64,000 bases of DNA, taken from Mucilaginibacter achroorhodeus (GTDB lineage Bacteria; Bacteroidota; Bacteroidia; Sphingobacteriales; Sphingobacteriaceae). The notes beneath the pieces are model-generated. The model was given only the letters and a program-made list of their open reading frames with translations. It had not been told where the DNA came from and ran no database searches. This document shows, one piece after another, positions 1 to 64,000 of this stretch. Location: NCBI RefSeq assembly GCF_007846095.1, contig NZ_VOEI01000003.1, positions 124,001-188,000 on the forward strand, given 5' to 3'. Numbering within the stretch: the stretch's first letter is position 1; each line of letters begins with the position of its first letter. Both the position numbers and the translations under genes were made by a program.

Positions 1-2
1 TT

Positions 3-149
3 GATCTGGGAGAAAGCACCCTTTTCCTGATCAACAGCCGGGAAAGCAAGCTCCTAGATATGAAAATCAAACGCGAGAGTATGATAGCGGGTTATCAGAA
101 AACCCTTGCTGAACTGTATTATAAGGCCGGAACGCGGCAAAATCTATAG
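3..149 (+). CDS. TolC-family outer membrane efflux protein, C-terminal fragment
   Basis: Partial gene that enters from the left edge; 48 codons in frame 3 end with TAG at 147-149. The readable peptide contains GESTLFLINSRESKLLD followed by a helix with YQKTLAELYYKAG. This pattern (GES.LFL.N.RE..L, then a long helix ending in an L..L...G stretch) is typical of the last helical repeat of TolC-like outer membrane factors in Bacteroidota. The family forms trimeric outer membrane channels for tripartite efflux or type I secretion. Only the C-terminus is visible, so substrate and partners are unknown; a rho-independent terminator follows directly. The assignment rests on a short motif. Confidence 0.6.
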   Translation, partial: DLGESTLFLINSRESKLLDMKIKRESMIAGYQKTLAELYYKAGTRQNL

Positions 150-160
150 TTTTGTTTAAA

Positions 161-188
161 GGGTTATCCAAACTGGATAGCCCTTTTT
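161..188 (+). terminator. Rho-independent terminator after the TolC-like gene
   Basis: Ten-base stem GGGTTATCCA / TGGATAGCCC (one G-T wobble) with a 3-nt loop, followed by a run of six T. It lies 12 bp after the stop codon of the partial upstream gene. Confidence 0.85.
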
Positions 189-260
189 TGTTTTAAAACG
201 GCATTTTTTGCCTATATTTTATATTTTCCGAAAAGTCGTGCCAGTAAAACTGTGTAATAA

Positions 261-1373
261 ATGAGTAGCCAAAACTTATTAACCAAGCCACATTATTTCA
301 TTTTGGACGGCCTTCGAGGTGTCGCAGCAATCATAGTTGTAACTTTTCACCTTACAGAGCCTTTAGGTACCGGCCATTTGGACATATTGGTTAATCACGG
401 CTATTTGGCTGTTGACTTTTTCTTTCTACTATCGGGGTTTGTGATAGGTTATACTTATGATGACCGTTGGCGAAAAATGACGGTGACTGAATTTTTTAAG
501 CGCCGCATTATACGGTTGCAACCAATGGTTGTACTGGGTATGACCTTGGGTGCAATGGGCTTTTATTTCACAGATTCAACCATCTGGCCATTGATCCACA
601 CGGTGCCGGTTTGGAAGATGCTGCTGGTGATGTTGATAGGATATACCGTTTTACCGGTACCATTATCGCTTGATATTCGCGGCTGGCAGGAGATGCACCC
701 GCTTAACAGCGTAGGATGGTCGCTGTTTTTTGAATACATCGCCAATATTCTCTATGCCGTTTGGATAAGAAAGTTTTCTAATACAGCATTAACAGTATTG
801 GTAGTTTTAGCGGCAATAGCACTTGCGCAATTGGCTATCACCAACGGTGATGTGAGCGGCGGTTGGACGTTAAATGCAGAGCAAGTACGTGTGGGACTTA
901 CGCGGACGATCTATCCGTTTTTAGCGGGACTACTGATGTCCAGAATTTTAAAGCCTGCCTATATCAAAAATGCATTTTTAATGTGCAGTTTCTTGTTAGC
1001 TGTAGTGCTTTACATGCCCCGCATCGGTGGCGCTGCACACCTTTGGATGAATGGCGTTTACGAGTCTACCTGTATTATCATCATATTCCCGCTCATAGTT
1101 TATATGGGAGCAAGCGGTGTTTTGCAAAACGGCCGTGAATATCGGATATGTAAATTTCTTGGTGATATTTCTTACCCACTTTATCTGGTGCATTATCCGC
1201 TGGTTTACTTTTACGTAGCCTGGATAAGCGATAATAAAGGCGTCACGCTGTTGCAAGCCTGGCCTTACGCCACATTGGTATTGTTCGGTAGCATTGCTTT
1301 AGCTTATGCTGCGCTCAAATGGTATGATGAGCCGGTAAGGAGATGGTTGGGAAAACAGTCACTTAAACTCTAA
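261..1373 (+). CDS. Acyltransferase 3 family membrane protein (OafA/YrhL type)
   Basis: 370-aa integral membrane protein. The N-terminus carries the family signature: FILDGLRGVAAIIVVTFH at about residues 13-30, including the R-G-x-A and the membrane-embedded histidine thought to be catalytic. About ten hydrophobic segments span the rest, with the typical C-terminal GDISYPLYLVHYPLVYF motif near residue 300. Members transfer acetyl or other acyl groups from the cytoplasm to sugars of polysaccharides, lipids or antibiotics. No sugar-biosynthesis genes are adjacent, so the acceptor cannot be inferred. It stands alone between two terminators. The ATG at 261 is the first start and agrees with the normal N-terminus of the family. 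Confidence 0.9.
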   Translation: MSSQNLLTKPHYFILDGLRGVAAIIVVTFHLTEPLGTGHLDILVNHGYLAVDFFFLLSGFVIGYTYDDRWRKMTVTEFFKRRIIRLQPMVVLGMTLGAMGFYFTDSTIWPLIHTVPVWKMLLVMLIGYTVLPVPLSLDIRGWQEMHPLNSVGWSLFFEYIANILYAVWIRKFSNTALTVLVVLAAIALAQLAITNGDVSGGWTLNAEQVRVGLTRTIYPFLAGLLMSRILKPAYIKNAFLMCSFLLAVVLYMPRIGGAAHLWMNGVYESTCIIIIFPLIVYMGASGVLQNGREYRICKFLGDISYPLYLVHYPLVYFYVAWISDNKGVTLLQAWPYATLVLFGSIALAYAALKWYDEPVRRWLGKQSLKL

Positions 1374-1400
1374 GCAGTAGTTACTTTGCGCCCGTAAAAC

Positions 1401-1434
1401 AATAAAGCCTGATATTTGCATATCAGGCTTTATT
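1401..1434. terminator. Bidirectional terminator between acyltransferase and tRNA genes
   Basis: Perfect 14-bp inverted repeat (AATAAAGCCTGATA / TATCAGGCTTTATT) with a 6-nt loop. It lies between the convergent acyltransferase gene and the minus-strand tRNA unit, with weak T runs on both sides. Confidence 0.75.
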
Positions 1435-1451
1435 TGTTCGATTCTGTTTTG

Positions 1452-1536
1452 TACTCAGAGCGGGAATCGAACCCGCACTCCGTTTACGGGAACAGGATTT
1501 TAAGTCCTGCGTGTCTACCAGTTCCACCATCTGAGC
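1452..1536 (-). tRNA. tRNA-Leu (anticodon TAA)
   Basis: 85-nt class II tRNA on the minus strand. Acceptor arms GCTCAGA / TCTGAGT (G-T at the first pair), D-arm with TGGTGGAACTGGTAGACA, anticodon stem CAGGA / TCCTG around loop CTTAAAA (anticodon TAA), a variable arm (TTCCCGTAAACGGA), and a T-arm GCGGGTTCGATTCCCGC. The 3' CCA is not encoded. It is probably cotranscribed with the tRNA-Gly upstream. Confidence 0.96.
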
Positions 1537-1558
1537 AGGTGATTAACCTTTTAAAAAT

Positions 1559-1583
1559 AAATCCCTCCGTATAAGAGGGATTT
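1559..1583 (-). terminator. Hairpin between tRNA-Gly and tRNA-Leu
   Basis: Nine-base stem AAATCCCTC / GAGGGATTT with a 7-nt loop in the 48-bp gap between the two tRNA genes. It could be a weak terminator or a processing hairpin; there is no strong T run on the minus strand, so read-through is likely. Confidence 0.4.
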
Positions 1584-1584
1584 G

Positions 1585-1657
<73 letters not shown>

Positions 1658-1707
1658 GTTGGTGTCTCGCGCTACAAAAACAAAATTCGTTTCTGTTTTG
1701 CGTGGTG

Positions 1708-1737
1708 CAAATATAGCGAGAAATGAAGTTTCTGCAA
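1708..1737 (-). promoter_or_regulatory. Predicted housekeeping promoter for the tRNA-Gly/tRNA-Leu unit
   Basis: On the minus strand TTG is followed after 19 bases by TATATTTG, which matches the Bacteroidota sigma-A -7 consensus TAnnTTTG at the usual distance from the -33 element. It ends about 50 bp before the 5' end of tRNA-Gly. Confidence 0.65.
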
Positions 1738-1765
1738 GTAAAAAGTTAACTTTTTTTAAAGTATT

Positions 1766-2257
1766 TCATAAGTCGTTGGCTTTCAAAACATCGCTGATAA
1801 GATCGGCCTCGTAACCACGGCCCATAGCGTATTGCTGCAGTTTGTAGCGCCTTTTAAAGGTGTCCTTCTCAAAAATGGTTGGCGCTTTCTTTTCAATAAG
1901 CCTGGTAAGTGCAGCTATATAATCATCGGCATCAATCACCAGCATAGCCTTCTTTATCAAGTTAGGCGATACCCGTTTCAATTTAAGCCCCTGCTTTATC
2001 CTAATACGGCCCCATTGTTTTTGATTGAATTTTCCCTTAACATAAGCCTTGGCAAAGCGCTCTTCATTAAGGAAGTTTTCTTCAATCAGGTAGGTTATGA
2101 TCTGTTCGACAGCATCAGGCCAAAGCCCCCAGTCATATAATTTATCCCGAACCTCCTGTTGGGAACGCTCCTGGTAAGCGCAATAATGCTCCGCTTTAGC
2201 TTTCGCTACATTTACGTCGGTAATGTGTGTTTTTTTTGGAGCATCCATCAATGCCAA
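1766..2257 (-). CDS. recX: Regulatory protein RecX
   Basis: 163-aa protein with the RecX three-helix repeats: an N-terminal AKAEHYCAYQERSQQEVRDKL segment (first helix, the conserved L..R..S..EL-like pattern), a central ITYLIEENFLNEERFAKAYV-like helix pair, and WGRIRIKQGLKLKRV. RecX binds RecA filaments and limits or tunes recombination and SOS induction. recA is not in the window, so recX is unlinked from it here. It is divergent from murF-alr with only 48 bp between start codons, so control elements overlap. An internal ATG three codons downstream is an equally possible start. Confidence 0.92.
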   Translation of the reverse strand: MALMDAPKKTHITDVNVAKAKAEHYCAYQERSQQEVRDKLYDWGLWPDAVEQIITYLIEENFLNEERFAKAYVKGKFNQKQWGRIRIKQGLKLKRVSPNLIKKAMLVIDADDYIAALTRLIEKKAPTIFEKDTFKRRYKLQQYAMGRGYEADLISDVLKANDL

Positions 2258-2305
2258 AATTCGTTAAAATTCTTCGCTTTACAGAAATATAAGCAATTTA
2301 GTAGC

Positions 2306-4765
2306 ATGCAAGCTACTTATCCTATTAGCGAGATAAAGCAGATCATTGACGCTACCGGTGAAATTGTTGAAGATTCACAAATAAGCCTTTTAGTAACAGA
2401 TAGCCGCCGCATCAATCATCCGGGAGCAACACTCTTTTTTGCTTTGAGCGGCAGGCGAGATGGCCATGAGTTTATATCCGAAGCTTATAACTACGGTGTT
2501 CGTAATTTTGTAGTCACCCGAAAGCCAGAGATAATTACTACCGACATTAATTTTCTTTTAGTTAACGATGTTTTAACGGCTTTGCAGAAACTTGCTGCTC
2601 ATCATCGCAGGCAATTTAGTTTTGATGTAATAGGTATAACCGGTAGTAATGGCAAAACCATCGTTAAAGAATGGCTTTATCAACTGATGTGCCCGGAGCA
2701 TAACATTGTACGTAACCCTAAAAGCTATAACTCACAGATCGGTGTACCGTTGTCAGTTTGGCAGATGGGAGAAGGCAATGATCTCGGTATTTTCGAAGCC
2801 GGGATATCGTCTATAGGAGAGATGCCGCGCTTACAAGCTATAATACAACCTACTATAGGTATTTTAACACACATGGGCACTGCGCATGATGAGGGCTTTG
2901 AATCCCCAAGGCAGAAACTTGAAGAGAAACTGCGTTTGTTTGACGATTGCCGACAAATTATCTATCAATACGATCTGCTGATAGACTTCCCGGAACATAT
3001 GCGGGGGCGCGAATGCTTTACCTGGAGCCGTAAATTTAATATCGCAAATTTGTATGTTTTCAGCGAGACGACAATATCCGGTCGCTATTATATGCGTGCT
3101 ATTTACAAAGGCGAAGAAATAGAATGCCTTGTTCCGTACCGGGATGAAGCATCTGTTGAAAATGCCATTACCTGTTGGGCAACTATGCTGGCTTTAGGCT
3201 ATTCGCCTGATGTTTGCGATGATCGCATAGAGCGCCTTACACCTGTAAGTATGCGCCTGGAGCTTAAACACGGTATAAACGACTGCTCGATCATTGATGA
3301 TTCATACAACTCCGATATCCAATCATTGGAGATAGCTCTCAACTTTTTAAAGCAACAAAATCAGCATAACAAAAAAACGCTAATACTGTCTGATATCTAT
3401 CAATCCGGTTTGCAGGAAGAGGAGCTTTACAGGCGTGTGTCGCAGTTGGTGAGTAACGCACAGGTAGATAGGTTCATCGGTGTTGGTAAGGCTTTAGGGC
3501 AATACAGATCATTCTTCGGTGAATCTCAACTGCATTTTTATGCAGACACAGCGGCTTTGTTAAACGATCTTTCGCGTTTGCATTTGCAGGAAGAAACCAT
3601 CCTTATAAAAGGGGCCCGTAGTTTTGAATTTGAGAAGATAAGCCGTGCTTTGGTACAAAAAGCACATGAAACTGTTTTGGAGATAAACCTGAATACACTT
3701 TTAAACAACCTCAACTTTTACAAAGCTAAACTTGATCCCGGCGTTAAGATAATGGTGATGGTAAAAGCATTCTCATACGGTAGCGGTACTTTTGAGGTGG
3801 CTAATATATTGCAGTATAACAAGGTTGATTACCTTGCAGTGGCTTATACTGACGAGGGTATTGCCCTGCGCGAAACGGGAATAACATTGCCGATAATGGT
3901 TTTAAATCCTGAACCATTGGCATATGATAAGCTCGTAGCCAATAAATTACAGCCTGCTATTTATAGTTTTAGTTTATTGGATGAGTTTGTGAAATTTGCG
4001 CAGGAAGAAGAAATTCTTAACTATCCTGTACACATCAAAATAGACACGGGAATGCACCGCGTTGGTTTTGAGGAGTATGAAATAGAGACACTTTGCGACG
4101 TGCTGGAAGTGAACCCTTATATTCATGTCGAATCTGTGTATTCTCACATGGTGGCAAGTGATGCCGAGCAGCATGACCTTTTTACCTTGCATCAGATAAA
4201 TACTTTCGAGAAGATCTATAAAGCAATTGAAGAGGCTTTAGGCTACACGGTTATCAAACACATTAGCAATACATCCGGCATAACGCGCTGGCCAAATGCG
4301 CAATATGATATGGTAAGGTTAGGTATCGGTTTATATGGTGTTGATGCAGCAGTGCCTCGCGAGAGTACTGCTTTGCAACCGATTGCTACGCTAAAAACAA
4401 CGGTATCGCAAGTAAAGAAGGTGTTGGCCAATGAAACTATAAGTTACATGCGCAGTGGAAGCCTTAATGCCGATGGCAAGATCGCTACTGTGCGCATTGG
4501 CTATGCCGATGGCTATTTGCGGGCTTTTGGTAACGGTGTGGGTAAAATGCTGATAAACGGAACCTTAGTACCCACTGTTGGGAATATCACTATGGATATG
4601 TGTATGCTTGATGTCAGCAATGTTGAGGTAAAAGAAGGAGATGAGGTAATTGTATTTAACGAGCACCAACGTATTGAAGAATTAGCTGCGCAGATAGGAA
4701 CTATCCCTTACGAAATACTTACAAATATTTCGCAGCGAGTAAAAAGAGTGTACTTTTACGAGTAA
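2306..4765 (+). CDS. murF-alr: Bifunctional MurF ligase / alanine racemase
   Basis: 819-aa fusion supplying and using D-alanine for peptidoglycan. Residues ~1-450 are a MurF-type ligase that adds D-Ala-D-Ala to UDP-MurNAc-tripeptide; the ATP-binding motif GITGSNGKT is near residues 110-118. Residues ~455-819 are a fold type III PLP alanine racemase: PLP lysine K487 in MVKAFSYGSG and catalytic tyrosine Y733 in RIGYADGYLRAFGN. The Mur part shows MEAGxS-like text as FEAGISSIGEM. This fusion is widespread in Bacteroidota. The reading frame is open from 2159, but that extension runs through recX; the ATG at 2306 gives the normal MurF N-terminus (MQATYPISEI). Followed after 13 bp by a DUF502 gene, probably cotranscribed. 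Confidence 0.94.
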   Translation: MQATYPISEIKQIIDATGEIVEDSQISLLVTDSRRINHPGATLFFALSGRRDGHEFISEAYNYGVRNFVVTRKPEIITTDINFLLVNDVLTALQKLAAHHRRQFSFDVIGITGSNGKTIVKEWLYQLMCPEHNIVRNPKSYNSQIGVPLSVWQMGEGNDLGIFEAGISSIGEMPRLQAIIQPTIGILTHMGTAHDEGFESPRQKLEEKLRLFDDCRQIIYQYDLLIDFPEHMRGRECFTWSRKFNIANLYVFSETTISGRYYMRAIYKGEEIECLVPYRDEASVENAITCWATMLALGYSPDVCDDRIERLTPVSMRLELKHGINDCSIIDDSYNSDIQSLEIALNFLKQQNQHNKKTLILSDIYQSGLQEEELYRRVSQLVSNAQVDRFIGVGKALGQYRSFFGESQLHFYADTAALLNDLSRLHLQEETILIKGARSFEFEKISRALVQKAHETVLEINLNTLLNNLNFYKAKLDPGVKIMVMVKAFSYGSGTFEVANILQYNKVDYLAVAYTDEGIALRETGITLPIMVLNPEPLAYDKLVANKLQPAIYSFSLLDEFVKFAQEEEILNYPVHIKIDTGMHRVGFEEYEIETLCDVLEVNPYIHVESVYSHMVASDAEQHDLFTLHQINTFEKIYKAIEEALGYTVIKHISNTSGITRWPNAQYDMVRLGIGLYGVDAAVPRESTALQPIATLKTTVSQVKKVLANETISYMRSGSLNADGKIATVRIGYADGYLRAFGNGVGKMLINGTLVPTVGNITMDMCMLDVSNVEVKEGDEVIVFNEHQRIEELAAQIGTIPYEILTNISQRVKRVYFYE

Positions 4766-4778
4766 TTTACTTGTGCTA

Positions 4779-5372
4779 ATGACCCGTATTTTCCGCGCTT
4801 TACTTAATTATTTTATAAAAGGCCTATTGGTAGTTGTGCCATTGGGGGCTGCTTTTTTTCTCATCTTCTGGATAATTTCGCGCATAGATACTTCCCTTAA
4901 TTTGAGCAGTGAGTTATGGGTTGACAGCAAAGGACGCCCGCTCTACATTCCGGGGCTGGGAATTTTAACCGTAATTGTAGTTGTAGTTGTTGCGGGTATA
5001 TTGGTTACCAATGTTATAACAGAGCCTATTAAACGCTGGGCCGGTAGATGGCTTAACAGATTGCCACTTTTTAAATTCCTTTATTCATCCATTAAAGATC
5101 TTACTGAGGCTTTCGTGGGTGAGGAGAAGAAATTTAACGAGCCTGTTATTGTTGAGGTGAATGAATTTGGTTTAAAAAAGATAGGATTTCTTGTACAAAA
5201 AGATCTCGCCAAAATTAATTTGCCGGGAGAGGTGGCAGTATATTTTCCTTATTCTTATTCGTTTGCCGGGCAGGTAGTGATCATCTCTTCGGACAAAGTA
5301 AAGCCTCTGGATAAAAACGCTGCCGATGTAATGAAATTCGTTATATCCGGCGGTGTAAGTGGTCTGGACTAA
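4779..5372 (+). CDS. DUF502 family inner membrane protein
   Basis: 197-aa protein with two N-terminal membrane helices (residues ~10-32 and ~60-80) flanking a short external loop, then a soluble domain with the family pattern PLFKFLYSSIKDLTEAF and later GEVAVYFPYSYSFAGQVVIISSDKV, close to the usual P-T-P-NP-TSG region of DUF502. The function of the family is not established. It probably forms an operon with murF-alr, 13 bp away. A GTG at 4773 could also start the protein. Its TAA shares bases with the stop codon of the convergent MFS gene, so the two genes overlap by 4 bp and no terminator separates them. Confidence 0.85.
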   Translation: MTRIFRALLNYFIKGLLVVVPLGAAFFLIFWIISRIDTSLNLSSELWVDSKGRPLYIPGLGILTVIVVVVVAGILVTNVITEPIKRWAGRWLNRLPLFKFLYSSIKDLTEAFVGEEKKFNEPVIVEVNEFGLKKIGFLVQKDLAKINLPGEVAVYFPYSYSFAGQVVIISSDKVKPLDKNAADVMKFVISGGVSGLD

Positions 5373-6628
5373 ATGTTTGCACTGGTTTTAGGAACGGTGT
5401 GCGAGTCTTGTTTTCCTTTGAAACTTCTGTAAGCCAGTAAAATTGCAATAAACATCATTATTGCTGCTAAAAGATATGGTGCTCCCGGAAAGTAAATGGC
5501 AGCCCCTTTAGCAGTAAAGTGATGAAATATGGATGTCATCATCAGCGGGCCGATAATAGTTGTTACACTTACCAAACTTGTTAAGGCTCCCTGTAATTCA
5601 CCCTGCTCATTGGCCGGTACGTGGTCTGATATAAAGCCCTGCAGGGCTGTACCACCAAGGCCGCCAAGGCAATAGGGAATCATACAGAGATACATCATCC
5701 AGCCAACGTTGATTACAGATATCATCACCAGTCCGATTCCATAAAAAGCAATGCCTGCCATGATGTTCTTTTGTAAACCAAATTTGGGTATCGTCCATCT
5801 TACCAAACCGCCTTGTATTCCGGCTATCAAAGCGCCAATAAAAATGCCCAAGGCACCTATACTGTACGTTGTCCATTGAAATTTCTCTATTACGTAGAAT
5901 GGCAGCACATGCTCAACGGCTTTTTGGGCAATATAAACAATTGTGTAAGCTGTGATTAACGTGCTAACCGCCCGCGAGTATTTGCGCAGCCTCAACAGAG
6001 ATCCTATCGGATTGGCGCGTTTCCAATTAAATTCTCTCCTGTTTTTATCTGCAAGAGACTCCGGCAACACAAAGTAACCATAGGCTGCGTTAATGAGCGC
6101 CAGAGAAGCCGCAACTATAAAGGGTAACCGTATCCATACTCCACTTAAAAAGCCACCCAAACCAATACCTAAAATGAAGCCCAAACCTGTTGCTGCGCCA
6201 ACTAAGCCAAAATTTGCGGCGCGCTTATCGCCACTACTAATATCGGCAATGTAGGCGGTTGCTGTAGTGGTGCTTGCACCCGCAATACCTGCTATAAAAC
6301 GGCCCACAAAAAGCCACGCTATGGTTGGTGCAAAGGCCATTAACGCATAATCGAGCCCAAAACCTACCAGCGAAACAAGTAATACCGGCCTTCTGCCTAT
6401 TTTATCGCTTAAGTTACCCAGCACAGGCGCAAAAATAAACTGCATGGTGGCATAAGTGAAGGTTAACCAGCCGCTGTACTGGCTGGCAGTACTTACATCA
6501 ACATGGCCAAGCTGTTCTAACAAATTAGGTAAAACAGGGATAATGATACCCAAGCCGAGCACATCTATAAAGATGGTCACAAAAATAAATCCTAATGCAG
6601 CTTTGCCGTGTTCAGCAGTTTTGGTCAT
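5369..6628 (-). CDS. MFS transporter, TetA-like (copy 2)
   Basis: 419-aa, 12-helix major facilitator. Motif A between helices 2 and 3 reads GNLSDKIGRRPVLLVSL, and motif C-like glycine-rich text is present in helix 5 (GLVGAATGLGFILGIGLGG), both typical of drug:proton antiporters of the TetA/MdtG type. It is 5 bp downstream of a second, closely related gene of almost the same length, so the two form a tandem duplicate operon. Substrate unknown; tetracycline resistance should not be assumed, since Bacteroidota carry many TetA-like exporters of unknown substrate. The gene ends in overlap with the DUF502 gene. Confidence 0.9.
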   Translation of the reverse strand: MTKTAEHGKAALGFIFVTIFIDVLGLGIIIPVLPNLLEQLGHVDVSTASQYSGWLTFTYATMQFIFAPVLGNLSDKIGRRPVLLVSLVGFGLDYALMAFAPTIAWLFVGRFIAGIAGASTTTATAYIADISSGDKRAANFGLVGAATGLGFILGIGLGGFLSGVWIRLPFIVAASLALINAAYGYFVLPESLADKNRREFNWKRANPIGSLLRLRKYSRAVSTLITAYTIVYIAQKAVEHVLPFYVIEKFQWTTYSIGALGIFIGALIAGIQGGLVRWTIPKFGLQKNIMAGIAFYGIGLVMISVINVGWMMYLCMIPYCLGGLGGTALQGFISDHVPANEQGELQGALTSLVSVTTIIGPLMMTSIFHHFTAKGAAIYFPGAPYLLAAIMMFIAILLAYRSFKGKQDSHTVPKTSANI

Positions 6629-6633
6629 GTATC

Positions 6634-7899
6634 TTAGTCTATACTGCCGGTATAATAGCTTTTATCCGTGCTTTGTTTCGTTTTCTTAAAACTACGCACT
6701 GCAAGGATGGCACTCAGGAACATTAAAACCGATGCAATATAATAAGGTGCCCCTGGTAATTGTGTAGGTGCATTCTTGTTAGTGAAATAGTAAAATGTGT
6801 AGGTCATGAAGCCCGGCCCGAAGATAGAGCTTAAGCTCATCAAGCTGGTTAATCCGCCTTGTAATTCACCTTGTTCGTTTTTGGGCACTTCGTTGCTCAT
6901 TACGCCTTGCAGCGCGGGGCCGCAAATACCACCTAAGGAATATGGTATCATAAAGGCAAACATCATCCAGCTTTTAGTTGCCATGCCAAATAGCGCCATT
7001 CCGATACCATAAAGTACCAAACCTATCCAAACGCTCCGTTCCTGACCGAGCTTTGGGATGGCCACCCTTATCAATCCACCTTGCACGGCTGCTATCAGCA
7101 AACCTATAAAGCCAAGGGAGTATCCAACAGTATCCTCATCCCATTTGAATTTCTCCATCGTGTAGAATGTCCAAACACTTTGTACTGCGTGGGCGGCAAA
7201 GTAAACGATGAACAAACAAGCTGCAAGGCCAAATATGGCCGGATATTTTTTCAATTGTATTAACGATCCTAACGGATTGGCGCGAGACAGATCAAGCTCG
7301 CGGCGATGTTCCTTATCCAATGATTCAGGCAGAATGAAGAAACCGTAAGCGGCATTTAAGAGCGCCAACGCAGCAGCAGCATAAAAGGGATAATGTGTAT
7401 CCATTTTACCCAATATGCCGCCAATTACAGGCCCTATAATAAAGCCAAGGCCAAATGCAACACCTATCATACCAAAGTTTTGCGCACGTTTTTCGGGTTC
7501 GCTCACATCTGCAATGTAAGCTGATGCCGTAGTAAAGCTTGCGCCGGTAATACCCGCTATAATCCTGCCTACAAATAACAGCCAGATGGTTTTGGCAAAA
7601 GCCAGAAAAAGATAGTCGATACCAAAACCCAATAAAGAAAAAAGCAGAACCGGTCTGCGGCCATATTTATCACTAAGGTTACCAACCAACGGCGAAAACA
7701 GAAATTGCATTACGGAATACGCCATTAGTAAATATCCGGAATAACGGGTTGCATCGCTTAGCCCGCTATGGATAAGTCCCTCTATAAGCTTAGGAAAAAC
7801 CGGGATGATGATGGCAAAACCTATAACATCTATCAGCAGGGTTACAAAAATGAAACTAAGCGCTGCTTGTTTCTTTTTAGGTTGTAAAATTGGCTGCAT
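6634..7899 (-). CDS. MFS transporter, TetA-like (copy 1)
   Basis: 421-aa, 12-helix major facilitator. Motif A reads [17 protein letters not shown] and helix 5 carries [19 protein letters not shown], which is a better match to the antiporter motif C (G-x8-G-x3-GP-x2-GG) than the neighbouring copy, where the GP is GI. This suggests that the two copies have diverged in a motif linked to the direction of transport. It is the first gene of the pair, divergent from the TlpA-like gene with about 106 bp between the starts. Confidence 0.9.
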
Positions 7900-8005
7900 T
7901 GAAAAGTAAAGAAACGATAAATTTTCTTGTTGGCAATATTAATTATTGGATAATATTTGGATGATATTATGGTAAATATTTAAATTGACTAAAAATATAG
8001 TTACC

Positions 8006-9964
8006 ATGAAAACTCTAAACCTGTTATTAGCGGTGCCTGGTATGTTGTTTATTCACAACTCCTTTGCACAATCATCAAAACATCTTACATTATCAGATGA
8101 AACGCCGTCTGTTGGCGAAACAATTAACCTTAGTTACAACCCTGCCGGTACATCTCTTGATGGCAAATCTGATATTAAAGCTGCGGTTTACTTTTTGGAT
8201 AATAAAAAGTTCCCGGTGGCAGATGTAGATCTGAAAAAGAAAGGAAACGACCTTACAGGCAATTTTACAGTACCATCAGATGCAAAAGCGCTATTTGTGA
8301 AGTTAAGCAGCGGCACCGATGTAGATGACAACGGAGAGAACGGTTATGTTTACATGGTTTATGACAAAGCCAATAAACCTGTACAAGGTGCCAATGCTAT
8401 GAAAGCCTATTTGTTAGGAAGCGGGATGGGTGGCTACTTTGCTAAAATAAAAAACAATCAGGCGGCAGCTAAAGAACTCTATAAACAAGAGTTTACGCTT
8501 TATCCGCAAAGCCAAAAAGACTTTGGAGCTGCCTATTGGGGAATGGTGGGTACGTCAAAAGATAACGCCGATAAAGCAGCGTATACAGCTAAAATGCTCG
8601 AATTATCTAAAAGCAATTTAGAAACAGATATGACGCTTGCTTACAACCTGCTTCAACGCACCCGCAAAACCAAAGAAGCTGATTCTTTAGGTAATATCGT
8701 CGTTGCTAAATTCCCTAACGGAGATGTTGCTAAAACAAAAGCAGGTATGGCAGTATACAACGAGCGCGACCCGGCCAAGAAAGAGGAACTATACAAAGCC
8801 TACATTGCCAAGTATCCCGAAAGTAATGATGAAAATACTGTACAGGATAACTTCAGGCTGCAGATAGCATCTGCTTACCTTGCAGCCGGTAATGTTGCAA
8901 AATATGATGAATGGGCCAAGCGGGTGAAAAATAAATCGCAGTTAGCGGGCGCACTTAATAATACCGCCTGGAACTGGGTTGAAAAGGGCGAGCGACTTGA
9001 AGAGGCAGCTTCGTTATCTAAACAATCTTTAGATATCCTTGATGATCTTTATAAAAATGATAAAGCGCCATCCATGTACACGTCTCCTGCACAAGCCAGG
9101 GAGAACAACCGCGAAACTTACAATATGTATGCTGATACATATGCCTTTATACTGTACAAACAAGGTAAGTTCAAAGAGGCCTTAAAATACCAACAAGCTG
9201 TTTATGACGTCCGCAAAACGGAAGATGCCGAAATTAACGAGCACTATGCTTTGATATTAAATGCCAATAGCCAGTATGCCAAAGCTAAGGAAGTGATTGA
9301 AAAATCAATGATTGCCGGTAAAACCAATGCGGCTTTAAAAGAGCAATTAGCTGTTGCCTATAAAAAAGTTAAAGGCAGCGACTCCGGTTATCAGGAATAC
9401 CTCGCCGGTTTAGAAAAGCAAAAAATGATGAAGGCGAAAGCCAAGTTTATTAAAGATATGATCAATACACCTGCACCTGCTTTTGCTTTAAAAGATTTTG
9501 ATGGCAAGGAAGTGTCTTTGGCCAGCCTTAAAGGAAAAGTTGTAGTTGTTGATTTTTGGGCAACTTGGTGCGGCCCTTGTAAAGCATCTTTCCCGGGAAT
9601 GCAAATGGCGGTAAACAAATATAAAGACAATGAAAACGTGAAATTCCTGTTTATTAATACCTGGGAAACTGGAGATAATTATCAACCAAACGTTCAAAAG
9701 TTTATTGCGGATAACAAATATACTTTTCATGTATTGATGGACGAAAAAGGAGAGGATGGTCGTCAATCAAAAGTAGTATCGAAGTTTAAGGTTGAGGGTA
9801 TCCCTACAAAATTCATCATTGACAAAAACGGGAATATCCGTTTCAAATATGTGGGTTATTCAGGCTCGTCAGATGCTGTACTTGATGAGGTAACCAACAT
9901 GGTTGATCTGGCTGCAGACCCCGAAGCAGTGTCAAATGCGTCTAAGGTAACGATGCTTAAATAG
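8006..9964 (+). CDS. Exported TlpA-like thioredoxin protein with TPR-like central region
   Basis: 652-aa periplasmic protein. Signal peptide at residues 1-22 (MKTLNLLLAVPGMLF...NSFAQ). Residues ~25-130 resemble an immunoglobulin-like domain, ~150-480 is helical and repeat-like (TPR-type pattern A..Y...G), and the C-terminal ~150 residues are a TlpA/ResA-type thioredoxin fold with active site WCGPC (C522, C525) and the conserved cis-proline segment VEGIPTKFIID. Proteins of this architecture are common in Bacteroidota and are thought to reduce periplasmic disulfides. The frame is open from a TTG at 7985, but the ATG at 8006 starts directly at the signal peptide. Confidence 0.92.
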   Translation: MKTLNLLLAVPGMLFIHNSFAQSSKHLTLSDETPSVGETINLSYNPAGTSLDGKSDIKAAVYFLDNKKFPVADVDLKKKGNDLTGNFTVPSDAKALFVKLSSGTDVDDNGENGYVYMVYDKANKPVQGANAMKAYLLGSGMGGYFAKIKNNQAAAKELYKQEFTLYPQSQKDFGAAYWGMVGTSKDNADKAAYTAKMLELSKSNLETDMTLAYNLLQRTRKTKEADSLGNIVVAKFPNGDVAKTKAGMAVYNERDPAKKEELYKAYIAKYPESNDENTVQDNFRLQIASAYLAAGNVAKYDEWAKRVKNKSQLAGALNNTAWNWVEKGERLEEAASLSKQSLDILDDLYKNDKAPSMYTSPAQARENNRETYNMYADTYAFILYKQGKFKEALKYQQAVYDVRKTEDAEINEHYALILNANSQYAKAKEVIEKSMIAGKTNAALKEQLAVAYKKVKGSDSGYQEYLAGLEKQKMMKAKAKFIKDMINTPAPAFALKDFDGKEVSLASLKGKVVVVDFWATWCGPCKASFPGMQMAVNKYKDNENVKFLFINTWETGDNYQPNVQKFIADNKYTFHVLMDEKGEDGRQSKVVSKFKVEGIPTKFIIDKNGNIRFKYVGYSGSSDAVLDEVTNMVDLAADPEAVSNASKVTMLK

Positions 9965-9980
9965 TTGAGATTAAAAACAA

Positions 9981-10015
9981 AAAGAAAGGCGGCTCGGATT
10001 GAGTCGCCTTTCTTT
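9981..10015. terminator. Bidirectional terminator between TlpA-like and LOG genes
   Basis: Fifteen-base stem AAAGAAAGGCGGCTC / GAGTCGCCTTTCTTT (one wobble) with a 5-nt loop, followed by TTTTTG on the plus strand and A/T-rich sequence on the other side. It serves both convergent genes. Confidence 0.88.
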
Positions 10016-10019
10016 TTGT

Positions 10020-10727
10020 TTAAAAGTTTGGTTTTAGCACATACTTATCGTAGAAGCGGAATACATGCTCTACTGCTTCCTCCGCGGTGTCTACAACGCG
10101 GTACAAATTAAGGTCGTCTGGGCTGATGTTGTGTTCATCATTCAGCATTCGCTCTTCAACCCATTTAAACAGGCCGCCCCAATATTCTTTACCAACAAAT
10201 ATAATGGGGAAACGGGCAATTTTACCGGTTTGTATTAACGTCATCGCCTCAAAGGATTCATCCATGGTTCCAAAGCCACCAGGCAGGATTATAAAGCCCT
10301 GGGAGTATTTCATAAACATTACCTTACGTATAAAGAAGTAGTCAAACTCCAGTATCTTATCCCGATCGATATATTTGTTATGGAACTGTTCAAAAGGCAG
10401 CTCGATGTTTAACCCAACAGATTTACCGCCGGCCTCATACGCGCCTTTGTTACCTGCTTCCATAATACCTGGGCCACCGCCGGTTATTACGCCATAACCA
10501 CGTTCGGTAAGCAGGCGGGCAGTGTCCTCTGCCAGTTTATAATACTTATTATCATTATGCGTACGTGCCGATCCAAATATGGATACGCAAGGACCTATTT
10601 TAGCCAGCTTTTCGAAGCCGTCTACAAACTCGGCCATTATTTTAAAGATCTGCCAGGAGTCGGTTACTTTAATTTCCTGCCAGTTTTTGTTCTCAAACGC
10701 TTGTCTTATTTTTTCTTCACCAGTCAT
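10020..10727 (-). CDS. LOG family protein (TIGR00730 type)
   Basis: 235-aa Rossmann-like protein of the LOG / 'lysine decarboxylase-like' family. Both signatures are present: GGGPGIMEAGNKGAYEAGG and LPGGFGTMDESFEAMTLIQ, the PGGxGTxxE motif that forms the active site. Characterised members are phosphoribohydrolases that cut cytokinin riboside monophosphate or other nucleotide monophosphates to base and ribose-5-phosphate; the physiological substrate in this organism is unknown. The N-terminal ~45 residues extend beyond the shortest LOG proteins. The gene ends at a shared terminator. A promoter-like -7 box sits only 5 bp upstream of the ATG (see that entry). Confidence 0.92.
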   Translation of the reverse strand: MTGEEKIRQAFENKNWQEIKVTDSWQIFKIMAEFVDGFEKLAKIGPCVSIFGSARTHNDNKYYKLAEDTARLLTERGYGVITGGGPGIMEAGNKGAYEAGGKSVGLNIELPFEQFHNKYIDRDKILEFDYFFIRKVMFMKYSQGFIILPGGFGTMDESFEAMTLIQTGKIARFPIIFVGKEYWGGLFKWVEERMLNDEHNISPDDLNLYRVVDTAEEAVEHVFRFYDKYVLKPNF

Positions 10728-10731
10728 GTTA

Positions 10732-10739
10732 CAAATTTA
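10732..10739 (-). promoter_or_regulatory. Possible -7 element immediately before the LOG gene
   Basis: Minus-strand TAAATTTG matches TAnnTTTG, with TTG about 21 bases further upstream. It ends 5 bp before the start codon, so transcription would begin at about the ATG (leaderless). Confidence 0.4.
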
Positions 10740-10821
10740 GTATAGGCAGCTTGCAATTAACAAGGCCCGTAAATAGATAGATATTACAATAAATTTTTGT
10801 TTAAGTTTTAAAAGGAGGGGG

Positions 10822-12318
10822 TTAAGCAAATTCTGCTCTCAACGCTTTATCATCTTTTCTTTTCGATGTGATCCACAACCCGGCAAATGTAATTAACCCG
10901 TTTACAATTATCAGTTCGTTGTCAAACACGTAACCGCCAAGCAATTCTTTCGAATCCTTGCTCAGGAAGTAGCAAACCGCCGGAGATATCAAGCAAATAA
11001 ACGGAACCAATTTATCATTCACCTGTCGTTTACTTACAAACAAACCGAAGCTATATAAGCCAAGTAGTGGGCCATAAGTGTATGATGCCACTTTGAATAT
11101 AGCGGTTACCACTGCATCATTATTTAATGCATTAAAGGCGATAATAGTAAAAAACATCAAGCCGGAAAAGGCGATATGCACCCAATGCCTTACGTTCACC
11201 ATTTTTTTGCTGTTAGTATCTTTGCGTTTATTAAAGCCTAAAAAATCTACACAAAATGATGTCGTAAGCGCAGTAAGCGCCGAATCTGTAGTAGCAAATG
11301 TCGCAGCTGTTAAGCCGAGCATAAATACCATAGCCGGCACCAACCCCAGGTAATTTAGGGCAATGGTAGGGTATAAGTAATCAGTTTTGGCAACTGTTAT
11401 ACCGTTCTTAGCGGCATACATATAGAGCAAAGCGCCAACGCTGAGGAAGAAAATATTGATCACAACAAATACCCCAGTAAAGCTGAACATATTTTTTTGT
11501 GCTTCTTTGATATTGCTTAAACTCAGATTTTTCTGCATCAGGTCCTGATCAAGGCCAGTCATACCTACGGTAATGAACAATCCACCCAGGAACTGCTTGC
11601 TTAGGTGAAAATGACTGCTCATAAAATCATCCAGGAAGAATATCTTTGAATAACTACTGTTTTTGATAGCTTCAGCTGCCTGGAAAATGCTCATATCCAA
11701 GCTACGGCAAATAAAGTAAATAGATAAAAATACCGATGAAACCAGGAAAAGGGTTTGCAGACTATCGGTGATGATGATGGTTTTTAACCCACCTTTGAAG
11801 GTATATGACCATATTAGTGCTAAACATATAAGCACCGTTACGCCAAACGGCACGCCGTAACTATCGAATATAAATTTCTGCAAAACGATCACAACCAGGT
11901 ACAGCCTGAAAGAGGAGCCAATGGTTCGGCTCAGCAAAAATATAGCGGCAGCCGTTTTGTAGCTCCAGGTACCTAAAGCATGTTCAATGTAGCTATAGAT
12001 CGAGGTAAGCTTCATACGGTAATATAGCGGTAGTAACACCGTAGCGATGATAATAAAGCCCGCAGCATTACCTAACACAAACTGGAAATAGGAAAACTGA
12101 TCGCCGCTTGGTGCGCCAACCTTACCGGGCACAGATATAAAAGTTACACCGCTTAAGGCAGTACCTATCATACCGAAAGCCACCAGGTACCATTTAGAGT
12201 TGCGGTTGGCTACAAAGAAGGTATCGTTATCTGAAGATTTACGTGATGTGAAATATGATATAACCATCAGCACTAAAAAGTAGCCGATAATGAATGACAG
12301 TAATATTCCGGGTGACAT
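10822..12318 (-). CDS. Sodium:solute symporter family protein
   Basis: 498-aa membrane protein with about 13 hydrophobic segments and the SSS family landmarks: an N-terminal SYFTSRKSSDNDTFFVANRNSKWY loop, then GMIGTALSGVTFISVPGKVG in helix 2, and GLTAATFATTDSALTALTTSFC around helix 9, the sodium-site helix. It imports a solute with sodium; characterised members use proline, pantothenate, sugars or sialic acid. No catabolic genes flank it, so the substrate cannot be inferred. Monocistronic; divergent from trpA with 124 bp between. Confidence 0.92.
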   Translation of the reverse strand: MSPGILLSFIIGYFLVLMVISYFTSRKSSDNDTFFVANRNSKWYLVAFGMIGTALSGVTFISVPGKVGAPSGDQFSYFQFVLGNAAGFIIIATVLLPLYYRMKLTSIYSYIEHALGTWSYKTAAAIFLLSRTIGSSFRLYLVVIVLQKFIFDSYGVPFGVTVLICLALIWSYTFKGGLKTIIITDSLQTLFLVSSVFLSIYFICRSLDMSIFQAAEAIKNSSYSKIFFLDDFMSSHFHLSKQFLGGLFITVGMTGLDQDLMQKNLSLSNIKEAQKNMFSFTGVFVVINIFFLSVGALLYMYAAKNGITVAKTDYLYPTIALNYLGLVPAMVFMLGLTAATFATTDSALTALTTSFCVDFLGFNKRKDTNSKKMVNVRHWVHIAFSGLMFFTIIAFNALNNDAVVTAIFKVASYTYGPLLGLYSFGLFVSKRQVNDKLVPFICLISPAVCYFLSKDSKELLGGYVFDNELIIVNGLITFAGLWITSKRKDDKALRAEFA

Positions 12319-12377
12319 AATTTAGTTTTACGTTACGCCCTAAAGTAGGGGTTTACAATTGGCAATGCAAAATAATA

Positions 12378-12408
12378 TGTGTACAGTATAGCAAAAAAGA
12401 TACTTTTG
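12378..12408 (+). promoter_or_regulatory. Predicted promoter of trpA
   Basis: TGTG, then 19 bases, then TACTTTTG (matches TAnnTTTG). The predicted transcription start is about 30 bp before the trpA ATG. Confidence 0.55.
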
Positions 12409-12442
12409 CAAGCAGTTATTTAGCTTTAACGATATTACGGAC

Positions 12443-13213
12443 ATGAACCGACTTAACCAGCTTTTTGCTTCGAAAAATAAACATCTGCTTTCTATTTATT
12501 ATACAGCCGGTTATCCGCAATTAAATACCACGCTTGATATTGCCGAAGCGCTTGAGAAAGCAGGTGCCGATTTTTTAGAGATCGGTTTTCCATATTCTGA
12601 TCCGGTTGCTGACGGTCCAACCATACAGCACAGCTCGCAAACTGCCTTGGACAATGGAATGACTTTAAATATATTGTTTCAGCAGTTGAAAGATCTGCGT
12701 AAAAGTATTAGCATACCGGTGCTTTTAATGGGTTATGTAAACCCTATTGTGCAATACGGTGTAGAACGTTTTTGCCAAGATGCAGCAGCTGCCGGCGTAG
12801 ACGGCGTTATAGTACCCGACCTGCCGATGTATGAGTACGAAACCCTATACCGTAAGCATTTCGAAGACAACAACCTCAGCAATATATTCCTGGTTACCCC
12901 GCAAACCTCAGAGGAGCGTATTCGTAAGATAGATGGTTTAAGCAACAGCTTTATTTATTTGTTGTCGTCTTCATCCATCACCGGAGGTAGTTTAAAGCTA
13001 AGTGATAGCATTGAGGCCTATTATAAACGTATTAAAGATATGCAATTGAACAATCCGGCTATTATTGGTTTTGGTATCTCAGATAACAGGTCTTTCAGCA
13101 AGGCTTGCGAGTATGCCAATGGTGCTATATTAGGCAGTGCCTTTGTAAAACTTTTAGCAGAGGAGAATTATTTGGAAAAAATTCCTGGATTTATAAAATC
13201 TATAAAGGGATAA
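12443..13213 (+). CDS. trpA: Tryptophan synthase alpha subunit
   Basis: 256-aa TIM barrel that cleaves indole-3-glycerol phosphate to indole and glyceraldehyde-3-phosphate in the alpha2beta2 tryptophan synthase. The catalytic glutamate and aspartate are seen in DFLEIGFPYSDPVADGP near residues 46-62, and the phosphate-binding loops GFGISDN and GAILGSAFVK near the C-terminus. Length is normal. No other trp gene is in the window: the upstream gene is a divergent symporter and the downstream gene is convergent, with only one base between the stop codons. It has its own predicted promoter, so trpA appears to be transcribed apart from trpB. Confidence 0.96.
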   Translation: MNRLNQLFASKNKHLLSIYYTAGYPQLNTTLDIAEALEKAGADFLEIGFPYSDPVADGPTIQHSSQTALDNGMTLNILFQQLKDLRKSISIPVLLMGYVNPIVQYGVERFCQDAAAAGVDGVIVPDLPMYEYETLYRKHFEDNNLSNIFLVTPQTSEERIRKIDGLSNSFIYLLSSSSITGGSLKLSDSIEAYYKRIKDMQLNNPAIIGFGISDNRSFSKACEYANGAILGSAFVKLLAEENYLEKIPGFIKSIKG

Positions 13214-13214
13214 A

Positions 13215-13835
13215 TTATAAGTAATCTTCCAGAACACCTTTTCCTTCCCGGATGATCTCAAAGTCACCCGATGTGCAGTCAACCACGGTTGACGGTATGT
13301 TCTCACCATAACCGCCATCGATCACGATATCAACCAGGTCTTGATATTTTTCATAGATCAATTCCGGGTCAGTAGAATATTCCATGATCTCATCATCATC
13401 GTGGATAGATGTAGATAGGATAGGGTTGCCTAATACCTTTACAATGCAGCGGGCGATATTATTATCCGGTACGCGTATACCAACTGTTTTTTTGTTAGAG
13501 CTAAGCAGTTTAGGCACAGCATGGCTTGCATTAAAAATAAAAGTAAATGGACCTGGTAAGGCTTTCTTTAACAGCCTAAAAGTGGTGTTATCTATCGGTT
13601 TAATATAATCAGAAATGTGGCTAAGATCATAGCAGATAAATGAGAAGTTGGCTTTTTCGGGTTTGATGTTCCTGATGCGGGCAACCTTCTCAATAGCCTT
13701 CTGATTGGTAATATCGCACCCTATCCCATAAACGGTATCAGTAGGGTAGATGATTATGCCACCTTTACGCAGCACATCTGCAACCTGTTCAATAGCGCGT
13801 TCGTTAGGATTTTCAGGATAGATCTTTAAAAGCAT
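13215..13835 (-). CDS. L-threonylcarbamoyladenylate synthase-like protein (Sua5/YciO/YrdC)
   Basis: 206-aa YrdC-fold protein. The N-terminus has GGIIIYPTDTVYGIGCDI, the KARIRN-like segment as VARIRNIKPEKANFSF, then PGPFTFIF, and GIRVPDN, all standard family motifs that bind ATP and threonine. In TsaC/Sua5 the product is used for the t6A modification of ANN-decoding tRNAs. The KPEKANFSFICYDLS wording resembles the YciO branch, for which the role in t6A is debated, so I do not assign tsaC. Convergent with trpA, one base between the stops. Confidence 0.85.
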   Translation of the reverse strand: MLLKIYPENPNERAIEQVADVLRKGGIIIYPTDTVYGIGCDITNQKAIEKVARIRNIKPEKANFSFICYDLSHISDYIKPIDNTTFRLLKKALPGPFTFIFNASHAVPKLLSSNKKTVGIRVPDNNIARCIVKVLGNPILSTSIHDDDEIMEYSTDPELIYEKYQDLVDIVIDGGYGENIPSTVVDCTSGDFEIIREGKGVLEDYL

Positions 13836-13874
13836 AACTATAAAGCAAATATAACTATCAAAGGTTTTAAAAAG

Positions 13875-13906
13875 AGAAAGCCATCCGGTTTTACGAATGG
13901 CTTTCT
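13875..13906 (-). terminator. Terminator of the YceI gene
   Basis: On the minus strand AGAAAGCCAT / ATGGCTTTCT forms a ten-base stem (extended by CG/CG after a bulge), then CTTTTTAAA. It lies 54 bp downstream of the YceI stop codon. Confidence 0.82.
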
Positions 13907-13959
13907 GTGAATATTTAAGAGAGATTAATCTCCAATTAACTAATCACTAATTAATCAAC

Positions 13960-14490
13960 TCAGGCTTGCTTAGCAAATTGGATGCTGGCGATCAATTTTA
14001 TGTCTTCACCAACTACTACCGAACCTGCTTCCGTAATACCATCCCAGGTAAGGCCAAATTCTTTGCGGTTGATTTTGCCTGTTACGTCAAAGCCTGCTTT
14101 ATTGTTACCGTAAAAATCGGTAGCAATGCCACCGTGTTCTACATTAAGAGTAACCGGTTTGGTAACGCCTTTTATAGTTAGATCACCTTTTAATTGATAA
14201 TCATCTCCATCTTTTGTCAAAGAAGTTGATTTGAAGCTGATCTTAGGGTGAGAAGCAGCATCAAAGAAATCAGCACCCTTTAAGTGTTCATCACGCTGGC
14301 TTTGGTTAGTGTCAATACTGTCAACATTTAAAGAAAACTCAACTTTTGCATCTGTAAAGTCGTCGTTCTCGGTTTCTAATGAACCTTCAAATGTTTTGAA
14401 AGAACCTGTTACCGTAGATATTACAAGGTGTTTAACTTTAAACTGAACCTCTGAGTGCATTGGATCTAATACCCATTTTGTTGTAGTCAT
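13960..14490 (-). CDS. YceI family protein, apparently cytoplasmic
   Basis: 176-aa lipocalin-like YceI domain: starts WVLDPMHSEVQFKVKHLVISTVTGSF (the D-x-x-HS-x-v-x-F-x-v-x-H-l motif) and continues with DEHLKGADFFDAASHPKISFKS and GDLTIKGVTKPV. Family members bind isoprenoids or similar amphiphiles in a beta-barrel; many have signal peptides, but this one begins directly with the domain and has none. Monocistronic with its own terminator. The promoter region carries a perfect 12-bp palindrome in the spacer, which suggests repression by a dimeric regulator. Confidence 0.93.
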   Translation of the reverse strand: MTTTKWVLDPMHSEVQFKVKHLVISTVTGSFKTFEGSLETENDDFTDAKVEFSLNVDSIDTNQSQRDEHLKGADFFDAASHPKISFKSTSLTKDGDDYQLKGDLTIKGVTKPVTLNVEHGGIATDFYGNNKAGFDVTGKINRKEFGLTWDGITEAGSVVVGEDIKLIASIQFAKQA

Positions 14491-14515
14491 GATTGTAATT
14501 ATTTGTTGTGTGTGA

Positions 14516-14543
14516 CAAATATAGAAATTAAATGTTTAAACAT
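14516..14543 (-). promoter_or_regulatory. YceI promoter with overlapping palindromic operator
   Basis: The minus-strand -7 box TATATTTG (14516-14523) lies 25 bp before the YceI ATG. The perfect palindrome ATGTTTAAACAT (14532-14543) fills the far part of the spacer, where a bound repressor would block polymerase. A partial second copy, ATGTTTAAAC, lies at 14589-14598. Confidence 0.6.
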
Positions 14544-14650
14544 CTATTTTGTTTTTCATCAAATGACGCTAAACAGACAATGATGTCAATGTTTAAACGG
14601 TAGGGCGACCACGATGTTTTCCGCTACCAATCATTTAACATTTTAGTAAT

Positions 14651-14679
14651 AAAAAAGGCCCCGAGTTTCGGAGCCTTCT
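14651..14679 (-). terminator. Terminator of sucC
   Basis: On the minus strand AAGGCTCCG / CGGGGCCTT (one wobble) with a short loop, followed by TTTTTT. It lies 33 bp after the sucC stop codon. Confidence 0.87.
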
Positions 14680-14711
14680 AATTTATCTATAAGTATGTAA
14701 CTAATATTTAG

Positions 14712-15902
14712 CTACGCTAACACTTCTTTAACACGTTCTGCAGCCTCTTTCAACAAAATAGCAGAGAATACCTGCAAGCCAGAGTTATCGATCAATTCTT
14801 TTGCTTCTTTTGCATTAGTGCCTTGTAAACGTACAATGATAGGTACCGGGATGTTGCCAATTTCGTTGTATGCATCGATAACGCCTTGTGCAACACGGTC
14901 GCAACGTACTATACCACCAAAAATATTGATCAAAATAGCCTTAACGTTAGGGTCTGAAAGGATGATGTTAAAACCAGCCTTTACAGTTTGTGCATTTGCT
15001 GTACCACCAACGTCAAGGAAGTTAGCTGGCTCGCCACCGGCAAGTTTGATAATATCCATAGTAGCCATTGCCAAACCTGCGCCGTTAACCATGCAACCAA
15101 CGTTGCCATCAAGTTTTACATAGTTAAGATTGCTTTTGCTTGCCTCAACCTCGGTTGGGTCTTCTTCAGCAGTATCGCGCATAGCAGCGTAATCCGGGTG
15201 GCGGTATAAAGCGTTATCATCCAGGTTAACTTTAGCATCAACTGCTAAAATTTTGTTGTCAGATGTTTTTAATACCGGGTTTATCTCAAATTGTGAAGAG
15301 TCGGTAGCATCGTAAGCTTTGTAAAGTGCAGTGATAAATTTCACCATGTCTTTAAACGCCTCACCGCTGGTGCCCAGGTTAAACGCGATTTTACGCGCCT
15401 GGAAGCCTTGTAAACCAACTTTAGGATCTATCTCTTCTTTGAATATTTTATCAGGAGTTGAGTGCGCAACTTCTTCGATGTCCATGCCACCTTCGGTAGA
15501 GTACATGATAATGTTGCGGCCTTTAGCACGATCAAGCAATACGCTCATATAGTATTCTTTGGTTTCACTTTCGCCAGGATAGTAAACATCCTGTGCTACT
15601 AAAACCTTGCTTACCAATTTACCTTCCGGGCCGGTTTGAGGGGTAACCAATTGCATGCCAATGATCTGGTTGGTTAATTCTTTAACCTGATCATGATTTT
15701 TTGCCAGCTTAACACCACCACCTTTACCGCGGCCACCAGCATGTATTTGTGCTTTTACAACAACCCAGTCAGAGTTAAAGTCTTCCTTTAATTTCTGTGC
15801 GGCTGCAACTGCTTCTTCAGCTGTTTCTGCAAGTATGCCTTCCTGTACTCGTACGCCAAAGCTTTTTAAAATCGCTTTGCCCTGATATTCGTGAATGTTC
15901 AT
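14712..15902 (-). CDS. sucC: Succinyl-CoA ligase (ADP-forming) subunit beta
   Basis: 396-aa TCA-cycle enzyme subunit that, with SucD, interconverts succinyl-CoA and succinate with phosphorylation of ADP or GDP. The start MNIHEYQGKAILKSFGV is canonical. The ATP-grasp region includes KAQIHAGGRGKGGGVKLAK, the magnesium/substrate site EINPVLKT, VDAKVNLDDNALYRHPD, and the C-terminal CoA-ligase domain GCMVNGAGLAMATMDIIKLAGG with NIFGGIVRCDRVAQG. sucD is not adjacent, as is often the case in Bacteroidota. Monocistronic with a good terminator. Confidence 0.97.
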   Translation of the reverse strand: MNIHEYQGKAILKSFGVRVQEGILAETAEEAVAAAQKLKEDFNSDWVVVKAQIHAGGRGKGGGVKLAKNHDQVKELTNQIIGMQLVTPQTGPEGKLVSKVLVAQDVYYPGESETKEYYMSVLLDRAKGRNIIMYSTEGGMDIEEVAHSTPDKIFKEEIDPKVGLQGFQARKIAFNLGTSGEAFKDMVKFITALYKAYDATDSSQFEINPVLKTSDNKILAVDAKVNLDDNALYRHPDYAAMRDTAEEDPTEVEASKSNLNYVKLDGNVGCMVNGAGLAMATMDIIKLAGGEPANFLDVGGTANAQTVKAGFNIILSDPNVKAILINIFGGIVRCDRVAQGVIDAYNEIGNIPVPIIVRLQGTNAKEAKELIDNSGLQVFSAILLKEAAERVKEVLA

Positions 15903-16059
15903 ATTGTCGAAGTATTTGCGGTAAAACTACAATTTTGTTTTAAGACATCAACCTACTCCGGTTACAGTTTTGCAATATTTATTTTAATAAACAAATGGCT
16001 TTAATTGCATTTTAACAATTTATAAGCTTTACGTTGTTTTCTAATCGCTAAATTCGCAC

Positions 16060-16719
16060 ATGCTAAAAGCACAAGCTATAAAGAAATCATACGGAAATCT
16101 TAACATTTTAAAAGGGGTAGACCTTGAAGTACAAAAAGGAGAAATTGTTGCCATTGTAGGTGCATCCGGTGCCGGTAAAAGTTCCTTACTCAACATTTTA
16201 GGTACACTGGATACGCCCGATAGCGGGCAACTTTTTATAAATGATGAAGAGATAAGCAAGTATGATAACAAAACGCTTAGCGCTTTCAGAAACAAGCATA
16301 TAGGCTTTATATTTCAGTTCCATCACTTATTGGTTGAGTTTAGTGCACTTGAAAATGTTTGTATTCCGGCTTTTATAGCTGGGGTTTCACGGGTTGATGC
16401 TGAGAGCAGGGCTAAAGAGCTTTTGGATATGCTTGGCCTGAAAGATCGTTATAACCATAAACCGGCAGAACTTTCTGGTGGAGAGCAGCAACGCGTTGCA
16501 GTAGCTCGGGCCTTGATCAACAAACCGGCCCTCATATTTGCCGATGAACCCTCAGGAAACCTCGACTCCCAAAATGCTTTAGAACTTCATCACTTGTTTA
16601 TCAAATTAAGAGATGATTTCCAGCAAACGTTTGTGATCGTAACACACAACAAAGACCTGGCAAATATGGCAGACCGCACATTAGTGATGAAAGATGGTTC
16701 AATTGTAACTAACGTTTAG
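16060..16719 (+). CDS. ABC transporter ATP-binding protein, LolD/MacB type
   Basis: 219-aa ATPase. Walker [10 protein letters not shown] (~residues 34-42), Q-loop in FIFQFHHLL, signature [15 protein letters not shown], Walker [15 protein letters not shown], and H-loop VTHNKD. The F-Q-F-H-H-L-L and EPSGNLDS features are characteristic of LolD, which powers release of lipoproteins from the inner membrane by LolCE. No permease gene is next to it, so a LolCE-like partner must be elsewhere. The stop codon TAG overlaps the GTG of the next gene (TAGTG), implying coupled translation with a small unknown protein. Confidence 0.9.
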
Positions 16720-17012
16720 TGAAAGTACTGATAACCGCCGGTACATCGGCAAAAGCATTTAAGATTAAAGGCAGTTTAATTGGGAAGGATATTCTTTTAG
16801 GAGATTATAATGAAATTCCTGCATTCACCAATATCATTAAACTTCCAAACCCAGCCAGCGACACCTACGCACACGAAATGCTCACCTTAAGCCTTGATAA
16901 TTCAGTTGAATCCATTTACCTGTTAGATGATAGAGAATGGCAAGTGTTGCAAATATCAAAGCAATTGTTTAGCGAATACAATATTGAACTAATTAATGGC
17001 TGTAAATTATAA
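16719..17012 (+). CDS. Small conserved-looking protein of unknown function
   Basis: 97-aa protein starting at a GTG that overlaps the stop of the LolD-like gene by one base; its end overlaps the HAD gene by 17 bp. I do not recognise a family. The N-terminus MKVLITAGTSAKAFKIKGSL begins like a nucleotide-binding beta-alpha unit but lacks a full glycine loop. The rest is a mixed alpha/beta protein with no signal peptide or membrane helix. The nested overlaps with both neighbours show that it is really translated and suggest a joint function or at least joint regulation. Confidence 0.7.
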   Translation: MKVLITAGTSAKAFKIKGSLIGKDILLGDYNEIPAFTNIIKLPNPASDTYAHEMLTLSLDNSVESIYLLDDREWQVLQISKQLFSEYNIELINGCKL

Positions 17013-17613
17013 CGATATCGATCCCAGCAAAAAGGCGTTTATTTTTGAGTTAGATAATGTGCTTTTCCCCGCCAAAGATTATTATTACCAGATCTATTAT
17101 CTTTTTGCCAATCTTTTAGAGTATACCGAATTAAATAACGCATCGAAGACAACCGAGCTGATGATTGCAACGTATAATACAAAAGGAGAGGATGCTGTTT
17201 ACGATGCTTTGGTTGGCGAGTTAGATTTTGATGAAAAATATCGTAGTAAACTGGAGATCATGTTGCTTACATCAAAGCTGCCGCTTAAGTTGTTGCTGTA
17301 CCAGAATATGCTTAGCTTTATGCAAGAGGTGGTAACCGACAGAAAGAAGCTATTTGTAGTTACCAACGGCACACCTCAAATGCAGCTGAATAAAATACGC
17401 CAGGTTGAATGGCACGGTCTGGAGTCTTATTTAACTTGTTATTTTGCGCAAGAAACCCGGCCTAAGCCAGAAACAGATTCAATCGATCTGCTATTAAAGG
17501 AACACCATTTAGAGAGGCGGGACCTGTTAATGATCACCGAATCAAACACAGATATATTATGCGCAGAGGCAAGCGGAATCGACTATTTTCCGGCTTCTGA
17601 AATTATATCTTAA
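16996..17613 (+). CDS. HAD-superfamily protein with altered catalytic motifs
   Basis: 205-aa HAD-like protein with a helical cap. Motif I, normally DxD, reads FELDNVLFP: the nucleophilic aspartate is glutamate (GAG codon). Motif II is VVTNGTPQ, motif III the lysine in RPKPETDS, and motif IV, normally GDSxxD, reads ITESNTDILCAEASGI, with D to E again. The fold is therefore intact, but both key aspartates are changed, so phosphatase activity is likely weak or lost and a regulatory or binding role is possible. Third gene of the overlapping ATPase / small protein / HAD unit. Confidence 0.88.
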   Translation: MAVNYNDIDPSKKAFIFELDNVLFPAKDYYYQIYYLFANLLEYTELNNASKTTELMIATYNTKGEDAVYDALVGELDFDEKYRSKLEIMLLTSKLPLKLLLYQNMLSFMQEVVTDRKKLFVVTNGTPQMQLNKIRQVEWHGLESYLTCYFAQETRPKPETDSIDLLLKEHHLERRDLLMITESNTDILCAEASGIDYFPASEIIS

Positions 17614-17667
17614 ATACTGATAATATACTAATAGCAAACGCGTTAACTCAAATATCATTAAATACGT

Positions 17668-19212
17668 ATGAGGAAATTCTTTTACTTTATTGCAGCGCTA
17701 ACAATGGGGCTTGCATCTTGTTCCAAAAAAAGTGTTAACCCGGGGGACGACACTACCGGCCCGACAAAGACCGGCTCGACACTTGATCTGATCAAGGACT
17801 CTGTGTATTTGTATGCGCAGCAAACCTATTATTGGAATACGTCATTACCAACTTACGATAAATTTAACCCACGCTCGTTCACTGGCTCAAGTGACGCTAA
17901 CGCATTAAGCAAAGAAGTTGATGCATTATCGCAGTATGCCATAAACCCGAAAACGAACAAACCTTATGAGTATGATGAGGATTCTCCGGGACAAGCTAAA
18001 TATTCTTTTATCGATCAGGGAGCTGTAGCAGGCTCAATAGGTGGCACCAACGGCGATTTCGGGTTTGCACCTTTTTGGCCAAGCACAAATGATCTTCGCG
18101 TAAAATATGTTTATCCGGGTTCACCAGCTGATGCGCAAGGTATCAAGCGTGGATACCAGATAATCAAGATAAATGATAAAACAGATCTTGCGGCAACCGA
18201 TGCTAACGTGAGCTTCCTGATACAAGCTTATGCGTACAGCAATACCATTAACATGACGTTGAGAAGGCCGGATAACACCACTTTCGATGTGTCTTTATCT
18301 GTAGCAAATTATAATGTAAACCCGGTGATCACCAGTAAAGTATTTGATTTAGGCGGTGGTAAAAAGGTTGGTTATATGGTATTCAATAGCTTTACGCAAT
18401 TAAGCAATGCCCAGCCTAAGATAGATGCAGCATTCAGTACTTTCCAGGCAGCAAATATAACAGACCTTGTTATCGACTTGCGTTATAACGGAGGCGGTGC
18501 TGTTGAAACAGCTCAATACCTAAGCAATTTAATGGCGCCAGAATCAGCTTTTGGCACGCCGATGTTTAGCTATGTATTTAACCAAACAATGGCAACCGGC
18601 AAAGCAACTATTTTGAAAAACCAGGTTAGAAAAGATAACAGCGGAAGGTTATATAACTATTTCGACGCCTTTGATTATACCGCAGCAACTAATACAGAAA
18701 ATTTTGAAAAGCAATCATTAGGTAGCTTGGCTACCTTAAATAACATTTTCTTCATAGTAACAGGTAGCACTGCATCAGCAAGCGAGTTGACGATAAACAA
18801 CCTTTTGCCAAAACGTAATGTTAAACTTATTGGTAACACTACTTACGGTAAACCAGTTGGTTTCTTCGCTATGAATATTAATAAATACCAACTTTATATT
18901 CCGCAATTTGAGACTAAAAACTCGGCAGGTAACGGCGGTTATTATGCAGGTATGCAACCGGGTTCTGCAGACTATGCCGGTAAATACGCCGCGGATGACG
19001 TAAGCAAAGATTTTGGCGACCCTGATGAGCAATTACTTAAGTACGCGCTTAATTATGTTAAGCAGGGTACATTTGATGTTGCAAGTCCTAAAGTACAAAG
19101 TTTGTCTACCCAACGTTTGTTTAGTGCAGATGAGTCTCACGCGCTTGGGATCAAACTTGATGCACGTAAGTTCAAAGGCATGGTCGTAGATCACCCTCAG
19201 TCTAAAAAATAA
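17668..19212 (+). CDS. S41 family (C-terminal processing) peptidase, lipoprotein
   Basis: 514-aa predicted lipoprotein: lipobox LASC near residues 16-19, then a linker rich in Gly, Thr and Asp. Residues ~150-215 form a PDZ domain (VKYVYPGSPADAQGIKRGYQIIKIND), followed by the tail-specific protease domain with DLRYNGGGAVETAQYL, catalytic serine in TGSTASASEL and a lysine in NTTYGKPVG. Such proteins are found at the cell surface or in the periplasm of Bacteroidota; natural substrates are rarely known. It follows the HAD gene by 54 bp and ends at a strong terminator. Confidence 0.93.
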   Translation: MRKFFYFIAALTMGLASCSKKSVNPGDDTTGPTKTGSTLDLIKDSVYLYAQQTYYWNTSLPTYDKFNPRSFTGSSDANALSKEVDALSQYAINPKTNKPYEYDEDSPGQAKYSFIDQGAVAGSIGGTNGDFGFAPFWPSTNDLRVKYVYPGSPADAQGIKRGYQIIKINDKTDLAATDANVSFLIQAYAYSNTINMTLRRPDNTTFDVSLSVANYNVNPVITSKVFDLGGGKKVGYMVFNSFTQLSNAQPKIDAAFSTFQAANITDLVIDLRYNGGGAVETAQYLSNLMAPESAFGTPMFSYVFNQTMATGKATILKNQVRKDNSGRLYNYFDAFDYTAATNTENFEKQSLGSLATLNNIFFIVTGSTASASELTINNLLPKRNVKLIGNTTYGKPVGFFAMNINKYQLYIPQFETKNSAGNGGYYAGMQPGSADYAGKYAADDVSKDFGDPDEQLLKYALNYVKQGTFDVASPKVQSLSTQRLFSADESHALGIKLDARKFKGMVVDHPQSKK

Positions 19213-19230
19213 GTGTATAAGTAAAACTAA

Positions 19231-19266
19231 CAAAAGAGGCCGAAGATCAATCTTCGGCCTCTTTTG
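19231..19266. terminator. Bidirectional terminator between S41 peptidase and smc
   Basis: Perfect 16-base inverted repeat (CAAAAGAGGCCGAAGA / TCTTCGGCCTCTTTTG) with a 4-nt loop, lying between two convergent genes. Confidence 0.92.
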
Positions 19267-22200
19267 TTAATCAGCAAATTCGCGCAGGTCAACCGGCACA
19301 ACACGGGATATACCCTGCTCAACCATAGTTACGCCGTAAACAATATCAGTACAAGCTATAGTGCGTTTATTGTGTGAAATAATGATAAACTGCGAATCAG
19401 CAGAGAACTTGCGGATGATGTTGTTAAACTTATCAATGTTTGTGTCATCAAGCGGAGCATCAACCTCGTCAAAAATACAGAAGGGTGCTGGCTTGAGCAG
19501 GTAAAGCGAAAATAGTATGGCTGTAGCTGTAAGCGTTTTTTCCCCGCCCGATAACTGGTTGATTGATAGCGGTCGCTTACCTTTAGGCCGTGCAATAATG
19601 TCTATGTCGGACTCGAGCGGATTATCGGGATTGGTAAGTGTAAGATCGCATGAGTCTTCTTCATTGAACAATGAGCGGAATACTTTTATAAAGTTCTCAC
19701 GTACCAATACAAAGGCATTCATGAATTTCTCTTTGGCGGTGTCATCAATTTCCTGAATAGTGGCCAGTAACGATGCTTTAGCTTCTGCGAGATCTTTCTT
19801 TTGCGTTTGGATGAAAGTATGGCGCTCGTTCATCTCATTGTATGCCTCAACCGCCATAGGGTTAATAGCACCAAAATCATCGAGCTGGCGCTTCATTTTT
19901 TCAGTCTTCTCACGAATATCGTCTTCGTTATCGGCTTTATTTACTTCAATTTCTAACAGGTCATTGATATCGATATTGAACTCTACCGACAAACGTTCAC
20001 GAAGAGCATTCAGTTCTATTTTTAGGTTATTACGCTCATCTTTAAGTTCGTTCTCTACAGCTTCCGTGCGATCTTTTTGCTGGCGAAGTTTTGTCACTTC
20101 GGCCTCGCGTTCGGTGATTAAGTTACGCCACGCGTAATATTCCTGTTCGGCTTCTGCGGTGCCTTTTTCAAGAGACTCTTTCTGTTCGTACATTTCGAGC
20201 AGGTTCTCGTCGCTATCCCCGGTTTGTTGCAGATTTTCCAATATCAACGCTTTCACTTTCTCCAGCTCGGCAGTATTTTGCCTTATGCGCGTATCCAGGT
20301 GCTCTAATTGCGTTTCGCGGTAATCAAGGTCTTTTGCTAAACCCGACACCTTATTTTGCTGTTGGTGAAAACGGATATTCTCCTGGTTGTAGGCGTTGGA
20401 ACGGACAGTTACAACTTCGTTGAGTTCATTGAACAAAGCCTGCTTCTCCAGCATTAATTCATTTTGCGTTTGCTTCTGTTCTTTAAGATCTAAAAGGGTA
20501 GGGCCAAGGTTAAATATCTCATCTTTTATCCCGGCAATTTTATCTGCTATGGCTTGCTTACGATTCAAGCTATTCTCAATAAAGGCTTGGTATTGTTCCT
20601 GTTTGGTTTTAACTGTAACCAGCTCAGTGTTTAATTGATTAAGCTCAAATTGTTTCTGGCGAACCTCATTAGCCTTGCCTGATGCTTTTAAGGCTACCAG
20701 CCTGCTGTTTAATTCTTCAGACTCACTTTTTAATTTCTGTATGCGTGTTTCGGATTGTTTGATCTCTTTAAGTAGGTTATCAAGATTTTTTGCCCTGCCT
20801 ATACGTTTTCCTTCAAACAAACCGACTGAGCCGCCAGCCATGGTATGGCGCGATTTATTGAATTTGCCGCTTTTTCCTATTAGTACAACGCCTTCCGGCA
20901 ACGGTAATGAGTTAATATCCTGCTCGCTGTGATCATTAACGAGGTAAACATTTTTTAGCAGATGAGTGCATAGCGGTTTGTAACGTTCGTCTACCTCAAC
21001 AACTGATAGTGCCGGAATAGCTGCAGAGTCTATTAAGCTGGTATCTGAGGATTGCGCGTCGGTTTCGTAATTATCAAGGATGAAAAATTGCGCGCGCCCC
21101 TTAGCGGCATTGCTTAGCAGGTTGATGGCGGCAATTGCTTCGTTGTAATTATTTACCACGTAATGGTTCATAAACGGCTCGAGGTAGTTCTCTATCGCTA
21201 CCCTGAACTCTTCCTTACAAAAAAGAATATCGCTGAAAAGCGTGATGGTTTTAGCCCAACCTGAGGTTTTCTTTAAAAAACGGATAGACTCCGGGAAACC
21301 CTCCAGGTTGTCTACCAAACTTTTAGTCAAATTATACTCGTTCTGTTTGGCATCCAGCTTACGGCTATCCGCAGCAATGCTTTCAGTAACGGTTTTAACC
21401 GATGCTTCGGTCTTCGTAATTTGCTCCTGTAGTTTGTTTTCCGCGTCCACAGCCAGCTCATACTCGCTTTGTAGGGTTTCAACCCGGGTTTGGAGATCGT
21501 CAACAACCGTATTGAAGTGTGAAAGTTCAGTTTCTTTATTGGTGGTATCTTCTACGTTGCGCTGGCTTTCCTGCTCAAGTGCCTGTTGTTGTATATTAAG
21601 GATGTCAACATCCTTTTCGGCTTTATAAACCTGGCTTTGTAAACGATTGTTTACCGCGTTAAGTTCATTCAGTTCGTTCCTGGCCTCAGCCTGTTGCGCT
21701 CGTAGTTCTTCAACCGCTTCTTTAAGTTCCCGTACACGGGCAGAAATGATCTGCAGGTTTTCATCCTCCTGTAACTTTTCTTCGTTAAGGCGCTTGATGT
21801 TATACTGTACGTGTTTGTGTTGTGTATTATCGCGCTCCAATTCATCCTTTAAACGCGATTCTTTATCCTGCTGATGTTTGAGTTGCTCGTTCTTAATGCG
21901 TTTTTCGCTTTCGTACGCACGTATTTTAGCCGTGTATTCATTGCTGGCTTTTTGTTGGGCAGCCAGGTTTTTCTCTTTAGTGATGCTTTCCACCTTACTT
22001 TTCTGAAGCTCGGCTTCCAACGTATCTATTTGTGTAACAATACCGGCTTTTTCTACTTTTTGTACCTGCTCTTTTTCCTCTATCTGCGCTAAAGACCGAC
22101 TAAAATTGGCGATACGGAACGAAGCCAGGGATATACTCAACGTTTTGTACTGCTCTTTTAAACGATAATAACGTTCGGTTTTTTTTGCTTGATTCTCAAG

Positions 22201-22812
22201 CGTTTTAAGGTTTTTCTCAATCTCAAACAGGAGGTCCTCAACACGTTCAAGATCGGCTTCGGTATCTTTTAACTTGTTAAAGGTTTGTTTTTTGCGAAGC
22301 TTATATTTTGAAATGCCCGACGCTTCTTCGAATAAATTACGGCGAGATCCTTCCTTGTTGTTGATTATCTCATCTATCATTCTTAACTCGATGATAGAGT
22401 AGGAGTCGGCACCAACACCGGTATCCATAAAAAGGTCTGTAATATCCTTTAGGCGGCACTGCACATCATTGAGGCGGTACTCACTCTCGCCACTACGGTA
22501 CAATCTGCGTGTGAGCGTAACCTGCGAAAAATCAGTAGGGAGGATGTTCTTTGTATTATCAAACGTTAGTGATACCTCGGCAAGGTTAGCGGCTTTACGG
22601 GTTTTGGTACCGTTGAAAATAACGTTGTCCATCTTTTCAGACCGTAGCATACGTGTACTTTGCTCACCCAAAACCCAGCGGATAGCGTCGACAACGTTGC
22701 TTTTGCCGCAGCCGTTTGGGCCTGCAATAGCTGTAACACCCTCATTAAAATTAATGGTGATCTTATCGCCGAAACTCTTAAACCCCTTGATTTCTAATTG
22801 AGTAAGTTGCAT
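19267..22812 (-). CDS. smc: Chromosome segregation protein SMC
   Basis: 1181-aa structural maintenance of chromosomes ATPase. The N-terminal head starts MQLTQLEIKGFKSFGDKI with Walker A GPNGCGKSN; two long coiled coils (about 170-500 and 670-1010) flank a hinge around 520-660; the C-terminal head has signature LSGGEKTLTATAILF and Walker B FCIFDEVDAPLDD. It forms a dimer that compacts and segregates chromosomes with ScpA and ScpB, which are not in this window. Length and domain order are normal. Many overlapping open frames on the plus strand are composition artefacts of the coiled coils. Confidence 0.98.
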   Translation of the reverse strand: MQLTQLEIKGFKSFGDKITINFNEGVTAIAGPNGCGKSNVVDAIRWVLGEQSTRMLRSEKMDNVIFNGTKTRKAANLAEVSLTFDNTKNILPTDFSQVTLTRRLYRSGESEYRLNDVQCRLKDITDLFMDTGVGADSYSIIELRMIDEIINNKEGSRRNLFEEASGISKYKLRKKQTFNKLKDTEADLERVEDLLFEIEKNLKTLENQAKKTERYYRLKEQYKTLSISLASFRIANFSRSLAQIEEKEQVQKVEKAGIVTQIDTLEAELQKSKVESITKEKNLAAQQKASNEYTAKIRAYESEKRIKNEQLKHQQDKESRLKDELERDNTQHKHVQYNIKRLNEEKLQEDENLQIISARVRELKEAVEELRAQQAEARNELNELNAVNNRLQSQVYKAEKDVDILNIQQQALEQESQRNVEDTTNKETELSHFNTVVDDLQTRVETLQSEYELAVDAENKLQEQITKTEASVKTVTESIAADSRKLDAKQNEYNLTKSLVDNLEGFPESIRFLKKTSGWAKTITLFSDILFCKEEFRVAIENYLEPFMNHYVVNNYNEAIAAINLLSNAAKGRAQFFILDNYETDAQSSDTSLIDSAAIPALSVVEVDERYKPLCTHLLKNVYLVNDHSEQDINSLPLPEGVVLIGKSGKFNKSRHTMAGGSVGLFEGKRIGRAKNLDNLLKEIKQSETRIQKLKSESEELNSRLVALKASGKANEVRQKQFELNQLNTELVTVKTKQEQYQAFIENSLNRKQAIADKIAGIKDEIFNLGPTLLDLKEQKQTQNELMLEKQALFNELNEVVTVRSNAYNQENIRFHQQQNKVSGLAKDLDYRETQLEHLDTRIRQNTAELEKVKALILENLQQTGDSDENLLEMYEQKESLEKGTAEAEQEYYAWRNLITEREAEVTKLRQQKDRTEAVENELKDERNNLKIELNALRERLSVEFNIDINDLLEIEVNKADNEDDIREKTEKMKRQLDDFGAINPMAVEAYNEMNERHTFIQTQKKDLAEAKASLLATIQEIDDTAKEKFMNAFVLVRENFIKVFRSLFNEEDSCDLTLTNPDNPLESDIDIIARPKGKRPLSINQLSGGEKTLTATAILFSLYLLKPAPFCIFDEVDAPLDDTNIDKFNNIIRKFSADSQFIIISHNKRTIACTDIVYGVTMVEQGISRVVPVDLREFAD

Positions 22813-22901
22813 TAATCAGGACAAGTACTGCTAAAAAACAAAAGCTTAATATAGCTATTTAAGGTTAAAGCTGAAAGGAGAAAGCTAAAACGTTCGCCGC
22901 A

Positions 22902-23687
22902 TCAAATTTCTATACTTCCCCGCAGATAGGTTACTGCTTTACCTGCCATTATTACCCTGTCGCCTTTCAATTCGCACCATAGTTCTCCCTTGCGTGAGGA
23001 AACCTGGTAGGCATGCAAGCTGTTTTTACCAAGTTTATTTGCCCAGTAAGGAATCAGGTTGCAATGCGCTGAACCTGTAACCGGATCTTCGGGCACACCG
23101 GCGGCTGGTGCAAAAAAGCGGGATACGAAATCAATATCTTTACCCTGTGCCGTAACAATTACCCCTAAAGTATCAATTTTAGCAAGTAAAGCGTGATCCG
23201 GAATCATATTCGTTATCTCATCCTCGGTTTCGTAAACCAGAAAGTAGTCGCGTGAGCGCAAAACTTCTTTAGGTTGATTTCCGCCCAAGGCGTTTATCAA
23301 ACCTTCAGGTATGTCGGCTGCAAACGGAGGACGCGAAGGGAAATTCATAGAATATTTTTCACCATCGCGCGTAACTATTAATGTACCTGTCTTAACGGTG
23401 TCAAAGTTGATTGCATCACCCGCGTAACCTAATTCGGTAAATAAGATGTGGGCTGTGGCCAGCGTAGCGTGACCACAAAGATCAATCTCCAACTCGGGCG
23501 TAAACCAGCGCAGTAAGTAACCATTACCATTCTTTACAAAAAAAGCAGTCTCGGCCAAATTATTCTCCAGCGCTATTTTCTGCATCACGTTATCGGGCAG
23601 CCATTCCTCAAGCGGACATATTGCAGCGGGATTACCACCAAAAAGCTTGTTAGTAAATGCATCTGCTTGGTAAATGGGTATAGTCAT
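22902..23687 (-). CDS. PhzF family phenazine biosynthesis-like isomerase
   Basis: 261-aa PhzF-fold protein. N-terminal QADAFTNKLFGGNPAAICPL, then the catalytic glutamate in NNLAETAFFV (residue ~45), WFTPELEIDLCGHATLA, and C-terminal GVPEDPVTGSAHCNLIPYW: all family hallmarks. PhzF isomerises trans-2,3-dihydro-3-hydroxyanthranilate in phenazine producers, but in genomes without phenazine genes, as here, the substrate of homologues is unknown. Last gene of a compact operon (endonuclease V, small membrane protein, ABC ATPase, PhzF), 5 bp after the ATPase. Confidence 0.92.
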   Translation of the reverse strand: MTIPIYQADAFTNKLFGGNPAAICPLEEWLPDNVMQKIALENNLAETAFFVKNGNGYLLRWFTPELEIDLCGHATLATAHILFTELGYAGDAINFDTVKTGTLIVTRDGEKYSMNFPSRPPFAADIPEGLINALGGNQPKEVLRSRDYFLVYETEDEITNMIPDHALLAKIDTLGVIVTAQGKDIDFVSRFFAPAAGVPEDPVTGSAHCNLIPYWANKLGKNSLHAYQVSSRKGELWCELKGDRVIMAGKAVTYLRGSIEI

Positions 23688-23692
23688 AACTT

Positions 23693-24355
23693 TTAACGAT
23701 TGATACCGCTAAGATAGCCGTAACTGACTAATTGTTCATTATCGGTAATGTGTTTTGTGCAGCCGTTATCAAGTAATTTTAATTTGTCGCTTACTTCCAA
23801 AATATTGTAGTATTGATGGTCGGTTATAATTATGCCTTTTGTTTTGACGCAATTTCGCATAGCTTCCTTTAACTCGTCGGCTTGCAAAGGTGAGATGTGT
23901 GTGAACGGCTCATCCAGCAAAATAAAATCAGCTTTGCTATGAACCACCATCATGGTTTCGAAATGTCGTAACTGACCACTGGATAACTCGTTGGCCTTTT
24001 TATCTCTACAGATTTCAAATATCGGTAATTGCTCAAACGAAGGCCATAATTGGGGATCGACAATAAATTTTGCTAATTGATGTATATTTATGCTCTTGGG
24101 TAGGTAATGATCTTGCGGCAGATAAGCCATTTGGTTGCCATGATAGCCTTTACCGATGGCATGCCCATCAATTGCAACATAGCTATAAGCAGGTTTAACT
24201 ATGCCGAAGATTACTTTAAGCAAGCTTGATTTGCCGCAGCCATTGCGGCCTAATAAACCAACAATTTCGCCCTGCTTACATGTAAGGTGCACGTCACGCA
24301 ATATTTTGCGGCCTTGATATTCCATTTGTACGCTATCAACCTTTAAGATGCGCAT
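23693..24355 (-). CDS. ABC transporter ATP-binding protein paired with a small membrane protein
   Basis: 220-aa ATPase: Walker A GLLGRNGCGKSS (~residues 34-45), Q-loop YLPQDHYLP, a degenerate signature ELSSGQLRHFET in place of LSGGQ(Q/R), Walker B FILLDEPFTHISP and H-loop IITDHQYYN. The signature change (LSGGQ to LSSGQ) and the short unusual Walker B continuation set it apart from standard exporters. It overlaps the upstream 108-aa membrane protein by 20 bp, which strongly suggests that they act together. No classical permease is in the operon. Confidence 0.88.
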   Translation of the reverse strand: MRILKVDSVQMEYQGRKILRDVHLTCKQGEIVGLLGRNGCGKSSLLKVIFGIVKPAYSYVAIDGHAIGKGYHGNQMAYLPQDHYLPKSINIHQLAKFIVDPQLWPSFEQLPIFEICRDKKANELSSGQLRHFETMMVVHSKADFILLDEPFTHISPLQADELKEAMRNCVKTKGIIITDHQYYNILEVSDKLKLLDNGCTKHITDNEQLVSYGYLSGINR

Positions 24356-24662
24356 GCTGAGGAATAAATGAGAATAAAAGAGCTATTATAACGACATATA
24401 TTGCAAGATCGCAGCTACATGCGTACACGTACATCCGGCTTATGCTATATCCGGCGTTGCGGTAAAACATGTAAGTTTTGCTGCCAAAATAATTTTTATA
24501 AAATAACATTGCCGCGTAACCCAATGCTTTAATGATCAGCGTGTTTATAAAAAAACAAACCCCGATCTTTAATAAACTTACTAAACAAATTGCTGTAAAA
24601 ATGAGATCGACAACCATTACCGGCCGATAAAAATACCAGACAAGAGTAAGCGTTTTGTTCAT
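24336..24662 (-). CDS. Small membrane protein of unknown function
   Basis: 108-aa protein with three to four predicted membrane helices: about residues 15-30 (VMVVDLIFTAICLVSLL), 31-52 (IGVCFFINTLIIKALGYAAM) and 82-102 (CDLAIYVVIIALLFSFI). A central KNYFGSKTYMFYRNAGYS loop is aromatic-rich. I recognise no family. Its 3' end overlaps the ABC ATPase by 20 bp; it is the only membrane protein near that ATPase and could be a minimal membrane partner. Preceded by endonuclease V, 12 bp upstream. Confidence 0.75.
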   Translation of the reverse strand: MNKTLTLVWYFYRPVMVVDLIFTAICLVSLLKIGVCFFINTLIIKALGYAAMLFYKNYFGSKTYMFYRNAGYSISRMYVYACSCDLAIYVVIIALLFSFIPQHAHLKG

Positions 24663-24674
24663 GAAGGCAAGGTA

Positions 24675-25382
24675 TTAATCAAACAAACCCGGTTGCTTAG
24701 CTGTCCCATCACCGTGCTCAATCCTTATTTTGTTAACTAAAAAATGCGCTTGCCTGGTTGGTTCTGGTATGCGGTAACCACGAATGCAGTTTCTAATCAC
24801 ATCAACGCTTTGCCGGATACTGATATTATGCCCCGGCGAAATATAAATGGGGTTACAACGCACTTTGCTTCGTAAGGCCACACCAACTTGTTCATTATTA
24901 TGATACATCGGGCTTTCGGCAAAGGGTTTATCAGCAGGCTCATTAAAATTACCGTAGAGCCTGCTTTTAGCACTGCCAATAGTAGGTATGGTAGTTATTA
25001 ATCCAAAATGCGTGGCTATGCCCATACGGCGTTCATGTGCTATACCCTGGCCATCTAACACCAGCAGGTCAGGTTTGATAACAAGATTATTCCAGGCATT
25101 AAAGAGTGCGGGCACTTCTCTGAAAGCCAGCAGTCCGGATATGTAGGGAAAAGTTGTGTGCGCTATTGCAGTTGCTGTGCTTATAATCTTCAATTCGGGA
25201 TACGTAAAAACCACAATACCGGCATATAAAACTTCTGAATTTTTGTTGAACGATACATCAGCACCCGCGATGGTACGAATGGGCGAGGTCAGTTCCTTAA
25301 TGCTGATCTGTTTACGCAACTCTTGCTGATGAGCAATTGCGTCGGCTGGAGTGAAATGCTCGTAACCGCTTGGGTCTTCCAT
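24675..25382 (-). CDS. nfi: Endonuclease V
   Basis: 235-aa DNA repair enzyme that cuts the second phosphodiester bond 3' of deoxyinosine and some other lesions. The first catalytic aspartate is in IAGADVSFNKNS, the substrate wedge region in TTFPYISGLLAFREVPAL (the PYIPG.L.FRE motif), the second aspartate in DLLVLDGQGIAHERRMGIATHFG and the third segment is YISPGHNISIRQSVD. First gene of a four-gene operon. The N-terminal 20 residues are slightly longer than in some homologues. Confidence 0.95.
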   Translation of the reverse strand: MEDPSGYEHFTPADAIAHQQELRKQISIKELTSPIRTIAGADVSFNKNSEVLYAGIVVFTYPELKIISTATAIAHTTFPYISGLLAFREVPALFNAWNNLVIKPDLLVLDGQGIAHERRMGIATHFGLITTIPTIGSAKSRLYGNFNEPADKPFAESPMYHNNEQVGVALRSKVRCNPIYISPGHNISIRQSVDVIRNCIRGYRIPEPTRQAHFLVNKIRIEHGDGTAKQPGLFD

Positions 25383-25398
25383 TTCAATTTAACATAAA

Positions 25399-25426
25399 AA
25401 AGCCTCCGCTTGTTTAAGGGAGGCTT
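25399..25426 (-). terminator. Terminator of rpoD
   Basis: On the minus strand AAAGCCTCC / GGAGGCTTT with a 10-nt loop, followed by TTTT. It lies 6 bp after the rpoD stop codon and just before the endonuclease V operon. Confidence 0.8.
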
Positions 25427-25432
25427 TGTATG

Positions 25433-26293
25433 TTAACCTAAATATGATTTTAATATCTTGCTTCGCGATGTATGCCTTAAGCGTTGTAAAGCCTTATCTT
25501 TTATCTGGCGAACCCGTTCACGGGTAAGGTTGAATTTCTCACCTATCTCTTCAAGAGATAACGGATGGTTAGAACCTAAACCAAAAAACAATACAATTAT
25601 CTCGCGCTCGCGCTCCGTTAAAGTAGATAGTGAACGTTTGATCTCTTCTGATAGCGATTCGTTGATCAGGATAGAGTCGGTATTTGGCTCCTGGTTTTCC
25701 AATACATCTAAGAGTGTATTTTCTTCACCCTGTACAAACGGTGCATCCATAGATACGTGACGACCGCTGTTACTAAGTGTATCAGATATCTTATCCACCG
25801 TAGTTTCCAATATGTCTGCAAGCTCCTCTGGTGATGGCTCACGTTCGTATTCTTGCTCTAATTTTGAAAAAGCTTTGCTGATCTTGCTTAACGAACCAAC
25901 CTGGTTCAATGGTAAACGTACGATACGGCTTTGCTCAGCAATAGCTTGTAATATCGACTGGCGTATCCACCATACAGCGTAGGAAATAAATTTGAAGCCT
26001 TTAGTTTCGTCAAAGCGTTTTGCAGCTTTTATTAAGCCTAAGTTACCTTCGTTAATAAGGTCGCCCAAGGTAAGTCCCTGGTTTTGATATTGTTTAGCTA
26101 CCGATACCACAAAACGAAGGTTTGTTTTTGTTAAACGTTCTAATGCGGCCTGGTCGCCTTCTCTAATTTTCTGTGCTAAGATTACTTCTTCTTCGGCAGT
26201 TATCAGGTCAACTTTACCAATTTCGTGTAAGTATTTGTCAAGGGATTGTGACTCACGATTGGTAATTGATTGAGTTATTTTGAGTTGTCTCAT
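25433..26293 (-). CDS. rpoD: Primary RNA polymerase sigma factor (RpoD/SigA type)
   Basis: 286-aa sigma-70 factor of the short Bacteroidota type, which lacks the long N-terminal region 1.1. Region 1.2 ([20 protein letters not shown]), regions 2.1-2.4 ([39 protein letters not shown]), region 3 ([20 protein letters not shown]) and region 4.2 helix-turn-helix ([24 protein letters not shown]) are all present. It should recognise the TTG-N19-TAnnTTTG promoters noted in this window. Monocistronic. Confidence 0.96.
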
Positions 26294-26335
26294 CTATTTA
26301 ATTAGCCTCGATTCTTTGATTTAGAATTGAACGTG

Positions 26336-26343
26336 CAAAAGTA
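26336..26343 (-). promoter_or_regulatory. Predicted -7 element of the rpoD promoter
   Basis: Minus-strand TACTTTTG matches TAnnTTTG; it lies 42 bp before the rpoD ATG. The -33 region about 19 bases upstream reads TGGTTT, an imperfect match. Confidence 0.5.
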
Positions 26344-26486
26344 CGCATTTGTTTGTTAAAAAACCAGTTTTACTATAAGAAAACCAGTATTTTACCCTAA
26401 AATGAGAAAATATTTTAGTACGTTAAATTTGGAATAATTTTTGTGGTTAACAAGATATCCTCGTTATTTCGGTTTATAGGCACAAG

Positions 26487-27326
26487 TTACAAATCTTTAA
26501 GCATAAAGGTATCTTTTAACTTAATTCCTTTTTCAGTTTGCTGCAAAGTGCAGCATTCAATTACAGGGTCGTGTTCTAAATACAATATGTATTCATTGTC
26601 TACAGCTTCTTTCCAATAGTGTTTTCGCTCATCAAGTGTCTTCATCGGGAACATATCGTATGCCATTACGTATGGGAGAGGTATATGCCCTACAGATGGA
26701 AGCAGATCTGCCATATATAAGATTTGTTTTCCTTTGTAGCTTATCTGTGGCAACATCATGGCATCAGTATGTCCATAAGCGAAACGTATCTTTACATCGT
26801 TGGTGAAAGTTACACCATCCTGTGCTTCAATAAACTTTAGCTGTCCGCTTTCCTGTATTGGCAAAATATTCTCTTTAAGAAATGATGCTTTTTCACGATC
26901 ATTTGGATTAACCGCCCATTCCCAATGCTGTGCGTTACTCCAGTAAGTGGCATTTTTAAAAGCAGGGGTGAGGTTGCCATTTATATGCTCCACAGCACCA
27001 CCAACGTGGTCAAAATGCAGGTGAGTTAAGAACACATCTGTTATGTCATTTCGGTTAAAACCTTTGGCTGCTAATGAACTGTCTATAGTATCTGTGCCAT
27101 GCAGATAATAATGGCTAAAGAACTTTTCGTCCTGTTTATTGCCTATCCCGGTATCTATCAATATCAGTCTGTCTCCGTCCTCAACCAATAGACACCGCAT
27201 GGCCCAGGTGCACAGGTTCTTATCGTCGGCAGGGTTAGTTTTCTGCCAAAGAGATTTCGGTACTACGCCAAACATCGCGCCGCCATCCAATTTAAAAAAA
27301 CCGGTATCTATAGTATGTAGTTTCAT
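26487..27326 (-). CDS. MBL-fold metallo-hydrolase
   Basis: 279-aa metallo-beta-lactamase fold. The zinc motif THLHFDHVGG (HxHxDH) is near residues 108-117; further ligands lie in FAYGHTDAMMLPQI and in the later aspartate MADLLPS, with a histidine near YLEHDP. The N-terminus LLVEDGDRLILIDTGIGNK is typical of the lactonase-like branch. Substrate unknown; homologues include N-acyl homoserine lactonases, but the family is broad. Monocistronic, divergent from a methyltransferase with only 35 bp between the starts. Confidence 0.92.
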   Translation of the reverse strand: MKLHTIDTGFFKLDGGAMFGVVPKSLWQKTNPADDKNLCTWAMRCLLVEDGDRLILIDTGIGNKQDEKFFSHYYLHGTDTIDSSLAAKGFNRNDITDVFLTHLHFDHVGGAVEHINGNLTPAFKNATYWSNAQHWEWAVNPNDREKASFLKENILPIQESGQLKFIEAQDGVTFTNDVKIRFAYGHTDAMMLPQISYKGKQILYMADLLPSVGHIPLPYVMAYDMFPMKTLDERKHYWKEAVDNEYILYLEHDPVIECCTLQQTEKGIKLKDTFMLKDL

Positions 27327-27349
27327 AGCGTACCAATTATAGGAAAAAA

Positions 27350-27357
27350 TATCTTTG
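27350..27357 (+). promoter_or_regulatory. Possible -7 element immediately before the methyltransferase
   Basis: TATCTTTG matches TAnnTTTG and ends 4 bp before the GTG start codon, which would give an almost leaderless transcript. No good -33 element is visible at 19 bases. Confidence 0.35.
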
Positions 27358-27361
27358 CAGC

Positions 27362-28063
27362 GTGAATGACATTTTCGGACAAGCGCTTTTTGACCATTAC
27401 AAACATAACCGCAAGCATAAACTTTGGATAAAAAACAAATATGGCCCTAAAGAGGAAATGCCGGTTGATGTTTATTTTCGGGATGAGGCCGAGATGCCTG
27501 ATCTGGAATTGATTGCTTTGGAAAAATGTAAGGGTTCAGTATTAGACATTGGTGCAGGTGCGGGCAGCCACGCCCTTATGCTTCAAGATAAAGGCATTGA
27601 TGTTACGGCATTGGATATTTCACCCCTGGCAGTTGCCATTATGCAACAACGCGGTGTGAAACAAGCCTTCGCAAGGGATATCTTCGAACTTAGCCATCAG
27701 CAATATGACACTTTGTTGCTGCTGATGAATGGCATTGGCTTATGCGGAACCTTAGACGGTTTACGTAGATTTTTACGGCATGCCAAAACGCTGCTTAAAT
27801 CCAGCGGATGTTTACTGTTCGACTCATCTGACGTTGCCTACCTTTATGATGGCCAACCACCACAAAACGATGATTATTACGGCGAAATATCTTATCAATA
27901 TGTTTATAAAGGGAAGAAAACAGATTGGTTCAAATGGCTTTATGTTGATAATGAGACACTAAAGCGAATAGCTTTAGAAGAAGAATGGATTAGTGAGGTA
28001 TTGTATACTGATGATATGGACCAATATCTTGTAAAGCTTACACCTGTAAGCTATAAGGAATAG
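27362..28063 (+). CDS. Class I SAM-dependent methyltransferase
   Basis: 233-aa protein with a Rossmann-type methyltransferase core: motif I VLDIGAGAGSHALML (~residues 60-74), the acidic residue of motif II in VTALDISPLAVAIM, and LLLMNGIGLCG as motif IV-like. The substrate is unknown. It starts at GTG (27362); no in-frame ATG lies nearby. N-terminal residues NDIFGQALFDHYKHNRKHKLWI form a leader typical of a Bacteroidota subfamily. Confidence 0.9.
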   Translation: MNDIFGQALFDHYKHNRKHKLWIKNKYGPKEEMPVDVYFRDEAEMPDLELIALEKCKGSVLDIGAGAGSHALMLQDKGIDVTALDISPLAVAIMQQRGVKQAFARDIFELSHQQYDTLLLLMNGIGLCGTLDGLRRFLRHAKTLLKSSGCLLFDSSDVAYLYDGQPPQNDDYYGEISYQYVYKGKKTDWFKWLYVDNETLKRIALEEEWISEVLYTDDMDQYLVKLTPVSYKE

Positions 28064-28176
28064 TTTAGTTGGTTGTGTTTCAGTAGTTTCTTTTCTTGAA
28101 AAAAGATGTAAAAAATTTGTTATATCCATTTAAATAGATATTTTTACGGAGTTATACCCTAAATAATAACTAAAAG

Positions 28177-28734
28177 TTGAGAAGATTTCTGGCTATATTG
28201 CTACTAAGCGTACATCTGTTTAATGCAGGTGGGTATACCGTTATCTTCGAGTATTTCATCCATCGATCCGAGCAGCAGATCGTTAAACAGATCTACGAAA
28301 ACAAGGTTGATGCTACTCAACTTGTGCAAATAAAAGTTCCTGTTCACACGCCGGGCATTCAAGACTGGCCGGATTATGAAAAAGTTCAAGGACAAGTTCA
28401 ATTAAAAAACGGTTTCTACAATTATGTTGGCGTTAAGATGACCAGGGATACCATGTACCTTGTTTGTGTGGCCAACGAAGTAAAGAACAAATTATTTGAG
28501 GCTAACACCATTATAGCCAAAAATGTAAGTGATGCGCCTTTAACTAAGAAAGGGCAGGAGCCATCAGCTAAAAAACTAAGTTCTCCGGTATCAGAATACA
28601 ATGTACCGGTCACCCAGGTAAATTTTCTGAATTTTAATGATCCTTCTCTACAAAGGGGAAATCTTATATCTTCTGTATTAACCCATCCATACATCGAATC
28701 TCCGGGCAAGCCGCCCAATCAACTTATTGGTTGA
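28177..28734 (+). CDS. Small exported protein of unknown function
   Basis: 185-aa protein starting at TTG (28177), the only start that includes the N-terminal signal peptide (MRRFLAILLLSVHLFNAGGY). The mature part has a soluble alpha/beta-like region with FEYFIHRSEQQIVKQIYENKVD and ends in a proline-rich low-complexity tail (ESPGKPPNQLIG). I do not recognise the family. It resembles small exported proteins that precede outer-membrane genes in Sphingobacteriaceae, but this is only an impression. Separated by 181 bp, with dyad elements, from the outer-membrane/haloperoxidase genes that follow. Confidence 0.7.
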   Translation: MRRFLAILLLSVHLFNAGGYTVIFEYFIHRSEQQIVKQIYENKVDATQLVQIKVPVHTPGIQDWPDYEKVQGQVQLKNGFYNYVGVKMTRDTMYLVCVANEVKNKLFEANTIIAKNVSDAPLTKKGQEPSAKKLSSPVSEYNVPVTQVNFLNFNDPSLQRGNLISSVLTHPYIESPGKPPNQLIG

Positions 28735-28783
28735 TTAATAATTATATAAAGATTTTTTCGTCTGCTTAGGCACAATGCTACGT

Positions 28784-28802
28784 CACGTTTTGTCGTAACG
28801 TG
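28784..28802. promoter_or_regulatory. Dyad CACGTT-N7-AACGTG, possible operator
   Basis: Perfect 6-bp half-sites separated by 7 bp in the intergenic region before the outer-membrane/haloperoxidase genes; a flanking pair (GTC/GTC) does not continue the symmetry. No matching regulator gene is nearby. Confidence 0.35.
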
Positions 28803-28837
28803 TCAGATGTATATGCATAACGCAGAATACAATTAAG

Positions 28838-28877
28838 CACCGGCCATCAAATTTGTGAGATTTTTTGGCGGCCGGTG
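28838..28877 (+). other. GC-rich hairpin before the beta-barrel gene
   Basis: CACCGGCC / GGCCGGTG perfect 8-base stem with a 24-nt loop, 38 bp upstream of the next start codon. It could end transcription from the 185-aa gene or sit in the leader of the next operon; the T run after it is short. Confidence 0.4.
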
Positions 28878-28915
28878 TTTATTGATACTTTTTATCCCGA
28901 TTACTTTAAACCCTT

Positions 28916-29854
28916 ATGAATAAAACTTTACAATATATAAAGTATTGTATCAGTGCGTTTGCTGTAATGGCTTTAAGCCAAACAGCTAAGGCTCAAACCG
29001 AGTCAGACGCGTTGATGATACCTAAAAATTACTTTTGTGCAGCCGGCGTTTACACCCATAATAGCTGGGACCACTACTGGGAAGGCACCTTTAGACGCGA
29101 TAATCTTAACCTTGGTACTGTGAGCAGCAACGTATATGCCCTTGGCGGTAACTACGGTTTAAGCAACCGCATCAATTTACTTTTTATGGTACCGTATGTT
29201 AAAACCAATGTTTCTGCGGGTACACTACGCGGACAGCAGGGTTTTCAGGACATAAGCCTTGCGTTTAAATGGATGGCTGTAAAGCAGGAGGTTGGCACGG
29301 GTTTACTTAGCTTACATGCTATTGTATCAGGCAATATACCGGTTGGCAATTACCAGGCAGATTACCTTCCACTTTCTATAGGTATGCGCAGCAAAAGCAT
29401 TGCTGTTAGAGGCTTATTAAATTACCAGGTAGGCAGGTTCTTTGTTGCCGGCGCAGGGCAATACGTTCGCCGCGATAATATTACTATCGATCGTGATTCT
29501 TACTTCACAACAGAGATGCATTACACCAATCAGGTTGCAATGCCAAACATGACCAATTTTTTATTCAGTACAGGTTACCGCAGCTTAAAATTTAATGCCG
29601 AGGTAACGCTTACGCACATGAATACCATTGGTGGTTTCGATATCACCAAAAACAACATGCCATTCCCAAGCAACAATATGCAGGCAACGGCGGTAGGCAG
29701 CATTTTTAAGTACATGTTCCAGTCGATACCGGGTCTTGAGTTTACGGCAGGCGGCAGTTGGGTATTGCACGGCCGTAATTACGGACAGAATTTAGGCGTG
29801 TTTGGCGGTGTTTACTACGTATTCTCAACCAAAGGAGAAAAATCAGATAAATAA
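28916..29854 (+). CDS. Predicted outer-membrane beta-barrel protein
   Basis: 312-aa protein with a signal peptide (residues 1-27, ending SQTAKAQ). The mature part shows alternating hydrophobic strands, e.g. ALGGNYGLSNRINLLFMVPYV, GYRSLKFNAEVTLTH, and ends FGGVYYVFS, as in transporter-like 'MetA-pathway of phenol degradation' barrels. No specific function is assignable. The next gene, a haloperoxidase-like lipoprotein, starts 8 bp downstream, so the two are cotranscribed. A second, distantly similar barrel protein closes the cluster. Confidence 0.8.
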   Translation: MNKTLQYIKYCISAFAVMALSQTAKAQTESDALMIPKNYFCAAGVYTHNSWDHYWEGTFRRDNLNLGTVSSNVYALGGNYGLSNRINLLFMVPYVKTNVSAGTLRGQQGFQDISLAFKWMAVKQEVGTGLLSLHAIVSGNIPVGNYQADYLPLSIGMRSKSIAVRGLLNYQVGRFFVAGAGQYVRRDNITIDRDSYFTTEMHYTNQVAMPNMTNFLFSTGYRSLKFNAEVTLTHMNTIGGFDITKNNMPFPSNNMQATAVGSIFKYMFQSIPGLEFTAGGSWVLHGRNYGQNLGVFGGVYYVFSTKGEKSDK

Positions 29855-29862
29855 TATTACAG

Positions 29863-31413
29863 ATGAAAAAGAATTTACTACATATATTACCAGTGATGTT
29901 TGCGGCGGTATCGGTACTTACATCATCTTGTAAAAAAGAAATTGTTGAGCGGAACATGGAGTTCCCGGCGTTAGCACCAGCTAACTTAGACCTAAACGCT
30001 GATACCTGGAAACCTATTCTGACCAGCTCTTCTACATTTACCGTTACTGCACCCGATGCTGTGACTTCGCCAAATTATCTTGCCGATCTTAACGAAATTA
30101 AAAGCTATCAGCGCAACTTAACAAAGGAACAGCGAGACATTATCACTTACTGGAGCGCAGGATCAGTACTTCGCTGGAACGAGATTTTACGCGATCTGGT
30201 TGCTAAACACAACTTACCGCCTTATCAAAAAGATGGTGGTACTTACCCGGCTCCAAGTGCTGCCAACCCTTTAGCTTATCCATTATTTCCTTTTGCTAAT
30301 CCGCCTTACGCTGCCCGTGCTTATGCTTATGTAAGTGCTGCTCAATACGACGCACTGGTACAAGCCTGGAAATTTAAAAAACAATATAACCGCCCTGCGC
30401 CCTACAAAACTGATGCGGCAATTAATGCTTTAGTGCCAAAATCTGACCTGCCTTCTTACCCAAGTGAGGATGCAGTGGTGTCAGGGGTTACTGCTAAGAT
30501 GATGGAGTTACTTTTCCCGGGTGATCTGGATTTTATTCGCCAGAAAGCTGCTGAAGAAAAATTATACCGTATTATGGCTGGTGCAAATGCCCGCTCTGAT
30601 ATGGACGCAGGTGAATCTTTAGGTCGCCAGGTTGCTGATGTGTTCTTAGCCCGCGCTCGAACAGATAAAGCAGGTGCAGCTATTGGTACGAAAGAAATAT
30701 GGGATAAACTGGAAGCAGATACAAAAGCAACGGGCCAAATCCCATGGATAAGTTTAGAGTTGCCAAAACGCCCGCCAATGTTGCCATTGTTCACAAAAGT
30801 TACACCATTCTTATTTGCTCCTGAGACTGTTGTTGCTTTGCGCCCGGCTCCGCCATACTCTACAAGCTCGCCTGAGTTCAAAAAAGAAGCGGACGAAGTG
30901 TTGCAAATGAGCATGAACCGCAGCCGCGAACACGAGCGCATTGTAGCATTTTGGGCAGATGGCGTAGGTACAGTTACACCTCCGGGACACTGGAACACCA
31001 TAGCTGCTGAGGAGTTTGTAAAACATAATTTAAGCGAAGTGCGCTGGGCACGTAACTTTGCATTATTGAACATGGCCGAAATGGATGCAGCAATAGTATG
31101 CTGGGATGCCAAGTACGCCTACTTTAATCCTCGCCCTTGCCAATATATGCTTGATATAAAGACCCTTACCGGCGTGCCAAACTTCCCGTCATATACATCT
31201 GGACACTCTAACTTTAGCGGCGCAGCTGCCACTATTTTAGGCTACCTGGTGCCGGAGCGTAAAGACGACTTTATGGCAATGGCGAACGAGGCTGCGATGT
31301 CAAGATTATACGGCGCTATTCACTACCGCAGTGACTGCGAAGTTGGCTTAAAAACCGGTATCAAAGTAGGCGAATATGCAATAGCTCGCGCTAAAACAGA
31401 TGGTGCTAACTAA
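29863..31413 (+). CDS. Vanadium-dependent haloperoxidase / PAP2-type lipoprotein
   Basis: 516-aa predicted lipoprotein (MKKNLLHILPVMFAAVSVLTSSCKK; lipobox cysteine near residue 23). The C-terminal domain has the complete PAP2/vanadium haloperoxidase phosphate/vanadate pocket: KYAYFNPRP (K-x6-RP), YTSGHSNFSG (PSGH-like, with SGHS) and SRLYGAIHYRSD (SR-x5-H-x3-D). Thus it is either a vanadate-dependent halide oxidase or a phosphatase; residues alone do not decide. The N-terminal half is helical, as in bacterial haloperoxidases. Flanked by a barrel protein and a DoxX-like protein in the same operon, consistent with an envelope-located oxidative function. Confidence 0.88.
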   Translation: MKKNLLHILPVMFAAVSVLTSSCKKEIVERNMEFPALAPANLDLNADTWKPILTSSSTFTVTAPDAVTSPNYLADLNEIKSYQRNLTKEQRDIITYWSAGSVLRWNEILRDLVAKHNLPPYQKDGGTYPAPSAANPLAYPLFPFANPPYAARAYAYVSAAQYDALVQAWKFKKQYNRPAPYKTDAAINALVPKSDLPSYPSEDAVVSGVTAKMMELLFPGDLDFIRQKAAEEKLYRIMAGANARSDMDAGESLGRQVADVFLARARTDKAGAAIGTKEIWDKLEADTKATGQIPWISLELPKRPPMLPLFTKVTPFLFAPETVVALRPAPPYSTSSPEFKKEADEVLQMSMNRSREHERIVAFWADGVGTVTPPGHWNTIAAEEFVKHNLSEVRWARNFALLNMAEMDAAIVCWDAKYAYFNPRPCQYMLDIKTLTGVPNFPSYTSGHSNFSGAAATILGYLVPERKDDFMAMANEAAMSRLYGAIHYRSDCEVGLKTGIKVGEYAIARAKTDGAN

Positions 31414-31433
31414 TAAAATATAAGTGCAGGGTG

Positions 31434-32222
31434 ATGAAGACTGAGCAAAAGATCCATTACGTATTACGAATAGCCATAGCCATGTGTTTTATTGGCCATG
31501 GTTCATTCGGTATTATTACTAAGCAGATTTGGTGCAATTATTTTGCGGTGTTTGGCATAGGCACGAAAGCGGCCTATGCCCTAATGCCGTGGGTAGGAGC
31601 TGCGGATATCGCTTTGGGTTTGATCATGCTTTTCAGGCCGATGCGGGCAATTGCGCTTTGGCTGGTTGTATGGGGAACGTTAACAGCATTTCTGCGCCCC
31701 GCATCAGGCGAGCCTTTTGCGGAGTTCATTGAAAGGGCCGGCAACTTCGGCGCACCGCTGGCTATGCTTATCCTGTCAGGAGGAATTAAGAGCTTTAAAA
31801 ATTTGTTTGAGCTTATAGATCCTGCGGCCGAAGTTGACGCCAAGACCATGGCGCGGGTTTATAACTGCCTTAAAACAGTTGGTTTTTTGTTATTGATAGG
31901 ACACGGCTGGCTTAATCTCTTGCAAAAGAAAAGTCTGCTTGGGCAATATGCATCGCTCGGCTTTACAGAACCGGCTAAAGTGGCGCAAATGGCAGGAGTT
32001 TTCGAGATAACGGCCGCTGTGCTGGTGTTGTTTAAGCCTATCCGCAACCTGATCCTCATTTTTATTATATGGAAAGCTGCAACCGAACTATTTTATCCCA
32101 GGTACGAGATATTTGAATGGATAGAGCGCGGTGGTAGCTACGGCACTTTGATAGCCTTATGGCTCTCATTAAAACAAGTTTCTTCAAATCTCACAATACC
32201 GTTCTTATCAAAAAAATTCTGA
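31434..32222 (+). CDS. DoxX-like membrane protein with internal duplication
   Basis: 262-aa membrane protein with about eight hydrophobic helices. Residues ~10-117 and ~143-255 are similar to each other: the first half has CFIGHGSFGI and FIERAGNFGAPLAM, the second has LLIGHGWLNL and WIERGGSYGTLIAL, so it looks like a head-to-tail duplication of a four-helix DoxX-type unit. DoxX-like proteins are linked to electron transfer or quinone reactions, but the evidence is thin. The GTG at 31431 is followed at once by ATG at 31434, used here. Cotranscribed with the haloperoxidase-like gene (20 bp). Confidence 0.78.
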   Translation: MKTEQKIHYVLRIAIAMCFIGHGSFGIITKQIWCNYFAVFGIGTKAAYALMPWVGAADIALGLIMLFRPMRAIALWLVVWGTLTAFLRPASGEPFAEFIERAGNFGAPLAMLILSGGIKSFKNLFELIDPAAEVDAKTMARVYNCLKTVGFLLLIGHGWLNLLQKKSLLGQYASLGFTEPAKVAQMAGVFEITAAVLVLFKPIRNLILIFIIWKAATELFYPRYEIFEWIERGGSYGTLIALWLSLKQVSSNLTIPFLSKKF

Positions 32223-32263
32223 TTTTTTAGAGGGGGACTTTCAACCAACCAATCACCTTTTTT

Positions 32264-32281
32264 GCAATCCTTCAGGGTTGC
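32264..32281 (+). other. Small hairpin in the leader of the second barrel gene
   Basis: GCAATCC / GGGTTGC (one wobble) with a 4-nt loop, 30 bp upstream of the ATG. It may set differential expression within the cluster; there is no T run. Confidence 0.3.
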
Positions 32282-32311
32282 CTGTCATTCTATTACCTAA
32301 AAACCCACAAA

Positions 32312-33415
32312 ATGAAACTGATTTACAAGGTGCTTGCGGGCACTATCATATTTATAATATTTAACAATGTAACAGCAAACGCACAAGGCTGTGTAGCTAT
32401 CAGCGGCAAAGGCGCATTCACTGTAATGGAACATCCTATGCTTGATAGCAGTATCACTCCCGGCAAAGAAAGCAGCTGGGTATTTACATCAGCTTACCGC
32501 TACTTTCACTCTTACAAGCACTTTAAAGGTACAGAAGAACAAAAGCAACGTCAAACCTTACATAACGAAGTGGTAAACTTTCAAAATACCATTGATCTGA
32601 GCCTTACTCGTAATTTCAACCGCTTCTGGTCTGTTACTGTAGGTATTCCTTACCTCATAAACATCCGATCCTCACTTTATGAGCACGGCGGTAAAGAACG
32701 CCACAGGTCGTATTCACATGGTTTTGGCGATGCCCGCGTTGTTGCTTATCGCTGGTTGTTTGATCCGCGGACCTCACATAACGGAAACCTGCAGGTTGGC
32801 TTAGGTATTAAATTGCCTACGGGAGATTATAATTATCACAGTTATTTTTACAACGTAACACCGTCGAACCGTCCGGTAGATCAATCTATCCAATTAGGCG
32901 ACGGCGGAGTAGGCGCAATAGCCGAGTTAAATGGCTTTTTGCATCTGGGAGGACGTTTCAGCGGTTACACCAATTTGTATTATATGGCCAACCCGCGTAA
33001 CACAAACGGCACGCGTACTTACCGCGAAACATTAAGCCCGCTACTTGCTAATGAAAGCATCATGAGTGTGCCGGATCAATACCTGGCGCGATTAGGAGTA
33101 AATTATACCTTTAATGGTTCGTTCAGCGCACTCACCGCATCAGTTGGTGGCCGTATGGAGGGTATCCCGGTGCGCGACCTGATCGGGAAAAGTGATGGTT
33201 TCCGTCGTCCCGGCTACATCATATCGGTTGAGCCTTCGTTAAACTACAGTTTGAAGAGAGTTAACCTTTTTGCGAGCGTTCCTGTTGCTTTGAAAAGAAA
33301 CCGCCAGCAAAGTGTAACTGATAAAGAGAATTCGGCGAAAACAGGCACTTATGTGATAGGTGACGCAGCTTTTGCGGATTACTCTATCAATTTCGGTGTG
33401 TCCTTTAAGTTTTAA
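32312..33415 (+). CDS. Predicted outer-membrane beta-barrel protein
   Basis: 367-aa protein with a signal peptide (residues ~1-24, ending TANAQ). Mature strands alternate polar and hydrophobic residues (SWVFTSAYRYFHSYKHF, FWSVTVGIPYLINI, LQVGLGIKLPTGDYN) and the last residues are SINFGVSFKF, a typical C-terminal strand ending in F. The LPTGDY element recalls phenol-degradation 'MetA'-type barrels. Histidines cluster in the early strands (residues ~65-75 and 125-135), which could bind metal. Last gene of the haloperoxidase cluster, followed by a strong terminator. Confidence 0.8.
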   Translation: MKLIYKVLAGTIIFIIFNNVTANAQGCVAISGKGAFTVMEHPMLDSSITPGKESSWVFTSAYRYFHSYKHFKGTEEQKQRQTLHNEVVNFQNTIDLSLTRNFNRFWSVTVGIPYLINIRSSLYEHGGKERHRSYSHGFGDARVVAYRWLFDPRTSHNGNLQVGLGIKLPTGDYNYHSYFYNVTPSNRPVDQSIQLGDGGVGAIAELNGFLHLGGRFSGYTNLYYMANPRNTNGTRTYRETLSPLLANESIMSVPDQYLARLGVNYTFNGSFSALTASVGGRMEGIPVRDLIGKSDGFRRPGYIISVEPSLNYSLKRVNLFASVPVALKRNRQQSVTDKENSAKTGTYVIGDAAFADYSINFGVSFKF

Positions 33416-33430
33416 TTATATTGGTTCTAT

Positions 33431-33459
33431 AAAAGCCGGGGTGGTTCCCGGCTTTTTTT
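33431..33459 (+). terminator. Terminator of the haloperoxidase cluster
   Basis: AAAAGCCGGG / CCCGGCTTTT with a short loop followed by TTT; stem of 9-10 bases, 15 bp after the stop codon. Confidence 0.9.
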
Positions 33460-33503
33460 GTTTATGACTGGTATTTGATGGTAAAAATAATAGCTTTACC
33501 GCC

Positions 33504-33968
33504 ATGAACTCTGCTGAACAAAACTTCAAAGAAACAGGCTTAAGCCTTCCGCCGGCGCCAAAACCGCTTGGTGTTTATAAACCATGTTTAATTGATGGTA
33601 AGTATCTGTATCTGTCGGGCCACGGCACCGTGCAGGACGACGGGTCACTTATCATTGGTCGTGTAGGCGATACTATCGATATGGAAAATGGTAAGCTTGC
33701 TGCAAGGCAGGTGGGTTTGGCCATGCTGGCTACCATCAAGGAAAACCTGGGTAGCCTGGATAGGATTAAACGCGTAATTAAGGTTTTAGGCATGGTTAAT
33801 TGCACGCCCGATTTTGAACGCCATCCTTACATCATTAACGGTGCAAGCGAATTGTTTGCCCAAGTTTGGGGCGAAGAAAATGGTATTGGCGTGCGCAGTG
33901 CGGTGGGTATGGGATCATTACCGGATAATATTCCTGTTGAGATAGAAGCGCTATTTGAACTGGTTTAA
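33504..33968 (+). CDS. RidA family protein (enamine/imine deaminase-like)
   Basis: 154-aa YjgF/RidA-fold protein; trimeric members hydrolyse reactive enamine/imine intermediates released by PLP enzymes. The usual catalytic arginine near the C-terminus (consensus P.R..V) is matched by GVRSAVGMGSLPDNIPVEIEALFE near residues 130-152. It is 14 bp upstream of a PLP-dependent enzyme, which fits the family role well. Its N-terminal 30 residues (PPAPKPLGVYKPCLIDGKYLYLSGHG) are the normal family start. First gene of a four-gene operon. Confidence 0.92.
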   Translation: MNSAEQNFKETGLSLPPAPKPLGVYKPCLIDGKYLYLSGHGTVQDDGSLIIGRVGDTIDMENGKLAARQVGLAMLATIKENLGSLDRIKRVIKVLGMVNCTPDFERHPYIINGASELFAQVWGEENGIGVRSAVGMGSLPDNIPVEIEALFELV

Positions 33969-33982
33969 ACGTAGCATATCCT

Positions 33983-35095
33983 ATGGAAAATCCTGATTGG
34001 TATATCATTGATAAAGTTGATGAATTAGATACACCTGCACTTGTTGTGTATCCTGAAAGGGTGAGCTACAATATTGATCTTTTGAAAGCGATGGTTGATG
34101 ATGTAGCACGTTTGAGACCGCATGCTAAAAGCCATAAAAGCGCTGCTGCTGCTAAATTGATGATCCGGAAAGGTATAATCAAGTTTAAATGCGCCACTAT
34201 TGCCGAAGCAGAAATGTTGGGCATGGCCGGAGCTAAGGATGTACTCTTAGCTTACCAACCGGCGGGACCAAAGCTTAAGCGGTTTATCGAGGTGATAAAA
34301 ACTTATCCGGATACTCAATATTCCTGTTTGGTGGATAATGAACAATCCGCACTTGAAATTTCTGAACAGGCAATCGCTAACAATCTGATCATCCCCGTTT
34401 TTATTGATCTGAATATTGGTATGAACCGCACAGGCATAAAGTCTGTAGATGCGTTGGCGTTATATTCGCGTTGTAACGCCTTACCTGGTTTGTCTTTGAA
34501 AGGCTTGCATGCTTACGACGGCCACATCCATGATAGTGATTTTGAGGTAAGACGGAAACGTTCGGATGAAGCGATGCAGCCTGTTCTTCAATTAACTAAA
34601 GATTTGCAAAAACAGGGCTTCGAAAAGCCACTGCTAATAGCCGGAGGTTCGCCAACTATGCCCATCATAAAAGAAATTAAAGATGCAGAGCTTAGTCCCG
34701 GTACTTTTGTGTATTGGGATAAAGGCTATGGTGATGCCTACCCCGAACAGCCCTTTAAACCGGCTGCTTTGTTGATAGCACGCGTAATTTCATTACCTGA
34801 TGAAGCTAAGATATGTATTGATCTTGGCCACAAATCAGTGTCTGCAGAGCGCCCGCTTAACGAACGCGTTTTTTTCCTTAACGCGCCAGAACTGAAATTT
34901 GTGAGCCACAGCGAAGAGCATCTTGTAGCTGATGCCGGCGCTGGTCATAACTATAAAGTTGGCGATGTGTTGTATGGTCTGCCTTTTCATGTTTGCCCTT
35001 CGGTAGCACTGTATGAAAGGGCTCTCACCGTCGAAGATAGTATCATTTCAGGTGAGTGGAAAATCATTGCAAGAGATAGAAAGATAAACATTTAA
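33983..35095 (+). CDS. D-threonine aldolase-like PLP-dependent enzyme
   Basis: 370-aa fold type III PLP enzyme of the D-threonine aldolase / D-serine dehydratase-like group. The N-terminal barrel has LDTPALVVYPERVSYNI and the PLP lysine in RPHAKSHKS (~residue 50), followed by FKCATIAEAEMLG and later AGGSPTMP; the C-terminal beta domain carries the likely metal ligands (HSEEHLVADA.AGHNYKVGD... PFHVCPSV). It probably cleaves or dehydrates a D-hydroxy-amino acid. The RidA gene before it could clear the imine products; the dipeptidase after it could supply the substrate. Confidence 0.9.
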   Translation: MENPDWYIIDKVDELDTPALVVYPERVSYNIDLLKAMVDDVARLRPHAKSHKSAAAAKLMIRKGIIKFKCATIAEAEMLGMAGAKDVLLAYQPAGPKLKRFIEVIKTYPDTQYSCLVDNEQSALEISEQAIANNLIIPVFIDLNIGMNRTGIKSVDALALYSRCNALPGLSLKGLHAYDGHIHDSDFEVRRKRSDEAMQPVLQLTKDLQKQGFEKPLLIAGGSPTMPIIKEIKDAELSPGTFVYWDKGYGDAYPEQPFKPAALLIARVISLPDEAKICIDLGHKSVSAERPLNERVFFLNAPELKFVSHSEEHLVADAGAGHNYKVGDVLYGLPFHVCPSVALYERALTVEDSIISGEWKIIARDRKINI

Positions 35096-35116
35096 TATTC
35101 GAGCGATTCAAAAGAT

Positions 35117-36187
35117 ATGTTCACGATAGATGCACACTTAGACCTAAGCATGAACGCTCTTGAGTGGAACCGCGACCTGACACAACCGGTTGCCGCCATC
35201 AATGCGCGTGAAGTTGGTTTAACTGACAAACCAGACAGGGCTAAAGCCGTTGTGGCCTTGCCGGAGTTGAGGAAGGGAAAGATAGGGTTGGTGGTTGCAA
35301 CGCAGTTAGGTCGTTACGTTGCGCCTAATAATCATTTGCCCGGGTGGCATTCGCCGCAACAGGCATGGGCGCAAACCCAGGGGCAACTTGCTTGGTACAA
35401 AGCCATGGAGGATGCGGGCGAAATGGTGCAGATAAATGATCTTGCATCTTTAGAGTCGCATGTAAGCCTGTGGCAAAATGATAATGACAGTACTAATAAG
35501 CCGATAGGTTATATCTTAAGCTTAGAAGGGGCAGATTCCATCGTGGATGTTTCCTACTTGCAAACGGCATACAATTATGGACTTAGGGCTTTAGGCCCCG
35601 CGCATTACGGGCCGGGGCGTTATGCCAACGGAACCGATGCAACGGGGGTGATGGGTGATAACGGCCTGCAACTACTTAAAGAAATGGAGCGGCTGAACAT
35701 CATCTTAGATGCCACTCATCTGTGCGATGATGCTTTTTGGCAGGCGCTGGATAATTTTGGCGGCTATGTTTGGGCAAGCCATAATAATTGCCGCGCACTG
35801 GTTAATCATAACCGCCAGTATAGCGACGAAATGATAAGGGCATTGATAAACCGCGGCGCTGTTATAGGCGCAGCCTTAGATGCCTGGATGATGGTACCAG
35901 GATGGGTTAGAGGACAATCAGATCCTAAACAAATGAATTGTAATTTGGAAGTGATGGCCGATCACATAGACCACATTTGCCAGATTGCCGGTAACGCTTT
36001 GCATGTAGGCATGGGCACCGATTTGGATGGTGCTTTTGGCAGGGAGCAATGTCCATACGACTTGGAAACCATCGCAGACCTGCAAAAAGTACCTGGTATT
36101 TTATTAAAAAGAGGATACAGCCAAACAGATATTGAAAATATGATGTATGGCAACTGGCTACGTTTTCTACGTAACGCCTGGAAATAA
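35117..36187 (+). CDS. Membrane dipeptidase family protein (peptidase M19)
   Basis: 356-aa zinc amidohydrolase-fold dipeptidase. The first zinc motif is DAHLDLS (HxD), the bridging glutamate is in YILSLEGADS, zinc histidines in LDATHLCDDAFW and VWASHNNCRAL, and the substrate aspartate in MGTDLDGAFG. M19 enzymes hydrolyse dipeptides, often with a D-residue at the C-terminus. There is no signal peptide, so it acts in the cytoplasm. It is third in an operon with RidA and a D-amino-acid enzyme, consistent with degradation of D-residue-containing dipeptides. Confidence 0.92.
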   Translation: MFTIDAHLDLSMNALEWNRDLTQPVAAINAREVGLTDKPDRAKAVVALPELRKGKIGLVVATQLGRYVAPNNHLPGWHSPQQAWAQTQGQLAWYKAMEDAGEMVQINDLASLESHVSLWQNDNDSTNKPIGYILSLEGADSIVDVSYLQTAYNYGLRALGPAHYGPGRYANGTDATGVMGDNGLQLLKEMERLNIILDATHLCDDAFWQALDNFGGYVWASHNNCRALVNHNRQYSDEMIRALINRGAVIGAALDAWMMVPGWVRGQSDPKQMNCNLEVMADHIDHICQIAGNALHVGMGTDLDGAFGREQCPYDLETIADLQKVPGILLKRGYSQTDIENMMYGNWLRFLRNAWK

Positions 36188-36193
36188 GATATT

Positions 36194-38794
36194 ATGGGTG
36201 CAGAAGCCGACCGATTAAAAACTACCGGATGGAAGCGTTGGGGACCTTACGTTAGCGACCGCCAGTGGGGTACCGTGCGGGAAGATTACAGTGCTAACGG
36301 CGACGCCTGGAACTACATCACTCATGATATGGCCCGCAGTAAAGCATACCGTTGGGGAGAGGAGGGGATTGCAGGTATTTGTGATCTAAAGCAATTGCTT
36401 TGCTTCTCAGTAGCGTTTTGGAACAAGCAAGACCATATTATCAAAGAACGTTTTTTTGGGTTAAGCAATGCCGAAGGTAATCACGGCGAAGACGTAAAGG
36501 AGCTATACTATTATTTAGATAATACGCCTACCCACTCGTATATGAAAATGCTGTATAAGTATCCCCAGCAGGCATTTCCGTACGATCAATTGGTGGCAGA
36601 GAACCGAAAACGAGATCGCAACAAACCGGAATTTGAAATTATTGATACCGGTATTTTTGATAACGATGAATATTTTGATCTGCAGGTAGAGTACGCAAAA
36701 GCTGGTATAGACGACATCCTGATCAAAATAATTGTTACCAATCGCGGCAAGCAAGCCGCCAGGCTAAATGTGCTGCCAACTATCTGGTTTCGCAATACAT
36801 GGGATTGGGGCTATGATGATTACAAGCCGCAATTAAGTGATAGTAATGGTAGCATAAACATCATACATAAAGATCTTGACATACACAGTCTTTTAGCAGA
36901 AGGCAACACAGAAACACTCTTTTGTGAAAACGAAACCAACATCGTCCGCTTTGGTGGGATCAATAGCAAACAGGAATACTACAAGGATGGAATAAATGAT
37001 CATATCGTTAACCAATCTGATACAGTTAACAAAGCAAAAGTTGGAACGCGTGCGGCTTACAATTACGATATTGAAGTCGCCGGCGGCGAAAGCAAAGTGA
37101 TCAGACTGAGGTTGACAGCAAATGAAGGCGCTAATTTTAAAGATTTTGACGACCTCTTCACCGCCCGCGAGGCGGAAGCGGATGAGTTTTACAACAACTT
37201 GTTACCTGCCAAAAACGCTCCAGAAAAAGCGATGATAAGACGGCAAGCCTACGCTGGTCTGCTTTGGAACAAGCAATTTTATTATTACGATGTTCATCAA
37301 TGGTTGAAGGGCGACCCCGGAGAACCTGCTCCACCTCAAAGCCGCTTGCACGCGCGTAACAGCAAATGGCAGCACTTTAACAACCGTGGCGACATTATTT
37401 CCATGCCTGATAAATGGGAGTATCCCTGGTTTGCCGCGTGGGACCTTGCATTCCATTGCATTGCTTTGGCCGGAATTGATATGGCTTTTGCTAAAAATCA
37501 GTTGAGCCTGTTAATAAGAGATTGGTACATGCACCCCAACGGACAGCTACCTGCATACGAATGGGATTTTGGCGATGCTAATCCACCGGTACATGCCATG
37601 GCTACCTGGAAAATATATCTGCAGGACAAACAAGCTAACGGCGGCGTGGGCGATACCTTCTTTTTAGAGCGCATCTTCCATAAGCTTATGCTAAACTTTA
37701 CCTGGTGGGTTAACCGTAAAGATGAGGTAGGCAACAACATATTTGAGGGCGGCTTTTTGGGGATGGATAATATCGGCGTATTAGACCGCAACACTAAGTT
37801 TACAAACGGCGCACACCTTGAGCAGGTTGATGGCACAAGTTGGATGGCTATGTTTTCGTTGAACCTGTTAGGCATTGCTGCGGAGCTTGCCCAGGCCAAT
37901 AAAGCTTACCGGGATATAGCTTCTAAATATTTCGAGCATTTTATTTACATAGCCGAAGCGATGTCGAGCCTGGGAGAGGGTGGTCAGGCAGGTTTGTGGG
38001 ATGAAGGGGACAACTTCTTTTACGACCAGTTGCGGATGCCTGATGGCAGCGCATTAAAAATGCGTATTCGAAGTATGGTAGGTTTAATACCAATGTTTGC
38101 TGCTGAAGTGTTAGATGATGCGGACATCAGCAGCAATCCGATCTTTGCCGACAGGCTGGAATGGTTCAAAGATAACCGGCCGGATCTGGCAGCGCTGGTT
38201 TCCCGGTGGGACGAGCGAAGCGCAAACGGCAAGCACCTGATCAGTTTACTGCGTGGGCATAGGATGAAAGGGTTATTAAGCTACATGCTTGATGAGAATG
38301 AATTTTTGAGTCCATACGGTATACGTTCCTTGTCTAAATATCATCTCGAACATCCGTTCAGCATCACTATTGATGGTAACCTCTTTAGCATTAAATATAC
38401 TCCGGGCGATAGCGATGGGACAATGTTTGGTGGCAATAGTAACTGGCGCGGCCCTGTGTGGGTACCGCTCAACTATCTGTTGATCCAAAGCCTTAACACT
38501 TACCATGAATTTTATGGCGACGATTTTCAGGTGGAATGTCCAACCGGATCAGGCAATATGATGAATTTGAATCAAGTTGCAAACGAGATCTACAGGCGTA
38601 TTTCCAATTTGTTCCTTAACAATGCAGATGGTCACCGGCCTGCTAACGGTACTACCGAAAAGGTACAAACAGACCCTAATTTTAAGGACAATATTTTATT
38701 TTACGAGTTTTTTGACGGTGACACGGGGCGTGGCTTAGGTGCATCACATCAAACTGGATGGACGGGTTTGATCGCAAACTGTCTGTATCAGTAG
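36194..38794 (+). CDS. GH63/MGH1-like glycoside hydrolase
   Basis: 866-aa cytoplasmic glucosidase-like protein. An N-terminal beta domain (WGPYVSDRQWGTVREDYSANGD) is followed by an (alpha/alpha)6 barrel with WEYPWFAAWDLAFHCIALA, GQLPAYEWDFGDANPPVHA and LEQVDGTSWMAMFSLNLL, the pattern of GH63 mannosyl-oligosaccharide glucosidases and their bacterial homologues (mannosylglycerate or glucosylglycerate hydrolases). The specific substrate is unknown. It starts 6 bp after the dipeptidase and is in the same operon, which is unusual company for a sugar hydrolase. Confidence 0.88.
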   Translation: MGAEADRLKTTGWKRWGPYVSDRQWGTVREDYSANGDAWNYITHDMARSKAYRWGEEGIAGICDLKQLLCFSVAFWNKQDHIIKERFFGLSNAEGNHGEDVKELYYYLDNTPTHSYMKMLYKYPQQAFPYDQLVAENRKRDRNKPEFEIIDTGIFDNDEYFDLQVEYAKAGIDDILIKIIVTNRGKQAARLNVLPTIWFRNTWDWGYDDYKPQLSDSNGSINIIHKDLDIHSLLAEGNTETLFCENETNIVRFGGINSKQEYYKDGINDHIVNQSDTVNKAKVGTRAAYNYDIEVAGGESKVIRLRLTANEGANFKDFDDLFTAREAEADEFYNNLLPAKNAPEKAMIRRQAYAGLLWNKQFYYYDVHQWLKGDPGEPAPPQSRLHARNSKWQHFNNRGDIISMPDKWEYPWFAAWDLAFHCIALAGIDMAFAKNQLSLLIRDWYMHPNGQLPAYEWDFGDANPPVHAMATWKIYLQDKQANGGVGDTFFLERIFHKLMLNFTWWVNRKDEVGNNIFEGGFLGMDNIGVLDRNTKFTNGAHLEQVDGTSWMAMFSLNLLGIAAELAQANKAYRDIASKYFEHFIYIAEAMSSLGEGGQAGLWDEGDNFFYDQLRMPDGSALKMRIRSMVGLIPMFAAEVLDDADISSNPIFADRLEWFKDNRPDLAALVSRWDERSANGKHLISLLRGHRMKGLLSYMLDENEFLSPYGIRSLSKYHLEHPFSITIDGNLFSIKYTPGDSDGTMFGGNSNWRGPVWVPLNYLLIQSLNTYHEFYGDDFQVECPTGSGNMMNLNQVANEIYRRISNLFLNNADGHRPANGTTEKVQTDPNFKDNILFYEFFDGDTGRGLGASHQTGWTGLIANCLYQ

Positions 38795-38903
38795 GATAAA
38801 ATAGTGTCTAAATAATTGTGTACTAAGGACACATTAAATTTCTTTTCTTCAAATTATTGATTTAGATTTACTTACCAAGTAATAAACAAACACTAAATCA
38901 ATT

Positions 38904-39824
38904 ATGAGTTTAAACAGACGCAAGTTTTTACAAAGCACAGGTACACTTGCACTTAGTAGCGCCGTATTATCAGCAAACGCATCTTCGTTATTTGCAAAAC
39001 ATCCTATAGGCATACAATTATTTACATTTTTTAATATAATTGATGATGATGTGAAAGGCACCTTAACTAAGATCAAAGCGATGGGTTATGGAGAACTGGA
39101 ATCGGCATTCAGCAAAAAGGGTGGCTACTATGGCTTTAAACCGAAGGAATTTAAAACATTAGCTAATGACCTCGGCCTGACCTGGAAATCGCACCATGTG
39201 CTTGGCGCGCCATTTAAGTTGCCGGCAGGTGCTAAAATGCCGGCAGGGCCTGATGGTAAGCCAATGGTAATACCTCCAATGCTTAACCTTACCGATAATA
39301 TGCAGCAGCTGGTTGACGAAGCAGCAGAAGGCGGGTTGAAATATCTTTTGTGTGCTATGACGCCAACCGGTACTACCGAGGAGATCAAGCAATCGATCGC
39401 TGTTTTAAACAAGACGGGTGAAGCAGCGGCCAAAGCCGGTTTGCAATTTGCTTACCATAATCATGACATGGAATTTAAAGCGGTAGACGGAAGCGTGCCG
39501 TATGACCTGCTACTTTCAGAAACCGATCCTAAGAAAGTTAAAATGGAGCTTGATCTTGCCTGGGCGATGAAGGCGGGTAAAAATCCTGTCGAATTATTTA
39601 AGGCTCATCCCGGCCGTTTCCCATTATGGCATGTTAAAGACCTCGATGCAAGCCGAGAAAACATAATGCCTGTTGGTAGTGGTACGCTTGATTTTAAACC
39701 GGTTTTTGCTGCTGCTTCAATTGCCGGTATGCAAAGTTTTTTTGTTGAGCATGATATGCCTAAAGATGCATTTGCCAGCGCAGCCGCAAGCATACAATAC
39801 ATCAATAAAAATATCAATATTTAA
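38904..39824 (+). CDS. Exported sugar phosphate isomerase/epimerase-like TIM barrel
   Basis: 306-aa protein with a twin-arginine-type leader (MSLNRRKFLQSTGTLALSSAV). The mature part is an AP-endonuclease-2-like TIM barrel with FAYHNHDMEFK, MELDLAWAMKAG and PLWHVKDLD, the metal-binding motifs of xylose isomerase-like epimerases. Such proteins act on sugars in the periplasm of Bacteroidota and are often annotated as sugar isomerases without a known substrate. It follows the glucosidase by 109 bp and may be linked to it in function. Confidence 0.92.
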   Translation: MSLNRRKFLQSTGTLALSSAVLSANASSLFAKHPIGIQLFTFFNIIDDDVKGTLTKIKAMGYGELESAFSKKGGYYGFKPKEFKTLANDLGLTWKSHHVLGAPFKLPAGAKMPAGPDGKPMVIPPMLNLTDNMQQLVDEAAEGGLKYLLCAMTPTGTTEEIKQSIAVLNKTGEAAAKAGLQFAYHNHDMEFKAVDGSVPYDLLLSETDPKKVKMELDLAWAMKAGKNPVELFKAHPGRFPLWHVKDLDASRENIMPVGSGTLDFKPVFAAASIAGMQSFFVEHDMPKDAFASAAASIQYINKNINI

Positions 39825-39832
39825 TAATATGC

Positions 39833-39871
39833 AATTTGTACAGGCTTAGCGAAGATAAGCCTGTACAAATT
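39833..39871. terminator. Perfect 16-bp hairpin at the convergent gene ends
   Basis: AATTTGTACAGGCTTA, a 7-nt loop, and the exact reverse complement. It includes the last codons and stop of the 91-aa minus-strand gene and lies 9 bp after the isomerase stop codon. No clear T run, so it may act as an RNA 3'-end stabiliser as well as a terminator. Confidence 0.6.
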
Positions 39872-40121
39872 CATCATTTCTGATAGTGTTTATTAGTGCA
39901 TTTAAATATGGTTTAGCATCGGCATCGTTATCAAGGCTTGCAGAGTAATCTTCCAACTCATCCAAATAGTCAACAGCCTCTTCCTCATCTTCAAATAGCA
40001 AAACCACGTCACCGTTTATTTCAGCATCGGTACCATTCGGCGGGGTCGGTAAATCAAATTGATCAAAGGCCGCAGCTGTAAACGCCGGGCTTCCTGTTTG
40101 CGGGATATCTATCTTTAACAT
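39846..40121 (-). CDS. Small acidic protein of unknown function
   Basis: 91-aa protein, strongly acidic: residues ~32-70 include GDVVLLFEDEEEAVDYLDELEDYSASLDND. No signal peptide or membrane helix; I do not recognise the family. The ATG at 40121 is preceded by purine-rich AAAAAGG. The C-terminal residues EFVQAYLR are encoded within the right arm, loop and left arm of a 16-bp perfect inverted repeat, so the 3' end of the message is structured. Divergent functions with the neighbour (DUF4251, 29 bp upstream on the same strand) suggest possible cotranscription. Confidence 0.7.
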   Translation of the reverse strand: MLKIDIPQTGSPAFTAAAFDQFDLPTPPNGTDAEINGDVVLLFEDEEEAVDYLDELEDYSASLDNDADAKPYLNALINTIRNDEFVQAYLR

Positions 40122-40150
40122 AATAAACCTTTTTAAGTTGAACGCTTGTA

Positions 40151-40666
40151 TCAGCTTTTAGGTTTTGGCCTTTCTGCAACTATGCCATCATAACGAATAC
40201 TTTGTTTGTTAACGCTAACAACAGAAAGATTTGCGTAACCGGTAGGATAAACCTCCAAATACATTTGCGTTCTGTTGGTAATGTCATTTGGCTTGATAAA
40301 AATGCGATATCCACCTTTTTTAAGATTATCCACCTTATAATCAAACTTAGTTGATGTAAATTTTATTCCGCCATCATCGTTTGGAGTGTAACCAGTATTC
40401 ATGTAAGCTACCCCGAAAAAGGGCAGAAAGGACGTTACTGTGTCTGGTGCGATGGTAAGATCGTAGATGCGATCAAGGTAACGTTGGCCACCACCCATAG
40501 GGTACATAAAGGTTGCTTTAAAAACAAAGTTTTTCGACTCTACCAGATTTTTTACTTCCTGTGCCTTAAGTTCCTTTTTGGTTGGCTTTGTTGTTTGCGC
40601 ATTAACTTGTGTAATACAGAACAACGCCGATAATACGACAGAGAATATGATTAATAAGCGTTTCAT
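40151..40666 (-). CDS. DUF4251 domain protein, exported
   Basis: 171-aa protein with a signal peptide (MKRLLIIFSVVLSALFCITQVNAQ). The mature part shows the DUF4251 pattern: EVKNLVESKNFVFKATFMYP, then SFLPFFGVAYMNTGYTPNDDGGIKFTS, and QMYLEVYPTGYANLSVVSVNKQSIRYDG. The family is confined mostly to Bacteroidota and forms a small beta-rich periplasmic domain of unknown function. It sits 29 bp upstream of the 91-aa acidic protein gene. A 242-bp region to htpG holds only the htpG terminator. Confidence 0.9.
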   Translation of the reverse strand: MKRLLIIFSVVLSALFCITQVNAQTTKPTKKELKAQEVKNLVESKNFVFKATFMYPMGGGQRYLDRIYDLTIAPDTVTSFLPFFGVAYMNTGYTPNDDGGIKFTSTKFDYKVDNLKKGGYRIFIKPNDITNRTQMYLEVYPTGYANLSVVSVNKQSIRYDGIVAERPKPKS

Positions 40667-40843
40667 TGTAAATGCTTTATAAAGATGACTTAATTATTTA
40701 TTAGACTATAGTTGGCTGTTTAGGTTTAAATTAATAACCGATAATTAACCTGAGTTTATAACGACTTTGCAGTTCATAATTAGTACATTTTTTTACTACA
40801 AGATGCAGGCCGAATCGCAATTCCATAAATAATAAATAATAAA

Positions 40844-40874
40844 AAAAGCTACCCGCCGGTCGACGAGTAGCTTT
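40844..40874 (-). terminator. Terminator of htpG
   Basis: On the minus strand AAAAGCTAC / GTAGCTTTT plus an inner CG pair, followed by TTT. It lies 35 bp after the htpG stop codon. Confidence 0.87.
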
Positions 40875-40908
40875 TGTGTCTAATTTTCCTTAATTATCCT
40901 GAAAAGTA

Positions 40909-42792
40909 TTATATCAAATTAACGCTTCTATTAACAAATTCGGTTAGCTCGGCGCCTGTAAGCAATCCCTGTGATAGTAAAGCTAAGTCAAACGCTTGTT
41001 TAGCCAATTGAGCTTGTTCGTCAGTGTTTTCGTTGTTCAGAATGCGGCTGATCAGTTTATGGTTGCCATTTACAATAACTTTGTAGTTATCAGGCATGTT
41101 GCCATAGAAGCCCATGCCACCACCCATAGCTGCCATATCTTTCATGCGGCGCATAAACTCATCCATGGTAACGGTGACAGGTAACTCATCAGGGTGCAGA
41201 CTTTCCAGTTCAACACGGTAAGCCGGTTTGTTAATGGCCTTGTCGAATATCTCTTTCACCTGTTTGGTTTGTTCTTCTGTTAACACGTGTTCAGGCGCAT
41301 CATCTTTTTTGATCAGCTTATCGGCAACATCAGCATCAACCCGCTTAAGCGAAGTTTTCTCCAGCTTTTGCTCTAACTGACTAATGAAGTGGTTATCGAT
41401 AGGAGAGTTCATCAGTAAAACATCGTAACCCTTTTTGTTGGCCGATTGGATGAACGAATCCTGCTTATCGGCATCGTTAGTGTAGATGTAAACTAACTGT
41501 CCATCTTTATCTGTTTGTGTACCTTCAACTTTTTCTTTGTACTCGGGCAAAGTAAAATTTTCTTTAGCCGTATTGGTTAACAGAACGAAATCTTTGGCTT
41601 TATCATAAAATTTCTCATCGCTGATAGCGCCGTATTTTACAAATAAACCAATATCGCTCCATTTATCTTCATAGGCTTTGCGGTCGTTTTTAAATAGCTC
41701 AGCAAGCTTGTCAGCAACTTTTTTGGTGATGTAGCTGTTTATCTTCTTTACGTTGCTATCGGCCTGTAAGAAGCTACGCGATACGTTCAGCGGAATGTCC
41801 GGTGAATCGATAACACCGTGCAACAGCATCAGGAATTCAGGCACAATATCTTTCACCTCTTCGGTAATGAATACCTGTCGAGAGAACAATTTGATCTTGT
41901 TTTTTTGAAATTCGAAATCGTTTTTAACCTTGGGGAAGTACAAAACACCAGTAAGGTTGAACGGATAATCTACATTCAGGTGGATCCAGAACAATGGATC
42001 TTGGCTGAATGGATAAAGCTCTTTGTAGAATTTTAGGTAATCTTCGTCCTTTAACTCGTTAGGAGATTTTGTCCAGATGGGGTTGGTATCGTTGATAATA
42101 TTGTCAACAGTAACCGTTGTGTATTTGGTTTTACCTTCGTCGTCAACACCTTCCTCAACGCTGTCTTCTTTGGTGCCAAATTTAATAGGCACAGGCAGGA
42201 ATTTACAGTATTTGTCAAGAATTTCTTGCAACCTGTGTTCGTTCAGGAACTCCTCAGACTCTGCATTGATGTGCAAGGTAATTTCGGTACCACGTTCTTC
42301 CAGGTTACCGTCGCTAATTTCAAACTCAGTGCTGCCATCACAAACCCAGTGGGCAGGGGTAGCACCATCCTGGTAGCTTAAAGTTTCAATTTCAACCTTA
42401 TCGGCAACCATAAAGGCAGAGTAGAAGCCCAAACCAAAACGACCGATGATCTCATTGGCGTCTTTAGCTTCTTTAAACTTCTCCATAAACTCGGTAGCTC
42501 CTGAGAAAGCTATCTGATTGATGTACTTTTTGATCTCTTCGGCCGTCATACCAATACCATTATCAGATATGGTTATGGTCTTTTTGTGGGCATCAAATGC
42601 AACTTCAACGCGCAGGTCGCCAAGTTCGCCTTTGTACTGACCAAGGGCGGCAAGCCGTTTTATTTTTTGTGTTGCATCTACCGCATTTGATACCAGTTCG
42701 CGCAGAAATATCTCGGTATCAGAGTATAAGAATTTTTTAATGATGGGAAAAATGTTCTCGGTATGTATCGAGATGGTTCCTTTTTCTTGCAT
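40909..42792 (-). CDS. htpG: Molecular chaperone HtpG (Hsp90)
   Basis: 627-aa bacterial Hsp90. The N-terminal GHKL ATP-binding domain shows FLRELVSNAVDATQKI (with the catalytic glutamate), TISDNGIGMTAEEIKKY and GRFGLGFYSAFMVADKVEI; the middle domain includes FPKVKNDFEFQKNKIKLFSRQVFI; the C-terminal dimerisation domain follows. It helps client proteins fold under stress. Length is normal. Monocistronic; the adjacent two-component genes lie 110 bp upstream on the same strand. Confidence 0.97.
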   Translation of the reverse strand: MQEKGTISIHTENIFPIIKKFLYSDTEIFLRELVSNAVDATQKIKRLAALGQYKGELGDLRVEVAFDAHKKTITISDNGIGMTAEEIKKYINQIAFSGATEFMEKFKEAKDANEIIGRFGLGFYSAFMVADKVEIETLSYQDGATPAHWVCDGSTEFEISDGNLEERGTEITLHINAESEEFLNEHRLQEILDKYCKFLPVPIKFGTKEDSVEEGVDDEGKTKYTTVTVDNIINDTNPIWTKSPNELKDEDYLKFYKELYPFSQDPLFWIHLNVDYPFNLTGVLYFPKVKNDFEFQKNKIKLFSRQVFITEEVKDIVPEFLMLLHGVIDSPDIPLNVSRSFLQADSNVKKINSYITKKVADKLAELFKNDRKAYEDKWSDIGLFVKYGAISDEKFYDKAKDFVLLTNTAKENFTLPEYKEKVEGTQTDKDGQLVYIYTNDADKQDSFIQSANKKGYDVLLMNSPIDNHFISQLEQKLEKTSLKRVDADVADKLIKKDDAPEHVLTEEQTKQVKEIFDKAINKPAYRVELESLHPDELPVTVTMDEFMRRMKDMAAMGGGMGFYGNMPDNYKVIVNGNHKLISRILNNENTDEQAQLAKQAFDLALLSQGLLTGAELTEFVNRSVNLI

Positions 42793-42902
42793 TGTATTGA
42801 GTAATTTTAAGTTTGATTAATTGTAATGCAAACCCAGCATCAATGCCTGTTCCAAAGGATTTATCATTGCCAAATTGGCAGATAAGAACTTCAAGTACTG
42901 AC

Positions 42903-44258
42903 CTAAGAAGCTACCGGAAAGGTCATAATAAACGCAGAACCTTTTCCTTCGGTAGACTGAACCTGGATGTTACCCTTATGCAAAAGCATAATTTGCTTAC
43001 ATAAACTCAGGCCGATACCAGTACCGGTTTTGCGTGTACTAAAGAACGGGATAAAGATCTTGTCTAACAGTTCTGGTGGCATACCTACACCATTGTCTAT
43101 TACCTTTACCAACAGTTTGCCACCTTGTTGCTCGGCCTGCAGGATTATCTGCGGTTCTTCGCGGTCTTTTACGGCCTCTATGGCGTTCACCAGCAGGTTG
43201 ATTAGCACCTGGTCTAAAAGGTTTACGTCAGCCTCTATAGTAAGGGCAGGATCGCGAAGGATAATATCCAACTCAATGTTCTTTTTCTCCAGCGACGGCG
43301 TCATTAGCGTGTTCAGGTTCTCAAACATATCGCGCACCAGCATACGGGTAAGATCGAGCTTGGTTATCTTGTTGAGACTTCGGTAACTTTCAGTAAATTT
43401 CAGCAAGCCATCGCTACGGCGTTTGATGGTATCTATACCCAGGCCAATATCTTCAAGGTCAATATTTTGTAACCGATCGGTCAGTTCCGGATCTGCAAGT
43501 CGGTTTTTCAACGTATCGGCCAACGAAGAAATAGGGGCAACAGAATTCATGATCTCATGCGTCATTACATTCAATAGTTTGGACCATGCCTTAGATTCAG
43601 TTTCATCCAATGCCTCGCTCACGTTCTGGAAGGCGATCAACTTATAAAGCTTATCCTCGCTACGCATCACACTAGCCGTTACCAGCATTTTTACCTGCTG
43701 CTGATCGCGGGTAATGGTCATGATGTTTCCCTCACCGGCTTTAAGCTTCATCACATCATGGTATAAAACAGCCTCGCGTTTCTCAAGCGAATGAATGGTT
43801 TTTAAATACGGAATGCCGATAAGGGTTTTAAAAGCCTCATTTATCCAGCTGATCTCACCGGTCTCTTGCTCATAACTAACAATACCTGTGTCCACCAGTT
43901 CCAAAATTTTCTGAAGATATTGATATTGCGTTTCACGCTCACGGCTGATAACCTTGAAGGTCGTATTGATATCATTAAAACCTTTACGTAAAGGCTTTAA
44001 TTCCGTAGGTGCTTTGCGTACATCAAAGTGGCGAGAAAAATCGCGGTAATGTATTGATTCGACAAATTGATTTACCTCATCCTGGGCTTTTTTATTGAAC
44101 CGGATAAGATCAAGCACAGAATAAACCACCAATGGTATAGTTATCACCATAAACAGATATTGCCGCAGCTCAAATATCACAAGTACGGTAGCCGTAATGG
44201 CGAGGAAAAGTAAAGCAACACGCAGCACCAGCCGCCATTCGTACCTGTTAAATATCAT
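42903..44258 (-). CDS. Membrane histidine kinase (NtrY-like) next to the ABC array
   Basis: 451-aa sensor kinase. Two adjacent N-terminal membrane helices (residues ~11-27 and ~32-50) leave almost no external loop, so it probably senses in the membrane or through a partner. A linker is followed by a PAS-like domain (~125-215: LQKILELVDTGIVSYEQETGEISWINEAF), the phosphoacceptor box VMTHEIMNSVAPISSL, the N-box LINLLVNAIEAVKD, and the G-boxes DNGVGMPPEL and GTGIGLSLC. The ATG overlaps the response regulator by 11 bp, so the two are translationally coupled. The pair is divergent from the exporter locus it probably controls. Confidence 0.93.
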   Translation of the reverse strand: MIFNRYEWRLVLRVALLFLAITATVLVIFELRQYLFMVITIPLVVYSVLDLIRFNKKAQDEVNQFVESIHYRDFSRHFDVRKAPTELKPLRKGFNDINTTFKVISRERETQYQYLQKILELVDTGIVSYEQETGEISWINEAFKTLIGIPYLKTIHSLEKREAVLYHDVMKLKAGEGNIMTITRDQQQVKMLVTASVMRSEDKLYKLIAFQNVSEALDETESKAWSKLLNVMTHEIMNSVAPISSLADTLKNRLADPELTDRLQNIDLEDIGLGIDTIKRRSDGLLKFTESYRSLNKITKLDLTRMLVRDMFENLNTLMTPSLEKKNIELDIILRDPALTIEADVNLLDQVLINLLVNAIEAVKDREEPQIILQAEQQGGKLLVKVIDNGVGMPPELLDKIFIPFFSTRKTGTGIGLSLCKQIMLLHKGNIQVQSTEGKGSAFIMTFPVAS

Positions 44259-45603
44259 ACTTGCTTAGTCTGCGGTAAAGTGCAGTGCGGGTTAAACCAA
44301 GCTCTTTTGCTGCACGGGTAATATTGCCATTGTGTTTATCTATTACTTTTAGAATGGCATTTTTTTCTAATGTACTCAGTTGAATATTATCCTCATCGAT
44401 GATGCTTTCTGCAGGCGATTCCAAAACAGAGAATATCAGGTCATCTGCTTTAAGCAAACTATCATCAGCCATAATAACTGCACGCTCAATGGTATACTGC
44501 AGTTCGCGTACGTTACCGGGATAGCTATAGCTGCGCAATTTATTAGTAGCTGTATTATCAAAATCAGCTAGCGGCTTCATGTACTTGGTGCTGTACATTT
44601 TGGCAAAGTGTCTTGCTAATACCACAATATCTTCAGCGCGTTTGCGTAAAGGTGGCATATTGATCTCTACCGTGTTGATACGATAGATCAAATCCTTGCG
44701 GAATTTGTTCTCGTTAGCAAGTTCCTGCAAAGGCACATTTGTAGCGCATATCAGGCGGATATTGATATCTACCGCTTTATTTGTGCCTAAACGTGTAACC
44801 TGTCTGTTTTGCAGTACTGTTAATAGTTTGGCTTGTTGCTGCAGGCTGATATTACCTATTTCATCTAAAAATAAAGTGCCGCCCTCTGCTTCTTCGAAAC
44901 GGCCCATACGGTCTTCCCTGGCATCAGTAAAGGCGCCTTTTTTATGGCCAAATAATTCGCTCTCAAAAAGCGAGTCGGTTAAGGCACCCACGTCTACTTT
45001 TACAAATGGTTTATCAGCTCGGAGAGAACGTTCATGTATAGCTTTTGCCATCAGGTCTTTACCGGTGCCGTTCTCTCCCAAAATAAGGATGTTTGCATCG
45101 GTAGGGGCTATCTTATTTACTTTGTGAAAGATATCTTCCATCACTTCAGATTCGCCAAGGATAGAGGTTTGGCCGGTGCTGCTTTTTACAGATTTGGATG
45201 TTTTAGCACCACCTTCTTTTTTATCCAGCAGATCGGTTATGGTATCAATCAGTTTCTCGTTATGCCAGGGCTTCACCACAAAATCGTTAGCGCCTTCCTT
45301 CAGAGACCGCACAGCAAGGTCTATGTCTCCATATGCCGTTATCATGATCACACAAACATTAGGTTTCCACTCTTTTATCTTGCGCAGCCAATAGATGCCC
45401 TCGTTGCCGGTGTTTATAGCGCTGTTAAAGTTCATATCTAAAAGCACCAGGTCTATGGTGTTCTTTTGCAGCAGCCAATTCAGGTTCTCCGGGTTTTTCT
45501 CGGTTATAATTTCTTGTGTAAGCGGCTTAAGTAACAGTTTAACAGCGGTAAGTACATCCGGGTCATCGTCAACAATTAAAACGTTGGCTTTTTTAAGTAT
45601 CAT
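44248..45603 (-). CDS. Sigma-54-dependent response regulator (NtrC family)
   Basis: 451-aa transcription activator. REC domain at residues ~5-125 with phosphoacceptor D56 in LVLLDMNFNS; AAA+ domain at ~145-375 with Walker A GENGTGKD, the sigma-54-binding loop KKGAFTDA, Walker B GGTLFLDEIGN and the arginine-finger region; C-terminal Fis-type helix-turn-helix NITRAAKELGLTRTALYRRL. An intact GAFTDA loop implies real sigma-54 activation. The gene is divergent from the HlyD adaptor across a 278-bp region that contains the enhancer-like dyad; the same dyad recurs before permease 5, so both are likely targets. Confidence 0.95.
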   Translation of the reverse strand: MILKKANVLIVDDDPDVLTAVKLLLKPLTQEIITEKNPENLNWLLQKNTIDLVLLDMNFNSAINTGNEGIYWLRKIKEWKPNVCVIMITAYGDIDLAVRSLKEGANDFVVKPWHNEKLIDTITDLLDKKEGGAKTSKSVKSSTGQTSILGESEVMEDIFHKVNKIAPTDANILILGENGTGKDLMAKAIHERSLRADKPFVKVDVGALTDSLFESELFGHKKGAFTDAREDRMGRFEEAEGGTLFLDEIGNISLQQQAKLLTVLQNRQVTRLGTNKAVDINIRLICATNVPLQELANENKFRKDLIYRINTVEINMPPLRKRAEDIVVLARHFAKMYSTKYMKPLADFDNTATNKLRSYSYPGNVRELQYTIERAVIMADDSLLKADDLIFSVLESPAESIIDEDNIQLSTLEKNAILKVIDKHNGNITRAAKELGLTRTALYRRLSKYDI

Positions 45604-45650
45604 AATTCAGCGTAAATCAACAGTAAATTAATCTGCAATTTAGTATTTTG

Positions 45651-45680
45651 ACTGCTAAATATCGTACCATTTACAGCAGT
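45651..45680. promoter_or_regulatory. Imperfect dyad near the response regulator start
   Basis: ACTGCT-AAAT and ATTTAC-AGCAGT flank an 8-bp centre; symmetry is broken by a 2-base insertion. It lies 48 bp upstream of the regulator ATG and could serve autoregulation. Confidence 0.3.
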
Positions 45681-45744
45681 GGGGCTATTATCTTGAAAAT
45701 CAAACCTGATAGGCGTTAGCGGCTTTACAAAGGCGTTTTGAACG

Positions 45745-45784
45745 TTGTATCATAACCGAACACTTGCTGTAACAGAAGCGTACG
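45745..45784 (+). promoter_or_regulatory. Enhancer-like dyad, copy A (upstream of HlyD gene)
   Basis: 40-bp sequence repeated at 57965-58004 with 36 identical positions. It holds the dyad GTA-N9-AACA-N5-TGTA-N9-TAC (one mismatch to full symmetry in this copy). It is located about 50 bp upstream of a TGGCAT box and 98 bp upstream of the HlyD GTG, a typical site for an NtrC-type activator. Confidence 0.7.
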
Positions 45785-45805
45785 GTGCGATATTGATATT
45801 TATGT

Positions 45806-45842
45806 ATAAATATTTGTAAATCAATACTTTAATTTATGGCAT
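45806..45842 (+). promoter_or_regulatory. AT-rich 21-bp element with IHF-like site, and TGGCAT box (copy A)
   Basis: The 21 bp at 45806-45826 recur in inverted orientation at 58032-58052. AATCAA-TACT-TTA (45819-45831) matches the IHF consensus WATCAA-N4-TTR. TGGCAT at 45837-45842 resembles the sigma-54 -24 element; the -12 region (TTTGT or TTGTA) deviates in spacing by one base. Confidence 0.5.
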
Positions 45843-45881
45843 GTGATTTTGTATTTACTTGCCAAACATTATCTAAACAAC

Positions 45882-47135
45882 GTGGACAGAGTTATACAAA
45901 AAAAGAAGTGGAGCAATAAACGCCTGATGACCATAGCCGGTATCACCGGTGTTGTGGTGCTGGTTGCAGGCAGCATATTTTTTACATCCGGTAAAAGCAA
46001 ATTGAACGTTGATACAGAACGCATTACTATAAGTGAGATAAAGAAAGGCCCTTTCCAGGAATTTATTCCGGTTAACGGCGTGGTGATGCCCCGTACTACT
46101 ATATACCTTGACGCTGTTGAAGGTGGGCAGGTTGAAGAAAAGTATGTTGAAGATGGCGCTATGCTAAAAAAAGGCGATCCGATCCTGAAGCTATCCAACA
46201 TAGATGAGGAGCTAAGCCTTGCATCACAAGAATCAGCAGTATTTGGCGAGCAGACACAAATGCAGATAGCCCACAATAACGCACAACAAAATACGGTAAG
46301 CAAGCTTAACCAAATGGCTGATGTTGACAATGCCTACAAAGAAGCCGAACGTATTTATTTGCTTGATAAAAGCCTTTACGAGCAAAAAGCAATAGGGTTA
46401 CAGGAATACCAGGCCGCTAAAAACAACTATGACTACCAGGTGCGCCGTAAACGCTTAACTACCCAAATATTAAAGCAGGATACCAGCTTAACAAAACAAC
46501 AGGAGCAACAGGCGCAGGAGCATTATGCGCAAATGAAAAACGCTTTAACCCTGATGCGGAAAAAAGTGGGAAGCTTAACTCTGCGTGCGCCGATAGACGG
46601 ACAATTAACCTCTATGGATGCCGAAGTGGGGCAGAACAAAAATAAAGGTGAACACCTGGGCCAGATAGATGCACAAAATGGTTTTAAAGTACGGGTTGAT
46701 GTTGAAGAGCACTACCTTTCACGTATCTACAATGGCTTAATGGGCGATTTCGTCTTTGCTGATAAAACTTATAAATTAACTATTAAAAAGGTTTACTCGC
46801 AGATCACTAACGGACGCTTTCAGGTTGATATGGAATTTGTGGGCACGGTGCCTAAAGGCATCCGTAAAGGTCAAACCCTGCAGATACGTCTTGCGCTGAG
46901 CGACGAAACAACCGCCTTACTTGTTCCTCGTGGTGGTTTTTACCAGCAAACCGGTGGTAACTGGATCTTTAAAGTAAGCGAGGATGGTAAAACAGCCTAC
47001 AAAACCGATGTACAGATAGGACGCCAAAACCCTGATTATTTTGAAGTGCTGCAAGGTTTAAAACCAGGCGACAAGGTGATCACCTCAAGTTACGAGAACT
47101 ACGGCGATATACAGGAACTGGTGCTAAAAGAATGA
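45882..47135 (+). CDS. HlyD/MacA-type periplasmic adaptor of the ABC array
   Basis: 417-aa membrane fusion protein. An N-terminal membrane anchor (residues ~15-35: LMTIAGITGVVVLVAGSIFF) is followed by the barrel-sandwich (lipoyl) half TIYLDAVEGGQVEEKYVEDGAMLKKGD..., a coiled-coil hairpin (~95-220, with ERIYLLDKSLYEQKAIGLQEYQ), the second lipoyl half LTLRAPIDGQLTSMDAEVGQ and beta-barrel domains ending GLKPGDKVITSSYENY. It should bridge the permease complex to an outer membrane channel, which is not encoded here. The frame is open from a GTG at 45843, but the GTG at 45882 gives the usual VDRVIQKKKW start and leaves the predicted promoter outside the gene. Confidence 0.9.
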   Translation: MDRVIQKKKWSNKRLMTIAGITGVVVLVAGSIFFTSGKSKLNVDTERITISEIKKGPFQEFIPVNGVVMPRTTIYLDAVEGGQVEEKYVEDGAMLKKGDPILKLSNIDEELSLASQESAVFGEQTQMQIAHNNAQQNTVSKLNQMADVDNAYKEAERIYLLDKSLYEQKAIGLQEYQAAKNNYDYQVRRKRLTTQILKQDTSLTKQQEQQAQEHYAQMKNALTLMRKKVGSLTLRAPIDGQLTSMDAEVGQNKNKGEHLGQIDAQNGFKVRVDVEEHYLSRIYNGLMGDFVFADKTYKLTIKKVYSQITNGRFQVDMEFVGTVPKGIRKGQTLQIRLALSDETTALLVPRGGFYQQTGGNWIFKVSEDGKTAYKTDVQIGRQNPDYFEVLQGLKPGDKVITSSYENYGDIQELVLKE

Positions 47136-47219
47136 TAGATTTCTTTTGCAACGAAATTGGCGCAGGCTGCGTCTGATAATTAGAAACACGAAATAAAAGA
47201 CATAATCACAATTAACAAC

Positions 47220-47251
47220 AAACCCGCCGGCCTTAAACAGCCGGTGGGTTT
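47220..47251 (+). other. Stable hairpin directly before an AAGGAGG ribosome-binding site
   Basis: AAACCCGCCGGC / GCCGGTGGGTTT, a 12-bp stem (one wobble) with an 8-nt loop, immediately followed by AAGGAGG (from 47252) and ATG at 47263. The strong Shine-Dalgarno is unusual for this phylum. The hairpin may regulate ATPase translation or protect mRNA after cleavage. Confidence 0.5.
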
Positions 47252-47262
47252 AAGGAGGCCAA

Positions 47263-47940
47263 ATGATAAAAATTACAAATCTTGAGAAGTTCTATCGTAC
47301 AGAAGAGGTAGAGACCATTGCGCTTAACAAGCTATCGATGCACGTTGATACCGGCGAGTTTGTTGCGATAATGGGCCCATCTGGTTGCGGTAAATCAACC
47401 CTGCTTAATATTTTGGGCATGCTGGATGACCCGGATGAAGGCAGCTACGTTTTTAACGATATTGAAGTTGCCCACTTCAACGAACGTAAACGTGCCGACC
47501 TGCGCAAACACAACATAGGTTTCGTATTCCAGAGCTTTAACCTGATCGATGAACTTACCGTTTTTGAAAATGTTGAACTCCCTTTGATCTACACAGGTGT
47601 AAGCGCGGCAGAACGCGTAAAAAGGGTAGAAGAAGTGTTAGATAAAATGCAGATCATGCACCGTCGTAACCACTACCCGCAACAATTATCCGGTGGTCAG
47701 CAACAACGTGTGGCTATTGCCCGTGCGGTTGTTAACAAACCAAAGCTGATATTGGCGGATGAGCCTACCGGTAACCTGGATAGCAGCAACGGTAACGATG
47801 TAATGGAACTTTTAACAGACCTTAACGAGCAAGGCACTACCATTATCATGGTAACACACTCTGAGCACGATGCACGTTACAGCCACCGTATCATCCGTTT
47901 GTTAGACGGACAAACTGTGATGGAAAACATCATGGTATAA
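47263..47940 (+). CDS. ABC ATPase (MacB/LolD type) of the permease array
   Basis: 225-aa ATPase. Walker A GPSGCGKST (~residues 38-46), Q-loop FVFQSFNLIDELTVFENVELPL, signature LSGGQQQRVAIARAV, Walker B LILADEPTGNLDS and H-loop VTHSEHDARY. It belongs to the mechanotransmission group (MacB, LolD, FtsE). It is the only ATPase encoded among six permeases, so it must energise all of them. It is preceded by a hairpin and an unusually strong ribosome-binding site, which could give the higher ATPase levels that six permeases need. Confidence 0.95.
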   Translation: MIKITNLEKFYRTEEVETIALNKLSMHVDTGEFVAIMGPSGCGKSTLLNILGMLDDPDEGSYVFNDIEVAHFNERKRADLRKHNIGFVFQSFNLIDELTVFENVELPLIYTGVSAAERVKRVEEVLDKMQIMHRRNHYPQQLSGGQQQRVAIARAVVNKPKLILADEPTGNLDSSNGNDVMELLTDLNEQGTTIIMVTHSEHDARYSHRIIRLLDGQTVMENIMV

Positions 47941-47992
47941 TAACTTACTGATCTTTAGTTAATAATATAGTTAAGTGTGCCTCCTGCTTACT

Positions 47993-48019
47993 CCCTCTGC
48001 CGCCCGAACCGGCAGAGGG
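47993..48019 (+). other. GC-rich hairpin between ATPase and permease 1
   Basis: CCCTCTGCCG / CGGCAGAGGG perfect ten-base stem with a 7-nt loop in the 184-bp gap. It lacks a T run, so it is probably an mRNA stability or partial-attenuation element, not a full terminator. Confidence 0.45.
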
Positions 48020-48124
48020 GTTAGCTTGAGATTTGCCCAAATTTTTTCACAAAGCGCCTAATGTAAGTTGCTTGCCGGTGTTGAACAAATGGGTTAGTTT
48101 TTTAAAACCTCTAAGTAATCTATC

Positions 48125-50557
48125 ATGATAAAAAACTACATTAAAACCGCGTTCAGAAGCCTTTACAAAAACAAAGGGTTTACCGCTATTAACATATTAG
48201 GTTTAGCACTTGGCTTGCTATCATGCCTTTTAATTGTATTATATGTTGTAGATGAGCTAAGCTTTGACCGCTACAACACAAATCACGACCGTATCTTCCG
48301 TGTAAATGAAGATCTAAAACTTGGCGATAACAAGGTTGATTACGCTGTAGCCATGCCGCCGCTGGCCAAAACCATGAAGGTTGAATACCCTTATGTTGTG
48401 GAAGCTACCCGCATTAAAGCTGCTGGCACAACACACGTAAAAAAAGGGGATCTTACCGTTGTAGAAAATCGTATCGCCTTTGCAGATGCATCTATATTCA
48501 GCGTGTTTACACTGCCCATGATAAGTGGTGACCCCAAAACTGCTTTAAAAGACCCAAATACTGTTGTCTTAACTGAAACTACTGCACGCAAGTATTTCAA
48601 CACCACTGATGCCGTTGGCAAAACCATCATATTTAACGATAAAGAGAACTTTAAAGTAACCGGCGTTATCAAAGATGTACCGAAGCAATCGCATTTTAAC
48701 TTTGACTTTTTTGTGTCGCTTGAATCTTTCCCTGATAGCCGTTCAAATGAATGGTTACGCAGCGATTACAACACCTATGTTTTACTGAAAGATAAAAAAT
48801 ACGCAAAGCAGTTAGAAGCAAGCTTCCCTGCGTTTCTTCAAAAATTTAGCGGAGCCCAAATGCAGTCAGAACTGCACATGAGTTATGATCAGTTTGAAAA
48901 GAGCGGAAGCTATTTCAGAATGAACCTTACCCCGCTGGACGACATCCATTTGAGATCAGCCCGTAACGGCGAACTTGGGCCAAATAGCACCGTTCAGTAC
49001 GTTTATATATTTTCTGCTATTGCAATATTCATCCTGCTTATAGCTTGTGTTAATTTCATGAACCTAAGCACTGCGCGCTCTGCAAATCGTGCACGCGAAG
49101 TAGGCGTGCGAAAAGTCTTAGGCTCTTCGCGCAATAACCTCATCTTTCAATTCCTGGCCGAATCGCTTTTAGTAACGTTGATTGCAACAGTAATAGCTTC
49201 TTTTTCAGCTGCGGCATTGCTACCGCTATTCAATCAACTGGCAGGTAAAGAAATAGTGCTTACTGCGCAAACTGTCATCTGGCTTGTGCCTTCCCTGCTT
49301 GCAATTGTTTTAGTAGTGGGAGCCTTAGCTGGATCTTACCCTGCTTTTTTCCTATCTGCATTCCAACCTATAGCCGTATTAAAAGGAAAGCTTTCAAACG
49401 GTTTCAAAAGCAGTTTCCTGCGCAGTTTTTTGGTGGTTTTTCAATTTAGTGTATCTATTCTATTGATCATTGGCACGCTGGTGATCTATAATCAATTAAA
49501 CTTTATCCAAACCAAAAATCTTGGCTACAACCGTAACCAGGTTTTGGTGGTTCAAAATGCATTCGAACTGGGTAACCAGGCATCCATCTTTAAACAGGAG
49601 TTAGCAGACCTGCCGGGCGTAAAAGCCACCACCATGACAGGCTTCTTGCCAACATCCGGATGGAAAAACACCCGTATCTTTTTCAAAGATGCTTCCCTCA
49701 ATCAAAAAGAATCAATGTTCCCGCAAACCTGGGATGTTGATGCCGATTGGATACCAACCCTGGATATGAAAATGGCGCAGGGCCGTAATTTCAACAAAGA
49801 TATTGCTACCGACTCATCTGCCGTGATAATCAATGAGGCAGCGGCCAGATTCCTGGGCTTTAATGATAACGCCGTAAATAAAGAATTATATCAGTCCCTT
49901 GGTGGTAAAACCGAATTAGCTAACACTAAACTGTACCATGTTGTTGGTGTTGTGAAGGACTTCCACTTTAACTCGCTTAGAGAGAAAATAGAGCCGGTTG
50001 TGTTAAAGCTTGGCCAAAACAACGGTGCATTAAGTATCAGGTTAAGTGCTAATAACCTGCCACAACTGATCAGCCAGATAAAAGCTAAATGGAGCAGCCT
50101 GTCACCCGGCTTACAGATCAATTATTCGTTCATGGATCAGGATTTTGACACCATTTACAAAAGTGAGCAACGCGTGGGTGAGATCTTTGTCATATTTACA
50201 ACACTTGCTATTGTAATTGCATGCCTCGGCTTATTTGGTTTGGCAGCCTACGCCGCTGAGCAACGTACAAAAGAGATAGGTATCCGCAAGGTTTTAGGAG
50301 CCGATGTAACCTCTATTGTATCGATGTTGTCTAAAGATTTTGTAAAACTGGTTGTACTTGCACTGGTAATAGCTGCACCACTGGCCTGGTACCTAATGAA
50401 CAAGTGGCTTCAGGATTTTGCCTACCGGATACATATACAGTGGTGGGTAATAGCCGCTGCCGGCATAGGTGCATTACTGATAGCGATTGTCACTATCAGT
50501 TTCCAATCAATAAAAGCTGCACTGGCAAACCCGGTTAACAGCCTCAAAGACCAATAA
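48125..50557 (+). CDS. MacB/FtsX-like ABC permease 1 of 6
   Basis: 810-aa inner-membrane protein. N-terminal helix (LGLALGLLSCLLIVLYVVDE, ~residues 22-44), a large periplasmic domain (~50-285), a first FtsX block with ACVNFMNLSTARSANRAREV (~300), a second periplasmic domain, and a C-terminal FtsX block with CLGLFGLAAYAAEQRTKEIG and tail IKAALANPVNSLKDQ. The two FtsX blocks make it a fused double-length MacB-type permease. These machines transmit ATPase motion across the membrane rather than move substrate through it. It is 184 bp after the ATPase. Confidence 0.93.
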   Translation: MIKNYIKTAFRSLYKNKGFTAINILGLALGLLSCLLIVLYVVDELSFDRYNTNHDRIFRVNEDLKLGDNKVDYAVAMPPLAKTMKVEYPYVVEATRIKAAGTTHVKKGDLTVVENRIAFADASIFSVFTLPMISGDPKTALKDPNTVVLTETTARKYFNTTDAVGKTIIFNDKENFKVTGVIKDVPKQSHFNFDFFVSLESFPDSRSNEWLRSDYNTYVLLKDKKYAKQLEASFPAFLQKFSGAQMQSELHMSYDQFEKSGSYFRMNLTPLDDIHLRSARNGELGPNSTVQYVYIFSAIAIFILLIACVNFMNLSTARSANRAREVGVRKVLGSSRNNLIFQFLAESLLVTLIATVIASFSAAALLPLFNQLAGKEIVLTAQTVIWLVPSLLAIVLVVGALAGSYPAFFLSAFQPIAVLKGKLSNGFKSSFLRSFLVVFQFSVSILLIIGTLVIYNQLNFIQTKNLGYNRNQVLVVQNAFELGNQASIFKQELADLPGVKATTMTGFLPTSGWKNTRIFFKDASLNQKESMFPQTWDVDADWIPTLDMKMAQGRNFNKDIATDSSAVIINEAAARFLGFNDNAVNKELYQSLGGKTELANTKLYHVVGVVKDFHFNSLREKIEPVVLKLGQNNGALSIRLSANNLPQLISQIKAKWSSLSPGLQINYSFMDQDFDTIYKSEQRVGEIFVIFTTLAIVIACLGLFGLAAYAAEQRTKEIGIRKVLGADVTSIVSMLSKDFVKLVVLALVIAAPLAWYLMNKWLQDFAYRIHIQWWVIAAAGIGALLIAIVTISFQSIKAALANPVNSLKDQ

Positions 50558-50624
50558 ACAACGTTGCTACTTGTTTGACACCAGTGCATTGACTTAAAGA
50601 CCAGATGACTCAATTATAGAAAAT

Positions 50625-52991
50625 ATGTTTAAGAACTACCTAAAGATCACATGGCGAAACCTGATGAAAAACAAAGGTTTCACGGCTATCAATATTGCGG
50701 GTTTGGCTGTTGGCATGGCCAGCGCAGCACTTATCTTATTTTGGGTACAAAACGAGGTAAGCTATGATAGGTTTCACACCAAGGCAGACCGATTGTACAA
50801 CATGTATAACCGCTCGCGTTTTGATGGCAAATTATGGTGTTGGAATACAACTCCAGAGCCAATGCGAAAATCTCTTAAACAGGATTACCCACAGGTAGAT
50901 CAGGCAACACGGGTCACCGATGCTGGTTTTCTATTTACCGTTGGCGAAAAGCATTTAACGATGCAGGGCAACTTCGTGGATAACGATTTCCTGACGATGT
51001 TCAGTTTCCCGCTTATAAAAGGTGACGCTAAAGCGGCACTTAATGTGATGAAGAACATTGTATTGACCGAGTCTACAGCCAAACGACTTTTCGGTAATGA
51101 CGATGCGATGGGCAAAACCATCAAGATTGACAGTGTTGATTATTTTACTGTAACAGGTGTTATGAAGGATCTGCCAAACAATACCCGTTTCAAGTTTGAT
51201 TACCTTCTTCCATGGCAATACTATGATAAGATCAGCAACAAAGGTAGTGAGTCTGCCAATTGGGGAAATAACGACGTCAACACATATATAACTTTAAAAC
51301 CGGGCGTTACGGAAGATTTCTTTAACTCACGTGTTAAAAATATTACCCGTTCGCATTCAGATATCAAAGACATTGACGTTTTTGTACATCCGGCAAAAAA
51401 ATGGCGCCTTTACTCAAAGTTTGAAGAAGGCAAACAAGTGGGCGGTAAAATTGAAGTAATAACGCTTTTCAGTGTTATAGCCGCTTTTATATTACTGATA
51501 GCCTGTATCAACTTCATGAACCTAAGTACTGCCAGAAGCGAAAAGCGTGCTAAGGAAGTAGGCATACGCAAGGTGGTTGGCGCCGGTAAAAGCAGTTTGA
51601 TAGCTCAATTTATGGGCGAATCAATACTCATCTCTTTAATTTCAGGAGCAATTGCGCTGTTGATAGTTCAACTTTCATTATCAGGCTTTAACAACCTTAC
51701 ACAGAAGCAGTTATTTATTCCGTACGGCAGCCCATCGTTCTGGTTGATCTTTACTGGATTCATTGTTTTCACCGGCTTATTAGCGGGTAGTTATCCTGCA
51801 CTTTATCTATCCTCGTTTGCGCCGGTTAAGGTATTAAAGGGAACCTTTAAAGCTGCTAACGCAACTTTTTCACCACGAAAAATTTTGGTAGTTACACAAT
51901 TCACTTTTGCTATAGTGCTTATCATCAGCACAATCATTGTTAAAGAACAGTTGGATTATGCGCAAAACCGCGAAACAGGCTATGCCAAAAATAAACTGGT
52001 GTATACCCTCATGACCGGGGAAATAAGTAAGAATTATAATCTTATCCGTAATGAGTTGGTTATCAGCGGTGCGGCGGCAGCTGTTACCAAAACCAGTGCA
52101 CCAATAACCGAAGGTTGGAGCGATACCTGGGACTTTTCGTGGCCGGGCAAACATGAGGGCGATAAAATAGACTTTAACGTATTTAACACCGATGGTAATT
52201 TCACCAAAACCATGGGCCTTAAGATAATTGATGGCAGGGATATAGACATAACTAAATATCCGGGCGATTCAACCGCTATTATGCTGAACGAGGCCGCGGT
52301 TAAAGTGATGGGGCTTAAAAACCCAGTTGGGCAAATTGTGCTCAACGGTAACAAAACCAAACTTACCGTAGTAGGCGTTGTGAAAGATTTTGTTCTTCAA
52401 TCGCCGTATGACCCGGTTAAACAAATGGTTATACAGGGGCCGTCAGCATGGTTTAACGTAATACACTTTAAATTAAACGATAACCTGAGCACCGCTCAAA
52501 GCCTCAAACTGGCCGAAGGCGTTTTCAAAAAATACAATCCCGAATATCCATTTGAGCCACACTTTGTAGATGAAGCTTACGGTAAGAAATTTCAGGATGA
52601 GCAACGGATAGGTACACTTGCATCTCTATTTGCAGGACTAACCGTATTTATCTCATGCCTTGGCCTGTTTGGTTTAGCTACTTACATGGCACAAAACCGC
52701 ATTAAAGAGATCGGTGTACGCAAAGTTTTAGGCGCCTCAGTTATGCGGGTAACCACTATGCTATCAAAAGACTTCCTGAAACTTGTAGGTATTGCCTTCG
52801 CTATTTCTGTACCCATATCATGGTATCTCATGAGCCAATGGCTACAAAAATACTCCTACCGGGTTGAGATAAGCGTTTGGGTGTTTGTAGCAGCCGCACT
52901 GCTTACTACGCTTATTTCCATCTTAACAGTTAGCACACAAGCTGTAAAAGCAGCGCTTGCTAATCCGGTTAAGAGTTTACGTTCAGAATAA
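50625..52991 (+). CDS. MacB/FtsX-like ABC permease 2 of 6
   Basis: 788-aa paralogue of the other five permeases: N-terminal helix (GLAVGMASAALILFWVQNE), first FtsX block with ACINFMNLSTARSEKRAKEV, C-terminal block with CLGLFGLATYMAQNRIKEIG and tail VKAALANPVKSLRSE. The first periplasmic domain is tryptophan-rich near its start (KLWCWNTTPEPM), unlike permeases 1 and 5, and more like permease 4 (ETWVWESAPYQ); the two may form a subgroup. 67 bp after permease 1. Confidence 0.93.
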   Translation: MFKNYLKITWRNLMKNKGFTAINIAGLAVGMASAALILFWVQNEVSYDRFHTKADRLYNMYNRSRFDGKLWCWNTTPEPMRKSLKQDYPQVDQATRVTDAGFLFTVGEKHLTMQGNFVDNDFLTMFSFPLIKGDAKAALNVMKNIVLTESTAKRLFGNDDAMGKTIKIDSVDYFTVTGVMKDLPNNTRFKFDYLLPWQYYDKISNKGSESANWGNNDVNTYITLKPGVTEDFFNSRVKNITRSHSDIKDIDVFVHPAKKWRLYSKFEEGKQVGGKIEVITLFSVIAAFILLIACINFMNLSTARSEKRAKEVGIRKVVGAGKSSLIAQFMGESILISLISGAIALLIVQLSLSGFNNLTQKQLFIPYGSPSFWLIFTGFIVFTGLLAGSYPALYLSSFAPVKVLKGTFKAANATFSPRKILVVTQFTFAIVLIISTIIVKEQLDYAQNRETGYAKNKLVYTLMTGEISKNYNLIRNELVISGAAAAVTKTSAPITEGWSDTWDFSWPGKHEGDKIDFNVFNTDGNFTKTMGLKIIDGRDIDITKYPGDSTAIMLNEAAVKVMGLKNPVGQIVLNGNKTKLTVVGVVKDFVLQSPYDPVKQMVIQGPSAWFNVIHFKLNDNLSTAQSLKLAEGVFKKYNPEYPFEPHFVDEAYGKKFQDEQRIGTLASLFAGLTVFISCLGLFGLATYMAQNRIKEIGVRKVLGASVMRVTTMLSKDFLKLVGIAFAISVPISWYLMSQWLQKYSYRVEISVWVFVAAALLTTLISILTVSTQAVKAALANPVKSLRSE

Positions 52992-53057
52992 TTAAGGGCT
53001 CCATTAACTCAAATAGGGTTTGGTGTTTAGTTTTCACTTCATTAGCATTTAAGTATC

Positions 53058-55448
53058 ATGATATTAAACTATTTAAAAACAGCCTGGCGCAACATCTTAT
53101 CCAATAAGTTTTATGCAGCCATTAATGTTACCGGTTTAACGGTTGGATTAGTAGTTGGTATTTTTATGCTGCTGTGGGTGCAGGACGAATTAAGCTTTGA
53201 CCGCTTTAATTCTAAAGCTGATAACATTTATAAAGTAGGCATTGTAGGCGGTACCGGTTTAAGCAAGCAGATATTTAGTAATATCATTGCTCCGGTATCA
53301 ACATTTGCCAAAAACGAACTGCCGGATGTTAAGGATGGCGTGCGTATTATGGCTGTAGGAGATGCACCGTTCAAGTACAAAGACAAAGTTTTTTACGAGG
53401 ATAATTTTTGCTTTACTGATCCATCTTATTTTTCCGTTTTTGATTTTCCGTTGATAAAGGGAGATAAGCGCAATCCATTTCCTGATAATAACACCATTGT
53501 AATTACTGAAAGCACTGCCAAAAAATATTTCGGGACCGAAGACCCTATCGGCAAGACAGTGATTATCGGGCAAAATGAACCCGTATCCGTTACCGGCGTC
53601 ATTGCTGATTATCCTAAGAATTCCAGTTTCCAATACCGTGTAATGCTGCCGTTATCGAGGTTTAACTACCTGGCTTATATCAAGAACAAAACCAGCTATG
53701 ATGGGAAAACAACTGTACAATCAATGGATGCAGATTGGTCAAGTTTTTCTTTCCAAACTTATTTACTTACTAAACCAAATACCAAAGCCGCTAAGCTTGA
53801 AAAAGAGCTGCAGGCTATACACGAGCGACAAAAACCTGAAGATGCCCCTGTTCCATACCTTACACAGCCTCTGCCGCAAATGCACCTTTACCAGGCTGAT
53901 GGTACGGATGGCGGCATGTCAACGGTTCGTATGTTTGCTATTGTTGCTGTTATGATATTGGTTATAGCTTGTATAAACTACGTTAATCTGTCAACCGCAC
54001 GATCAATGCTTAGAGCGAAAGAAGTAAGCATCCGCAAGATCATTGGTGCGGGCAAGTTTCAATTGTTTATGCAGTTTATGGTAGAAACAGCGCTTTTATT
54101 CGCCCTAGCGGCTGCAGTAGCAATTGCATTAATGTTTATATTATTACCTTATTACAACCAGTTCTCCGGCAAGCAAATAGCGTTAAATATTACCAGTTTT
54201 AATGTTTGGGCTTGCGTGGTGATAACGCTTATCGGCACCTTAACGGCATCAAGTATTTACCCGGCTTTGTTACTTTCTTCGTTTGAACCATTAAAGGCTT
54301 TAAAAGGAAAGGTTACTGCTGGTATTGGTACCGCCGCGTTCCGCAGAATATTGGTGGTATTACAGTTCAGCGTATCGGTAGTGCTTATTGTAAGCACGCT
54401 GATCATTGGTAAGCAGCTAAAATATGTTTTTACAAAGGATTTAGGTTACGATAAAGAGAATATAATCACATTTAACATGCGCGATGATATGCACAAGCAT
54501 GCTGATGCGGTGATGAATGAACTCAAGAAAGATCCGTCTGTTTTGGCTGCAACGGTATCCAGCCGCAATATGGTTGTTGGCGGTTCCTCAACCGGGAATA
54601 ATGATTGGGACGGCAAACCGAAATCATCAAATCTGTGGTTCAATCAAATTCACGGTGATAAAAATCTTATCGATTTTTTTAAGATAAAGTTGATACAGGG
54701 AAGCAACTTTACAGGCGTGGTTGCAGATAGTTCGCATTTTATCATTAACGAAACGGCCGTGAAGGAAATGGGCCTTAGTGGTAATGTGATAGGAAAACGA
54801 CTGAGGATACAAACCATAAATGGTACCATAATAGGGGTGGTTAAAGATTTCCACTTCCAAAACCTGCATAAAAAGATAGAGCCTGTGGTTTTCCAATATA
54901 ACCCGGCAAACAGCTGGCGGGTTTACCTTAAAATAACCAATGCCAATGCCCAAAGAGCAATTGCGATTAGCACAGCAGTATGGAAGCAATATAACAATGA
55001 TGTACCATTCAATTATGCTTTTTTGGATGATAGCTACCGCAGAATTTACAGCGATGATAGCAGGCAGGGACAACTCTTTAATATATTCTCTGCTATAGCT
55101 ATCGTTATTTCCTGCCTGGGGCTATTCGGTTTGGCCACTTACTCGGCCCAGGTTAAAACGCGGGAGATAGGTATTAGAAAAGTTTTGGGCGCAAGTGTCG
55201 CCCGCATCATAACACTGTTAGCAAGGGAATTTATGATACTCATTGCCTTATCAACTGCCATTGGTTTACCTGTGGCGTGGTATGCCATGAACAAGTGGCT
55301 GCAGGATTTTGCTTACAAAACAAATATAGGCTGGGCGGTATTCGCGTTTGCTGCATTTGCCGCTGCCGCTGTAGCGCTTGCCACCATCAGTGTGCAATCA
55401 ATAAAAGCTGCACTTGCAAACCCAGTAAAAAGCCTCAGAAGCGAATAA
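53058..55448 (+). CDS. MacB/FtsX-like ABC permease 3 of 6
   Basis: 796-aa paralogue: N-terminal helix (GLTVGLVVGIFMLLWVQDE), first FtsX block with ACINYVNLSTARSMLRAKEV, C-terminal block with CLGLFGLATYSAQVKTREIG and tail IKAALANPVKSLRSE. The periplasmic domain after the first helix (YKVGIVGGTGLSKQIFSN) is different from those of the other five, as expected if the periplasmic parts specify partners while the membrane parts dock to one ATPase. 66 bp after permease 2. Confidence 0.93.
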   Translation: MILNYLKTAWRNILSNKFYAAINVTGLTVGLVVGIFMLLWVQDELSFDRFNSKADNIYKVGIVGGTGLSKQIFSNIIAPVSTFAKNELPDVKDGVRIMAVGDAPFKYKDKVFYEDNFCFTDPSYFSVFDFPLIKGDKRNPFPDNNTIVITESTAKKYFGTEDPIGKTVIIGQNEPVSVTGVIADYPKNSSFQYRVMLPLSRFNYLAYIKNKTSYDGKTTVQSMDADWSSFSFQTYLLTKPNTKAAKLEKELQAIHERQKPEDAPVPYLTQPLPQMHLYQADGTDGGMSTVRMFAIVAVMILVIACINYVNLSTARSMLRAKEVSIRKIIGAGKFQLFMQFMVETALLFALAAAVAIALMFILLPYYNQFSGKQIALNITSFNVWACVVITLIGTLTASSIYPALLLSSFEPLKALKGKVTAGIGTAAFRRILVVLQFSVSVVLIVSTLIIGKQLKYVFTKDLGYDKENIITFNMRDDMHKHADAVMNELKKDPSVLAATVSSRNMVVGGSSTGNNDWDGKPKSSNLWFNQIHGDKNLIDFFKIKLIQGSNFTGVVADSSHFIINETAVKEMGLSGNVIGKRLRIQTINGTIIGVVKDFHFQNLHKKIEPVVFQYNPANSWRVYLKITNANAQRAIAISTAVWKQYNNDVPFNYAFLDDSYRRIYSDDSRQGQLFNIFSAIAIVISCLGLFGLATYSAQVKTREIGIRKVLGASVARIITLLAREFMILIALSTAIGLPVAWYAMNKWLQDFAYKTNIGWAVFAFAAFAAAAVALATISVQSIKAALANPVKSLRSE

Positions 55449-55502
55449 TGATTTAAGGCTGCTTTGAAAGCAGCCCATTTTGCGAACTTTTATTTTTAAG
55501 AG

Positions 55503-57908
55503 ATGCTTAAAAACTATTTCAAAACTGCTTGGAGAAGCTTTTGGAAACACCGCTCCACCGGCTTCATTAACATAGCTGGCTTGTCTGTTGGTATGGCTGC
55601 AGCTGTGCTCATCTTTATTTGGGTGCACAACGAATTCACTTTTGACGACGACCAGCCCGATGCGGAAAACGTTTACCGGATAACCAGCCACCTGGCCATA
55701 AGCAAAAACGAAACTTGGGTATGGGAAAGCGCACCATATCAATTAGGGTTAGAAGCTAAAAAAACGATGCCTGAGGTTGTTGCGGTAACAAGGGTGCTTC
55801 CATTTCATTGGGAGCCCATGTACCTTAGCATCAATAATGAGTTTTTTAAAGAGGAGAATGCTGCATATATAGACGAATCATGGTTTAATGTATTTAAAAC
55901 CAACTTCGTAAGCGGCAATGCAATAGCATTTAATCAAAATCCATTCAGCATTATTCTTTCAGAAAGCAAGGCAAAAAAGTATTTCGCTAATCAGGATGCT
56001 GTAGGTAAAATCATCCGCATTGATTCTGCCAATTACCAGGTACAGGCAGTTGTCAAAGACGCACCTGCTAACTCCAGTTTTAAATTTGATTTGTTTATAC
56101 CTATTGCAGCAAGGCAAGCTGATGCGCAAGAGAAAAAGAACGATATGAGTTGGGGCAATTTCTCATATATCACCTTCCTAAAATTTAAACCTGGAACTAA
56201 CATAAAACAGGCTACAGAAAATTTAAAAAGCATCATCAAGCCACATCGTGATAAGAACGATAATTTGAATATCACCTTAAGAAATTTAAAGGCGATGCAC
56301 TTTGAGAGTGATCTTCAAAATTCTGGATTGGTACATGCCGAAAAAAAGGTTGTTTACATATTTGTTATCCTGGGTGCATTGCTGCTGATCATAGCGTGTA
56401 TCAATTATGTAAACCTAACAACTGCACGCGCCAGCCTTAGAGCCAAAGAGGTAAGTATTAAAAAGATAGTAGGAGCAGGCAGGGGACATCTGTTCAACCA
56501 GTTTGTTGCCGAGTCGGCAGTGATAAGTGTGTTGGCGCTTGTGCTTACGGTAATTATTGTAAGTGCTGCCTTACCATCTTTCAATAGCTTTACTAATCGC
56601 AATTTTTCGCTAACAACAGGTTCTGCGTATCTGTGGCTTATCATGATAGGCACCTTGCTTTTAACAATTATACTTAACAGCATTTATCCGGCAGTGCTGC
56701 TTTCGTCTTTTAAGCCGTTAAGTGCGTTTAGGGGCGGGAGCGTTATGAAAATAAAAGATACGTCGTTGAGGAAGGGTTTGGTGGTATTACAATTTACATT
56801 CTCTATATTTTTAATTATTGGCGTTATCACCATTTACAAACAACTGTCTTTTGTTCAGTCGCAAAATCCGGGTTATGATCGTTCGCAGATCATGTCGTTT
56901 AATCTTTCATGGAAGTTACTTAAGGGTATGAAAGATGATCAAAAAGCAGCTGTAAAATCAACCTTAAAACAAGCTATTCTGCAAGAACCATTCGTTAACG
57001 GCGTCTCACTGGTTGGCATGGAGTCGATACAATCAAATGGTAGTTTTTCCTCAGGCAGTGCCGATTGGGAAGGCCGTCCAAAAGATTTTAACCCAAGCAT
57101 AACTTATTTTAATGTTGATGGTGATTACAACAAATTGGTGAACATTAATTTTACATCAGGGAGGTGGTTTTTCCCGGGCAGCGTAGATAAACGCAACGTA
57201 ATAATCAATGAAACTGCAGCCAAGCAATTTAATTTACACAAACCTTATGTTGGCCAGCGTTTTATAGCACAGGGCGATACAGGTGTTGTTGTAGGCGTTG
57301 TTAAAGACTTTAATTTTCAATCTATGCACGCAAAGATAACTCCGGTGGTGTTTAAGTTAGACCAGCAATGGAGTTCAAACTACCTTGTTAAAGTTGCTCC
57401 GCATAAACAAGCGCAAGCTATTGCCAGAATGGAAAGTATCTGGAAGCAAAATTTCCCGGATCAACCATTCTCTTATCAATTCCTTGATCAGGAGTTTGAT
57501 AAAATATACCGCGAGGATGCTAAAGCTTCTACATTGATGTCGGGTTTTGCTGTGGTTGCCATCATCATCTCATGCCTTGGGTTGTTTGGTTTAGCGGCAT
57601 TTACGGCTGAACAAAGAGGCAAGGAGATTGGTATCCGCAAAGTATTAGGTGCTTCAATAGCTGGCCTTGTATCGTTGCTTTCCGTTGAGTTTGTGGTTTT
57701 AGTGCTGGTAGCGTTAGTGATTGCGGCGCCATTAGCTTACTGGTTAATGAACCTGTGGCTACAAAACTTTGCTTACCGTATATCAATGCAATGGTGGATA
57801 TTTATGGCTGCCGGTTTTGTTGCAGTACTGATAGCGTTTGCAACAGTAGGCCTGCAAACAATTAAAGCAGCGATGGCCAACCCTGTGAAGAGTCTAAGAT
57901 CGGAATAG
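55503..57908 (+). CDS. MacB/FtsX-like ABC permease 4 of 6
   Basis: 801-aa paralogue: N-terminal helix (GLSVGMAAAVLIFIWVHNE), first FtsX block with ACINYVNLTTARASLRAKEV, C-terminal block with CLGLFGLAAFTAEQRGKEIG and tail IKAAMANPVKSLRSE. The N-terminal EFTFDDDQPDAENVYRI differs from the usual SFDRYN..ADRIF. Last gene of the first predicted transcription unit; the 188 bp that follow hold the second enhancer/promoter region. Confidence 0.93.
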   Translation: MLKNYFKTAWRSFWKHRSTGFINIAGLSVGMAAAVLIFIWVHNEFTFDDDQPDAENVYRITSHLAISKNETWVWESAPYQLGLEAKKTMPEVVAVTRVLPFHWEPMYLSINNEFFKEENAAYIDESWFNVFKTNFVSGNAIAFNQNPFSIILSESKAKKYFANQDAVGKIIRIDSANYQVQAVVKDAPANSSFKFDLFIPIAARQADAQEKKNDMSWGNFSYITFLKFKPGTNIKQATENLKSIIKPHRDKNDNLNITLRNLKAMHFESDLQNSGLVHAEKKVVYIFVILGALLLIIACINYVNLTTARASLRAKEVSIKKIVGAGRGHLFNQFVAESAVISVLALVLTVIIVSAALPSFNSFTNRNFSLTTGSAYLWLIMIGTLLLTIILNSIYPAVLLSSFKPLSAFRGGSVMKIKDTSLRKGLVVLQFTFSIFLIIGVITIYKQLSFVQSQNPGYDRSQIMSFNLSWKLLKGMKDDQKAAVKSTLKQAILQEPFVNGVSLVGMESIQSNGSFSSGSADWEGRPKDFNPSITYFNVDGDYNKLVNINFTSGRWFFPGSVDKRNVIINETAAKQFNLHKPYVGQRFIAQGDTGVVVGVVKDFNFQSMHAKITPVVFKLDQQWSSNYLVKVAPHKQAQAIARMESIWKQNFPDQPFSYQFLDQEFDKIYREDAKASTLMSGFAVVAIIISCLGLFGLAAFTAEQRGKEIGIRKVLGASIAGLVSLLSVEFVVLVLVALVIAAPLAYWLMNLWLQNFAYRISMQWWIFMAAGFVAVLIAFATVGLQTIKAAMANPVKSLRSE

Positions 57909-57964
57909 ATAAGTTGTGCATTGGAGCACGAGGTGATATTTACCCCATCTACGATATTAATCTC

Positions 57965-58004
57965 TTGTATCATAACCGAACACTTACTGTTGCAGATGCG
58001 TACG
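57965..58004 (+). promoter_or_regulatory. Enhancer-like dyad, copy B (upstream of permease 5)
   Basis: Second copy of the 40-bp element (36/40 identical to 45745-45784). Here the dyad is complete: GTA-N9-AACA-N5-TGTT-N9-TAC. It lies 57 bp after the permease 4 stop codon and 93 bp before the permease 5 ATG. Confidence 0.72.
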
Positions 58005-58026
58005 CTTAAAAAACTGTGAACTGCAA

Positions 58027-58063
58027 TAAAATATTGATTTACAAATATTTATGGTATTGGCAT
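58027..58063 (+). promoter_or_regulatory. AT-rich 21-bp element with IHF-like site (inverted), and TGGCAT box (copy B)
   Basis: 58032-58052 is the reverse complement of 45806-45826. On the minus strand AATCAA-TATT-TTA (58027-58039) matches the IHF consensus. TGGCAT at 58058-58063 begins 55 bases from the dyad end, against 54 in copy A. A standard -12 GC is not visible. Confidence 0.5.
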
Positions 58064-58096
58064 TCATATTAGTGCTTATCTGTACATTATACAGTT

Positions 58097-60499
58097 ATGA
58101 TACACAATTACCTTAAAATAGCATGGAGGAGTCTTTTAAAACATAAGGCTTTCTCATTTATCAATATAATTGGTCTTGCGGTAGGTATAACGGCTTTTGG
58201 CCTTATTGCGCTGTATGTGACAGATGAGTGGAGTTATGACAGATATAACACCAAAGCTGATCGAATTTTCAGAGTGGCACAGCATGGGCAATGGCAAGGC
58301 GGTAAATTTGATATTGCCGTTACTTCACCCCCATATGCGCCTACGCTTAAATCAGAATTTCCGCAAGTTGTAGAGGCGTGCCGAATTGATGCAGAAGGAG
58401 GCAGCAAAATAGTTTACGGCAATAAATCTCTTGAAGAAGGAAGCATTCTATTTGCTGACAATAGCATCTTCAGTATCTTTTCTTATAACTTTTTATCCGG
58501 CGATGCTACTAAAGCGCTTAATAAACCTAATACGGTTGTTTTAACGGAATCACTGGCTAAGAACTTATTTGGCGATGCAGGATCAGCCACCGGTAAAATG
58601 CTTCAAATGGGTGATACCCCAACAGAGGTAACAGGTGTTATTGCAGATGTACCAGTAAATTCACACTTTGCCTTTAAAGCTTTACGCGCTTTCCCTGCCG
58701 GTTACTTTACAGGCTACAATAACAGTTGGGGCAACTCAAATCTATACACTTATCTGCTTTTAAAAAACCAGGCCGATGCAAAAGAGATTGAAGCGTCGGG
58801 TAATGCTTTCTTTAACAGGCATGTAAAAAGTGAGCTTGGGCCTATGAAGTTCACGTTAGAACTTCAGCCTTTGACTGACATCCACTTGCGCTCTAACCTA
58901 AGCTATGAACTGGGTGCGAATGGTAATATCACTTACGTGTATGCTTTTGGTATAACGGCAATTTTAATATTGGTTATCGCTATTATCAATTATGTTAATT
59001 TAACTACAGCGCGTTCATCCGTACGTGTAAGGGAAATTGCGGTACGAAAGGTGGTAGGCTCAGACAGGGGTCAATTAGTGACCATGTTTTTTACGGAATG
59101 TGTGCTATTGACTATAGTGGCTGCTGCTGTAGCTGCTTGTCTCATACAAATTATCCTGCCATACTTCAATCAATTGTCTGGTAAAACGCTAACCTTGTTT
59201 CAGTACGGTAAATATTATACCATAGCAATTTTTGGACTGTTTGCAGTAATTACCGGTTTGCTAAGCGGTATCTATCCTGCACTTTTTCTTTCCGGTTTCA
59301 AAACCATACCTGCAATGAAGGGCCAAATGGGTAACCAATTAGCAACTATTTTCTTCCGGAAGTCTCTTGTAGTATTCCAGTTTGTAGTCACAATTGTGCT
59401 GATTGTAGGGTCTTGCGTTATTTATCAGCAATTAAACTATTTCCAAAATAAAGATCTCGGTTTTAACAAAGCACAAACACTCACTTTTCACATTAACAAT
59501 AGGGAGGTGAGGGGCCGTATAGATGCTTTAAAACAAGCTCTTTTGCAGAACCCCCATATCGAAGCTGTAGCCGTAGCCGGTAATCCCATAGGCAACAATA
59601 ATATTGGCGGAGGTGATTTTAATCTCGGCCCTGACGGTAAACCAAATGCTGATTCTAAAATCGTACAGAATCTGCAAATAGATGAAGATTTTATCCCGGC
59701 GATGCAAATTCGCATGGCAGCGGGTCGTAATTTCTCAAAAAATATCACAAGTGATGTTAATGATGCTATCATAGTAAACGAAACACTTGTAAAAGAACTG
59801 GGATGGAAAAACCCAATAGGCAGGAAGGTCCGCACAGGTTTGGACGACAAGGGAAATGTACTTGTTCGCACAGTTGTAGGTGTTGTAAAGGATTTTAACA
59901 CGTATTCGCTGCAACACAAAATTGCGCCAATAGTGATGGAAATGCCTGCAGAAGCAAAGGACAAGGACAATTTTTATGTACGAATCGCCAAGGGAGACGT
60001 AAAAGCTTCTTTAAATTATATTACCGCTACTTATTCGGGCTTTGATCTGGAGAACAAACCGGAATTTCATTTCCTCGATCAGAACTTTGCGGCACAATAT
60101 CAAACAGAACAAAAGCAGGGAACCATCTTGCTGATCTTTACTATCCTTGCTATTAGCATAGCTTGTTTAGGTCTGTTTGGATTAGTGACTTTTACTGCAG
60201 GGCAGCGTGTAAAGGAAATTGGCATTCGCAAAGTTTTAGGCGCAAGTGTAACCAGCATAGTACGCATGCTGTCTACCGACCTCATACGTCTTGTCGGCAT
60301 TGCAATCATCATTTCTGTTCCGATAGCATGGTTTGCCATGGACAGGTGGCTACAGAATTTTGCCTATAAAATTCAGATCCAATGGTGGGTATTTATACTT
60401 GCCGGATTAGGTGCAACGGTAGTGGCTTTAGTTACAGTAAGTGTTCAATCTATAAAGGCGGCTTTAGCTAATCCGGCTAAAACCCTTAAAGATGATTGA
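58097..60499 (+). CDS. MacB/FtsX-like ABC permease 5 of 6
   Basis: 800-aa paralogue: N-terminal helix (GLAVGITAFGLIALYVTDE), first FtsX block with AIINYVNLTTARSSVRVREI, C-terminal block with CLGLFGLVTFTAGQRVKEIG and tail IKAALANPAKTLKDD. The first domain (GGKFDIAVTSPPYAPTLK) resembles permease 1 (NKVDYAVAMPPLAKTMK), and both tails end in acidic/polar KD residues, so 1 and 5 may be the closest pair. First gene of the second predicted transcription unit. Confidence 0.93.
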   Translation: MIHNYLKIAWRSLLKHKAFSFINIIGLAVGITAFGLIALYVTDEWSYDRYNTKADRIFRVAQHGQWQGGKFDIAVTSPPYAPTLKSEFPQVVEACRIDAEGGSKIVYGNKSLEEGSILFADNSIFSIFSYNFLSGDATKALNKPNTVVLTESLAKNLFGDAGSATGKMLQMGDTPTEVTGVIADVPVNSHFAFKALRAFPAGYFTGYNNSWGNSNLYTYLLLKNQADAKEIEASGNAFFNRHVKSELGPMKFTLELQPLTDIHLRSNLSYELGANGNITYVYAFGITAILILVIAIINYVNLTTARSSVRVREIAVRKVVGSDRGQLVTMFFTECVLLTIVAAAVAACLIQIILPYFNQLSGKTLTLFQYGKYYTIAIFGLFAVITGLLSGIYPALFLSGFKTIPAMKGQMGNQLATIFFRKSLVVFQFVVTIVLIVGSCVIYQQLNYFQNKDLGFNKAQTLTFHINNREVRGRIDALKQALLQNPHIEAVAVAGNPIGNNNIGGGDFNLGPDGKPNADSKIVQNLQIDEDFIPAMQIRMAAGRNFSKNITSDVNDAIIVNETLVKELGWKNPIGRKVRTGLDDKGNVLVRTVVGVVKDFNTYSLQHKIAPIVMEMPAEAKDKDNFYVRIAKGDVKASLNYITATYSGFDLENKPEFHFLDQNFAAQYQTEQKQGTILLIFTILAISIACLGLFGLVTFTAGQRVKEIGIRKVLGASVTSIVRMLSTDLIRLVGIAIIISVPIAWFAMDRWLQNFAYKIQIQWWVFILAGLGATVVALVTVSVQSIKAALANPAKTLKDD

Positions 60500-60571
60500 G
60501 TTATAGCACTGCCTCATAAAATTTAACATTATAGAGTTTAGAATTTAATAACAGAATTTCACCTGCATATC

Positions 60572-62962
60572 ATGATCAAGAATTATTTGAAAATTGCGCT
60601 TCGTGGTCTTTGGAAAAACAAGGGTTTCACTTTTATCAACCTTTTTGGCCTTACCATAGGCTTGTGTAGTTGCCTGCTAATAGGCGTTTACATTATGCAC
60701 GAGCTTAACTACGACAACACGCAAACAAAAGGCAACCGCATTGCACGTATGATAATGGAGTACAATTTTGGTAAAGGCGAAAGCAAAAAGGGAAATTATA
60801 CCAGCGTTAAGGTTGCACCTACATTCAAACGCAATTTTCCGGAGATAGAAAGCGCAGTACGCATGTTAAAATCCTCTTTGGTTATCGGTTATAAAGACAA
60901 ACTGCTTACAGAAAAATCGTTCATGTACGCCGATTCATCTTTTTTCAAGATCTTTTCTTTTGATCTCATAAAAGGGGATAAAAACACAGCATTGGATGCA
61001 TCTCATAAAGTGTTACTTACCCAAAGTACGGCTAAACGATATTTTGGTGACGAGGATCCAATTGGTAAAGCACTAAAAGTAGGTAATGATAGTATACCTT
61101 ACCAAATAAGTGGTGTAATGGCTGATTGTCCTTCAAACTCGCAGATCAAATTTGATTTCCTTGCTTCCTTTTCGTCATTAAATGTGGGTAAATGGGAGAA
61201 CAGCTATTGGAACGCAAATTTTACTACCTACCTGCTGTTAAAGGACGAACGTTCGATAGCTACCCTTCAAGCCAAAATAAAACCATTTATGGCTAAGGAA
61301 ATGACAGGAGAGGGTGCCAGTGTAAGCTTCGATTTAGAACCGTTTAAGAGTATTCACCTACATTCGCCTTATGATGGGTTTGAGCCCAATAACAACATCA
61401 AATACATTTATGTATTGGAGGCTATAGCCCTGCTGATATTGGTTATCGGTTGTTTTACTTACGTTAATCTCAACACCGCGCGCTCGATGGAACGGGCAAA
61501 AGAAGTGGGTGTCCGTAAGGTGATCGGAGCCGACAAAAGTCAGTTGTTCTGGCAATTTATTGGAGAATCGGTTATCGTTTGCGTGATTGCGGCTATCATT
61601 AGCTTTATTGCGGCTATTTTACTTTTACCGGCATTTAATAACTTAACCGACAGGCAACTACCGGTAGAAGCATTTTTCACTACGCCATTTGTAGTTGCGA
61701 CCATTACAGTGGTATTGGCAGTAAGCTTTTTCGCGGGATTGTATCCTGCATTGGTTCTTACCAATTTCCAGCCGGTTAAAGTGCTAAAGGGCGCTTTCAA
61801 AAATACTGCATCAGGGCAGTTTACCAGAAAAGCACTTATTGTTTTCCAGTTTTCTGTATCGGTTATCCTTATCGCATCAACTGTTATCATCCAGAAGCAA
61901 CTGGCTTACATTCGAAACAAAAATTTAGGTTACGAGCGCGAAAGGGTAATAATACTTCCTTTCGAGTACAGGATGAATAGCCAACTAAATGTAATGCGGA
62001 ACGAATTTAAGGCAGATAAAAACATTTTAAATGTATCGCGCTGCGTAGACGCCCCCGTGAAGATTGATGGCGGATACAACATGCGTAATGACCAGATGCC
62101 GGAGAGCCAGCAGATAGCGGTTACTGCAAACCCTATTGACCAGGAATATATAAAGACCACCGGTTTGCATATAATTGCAGGTACCGATCTAACGGAGCAG
62201 GATGTAAAAGATGCCTCTAACGAAAATAGTAAGAAAAATACCTTCCATTTCATTTTAAACGAGGCAGCTGCGAGGGAACTGGGATGGACGCCCCAGCAAG
62301 CAATTGGCAAGAGAATGTTTCTTGATTCACAGCGCCCGGGCTATGTTAAAGCCGTGGTAAAAGATTTCAACTTCGAGTCGTTGCACAATAACATAAAACC
62401 GCTTGTATTATTCCCGGAAGATTGGGGTAGCCACTTACTCATCAAGATCAGCGGCCAAAACATCCCGCAAACCATAGCCAATCTTGAAAGTAAATGGAAA
62501 GCGCTTGTTCCATATCGCCCTTTCGAGTACAGATTTATGGATGATGATTTTAACAATCTTTACAAATCTGAATTACGCCTGGGTAATGCACTTAACATTT
62601 TTGCAGCGATCGCAATCGCTTTAGCATGTATGGGTTTATTAGGTTTATCTGCTTATATGGCAAAACAGCGTATCAAAGAAATTGGCATCCGTAAAGTTTT
62701 GGGCGCAAGTATCACTGATATTACCACTACGCTGTCAGCATCTTTCATTAAGTTGGTTTTAATTTCAATAGCTATATCGTTACCTGTCGCCTGGTATGCT
62801 ACAGGGTTATGGCTGCAAGGATTTGCATATAGGGCAAACGTAAGTGCTTTAACCTTTATCGTAGCAGGTGGGTCAGTGGTGATAATTGCCATTATCACCG
62901 TAAGCTTCCAGTCTATTAAAGCAGCTCTGGCCAACCCGGTAAAAAGCTTAAAAAACGAATAA
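60572..62962 (+). CDS. MacB/FtsX-like ABC permease 6 of 6
   Basis: 796-aa paralogue: N-terminal helix (FGLTIGLCSCLLIGVYIMHE), first FtsX block with GCFTYVNLNTARSMERAKEV, C-terminal block with CMGLLGLSAYMAKQRIKEIG and tail IKAALANPVKSLKNE. It is the most divergent in conserved positions (CFTYVNLNTA for C[IV]N[YF][MV]NL[ST]TA; CMGLLGLS for CLGLFGLA). It lies 73 bp after permease 5 and 70 bp before the secreted repeat protein. Confidence 0.92.
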   Translation: MIKNYLKIALRGLWKNKGFTFINLFGLTIGLCSCLLIGVYIMHELNYDNTQTKGNRIARMIMEYNFGKGESKKGNYTSVKVAPTFKRNFPEIESAVRMLKSSLVIGYKDKLLTEKSFMYADSSFFKIFSFDLIKGDKNTALDASHKVLLTQSTAKRYFGDEDPIGKALKVGNDSIPYQISGVMADCPSNSQIKFDFLASFSSLNVGKWENSYWNANFTTYLLLKDERSIATLQAKIKPFMAKEMTGEGASVSFDLEPFKSIHLHSPYDGFEPNNNIKYIYVLEAIALLILVIGCFTYVNLNTARSMERAKEVGVRKVIGADKSQLFWQFIGESVIVCVIAAIISFIAAILLLPAFNNLTDRQLPVEAFFTTPFVVATITVVLAVSFFAGLYPALVLTNFQPVKVLKGAFKNTASGQFTRKALIVFQFSVSVILIASTVIIQKQLAYIRNKNLGYERERVIILPFEYRMNSQLNVMRNEFKADKNILNVSRCVDAPVKIDGGYNMRNDQMPESQQIAVTANPIDQEYIKTTGLHIIAGTDLTEQDVKDASNENSKKNTFHFILNEAAARELGWTPQQAIGKRMFLDSQRPGYVKAVVKDFNFESLHNNIKPLVLFPEDWGSHLLIKISGQNIPQTIANLESKWKALVPYRPFEYRFMDDDFNNLYKSELRLGNALNIFAAIAIALACMGLLGLSAYMAKQRIKEIGIRKVLGASITDITTTLSASFIKLVLISIAISLPVAWYATGLWLQGFAYRANVSALTFIVAGGSVVIIAIITVSFQSIKAALANPVKSLKNE

Positions 62963-63032
62963 TAAAATTTTATGATCTGCGTGCAACTAATTTTAGGCTG
63001 ATGCAGTCTTATACAAGAAACTTAAACACATT

Positions 63033-64000
63033 ATGAAAAAGAATTTACTATTCCTGCTATTGGCTTCAGGTGTCATTTCAGCATCCGCTCAAAGCTATAA
63101 AACTCCGTATTACACCCGCTCGTTGGCTAATGATGGCATTAAGAATGTTATCGTGAATACCAGCGGAGGCAGTATAATGGTTACCGGCGCAGGCCAGCAA
63201 CAACCTCACATTGATGTATTTGTTGTTGGCAACAACAATCAAGATCTTTCTAAAGAAGAGATCAAAAAACGCCTTGAAGAAGATTACGTCCTTGATATAG
63301 ATATCCAGAACGGGCAACTTAAAGCCATCGCCAAAAATCGTAAGAATAATATCAACTGGAGAAGGTCGTTAAGCATAGGCTTTAAAGTTTATGTTAACGC
63401 ACAAACATCTACTAACTTAAACACCAGCGGCGGTACCATCAGTATCGAGAACCTGAATGGTACCCAAAACTTTGAGACCAGCGGTGGCAGCCTTAGCATT
63501 ACCAATGTTACAGGCAACATCAAAGGCGAAACCAGCGGCGGTAGCATCTCTGTTAGTAACAGCCGTAACAATATCGATTTAGAAACCAGTGGTGGTGGCA
63601 TTACAGCTAACAACTGCAGCGGCAGGATAAAACTTGAAACCAGCGGTGGCTCCCTTGATCTTGCCAACCTTAAAGGAAACGTTAATGCCGAAACCAGTGG
63701 TGGCAGCATCAGAGGCAATAATGTAGATGGTGAATTGATCACCAGCACATCAGGCGGCAGCATTAATTTAAATGCGATTTCAGGTAGTGTAAATGCATCA
63801 ACCAGCGGCGGTAGCGTACATGTACAAATGGTAAAACTTGGCAGGTATGTAAAGCTGGAAACCAGCGCAGGCCATATAGACCTGAACGTTCCACGCCAGG
63901 CAGCAATGAACGTTAGCCTGCATGGCGACCGCGTAAACCTTGATGTAGCGGGCAATTTCCAGGGAAGTAAAGATAAAGAGGACGTTGTAGGTAAAGTTAA
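63033..64000 (+). CDS. Secreted DUF4097-like beta-helix repeat protein (partial)
   Basis: At least 322 codons, open at the right edge. Signal peptide MKKNLLFLLLASGVISASAQ, then a first ~110 residues with NDGIKNVIVNTSGGSIMVTG. From about residue 130 the motif [ENS]-T-S-G-G-[ST]-[IL] repeats roughly every 18 residues, eight or nine times, ending with ETSAGHIDLNVP. This is the pattern of a short right-handed beta-helix or DUF4097/adhesin-like sheet. It is separated from permease 6 by only 70 bp, in the same direction, so it is probably cotranscribed and could be a substrate or surface partner of the array. Confidence 0.85.
   Translation, partial: MKKNLLFLLLASGVISASAQSYKTPYYTRSLANDGIKNVIVNTSGGSIMVTGAGQQQPHIDVFVVGNNNQDLSKEEIKKRLEEDYVLDIDIQNGQLKAIAKNRKNNINWRRSLSIGFKVYVNAQTSTNLNTSGGTISIENLNGTQNFETSGGSLSITNVTGNIKGETSGGSISVSNSRNNIDLETSGGGITANNCSGRIKLETSGGSLDLANLKGNVNAETSGGSIRGNNVDGELITSTSGGSINLNAISGSVNASTSGGSVHVQMVKLGRYVKLETSAGHIDLNVPRQAAMNVSLHGDRVNLDVAGNFQGSKDKEDVVGKV

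Follow-up and report, generated by a model that had tools for sequence, protein, structure and literature searches.

A conserved gene pair encoding an outer-membrane barrel and a haloperoxidase-like lipoprotein in Mucilaginibacter achroorhodeus and other Bacteroidota

Organization of the cassette

The window analysed here is a stretch of 64,000 nucleotides from Mucilaginibacter achroorhodeus (contig NZ_VOEI01000003.1, positions 124,001 to 188,000), and all positions below are counted from its first letter. An earlier note on this DNA described four genes running in one direction with small gaps and a terminator at the end, and this layout was recovered in full, with every ORF located on the + strand:

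28177-28734, + strand, exp185, small exported or membrane-anchored protein with a TTG start, upstream gene of the set
28835-28880, + strand, candidate cis-regulatory hairpin, lying between exp185 and barrel A
28916-29854, + strand, barrel A, 312 aa
29863-31413, + strand, PAP2/haloperoxidase lipoprotein (the enzyme), 516 aa
31431-32222, + strand, DoxX2, membrane protein of two fused DoxX-like repeats, 263 aa
32312-33415, + strand, barrel B, outer-membrane barrel, 367 aa
33431-33456, + strand, intrinsic terminator (hairpin and T tail), end of the cassette

The ORF coordinates leave intergenic gaps of 8, 17 and 89 nt between barrel A, the enzyme, DoxX2 and barrel B. The terminator-like hairpin at 33431-33456 (11 pairs followed by a T tail) was the best of nine such sites in 27300-34200, a number of sites that is not above chance because shuffled sequences gave 6.9 +/- 2.8, and it still stands out among them.

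Pairing of barrel A with the enzyme

Our search of 395 Bacteroidota genomes, in which three enzyme candidates per genome were scored (E <= 1e-40), showed barrel A directly 5' of the long enzyme and on the same strand for 30/30 enzymes, with a spacing of -5 to 108 nt between the matched parts of these 30 pairs. Barrel A was also located immediately before the enzyme in all 80 named loci, which represent close relatives because they were gathered with patterns derived from the window enzyme; several of their contigs end inside the cassette. The pairing holds down to 38-46% enzyme identity in families (f23 and f25) that the kinship listing places outside the class of the window. Three of seven plasmid homologues from Rhizobium and Phyllobacterium (30-31% identity) had no channel annotated beside the gene in a gene table that is incomplete, and loci were read for 7 of the 22 genomes with weak barrel A matches alone. 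A chance gene order was ruled out by the 30/30 and 80/80 counts. Among the paper titles listed by searches of open-licence PMC full texts, none describes a channel-haloperoxidase pairing.

The earlier note had looked to conservation of the four-gene order. Gene order around the homologues is indeed non-random, but the minimal unit is barrel A and the enzyme only, DoxX2 and barrel B being present in some cases and missing in others. DoxX2 was present in just 9 of the 395 genomes and barrel B in 31, 12 of these having no haloperoxidase in the stretch read. Counts of accessory genes in the loci are lower bounds, since ORF length guided the choice of ORFs and at least locus L116 has a barrel B that was overlooked.

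Sequence and modelled fold of the enzyme

The 516-aa enzyme matches PAP2 (E 4e-16) and carries a lipobox cysteine (Cys23) that is invariant in 81/81 long homologues. The vanadate pocket of vanadium haloperoxidases is composed of Lys, Arg, Ser-Gly-His, Arg and an axial His, and the complete pocket that had been reported for this lipoprotein (K417, R424, S446, G447, H448, R481 and H487) was likewise invariant in all 81 sequences and intact in 26/27 enzymes of a second set. A tandem enzyme copy in locus L126 has lost the pocket and retained its own barrel A. Two further residues, W414 and F441, equal the aligned residues of ZgVIPO from Zobellia galactanivorans and are also invariant (81/81).

The enzyme core additionally resembles acid phosphatases in Pfam, NCBIfam and PDB comparisons. 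Class A acid phosphatases are characterized by the signature K-x6-RP, PSGH and SR-x5-H-x3-D, and the enzyme family possesses the first and last of these elements, with T, S, I, V or A replacing the P before SGH. D491 of the H-x3-D element is invariant; the acid phosphatases 7f17 and 1d2t have this residue, and ZgVIPO lacks it. The NCBIfam PhoC match was weak (27.5 bits versus a cutoff of 430).

The AlphaFold2 model of the enzyme (pLDDT 86.5) displays a two helical-bundle architecture that aligned with ZgVIPO 4cit at a VIA-align Z of 33.0 (355 residues, rmsd 2.6) and with NapH1, NapH3, XhnO11 and Curvularia VCPO at Z 24-27 (25.3 for NapH3). In comparison, acid phosphatases reached Z <= 14.0 over about 190 residues, and algal bromoperoxidases just 10.9-12.6 over 224-228 residues. 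The modelled fold is closer to vanadium haloperoxidases than to acid or lipid phosphatases, a question that the earlier note had raised. With its two bundles and 516 aa, the protein is not a compact Class A acid phosphatase domain of ~230 aa. Lipid phosphatases were ruled out as nearest kin (B. subtilis 5jki 12.9, LpxE 12.1, PgpB 10.0 and LPP1 9.2-9.6, hence Z 9.2-12.9 versus 33.0 for ZgVIPO). On 4cit, the long-family profile scored 88.9 bits over 147-509 and a profile of eight short haloperoxidases 508.6 bits over 8-442, a comparison that did not reveal close full-length sequence kinship of the long enzyme to ZgVIPO.

Barrel A as a candidate channel

The first gene had been called a barrel, and its AlphaFold2 model (pLDDT 74) agrees, showing 12 long strands and two short ones. 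The 312-aa protein consists of a signal and the barrel, a passenger or periplasmic secretion domain being absent from the model. The closest structure was the COG4313 channel 4rl8 (Z 25.8, 253 aligned residues, 15% identity), and the FapF and NalP barrels gave Z 22.9. COG4313 channels are described in PMC4493636 as 12-strand barrels with a mature protein of 270-320 aa, to which the 12 long strands and 312 aa (signal included) of barrel A conform; the same paper implicates them in the uptake of hydrophobic molecules, TcpY being proposed for trichlorophenol. The P-x-x-x-Y loop of barrel A is conserved, with P142 and Y146 invariant in 43/43 relatives. Four of these 43 matched PF13557 (Phenol_MetA_deg; best 1.8e-9) and five weakly matched DUF2490 (best E 0.0027). 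The barrel A of the window itself had no PF13557 match at E <= 1 and matched no other Pfam family, and the family profile found none among PDB chains. Model residues 1-28, where the lumen-occluding N-terminal segment of COG4313 channels would be judged, have a pLDDT < 50. Since the window protein had no Pfam match and the family profile no PDB match, and since DUF2490 competes, it is the model and the four relatives that carry the COG4313 assignment; this evidence suggests that barrel A may be a COG4313-type channel for hydrophobic or aromatic molecules.

Accessory genes and the upstream hairpin

DoxX2 had been noted as a duplicated DoxX-like protein and is a true internal duplication, as its halves were aligned by hhalign with a probability of 97.8 and a score of 74.6 versus <= 18.4 in 20 column-shuffled controls. 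In Pfam it scored 24.8 for DoxX_3 (cutoff 25) and 16.6 for DoxX (cutoff 23.6), and each of these two families was matched by 21/23 DoxX2 relatives (E <= 1); a sequence profile search found no PDB relatives. Barrel B is a distantly related outer-membrane barrel, the second in the cassette, with a PTGDY loop as in COG4313 and weak matches to FapF and MipA. It adjoins short haloperoxidases in loci L155-L157, and short haloperoxidases occurred in the same-strand run of the enzyme in 10/80 and 5/26 cases.

The suggestion that the 185-aa exported protein belongs to the set was upheld, as exp185 lies in the same-strand run of the enzyme in 62/80 loci and upstream of 19/30 enzymes (not upstream of the other 11). 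G19-Y20 and the C-terminal P179-P180 are invariant in 32/32 aligned sequences; exp185 matched no family in Pfam or NCBIfam, and no PDB relatives were found by sequence profile.

The hairpin at 28835-28880 has a stem of about 17 bp and a 12-nt loop with invariant TTGTGAGAT, and was found 5' of barrel A in some Mucilaginibacter only. Covariation was evident from 20 double-change cells, a value reached in 0/500 shuffles. In a crude scan upstream of barrel A, the TTGTGAGAT hairpins outscored all 20 shuffles in 8/11 relatives and only tied with the best shuffle in the other three (L008, L009 and L017). The hairpin was ruled out as a dispersed repeat in the genome of the window, where a single strong copy was found among 150 of 3079 first-look candidates scored and the next best place had E 0.08. 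An Rfam search of the window returned two tRNAs only.

Rid, D-serine-dehydratase-like and M19 genes, each found downstream in 43/80 loci, lie behind the terminator at 33431 and were treated as a separate cassette. Divergent neighbour groups in the relatives included c14 (11/80 loci), c16 (10/80) and c12 (13/80), which presumably encode cytochrome bd and a thioredoxin-like protein. A role of DoxX in sulfur oxidation was set aside, the presumed YeeE-like (18/80 loci) and thioredoxin-like (13/80) neighbours being divergent and lineage-specific. An AhpD-like gene was located near the enzyme in 5/80 loci, and PaaN and a protein weakly like RclC in some.

Proposed function and alternative explanations

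These results can be interpreted as a lipoprotein haloperoxidase with its own COG4313-type channel, oxidising or halogenating a hydrophobic small molecule, a reading whose chances we consider evenly balanced. The enzyme would be lipid-anchored at the outer membrane beside its 12-strand channel. With vanadate bound in the K/R/SGH/R/H pocket and H2O2 as the oxidant, it would oxidise halide, chloride being a less likely choice than iodide or bromide. The hypohalous species may then halogenate or oxidise the molecule that enters or leaves the periplasm through the channel, and this cargo would be a hydrophobic, probably aromatic, small molecule. The strictly conserved partner channel offers a lead to the substrate, which could be looked for among barrel A-dependent hydrophobic or aromatic compounds. 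As for the accessory proteins, exp185 may assist transport units of the outer membrane, DoxX2 may be an inner-membrane redox protein limiting collateral oxidant damage, and barrel B may be a second channel that elsewhere accompanies Zobellia-type short haloperoxidases. The recurrence of short haloperoxidases in the same-strand runs, the AhpD-like, PaaN and RclC-like genes near some loci and a HOCl-induced DoxX-like operon in Haemophilus (PMC7907618) are in keeping with this reading. The oxidative or phosphatase role at the outer membrane that had been proposed survives the gene-order and phosphatase-clustering tests and acquires a hydrophobic or aromatic theme through the modelled barrel A; humic or plant-derived compounds as its substrates are a guess.

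Alternatively, the enzyme could be a periplasmic PAP2-superfamily phosphatase that keeps the haloperoxidase double bundle, and barrel A a porin whose substrate is phosphorylated or resembles a lipid. Both groups of enzymes have this pocket, the acid-phosphatase pattern is seen in S480-R481-x5-H487-x3-D491, PhoC is weakly matched and, judging by the title of PDB 3bb0, apo-VCPO is able to dephosphorylate. We consider this unlikely, however, as the fold and length fit haloperoxidases, W414 and F441, which match ZgVIPO, are retained throughout the long homologues and the modelled barrel type is one for hydrophobics. An oxidant defence role, in which the enzyme consumes outer-membrane H2O2 via halide as a pseudo-catalase with no specific organic substrate, the barrels leak halide or small oxidants and DoxX2 and neighbouring genes repair damage, would accord with the AhpD-like gene and the presumed cytochrome bd and thioredoxin-like genes in some relatives. 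Two papers point the same way, one describing a DoxX-like operon induced by HOCl in Haemophilus (PMC7907618) and the other suggesting haloperoxidases as protection from oxidative stress (PMC4926216). This explanation is in our judgement also improbable, since the cytochrome bd and thioredoxin-like genes are restricted to certain lineages and lie on the other strand, and a dedicated one-to-one channel partner is left unexplained.

Two further explanations appear very doubtful. The enzyme may no longer oxidise halide and may act instead, as NapH3 does, by rearranging or hydrolysing a small molecule that the channel supplies; NapH3, a rearrangement catalyst by its PDB title, is among the nearest folds, and the L126 copy without a pocket still has its own barrel A, yet strict conservation of the full vanadate pocket speaks against such a loss of halide chemistry. 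Nor is there much likelihood that barrel A is a FapF- or autotransporter-like barrel for surface display or secretion of the enzyme. The Z of FapF and NalP is near that of 4rl8 and one-to-one pairing suits a dedicated exporter, but barrel A has neither a passenger nor a periplasmic secretion domain, and four relatives match Phenol_MetA_deg.

Building on the haloperoxidase with its own channel, a wider and rather speculative proposal is that Bacteroidota possess modular channel-coupled haloperoxidases, in which every enzyme type has a COG4313-like barrel to itself (barrel A for the long enzyme, barrel B for the short VIPO-type). The molecule in transit would be halogenated where the channel opens to the periplasm, DoxX2 would guard against the hypohalous by-product and an RNA hairpin would control the operon in some Mucilaginibacter. 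Outside natural-product clusters, it is unclear what most bacterial vanadium haloperoxidases do. A 2026 survey still lists iodoperoxidase-like groups that lack a validated protein (PMC12871659). If the enzyme oxidises halide, many soil and water Bacteroidota would halogenate organics at the envelope, which would bear on organohalogen cycling, and if the modular proposal is true, halogenation in soil bacteria would belong to the uptake of aromatics or the modification of signals.

Comparison with known systems

ZgVIPO (PDB 4cit, 4usz) shares the double helical bundle with the window enzyme and has the same pocket (W, K, R, F, SGH, R, H), at 24% identity and with a PDB chain of 458 aa compared to 516 aa. 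Unlike ZgVIPO, the window enzyme is a lipoprotein with an N-terminal extension, is always preceded by a channel gene in these loci and has H-x3-D in place of H-x3-A. The close relatives of ZgVIPO are the short haloperoxidases of sister loci and not the long enzyme (E 1e-151 versus 3e-24). Curvularia VCPO and bacterial NapH1, XhnO11 and NapH3 have the two-bundle fold in common with the enzyme at 13-22% identity; we know of no vanadium chloroperoxidase, nor of a relative such as XhnO11 or NapH3, that is a lipoprotein with a channel partner. Class A acid phosphatases (7f17, 1d2t, PhoN) share the PAP2 core and SR-x5-H-x3-D, but their chains are about 210-250 aa. DoxX2 differs from the DoxX family and DoxX_3 in that two repeats are fused in one 263-aa chain. 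The COG4313 channels (Pput2725 4rl8, TcpY and SphA) share the 12-strand barrel and P-x-x-x-Y loop with barrel A, and whereas they sit with an aromatic-degradation operon, barrel A belongs to Bacteroidota and is paired with a haloperoxidase.

Gene arrangement of the cassette

All four open reading frames of the envelope cassette described in the earlier note were located at their claimed positions on the + strand, separated by intergenic gaps of 8, 17 and 89 nt. The terminal terminator claimed for it was recovered as a terminator-like hairpin, the best among nine such sites in the scanned stretch (shuffles 6.9 +/- 2.8).

Features of the cassette and its flanks
28177-28734, +, 185-aa exported protein (exp185)
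28835-28880, +, hairpin in the exp185-barrel A gap, stem about 17 bp long, invariant TTGTGAGAT loop
28916-29854, +, barrel A (312 aa)
29863-31413, +, long haloperoxidase-like lipoprotein (516 aa)
31431-32222, +, DoxX2 (263 aa)
32312-33415, +, barrel B (367 aa)
33431-33456, +, terminator-like hairpin of 11 pairs, closing the cassette
33504-36187, Rid-like protein, D-serine-dehydratase-like protein and M19 dipeptidase, consecutive

The genome holding the window (4.28 Mb) is close to Mucilaginibacter, and the closest named locus is that of M. conchicola (92% enzyme identity). The Rid-like, D-serine-dehydratase-like and M19 row, each member of which occurs in 43/80 relative loci, may form a cassette for the catabolism of D-amino acids or dipeptides.

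Conservation of gene order

Among 80 named loci, chiefly from Mucilaginibacter and also from Chitinophagaceae such as Sediminibacterium and Puia, the long enzyme lay immediately 3' of barrel A on the same strand in all 80. Same-strand runs around the enzyme also held barrel B (48/80), DoxX2 (44/80), a short Zobellia-type haloperoxidase (10/80) and exp185 (62/80), in line with the earlier suggestion that the preceding 185-aa protein may belong to the set. The most common order was exp185, barrel A, enzyme, DoxX2 and barrel B, sometimes followed by Rid (25/80), and an alternative order placed DoxX2 and barrel B ahead of barrel A and the enzyme. A second sample of 395 evenly drawn Bacteroidota genomes, with long enzymes called at E 1e-40 or less, yielded 30 enzymes in 29 genomes and 30 strong barrel A matches (above 120 bits); every enzyme stood behind a strong barrel A match, with -5 to 108 nt between the matched parts, and exp185 lay upstream in 19/30. 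Another 22 genomes gave weak barrel A-like matches only, and the loci read in seven of them (L139-L145) contained no enzyme.

Since this pairing was constant in both samples and the other genes were variable, barrel A and the enzyme form an obligate pair to which the remaining cassette genes are accessory. Of the proposed four-gene order, the step from barrel A to the enzyme is therefore fixed and the placement of DoxX2 and barrel B is not. The best plasmid matches to the enzyme (seven records, 30-31% identity) were annotated as PAP2 phosphatase or large repeat proteins, with no annotated channel beside the gene in the three records inspected, according to an incomplete gene table; so far the pairing is a Bacteroidota trait. 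Bacteroidota conserve a predicted channel-plus-haloperoxidase pair, extended in the window by DoxX2, barrel B and exp185.

Hairpin upstream of barrel A

The intergenic stretch between exp185 and barrel A folded better than 200/200 shuffles (z -3.44). Alignment of 12 distinct but related sequences (the window and 11 Mucilaginibacter loci; 15 pairs) showed that 94.4% of cells stay paired, although one pair was broken in 8/12 sequences. Eight pairs were altered on both sides (shuffles 4.5; 9/500 as high), and there were 20 double-change cells (shuffles 6.4 +/- 2.4; 0/500 as high; slid versions at most 6); the number of pair types was not unusual (89/500 shuffles). When the window's genome was searched with a covariance model, the one strong + strand copy was the hairpin itself. 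Twenty more congeneric genomes yielded a strong match in G399 and a moderate one in G214 (E 3e-5), each directly upstream of barrel A. Five others were weaker (E 7e-4 to 0.005) and had no cassette gene within about 3.5 kb, and 22 other cassette loci gave no match. The hairpin had no Rfam match and no T run directly behind it. Covariation in the stem and conservation in the loop together favour a structured element, of RNA or DNA, over a protein site on duplex DNA.

Barrels, accessory proteins and neighbouring genes

Barrel A of the window had no Pfam match. Its model (12 long strands, pLDDT 74.3) gave its highest structural score, Z 25.8, with 4rl8, the COG4313 channel from Pseudomonas putida F1 (rmsd 2.2 over 253 aligned residues); NalP and FapF, at 22.9, and other barrels scored lower. 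A COG4313 fold is thus predicted by the model. The Phenol_MetA_deg profile matched 4/43 relatives (best E 1.8e-9), and DUF2490 matched 5/43 (best E 0.0027).

Barrel B matched MipA weakly, and its profile matched FapF at E 0.002. It was present in 31/395 genomes and lay near the long enzyme in 14. Three others (L155-L157) carried exp185, a short haloperoxidase and barrel B without the long enzyme, two (G202, G343) had a weak short-haloperoxidase match with ASPIC/FG-GAP proteins nearby (L168, L169, L184), and in 12 the stretch read held no haloperoxidase, although exp185 stood beside barrel B in two of the 12. On these counts the link between barrel B and the short enzyme is suggestive, not strict. 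ASPIC/UnbV FG-GAP proteins, called by profile on L169 and L172, were seen near short haloperoxidases or barrel B at L168, L169, L172 and L173; that of L172 is T9SS-sorted.

The duplicated DoxX-like protein was borne out as two fused DoxX-like repeats in DoxX2, which scored 24.8 against DoxX_3 (cutoff 25). DoxX2 occurred in 9/395 genomes. In eight it was near a haloperoxidase: six congeneric genomes had it in the cassette, and two (L172, L173) had it beside a short haloperoxidase. That of L171 was not near one. Paralogues of exp185 also occur outside the cassette. One in the window's genome (G000:C11, L176) adjoins a TonB-dependent siderophore-type receptor, and receptors 38-54% identical to it were found in several haloperoxidase loci; exp185 may assist outer-membrane transport units.

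AhpD-like genes (seven copies in 5/80 named loci; one copy profiled, 81.2 bits, cutoff 81.8) and a DUF417 protein of L169 weakly resembling the chlorine-resistance protein RclC (E 1.6e-5, 24.8 bits vs 275) fit oxidant handling. A passage of PMC7907618 describes induction of a DoxX-like operon by HOCl in Haemophilus. In family f25, outside the window's class, a gene for PaaN (phenylacetate degradation) accompanied 2/4 long-enzyme loci (L137, L138) and 3/3 barrel B loci (L165, L166, L170); the two genes profiled, those of L138 and L165, both scored above cutoff. A protein with a MetE-like cobalamin-independent methionine-synthase domain was observed in or beside several cassettes (L077:3328-4401, the one profiled; homologues at L064, L067, L074, L078, L116 and L146).

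The long enzyme and its relatives

The 516-aa protein matched PAP2 (E 4e-16), and its nearest solved relative by sequence was 4cit, the Zobellia vanadium iodoperoxidase (ZgVIPO; E 1e-18 for the single sequence, 3e-24 for the family profile). The vanadate pocket had been called complete, and its residues never varied: across 81 long sequences, those of the 80 loci plus the window's own, Cys23, W414, K417, R424, F441, S446, G447, H448, R481, H487 and D491 were invariant. Among 27 sequences of wider divergence (the window's enzyme and 26 others; identity down to 38%), all kept Cys23 and 26 kept an intact pocket. The remaining one comes from a second tandem barrel A-enzyme pair (L126:4434-5942; aligned G447D, H448Q, R481E, H487S) that retains its barrel.

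The earlier note had proposed a sequence-profile comparison of the pocket with haloperoxidases and acid phosphatases; comparison of modelled folds placed the enzyme nearer to vanadium haloperoxidases than to phosphatases. The AlphaFold2 model (pLDDT 86.5) is a haloperoxidase double bundle that aligned with 4cit at VIA-align Z 33.0 over 355 residues, and Foldseek also ranked 4usz/4cit top. XhnO11 (26.8), NapH1 (25.6), NapH3 (25.3) and VCPO (24.8) followed, whereas acid phosphatases reached 14.0 or less (about 190 residues), lipid phosphatases 9.2-12.9, and algal/cyanobacterial bromoperoxidase-type enzymes only 10.9-12.6 (224-228 residues). Fold and pocket are thus those of a haloperoxidase, and the activity is putative.

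The short haloperoxidases match ZgVIPO at E 1e-151 and are its real relatives. Ten of the 18 read carry Cys instead of Ser in the SGH motif (TCGH; L059, L060, L062, L068, L069, L071, L118, L119, L155, L156); this pocket is unusual, and these VIPO-type enzymes are otherwise intact. The window's genome itself has four short VIPO-type haloperoxidases with intact pockets at other sites (L002-L005; G000 C1, C8, C10, C7).

Comparison with known systems

The favoured reading, at about even odds, is that the long enzyme works like a haloperoxidase on a hydrophobic substrate that would be served by its own channel, barrel A. D491 creates the phosphatase motif H-x3-D where 4cit carries H-x3-A, a sequence difference that counts against a simple label. 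Both the long enzyme and ZgVIPO have Trp at the third position ahead of the pocket Lys, a position discussed for chloride activity in a passage of PMC11871015; being shared, this Trp does not decide between halides. At the equivalent loop of the two barrels, barrel B carries PTGDY (P 20/27, T 26/27, G 27/27), and barrel A carries P142 and Y146, invariant in 43/43 relatives with an intervening Gly in 10/43, at the same spacing as Pro119 and Tyr123, which PMC4493636 includes in a conserved patch of Pput2725.

Follow-up and report, generated by a model that had tools for sequence, protein, structure and literature searches.

What an exported repeat protein is doing among the permeases of a large transporter array is the question raised by an open reading frame in a 64,000-nucleotide stretch of the Mucilaginibacter achroorhodeus genome (the window). 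The frame starts at position 63033 on the forward strand and stays open to the end of the window, which holds 322 of its 342 residues. The initial annotation called for the remainder of the gene, and this was recovered from the genome (contig C8:187033-188061, 342 aa), with the stop codon at C8:188059-188061, just past the window end. The gene, its parts and its neighbours within the window are as follows.

63033..64000, + strand: gene for an exported beta-solenoid of Toastrack/DUF4097 type (open reading frame, Pfam match and genome contig)
63033..63092, + strand: signal peptide, residues 1-20 (read from the sequence; similar orthologue N-termini; model)
63093..63419, + strand: N-terminal cap with one helix, residues 74-84 (AF2 model and homologue conservation)
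63423..63911, + strand: solenoid coils, starting at residues 131, 149, 167, 185, 203, 221, 239, 257 and 277
60572..62962, + strand: permease 6 (MacB_PCD + FtsX), 70 bp upstream of the Toastrack gene
48125..60499, + strand: permeases 1-5 of the same array
47263..47940, + strand: ABC ATPase of the array
45843..47135, + strand: HlyD-type membrane fusion protein of the array
44248..45603, - strand: NtrC-type response regulator (receiver, sigma-54 activator, Fis HTH)
42903..44258, - strand: histidine kinase, hydrophobic only in residues 8-55

The protein begins with MKKNLLFLLLASGVISASAQS, in which a signal peptide was judged by eye, with a likely cleavage near ...SAQ and without a lipobox cysteine. 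The N-terminus is similar in nearly all orthologues, and the earlier view of an exported protein is upheld by both. No second long hydrophobic segment was found in the protein besides the signal peptide, and residues 1-21 are disordered in the predicted model. The cap that follows contains the first TSGG at residue 43 and the conserved residues E76, Y85, W109 and F117.

The fold was assigned by family and by structure. The Pfam family PF13349 (DUF4097, Toastrack) was matched with 35.6 bits (E = 8e-09), above the gathering score of 22.9 bits, and it was also matched by the M. conchicola orthologue. The AF2 model is a beta-solenoid with a mean pLDDT of 85 (most coils >90) and a pTM of 0.83, and the full-length orthologue of M. 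conchicola gave the same predicted fold, with the last 30 residues weak. The best Foldseek match of the model was 4QRK (E = 1.8e-05), the top VIA matches were 3LYC, 4OPW and 3LJY (Z about 15), and 4YGU and 3PET were also among the best Foldseek and VIA matches. The beta-helix that the initial annotation had suggested is upheld by these results. All these structures are annotated as putative pectinase or adhesins and resemble the model in the overall solenoid, but at an identity of only about 10-15% and with functions that are themselves putative. Two of them, 4QRK and 4OPW, are named for the Toastrack fold (PMC11237479), and the marks of this fold, a single-stranded beta-helix and a separate region of strands at the N-terminus, are present in the AF2 model. 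Searching solved structures by sequence gave no credible match. The gene product is almost certainly a solenoid of the Toastrack/DUF4097 family. No match to PF10988 (DUF2807 head-GIN adhesin) was obtained up to E = 10, whereas the other Toastrack protein of the genome does match it. That second protein (DUF2807 head GIN; L004:1441-2136, contig C1:376 kb) is likewise exported by a signal peptide, and a lone MacB-type permease lies about 8 kb from its gene.

Nine coils carry the motif TS(G/A)G, at residues 131, 149, 167, 185, 203, 221, 239, 257 and 277, and one further TSGG lies upstream of them at residue 43. Up to residue 257 successive coils are exactly 18 residues apart, in seven steps, and the last step is 20. 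The strictness of TSGG and the exact spacing are far beyond chance, and the eight or nine strict TSGG repeats of 18-residue period that had been read from the letters alone are confirmed as nine TSGG/TSAG coils. A second part of that reading, near-identical DNA copies pointing to recent expansion or homogenisation, fails. No tandem repeat array was reported at the DNA level by Tandem Repeats Finder, and the identity between coils is 47% overall and 38% once the 12 TSGG bases are left out. Within those 12 bases the coils are 78% identical, where local codon usage predicts 69 ± 2%, a likeness that is a small codon bias only. When TSGG was masked, coils at the same position in different species were 45% identical and different coils within one protein 20%, by which the coils are orthologous by position across genera and the repeats old and position-specific. 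Orthologues are 323-349 aa long, a range that leaves out those whose called start may be too far upstream, and exactly one 18-residue coil is missing in some lineages (at one place in L063-L067 and at another in L069-L071); the coil number is nearly constant, changing rarely and by whole coils. Recent expansion or homogenisation of the repeats, with variation from strain to strain, would account for TSGG codons slightly more alike than codon usage predicts and for lineages that differ by single coils, but it is highly improbable given the positional match across species, the absence of a DNA tandem array and the near-constant orthologue length, and at the species level the sequence comparison has already refuted it.

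Across 38 homologues, the conserved coil positions were 0 to 5 (TSGGSI), 7, 10, 12, 14 and -2, and the variable ones -3, -1, 6, 8, 11 and 13, a strict alternation that is expected from inward versus outward residues. A conserved binding face was not seen on the outward coil positions of these homologues, which are the variable ones. The best reading of the TSGG repeat is that the fold requires it, and the supposed repeat expansion is corrected to an old structural solenoid.

The genes of the NtrC regulator and the kinase point away from the others, which run in the order HlyD, ATPase, permeases 1-6, Toastrack, permeases 7-11 and recR. The gene is therefore not at the end of the array, where the initial annotation had placed it, but between permeases 6 and 7 of eleven, with gaps of 70 bp upstream and 36 bp downstream in an array where gaps range from 28 to 196 bp. 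The array comprises eleven tandem MacB_PCD/FtsX permeases of about 800 aa with a single ATPase and HlyD (window 45843-64000; C8:169843-200521). In total the genome has 43 MacB_PCD matches, including a second array at C8:11-20 kb, and the size and permease make-up of the array differ widely between relatives. Permease 6 has the same architecture as the ADOP duplicated permeases (TIGR03434), but its score over the full length (273.7 bits) lies under the cut-off of that family (622.3). No periplasmic domain was seen in the histidine kinase of the array, whose hydrophobic part ends at residue 55, a topology known where sensing goes through transporters or accessory proteins. Sigma-54 -24/-12 sites with 8 of 11 matches were absent from the gene gaps of the array, no Bacteroidota -33/-7 promoter was found before the Toastrack gene, and generic promoter matches occurred at the shuffled rate. 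A terminator-like 12-bp stem between permeases 7 and 8 (L002:10491-10517), outside the stretch from permease 6 through Toastrack to permease 7, suggests that the array forms more than one transcript; no such stem was found at the same place in M. conchicola.

The link between gene and locus was then followed through the family, where the Toastrack gene was present in 33 of 151 genomes, in 38 copies. The next gene was a permease in 21 copies, and three further copies (L058, L067 and L069) lay in the HlyD/ATPase/regulator part, which places 24 of the 38 in permease/HlyD/ATPase/NtrC-kinase loci. The remaining 14 were located elsewhere, without a permease neighbour, and each of five genomes with two copies had one linked and one not. 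As permease-adjacent slots make up only about 1% of gene positions in the host genome (a rough estimate), a link in 24 of 38 copies is not due to chance, though the copies are related by descent. On the midpoint-rooted gene tree the locus association was clustered (6 changes against 11.6 when shuffled) and found on both sides of the deepest split. The permeases next to the gene do not form a single lineage (12 changes for the upstream neighbour and 7 for the downstream one), which indicates that the gene stays with the locus while its neighbours turn over; a dedicated partner permease was ruled out on these grounds. In one genome of another family of the class (L132) the order is RR<>HlyD-ATPase-permease-Toastrack-permease. 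Across genera, and as far as another family, the gene has kept its link to the permease locus, and by conserved gene order the exported Toastrack protein belongs to the large permease loci found in Sphingobacteriaceae.

Two close relatives have a split array: the regulator lies about 90-140 kb away, as do permeases 1-4, and the pair of permease 6 and Toastrack is kept together beside recR. The NtrC regulator of the array was found in 31 of the 33 genomes with the gene and in 48 of the 118 without it (Fisher 2e-8, uncorrected for phylogeny); in those 48 there is a regulator but no Toastrack match, so many arrays do without the gene. Of 395 genomes of the phylum, 137 contain homologues, and the distant ones inspected mostly have no permeases nearby. 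It had been proposed at the outset that the same gene without permeases would speak against a tie to the transporter. That situation was found for 14 of the 38 family copies and for most of the distant homologues inspected, from which it follows that the transporter is no obligate partner of the protein; the tie to the permease locus stands as a conserved one. The only conserved non-permease neighbours across genera are recR and its followers. As functional partners, recR, a glycosyltransferase and an SDR were set aside, being ordinary genes at the locus end. In one relative (L058:10284-11087), a pentapeptide-repeat protein, another solenoid, is encoded directly after the Toastrack gene.

The most likely role, by analogy and gene context, would be that of a scaffold or sensor that serves the locus from the periplasm, and we give about an even chance to a Sec-exported, unanchored periplasmic Toastrack solenoid that serves the MacB-like permease locus as a whole. 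Alternatively, the protein might be a beta-solenoid of the envelope or cell surface of an ordinary, adhesin-like kind, with a gene that is in the array only because gene order was inherited. Unlinked copies are common (14 of 38), the homologues in 137 of 395 phylum genomes mostly lack nearby permeases where inspected, and a related DUF2807 protein has been reported as an adhesin (PMC10949514), all of which speak for this explanation, though it is the less likely one. Against it stand the lack of other conserved neighbours across genera save recR and its followers, and an adjacent permease lineage that changes repeatedly while locus membership is found on both sides of the deepest split. The initial annotation also considered the protein as a client; as such it would be a cargo released or moved to the outer membrane by one permease. 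Export, co-directional genes and the short gaps of 70 and 36 bp are consistent with this, but the protein carries a signal peptide of its own and lacks a lipobox, no single permease lineage goes with the gene and copies exist without permeases nearby, which makes a client role quite improbable.

For the solenoid serving the whole locus, a position outside the inner membrane would provide a surface on which the periplasmic domains of the permeases could dock or be sensed, and the solenoid may inform or damp the kinase, itself without a periplasmic sensor. Such damping would be analogous to that of the DUF4097 part of LiaX, which has been proposed to inhibit or restrain LiaFS (PMC10269926), and it is the kinase without a periplasmic domain, together with this precedent, that suggests the sensor version. 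In its most specific form, a sensor-adaptor shared by the eleven-permease, one-ATPase array and passing transporter or envelope state to the kinase, the proposal is speculative and on balance unlikely.

Compared with known systems, the protein shares with the Toastrack family (PF13349, with DUF2807 and DUF2154; Ravi et al. 2024, PMC11237479) the family match, the beta-solenoid and the link to envelope loci, and Toastrack genes beside an ABC ATPase and permease were also reported in that work. Toastrack was there predicted to be intracellular and C-terminal to membrane segments, a membrane-fused state that is a general prediction of Ravi et al. and not a family-defining trait in Pfam. The present protein, in contrast, is free-standing in a multi-permease array beside an NtrC-type regulator, and its signal peptide, with no other long hydrophobic segment, differs from a membrane-fused or anchored intracellular state. 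The intracellular prediction is therefore not extended to it on account of the signal peptide, as in the DUF2807 protein of the same genome; for an exported Bacteroidota relative with DUF2807, the published function is adhesion (PMC10949514). LiaX and LiaG of Firmicutes have in common with it a PF13349 domain tied to an envelope-stress two-component system, but the LiaG equivalog of NCBIfam (NF049997) was matched at 42.2 bits, far under its cut-off of 285, the regulator here is NtrC-type, and in place of the alpha-helical antimicrobial-sensing N-terminal domain of LiaX the cap has one 11-residue helix; no LiaF was found in the part of the array that was inspected. NosD of the ABC transporter NosDFY (7O0Y) is a periplasmic beta-helix partner of a transporter (VIA Z = 13.7), but serves as an analogy only, its Z being equal to that of unrelated beta-helices such as tailspikes. 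The fold family is known and its multi-permease-array context was not found described; on MacB/FtsX permease arrays in Bacteroidetes, only the PSP paper was found in the literature. If the link is functional, it would offer a handle on what the permease arrays do and would represent a Toastrack acting outside the cytoplasm, against the general prediction.

The closest named relatives are the NORP305 MAG (86% in the best segment) and M. conchicola (82%). In the NORP305 MAG orthologue (L073:7347-7497) homology breaks off at about residue 295, as a frameshift or an error of assembly would produce. The repeats are also covered by a long open frame on the opposite strand (63389-64000, - strand; 207 aa counting bases past the window), which is explained most simply by the repetition of the TSGG codons.
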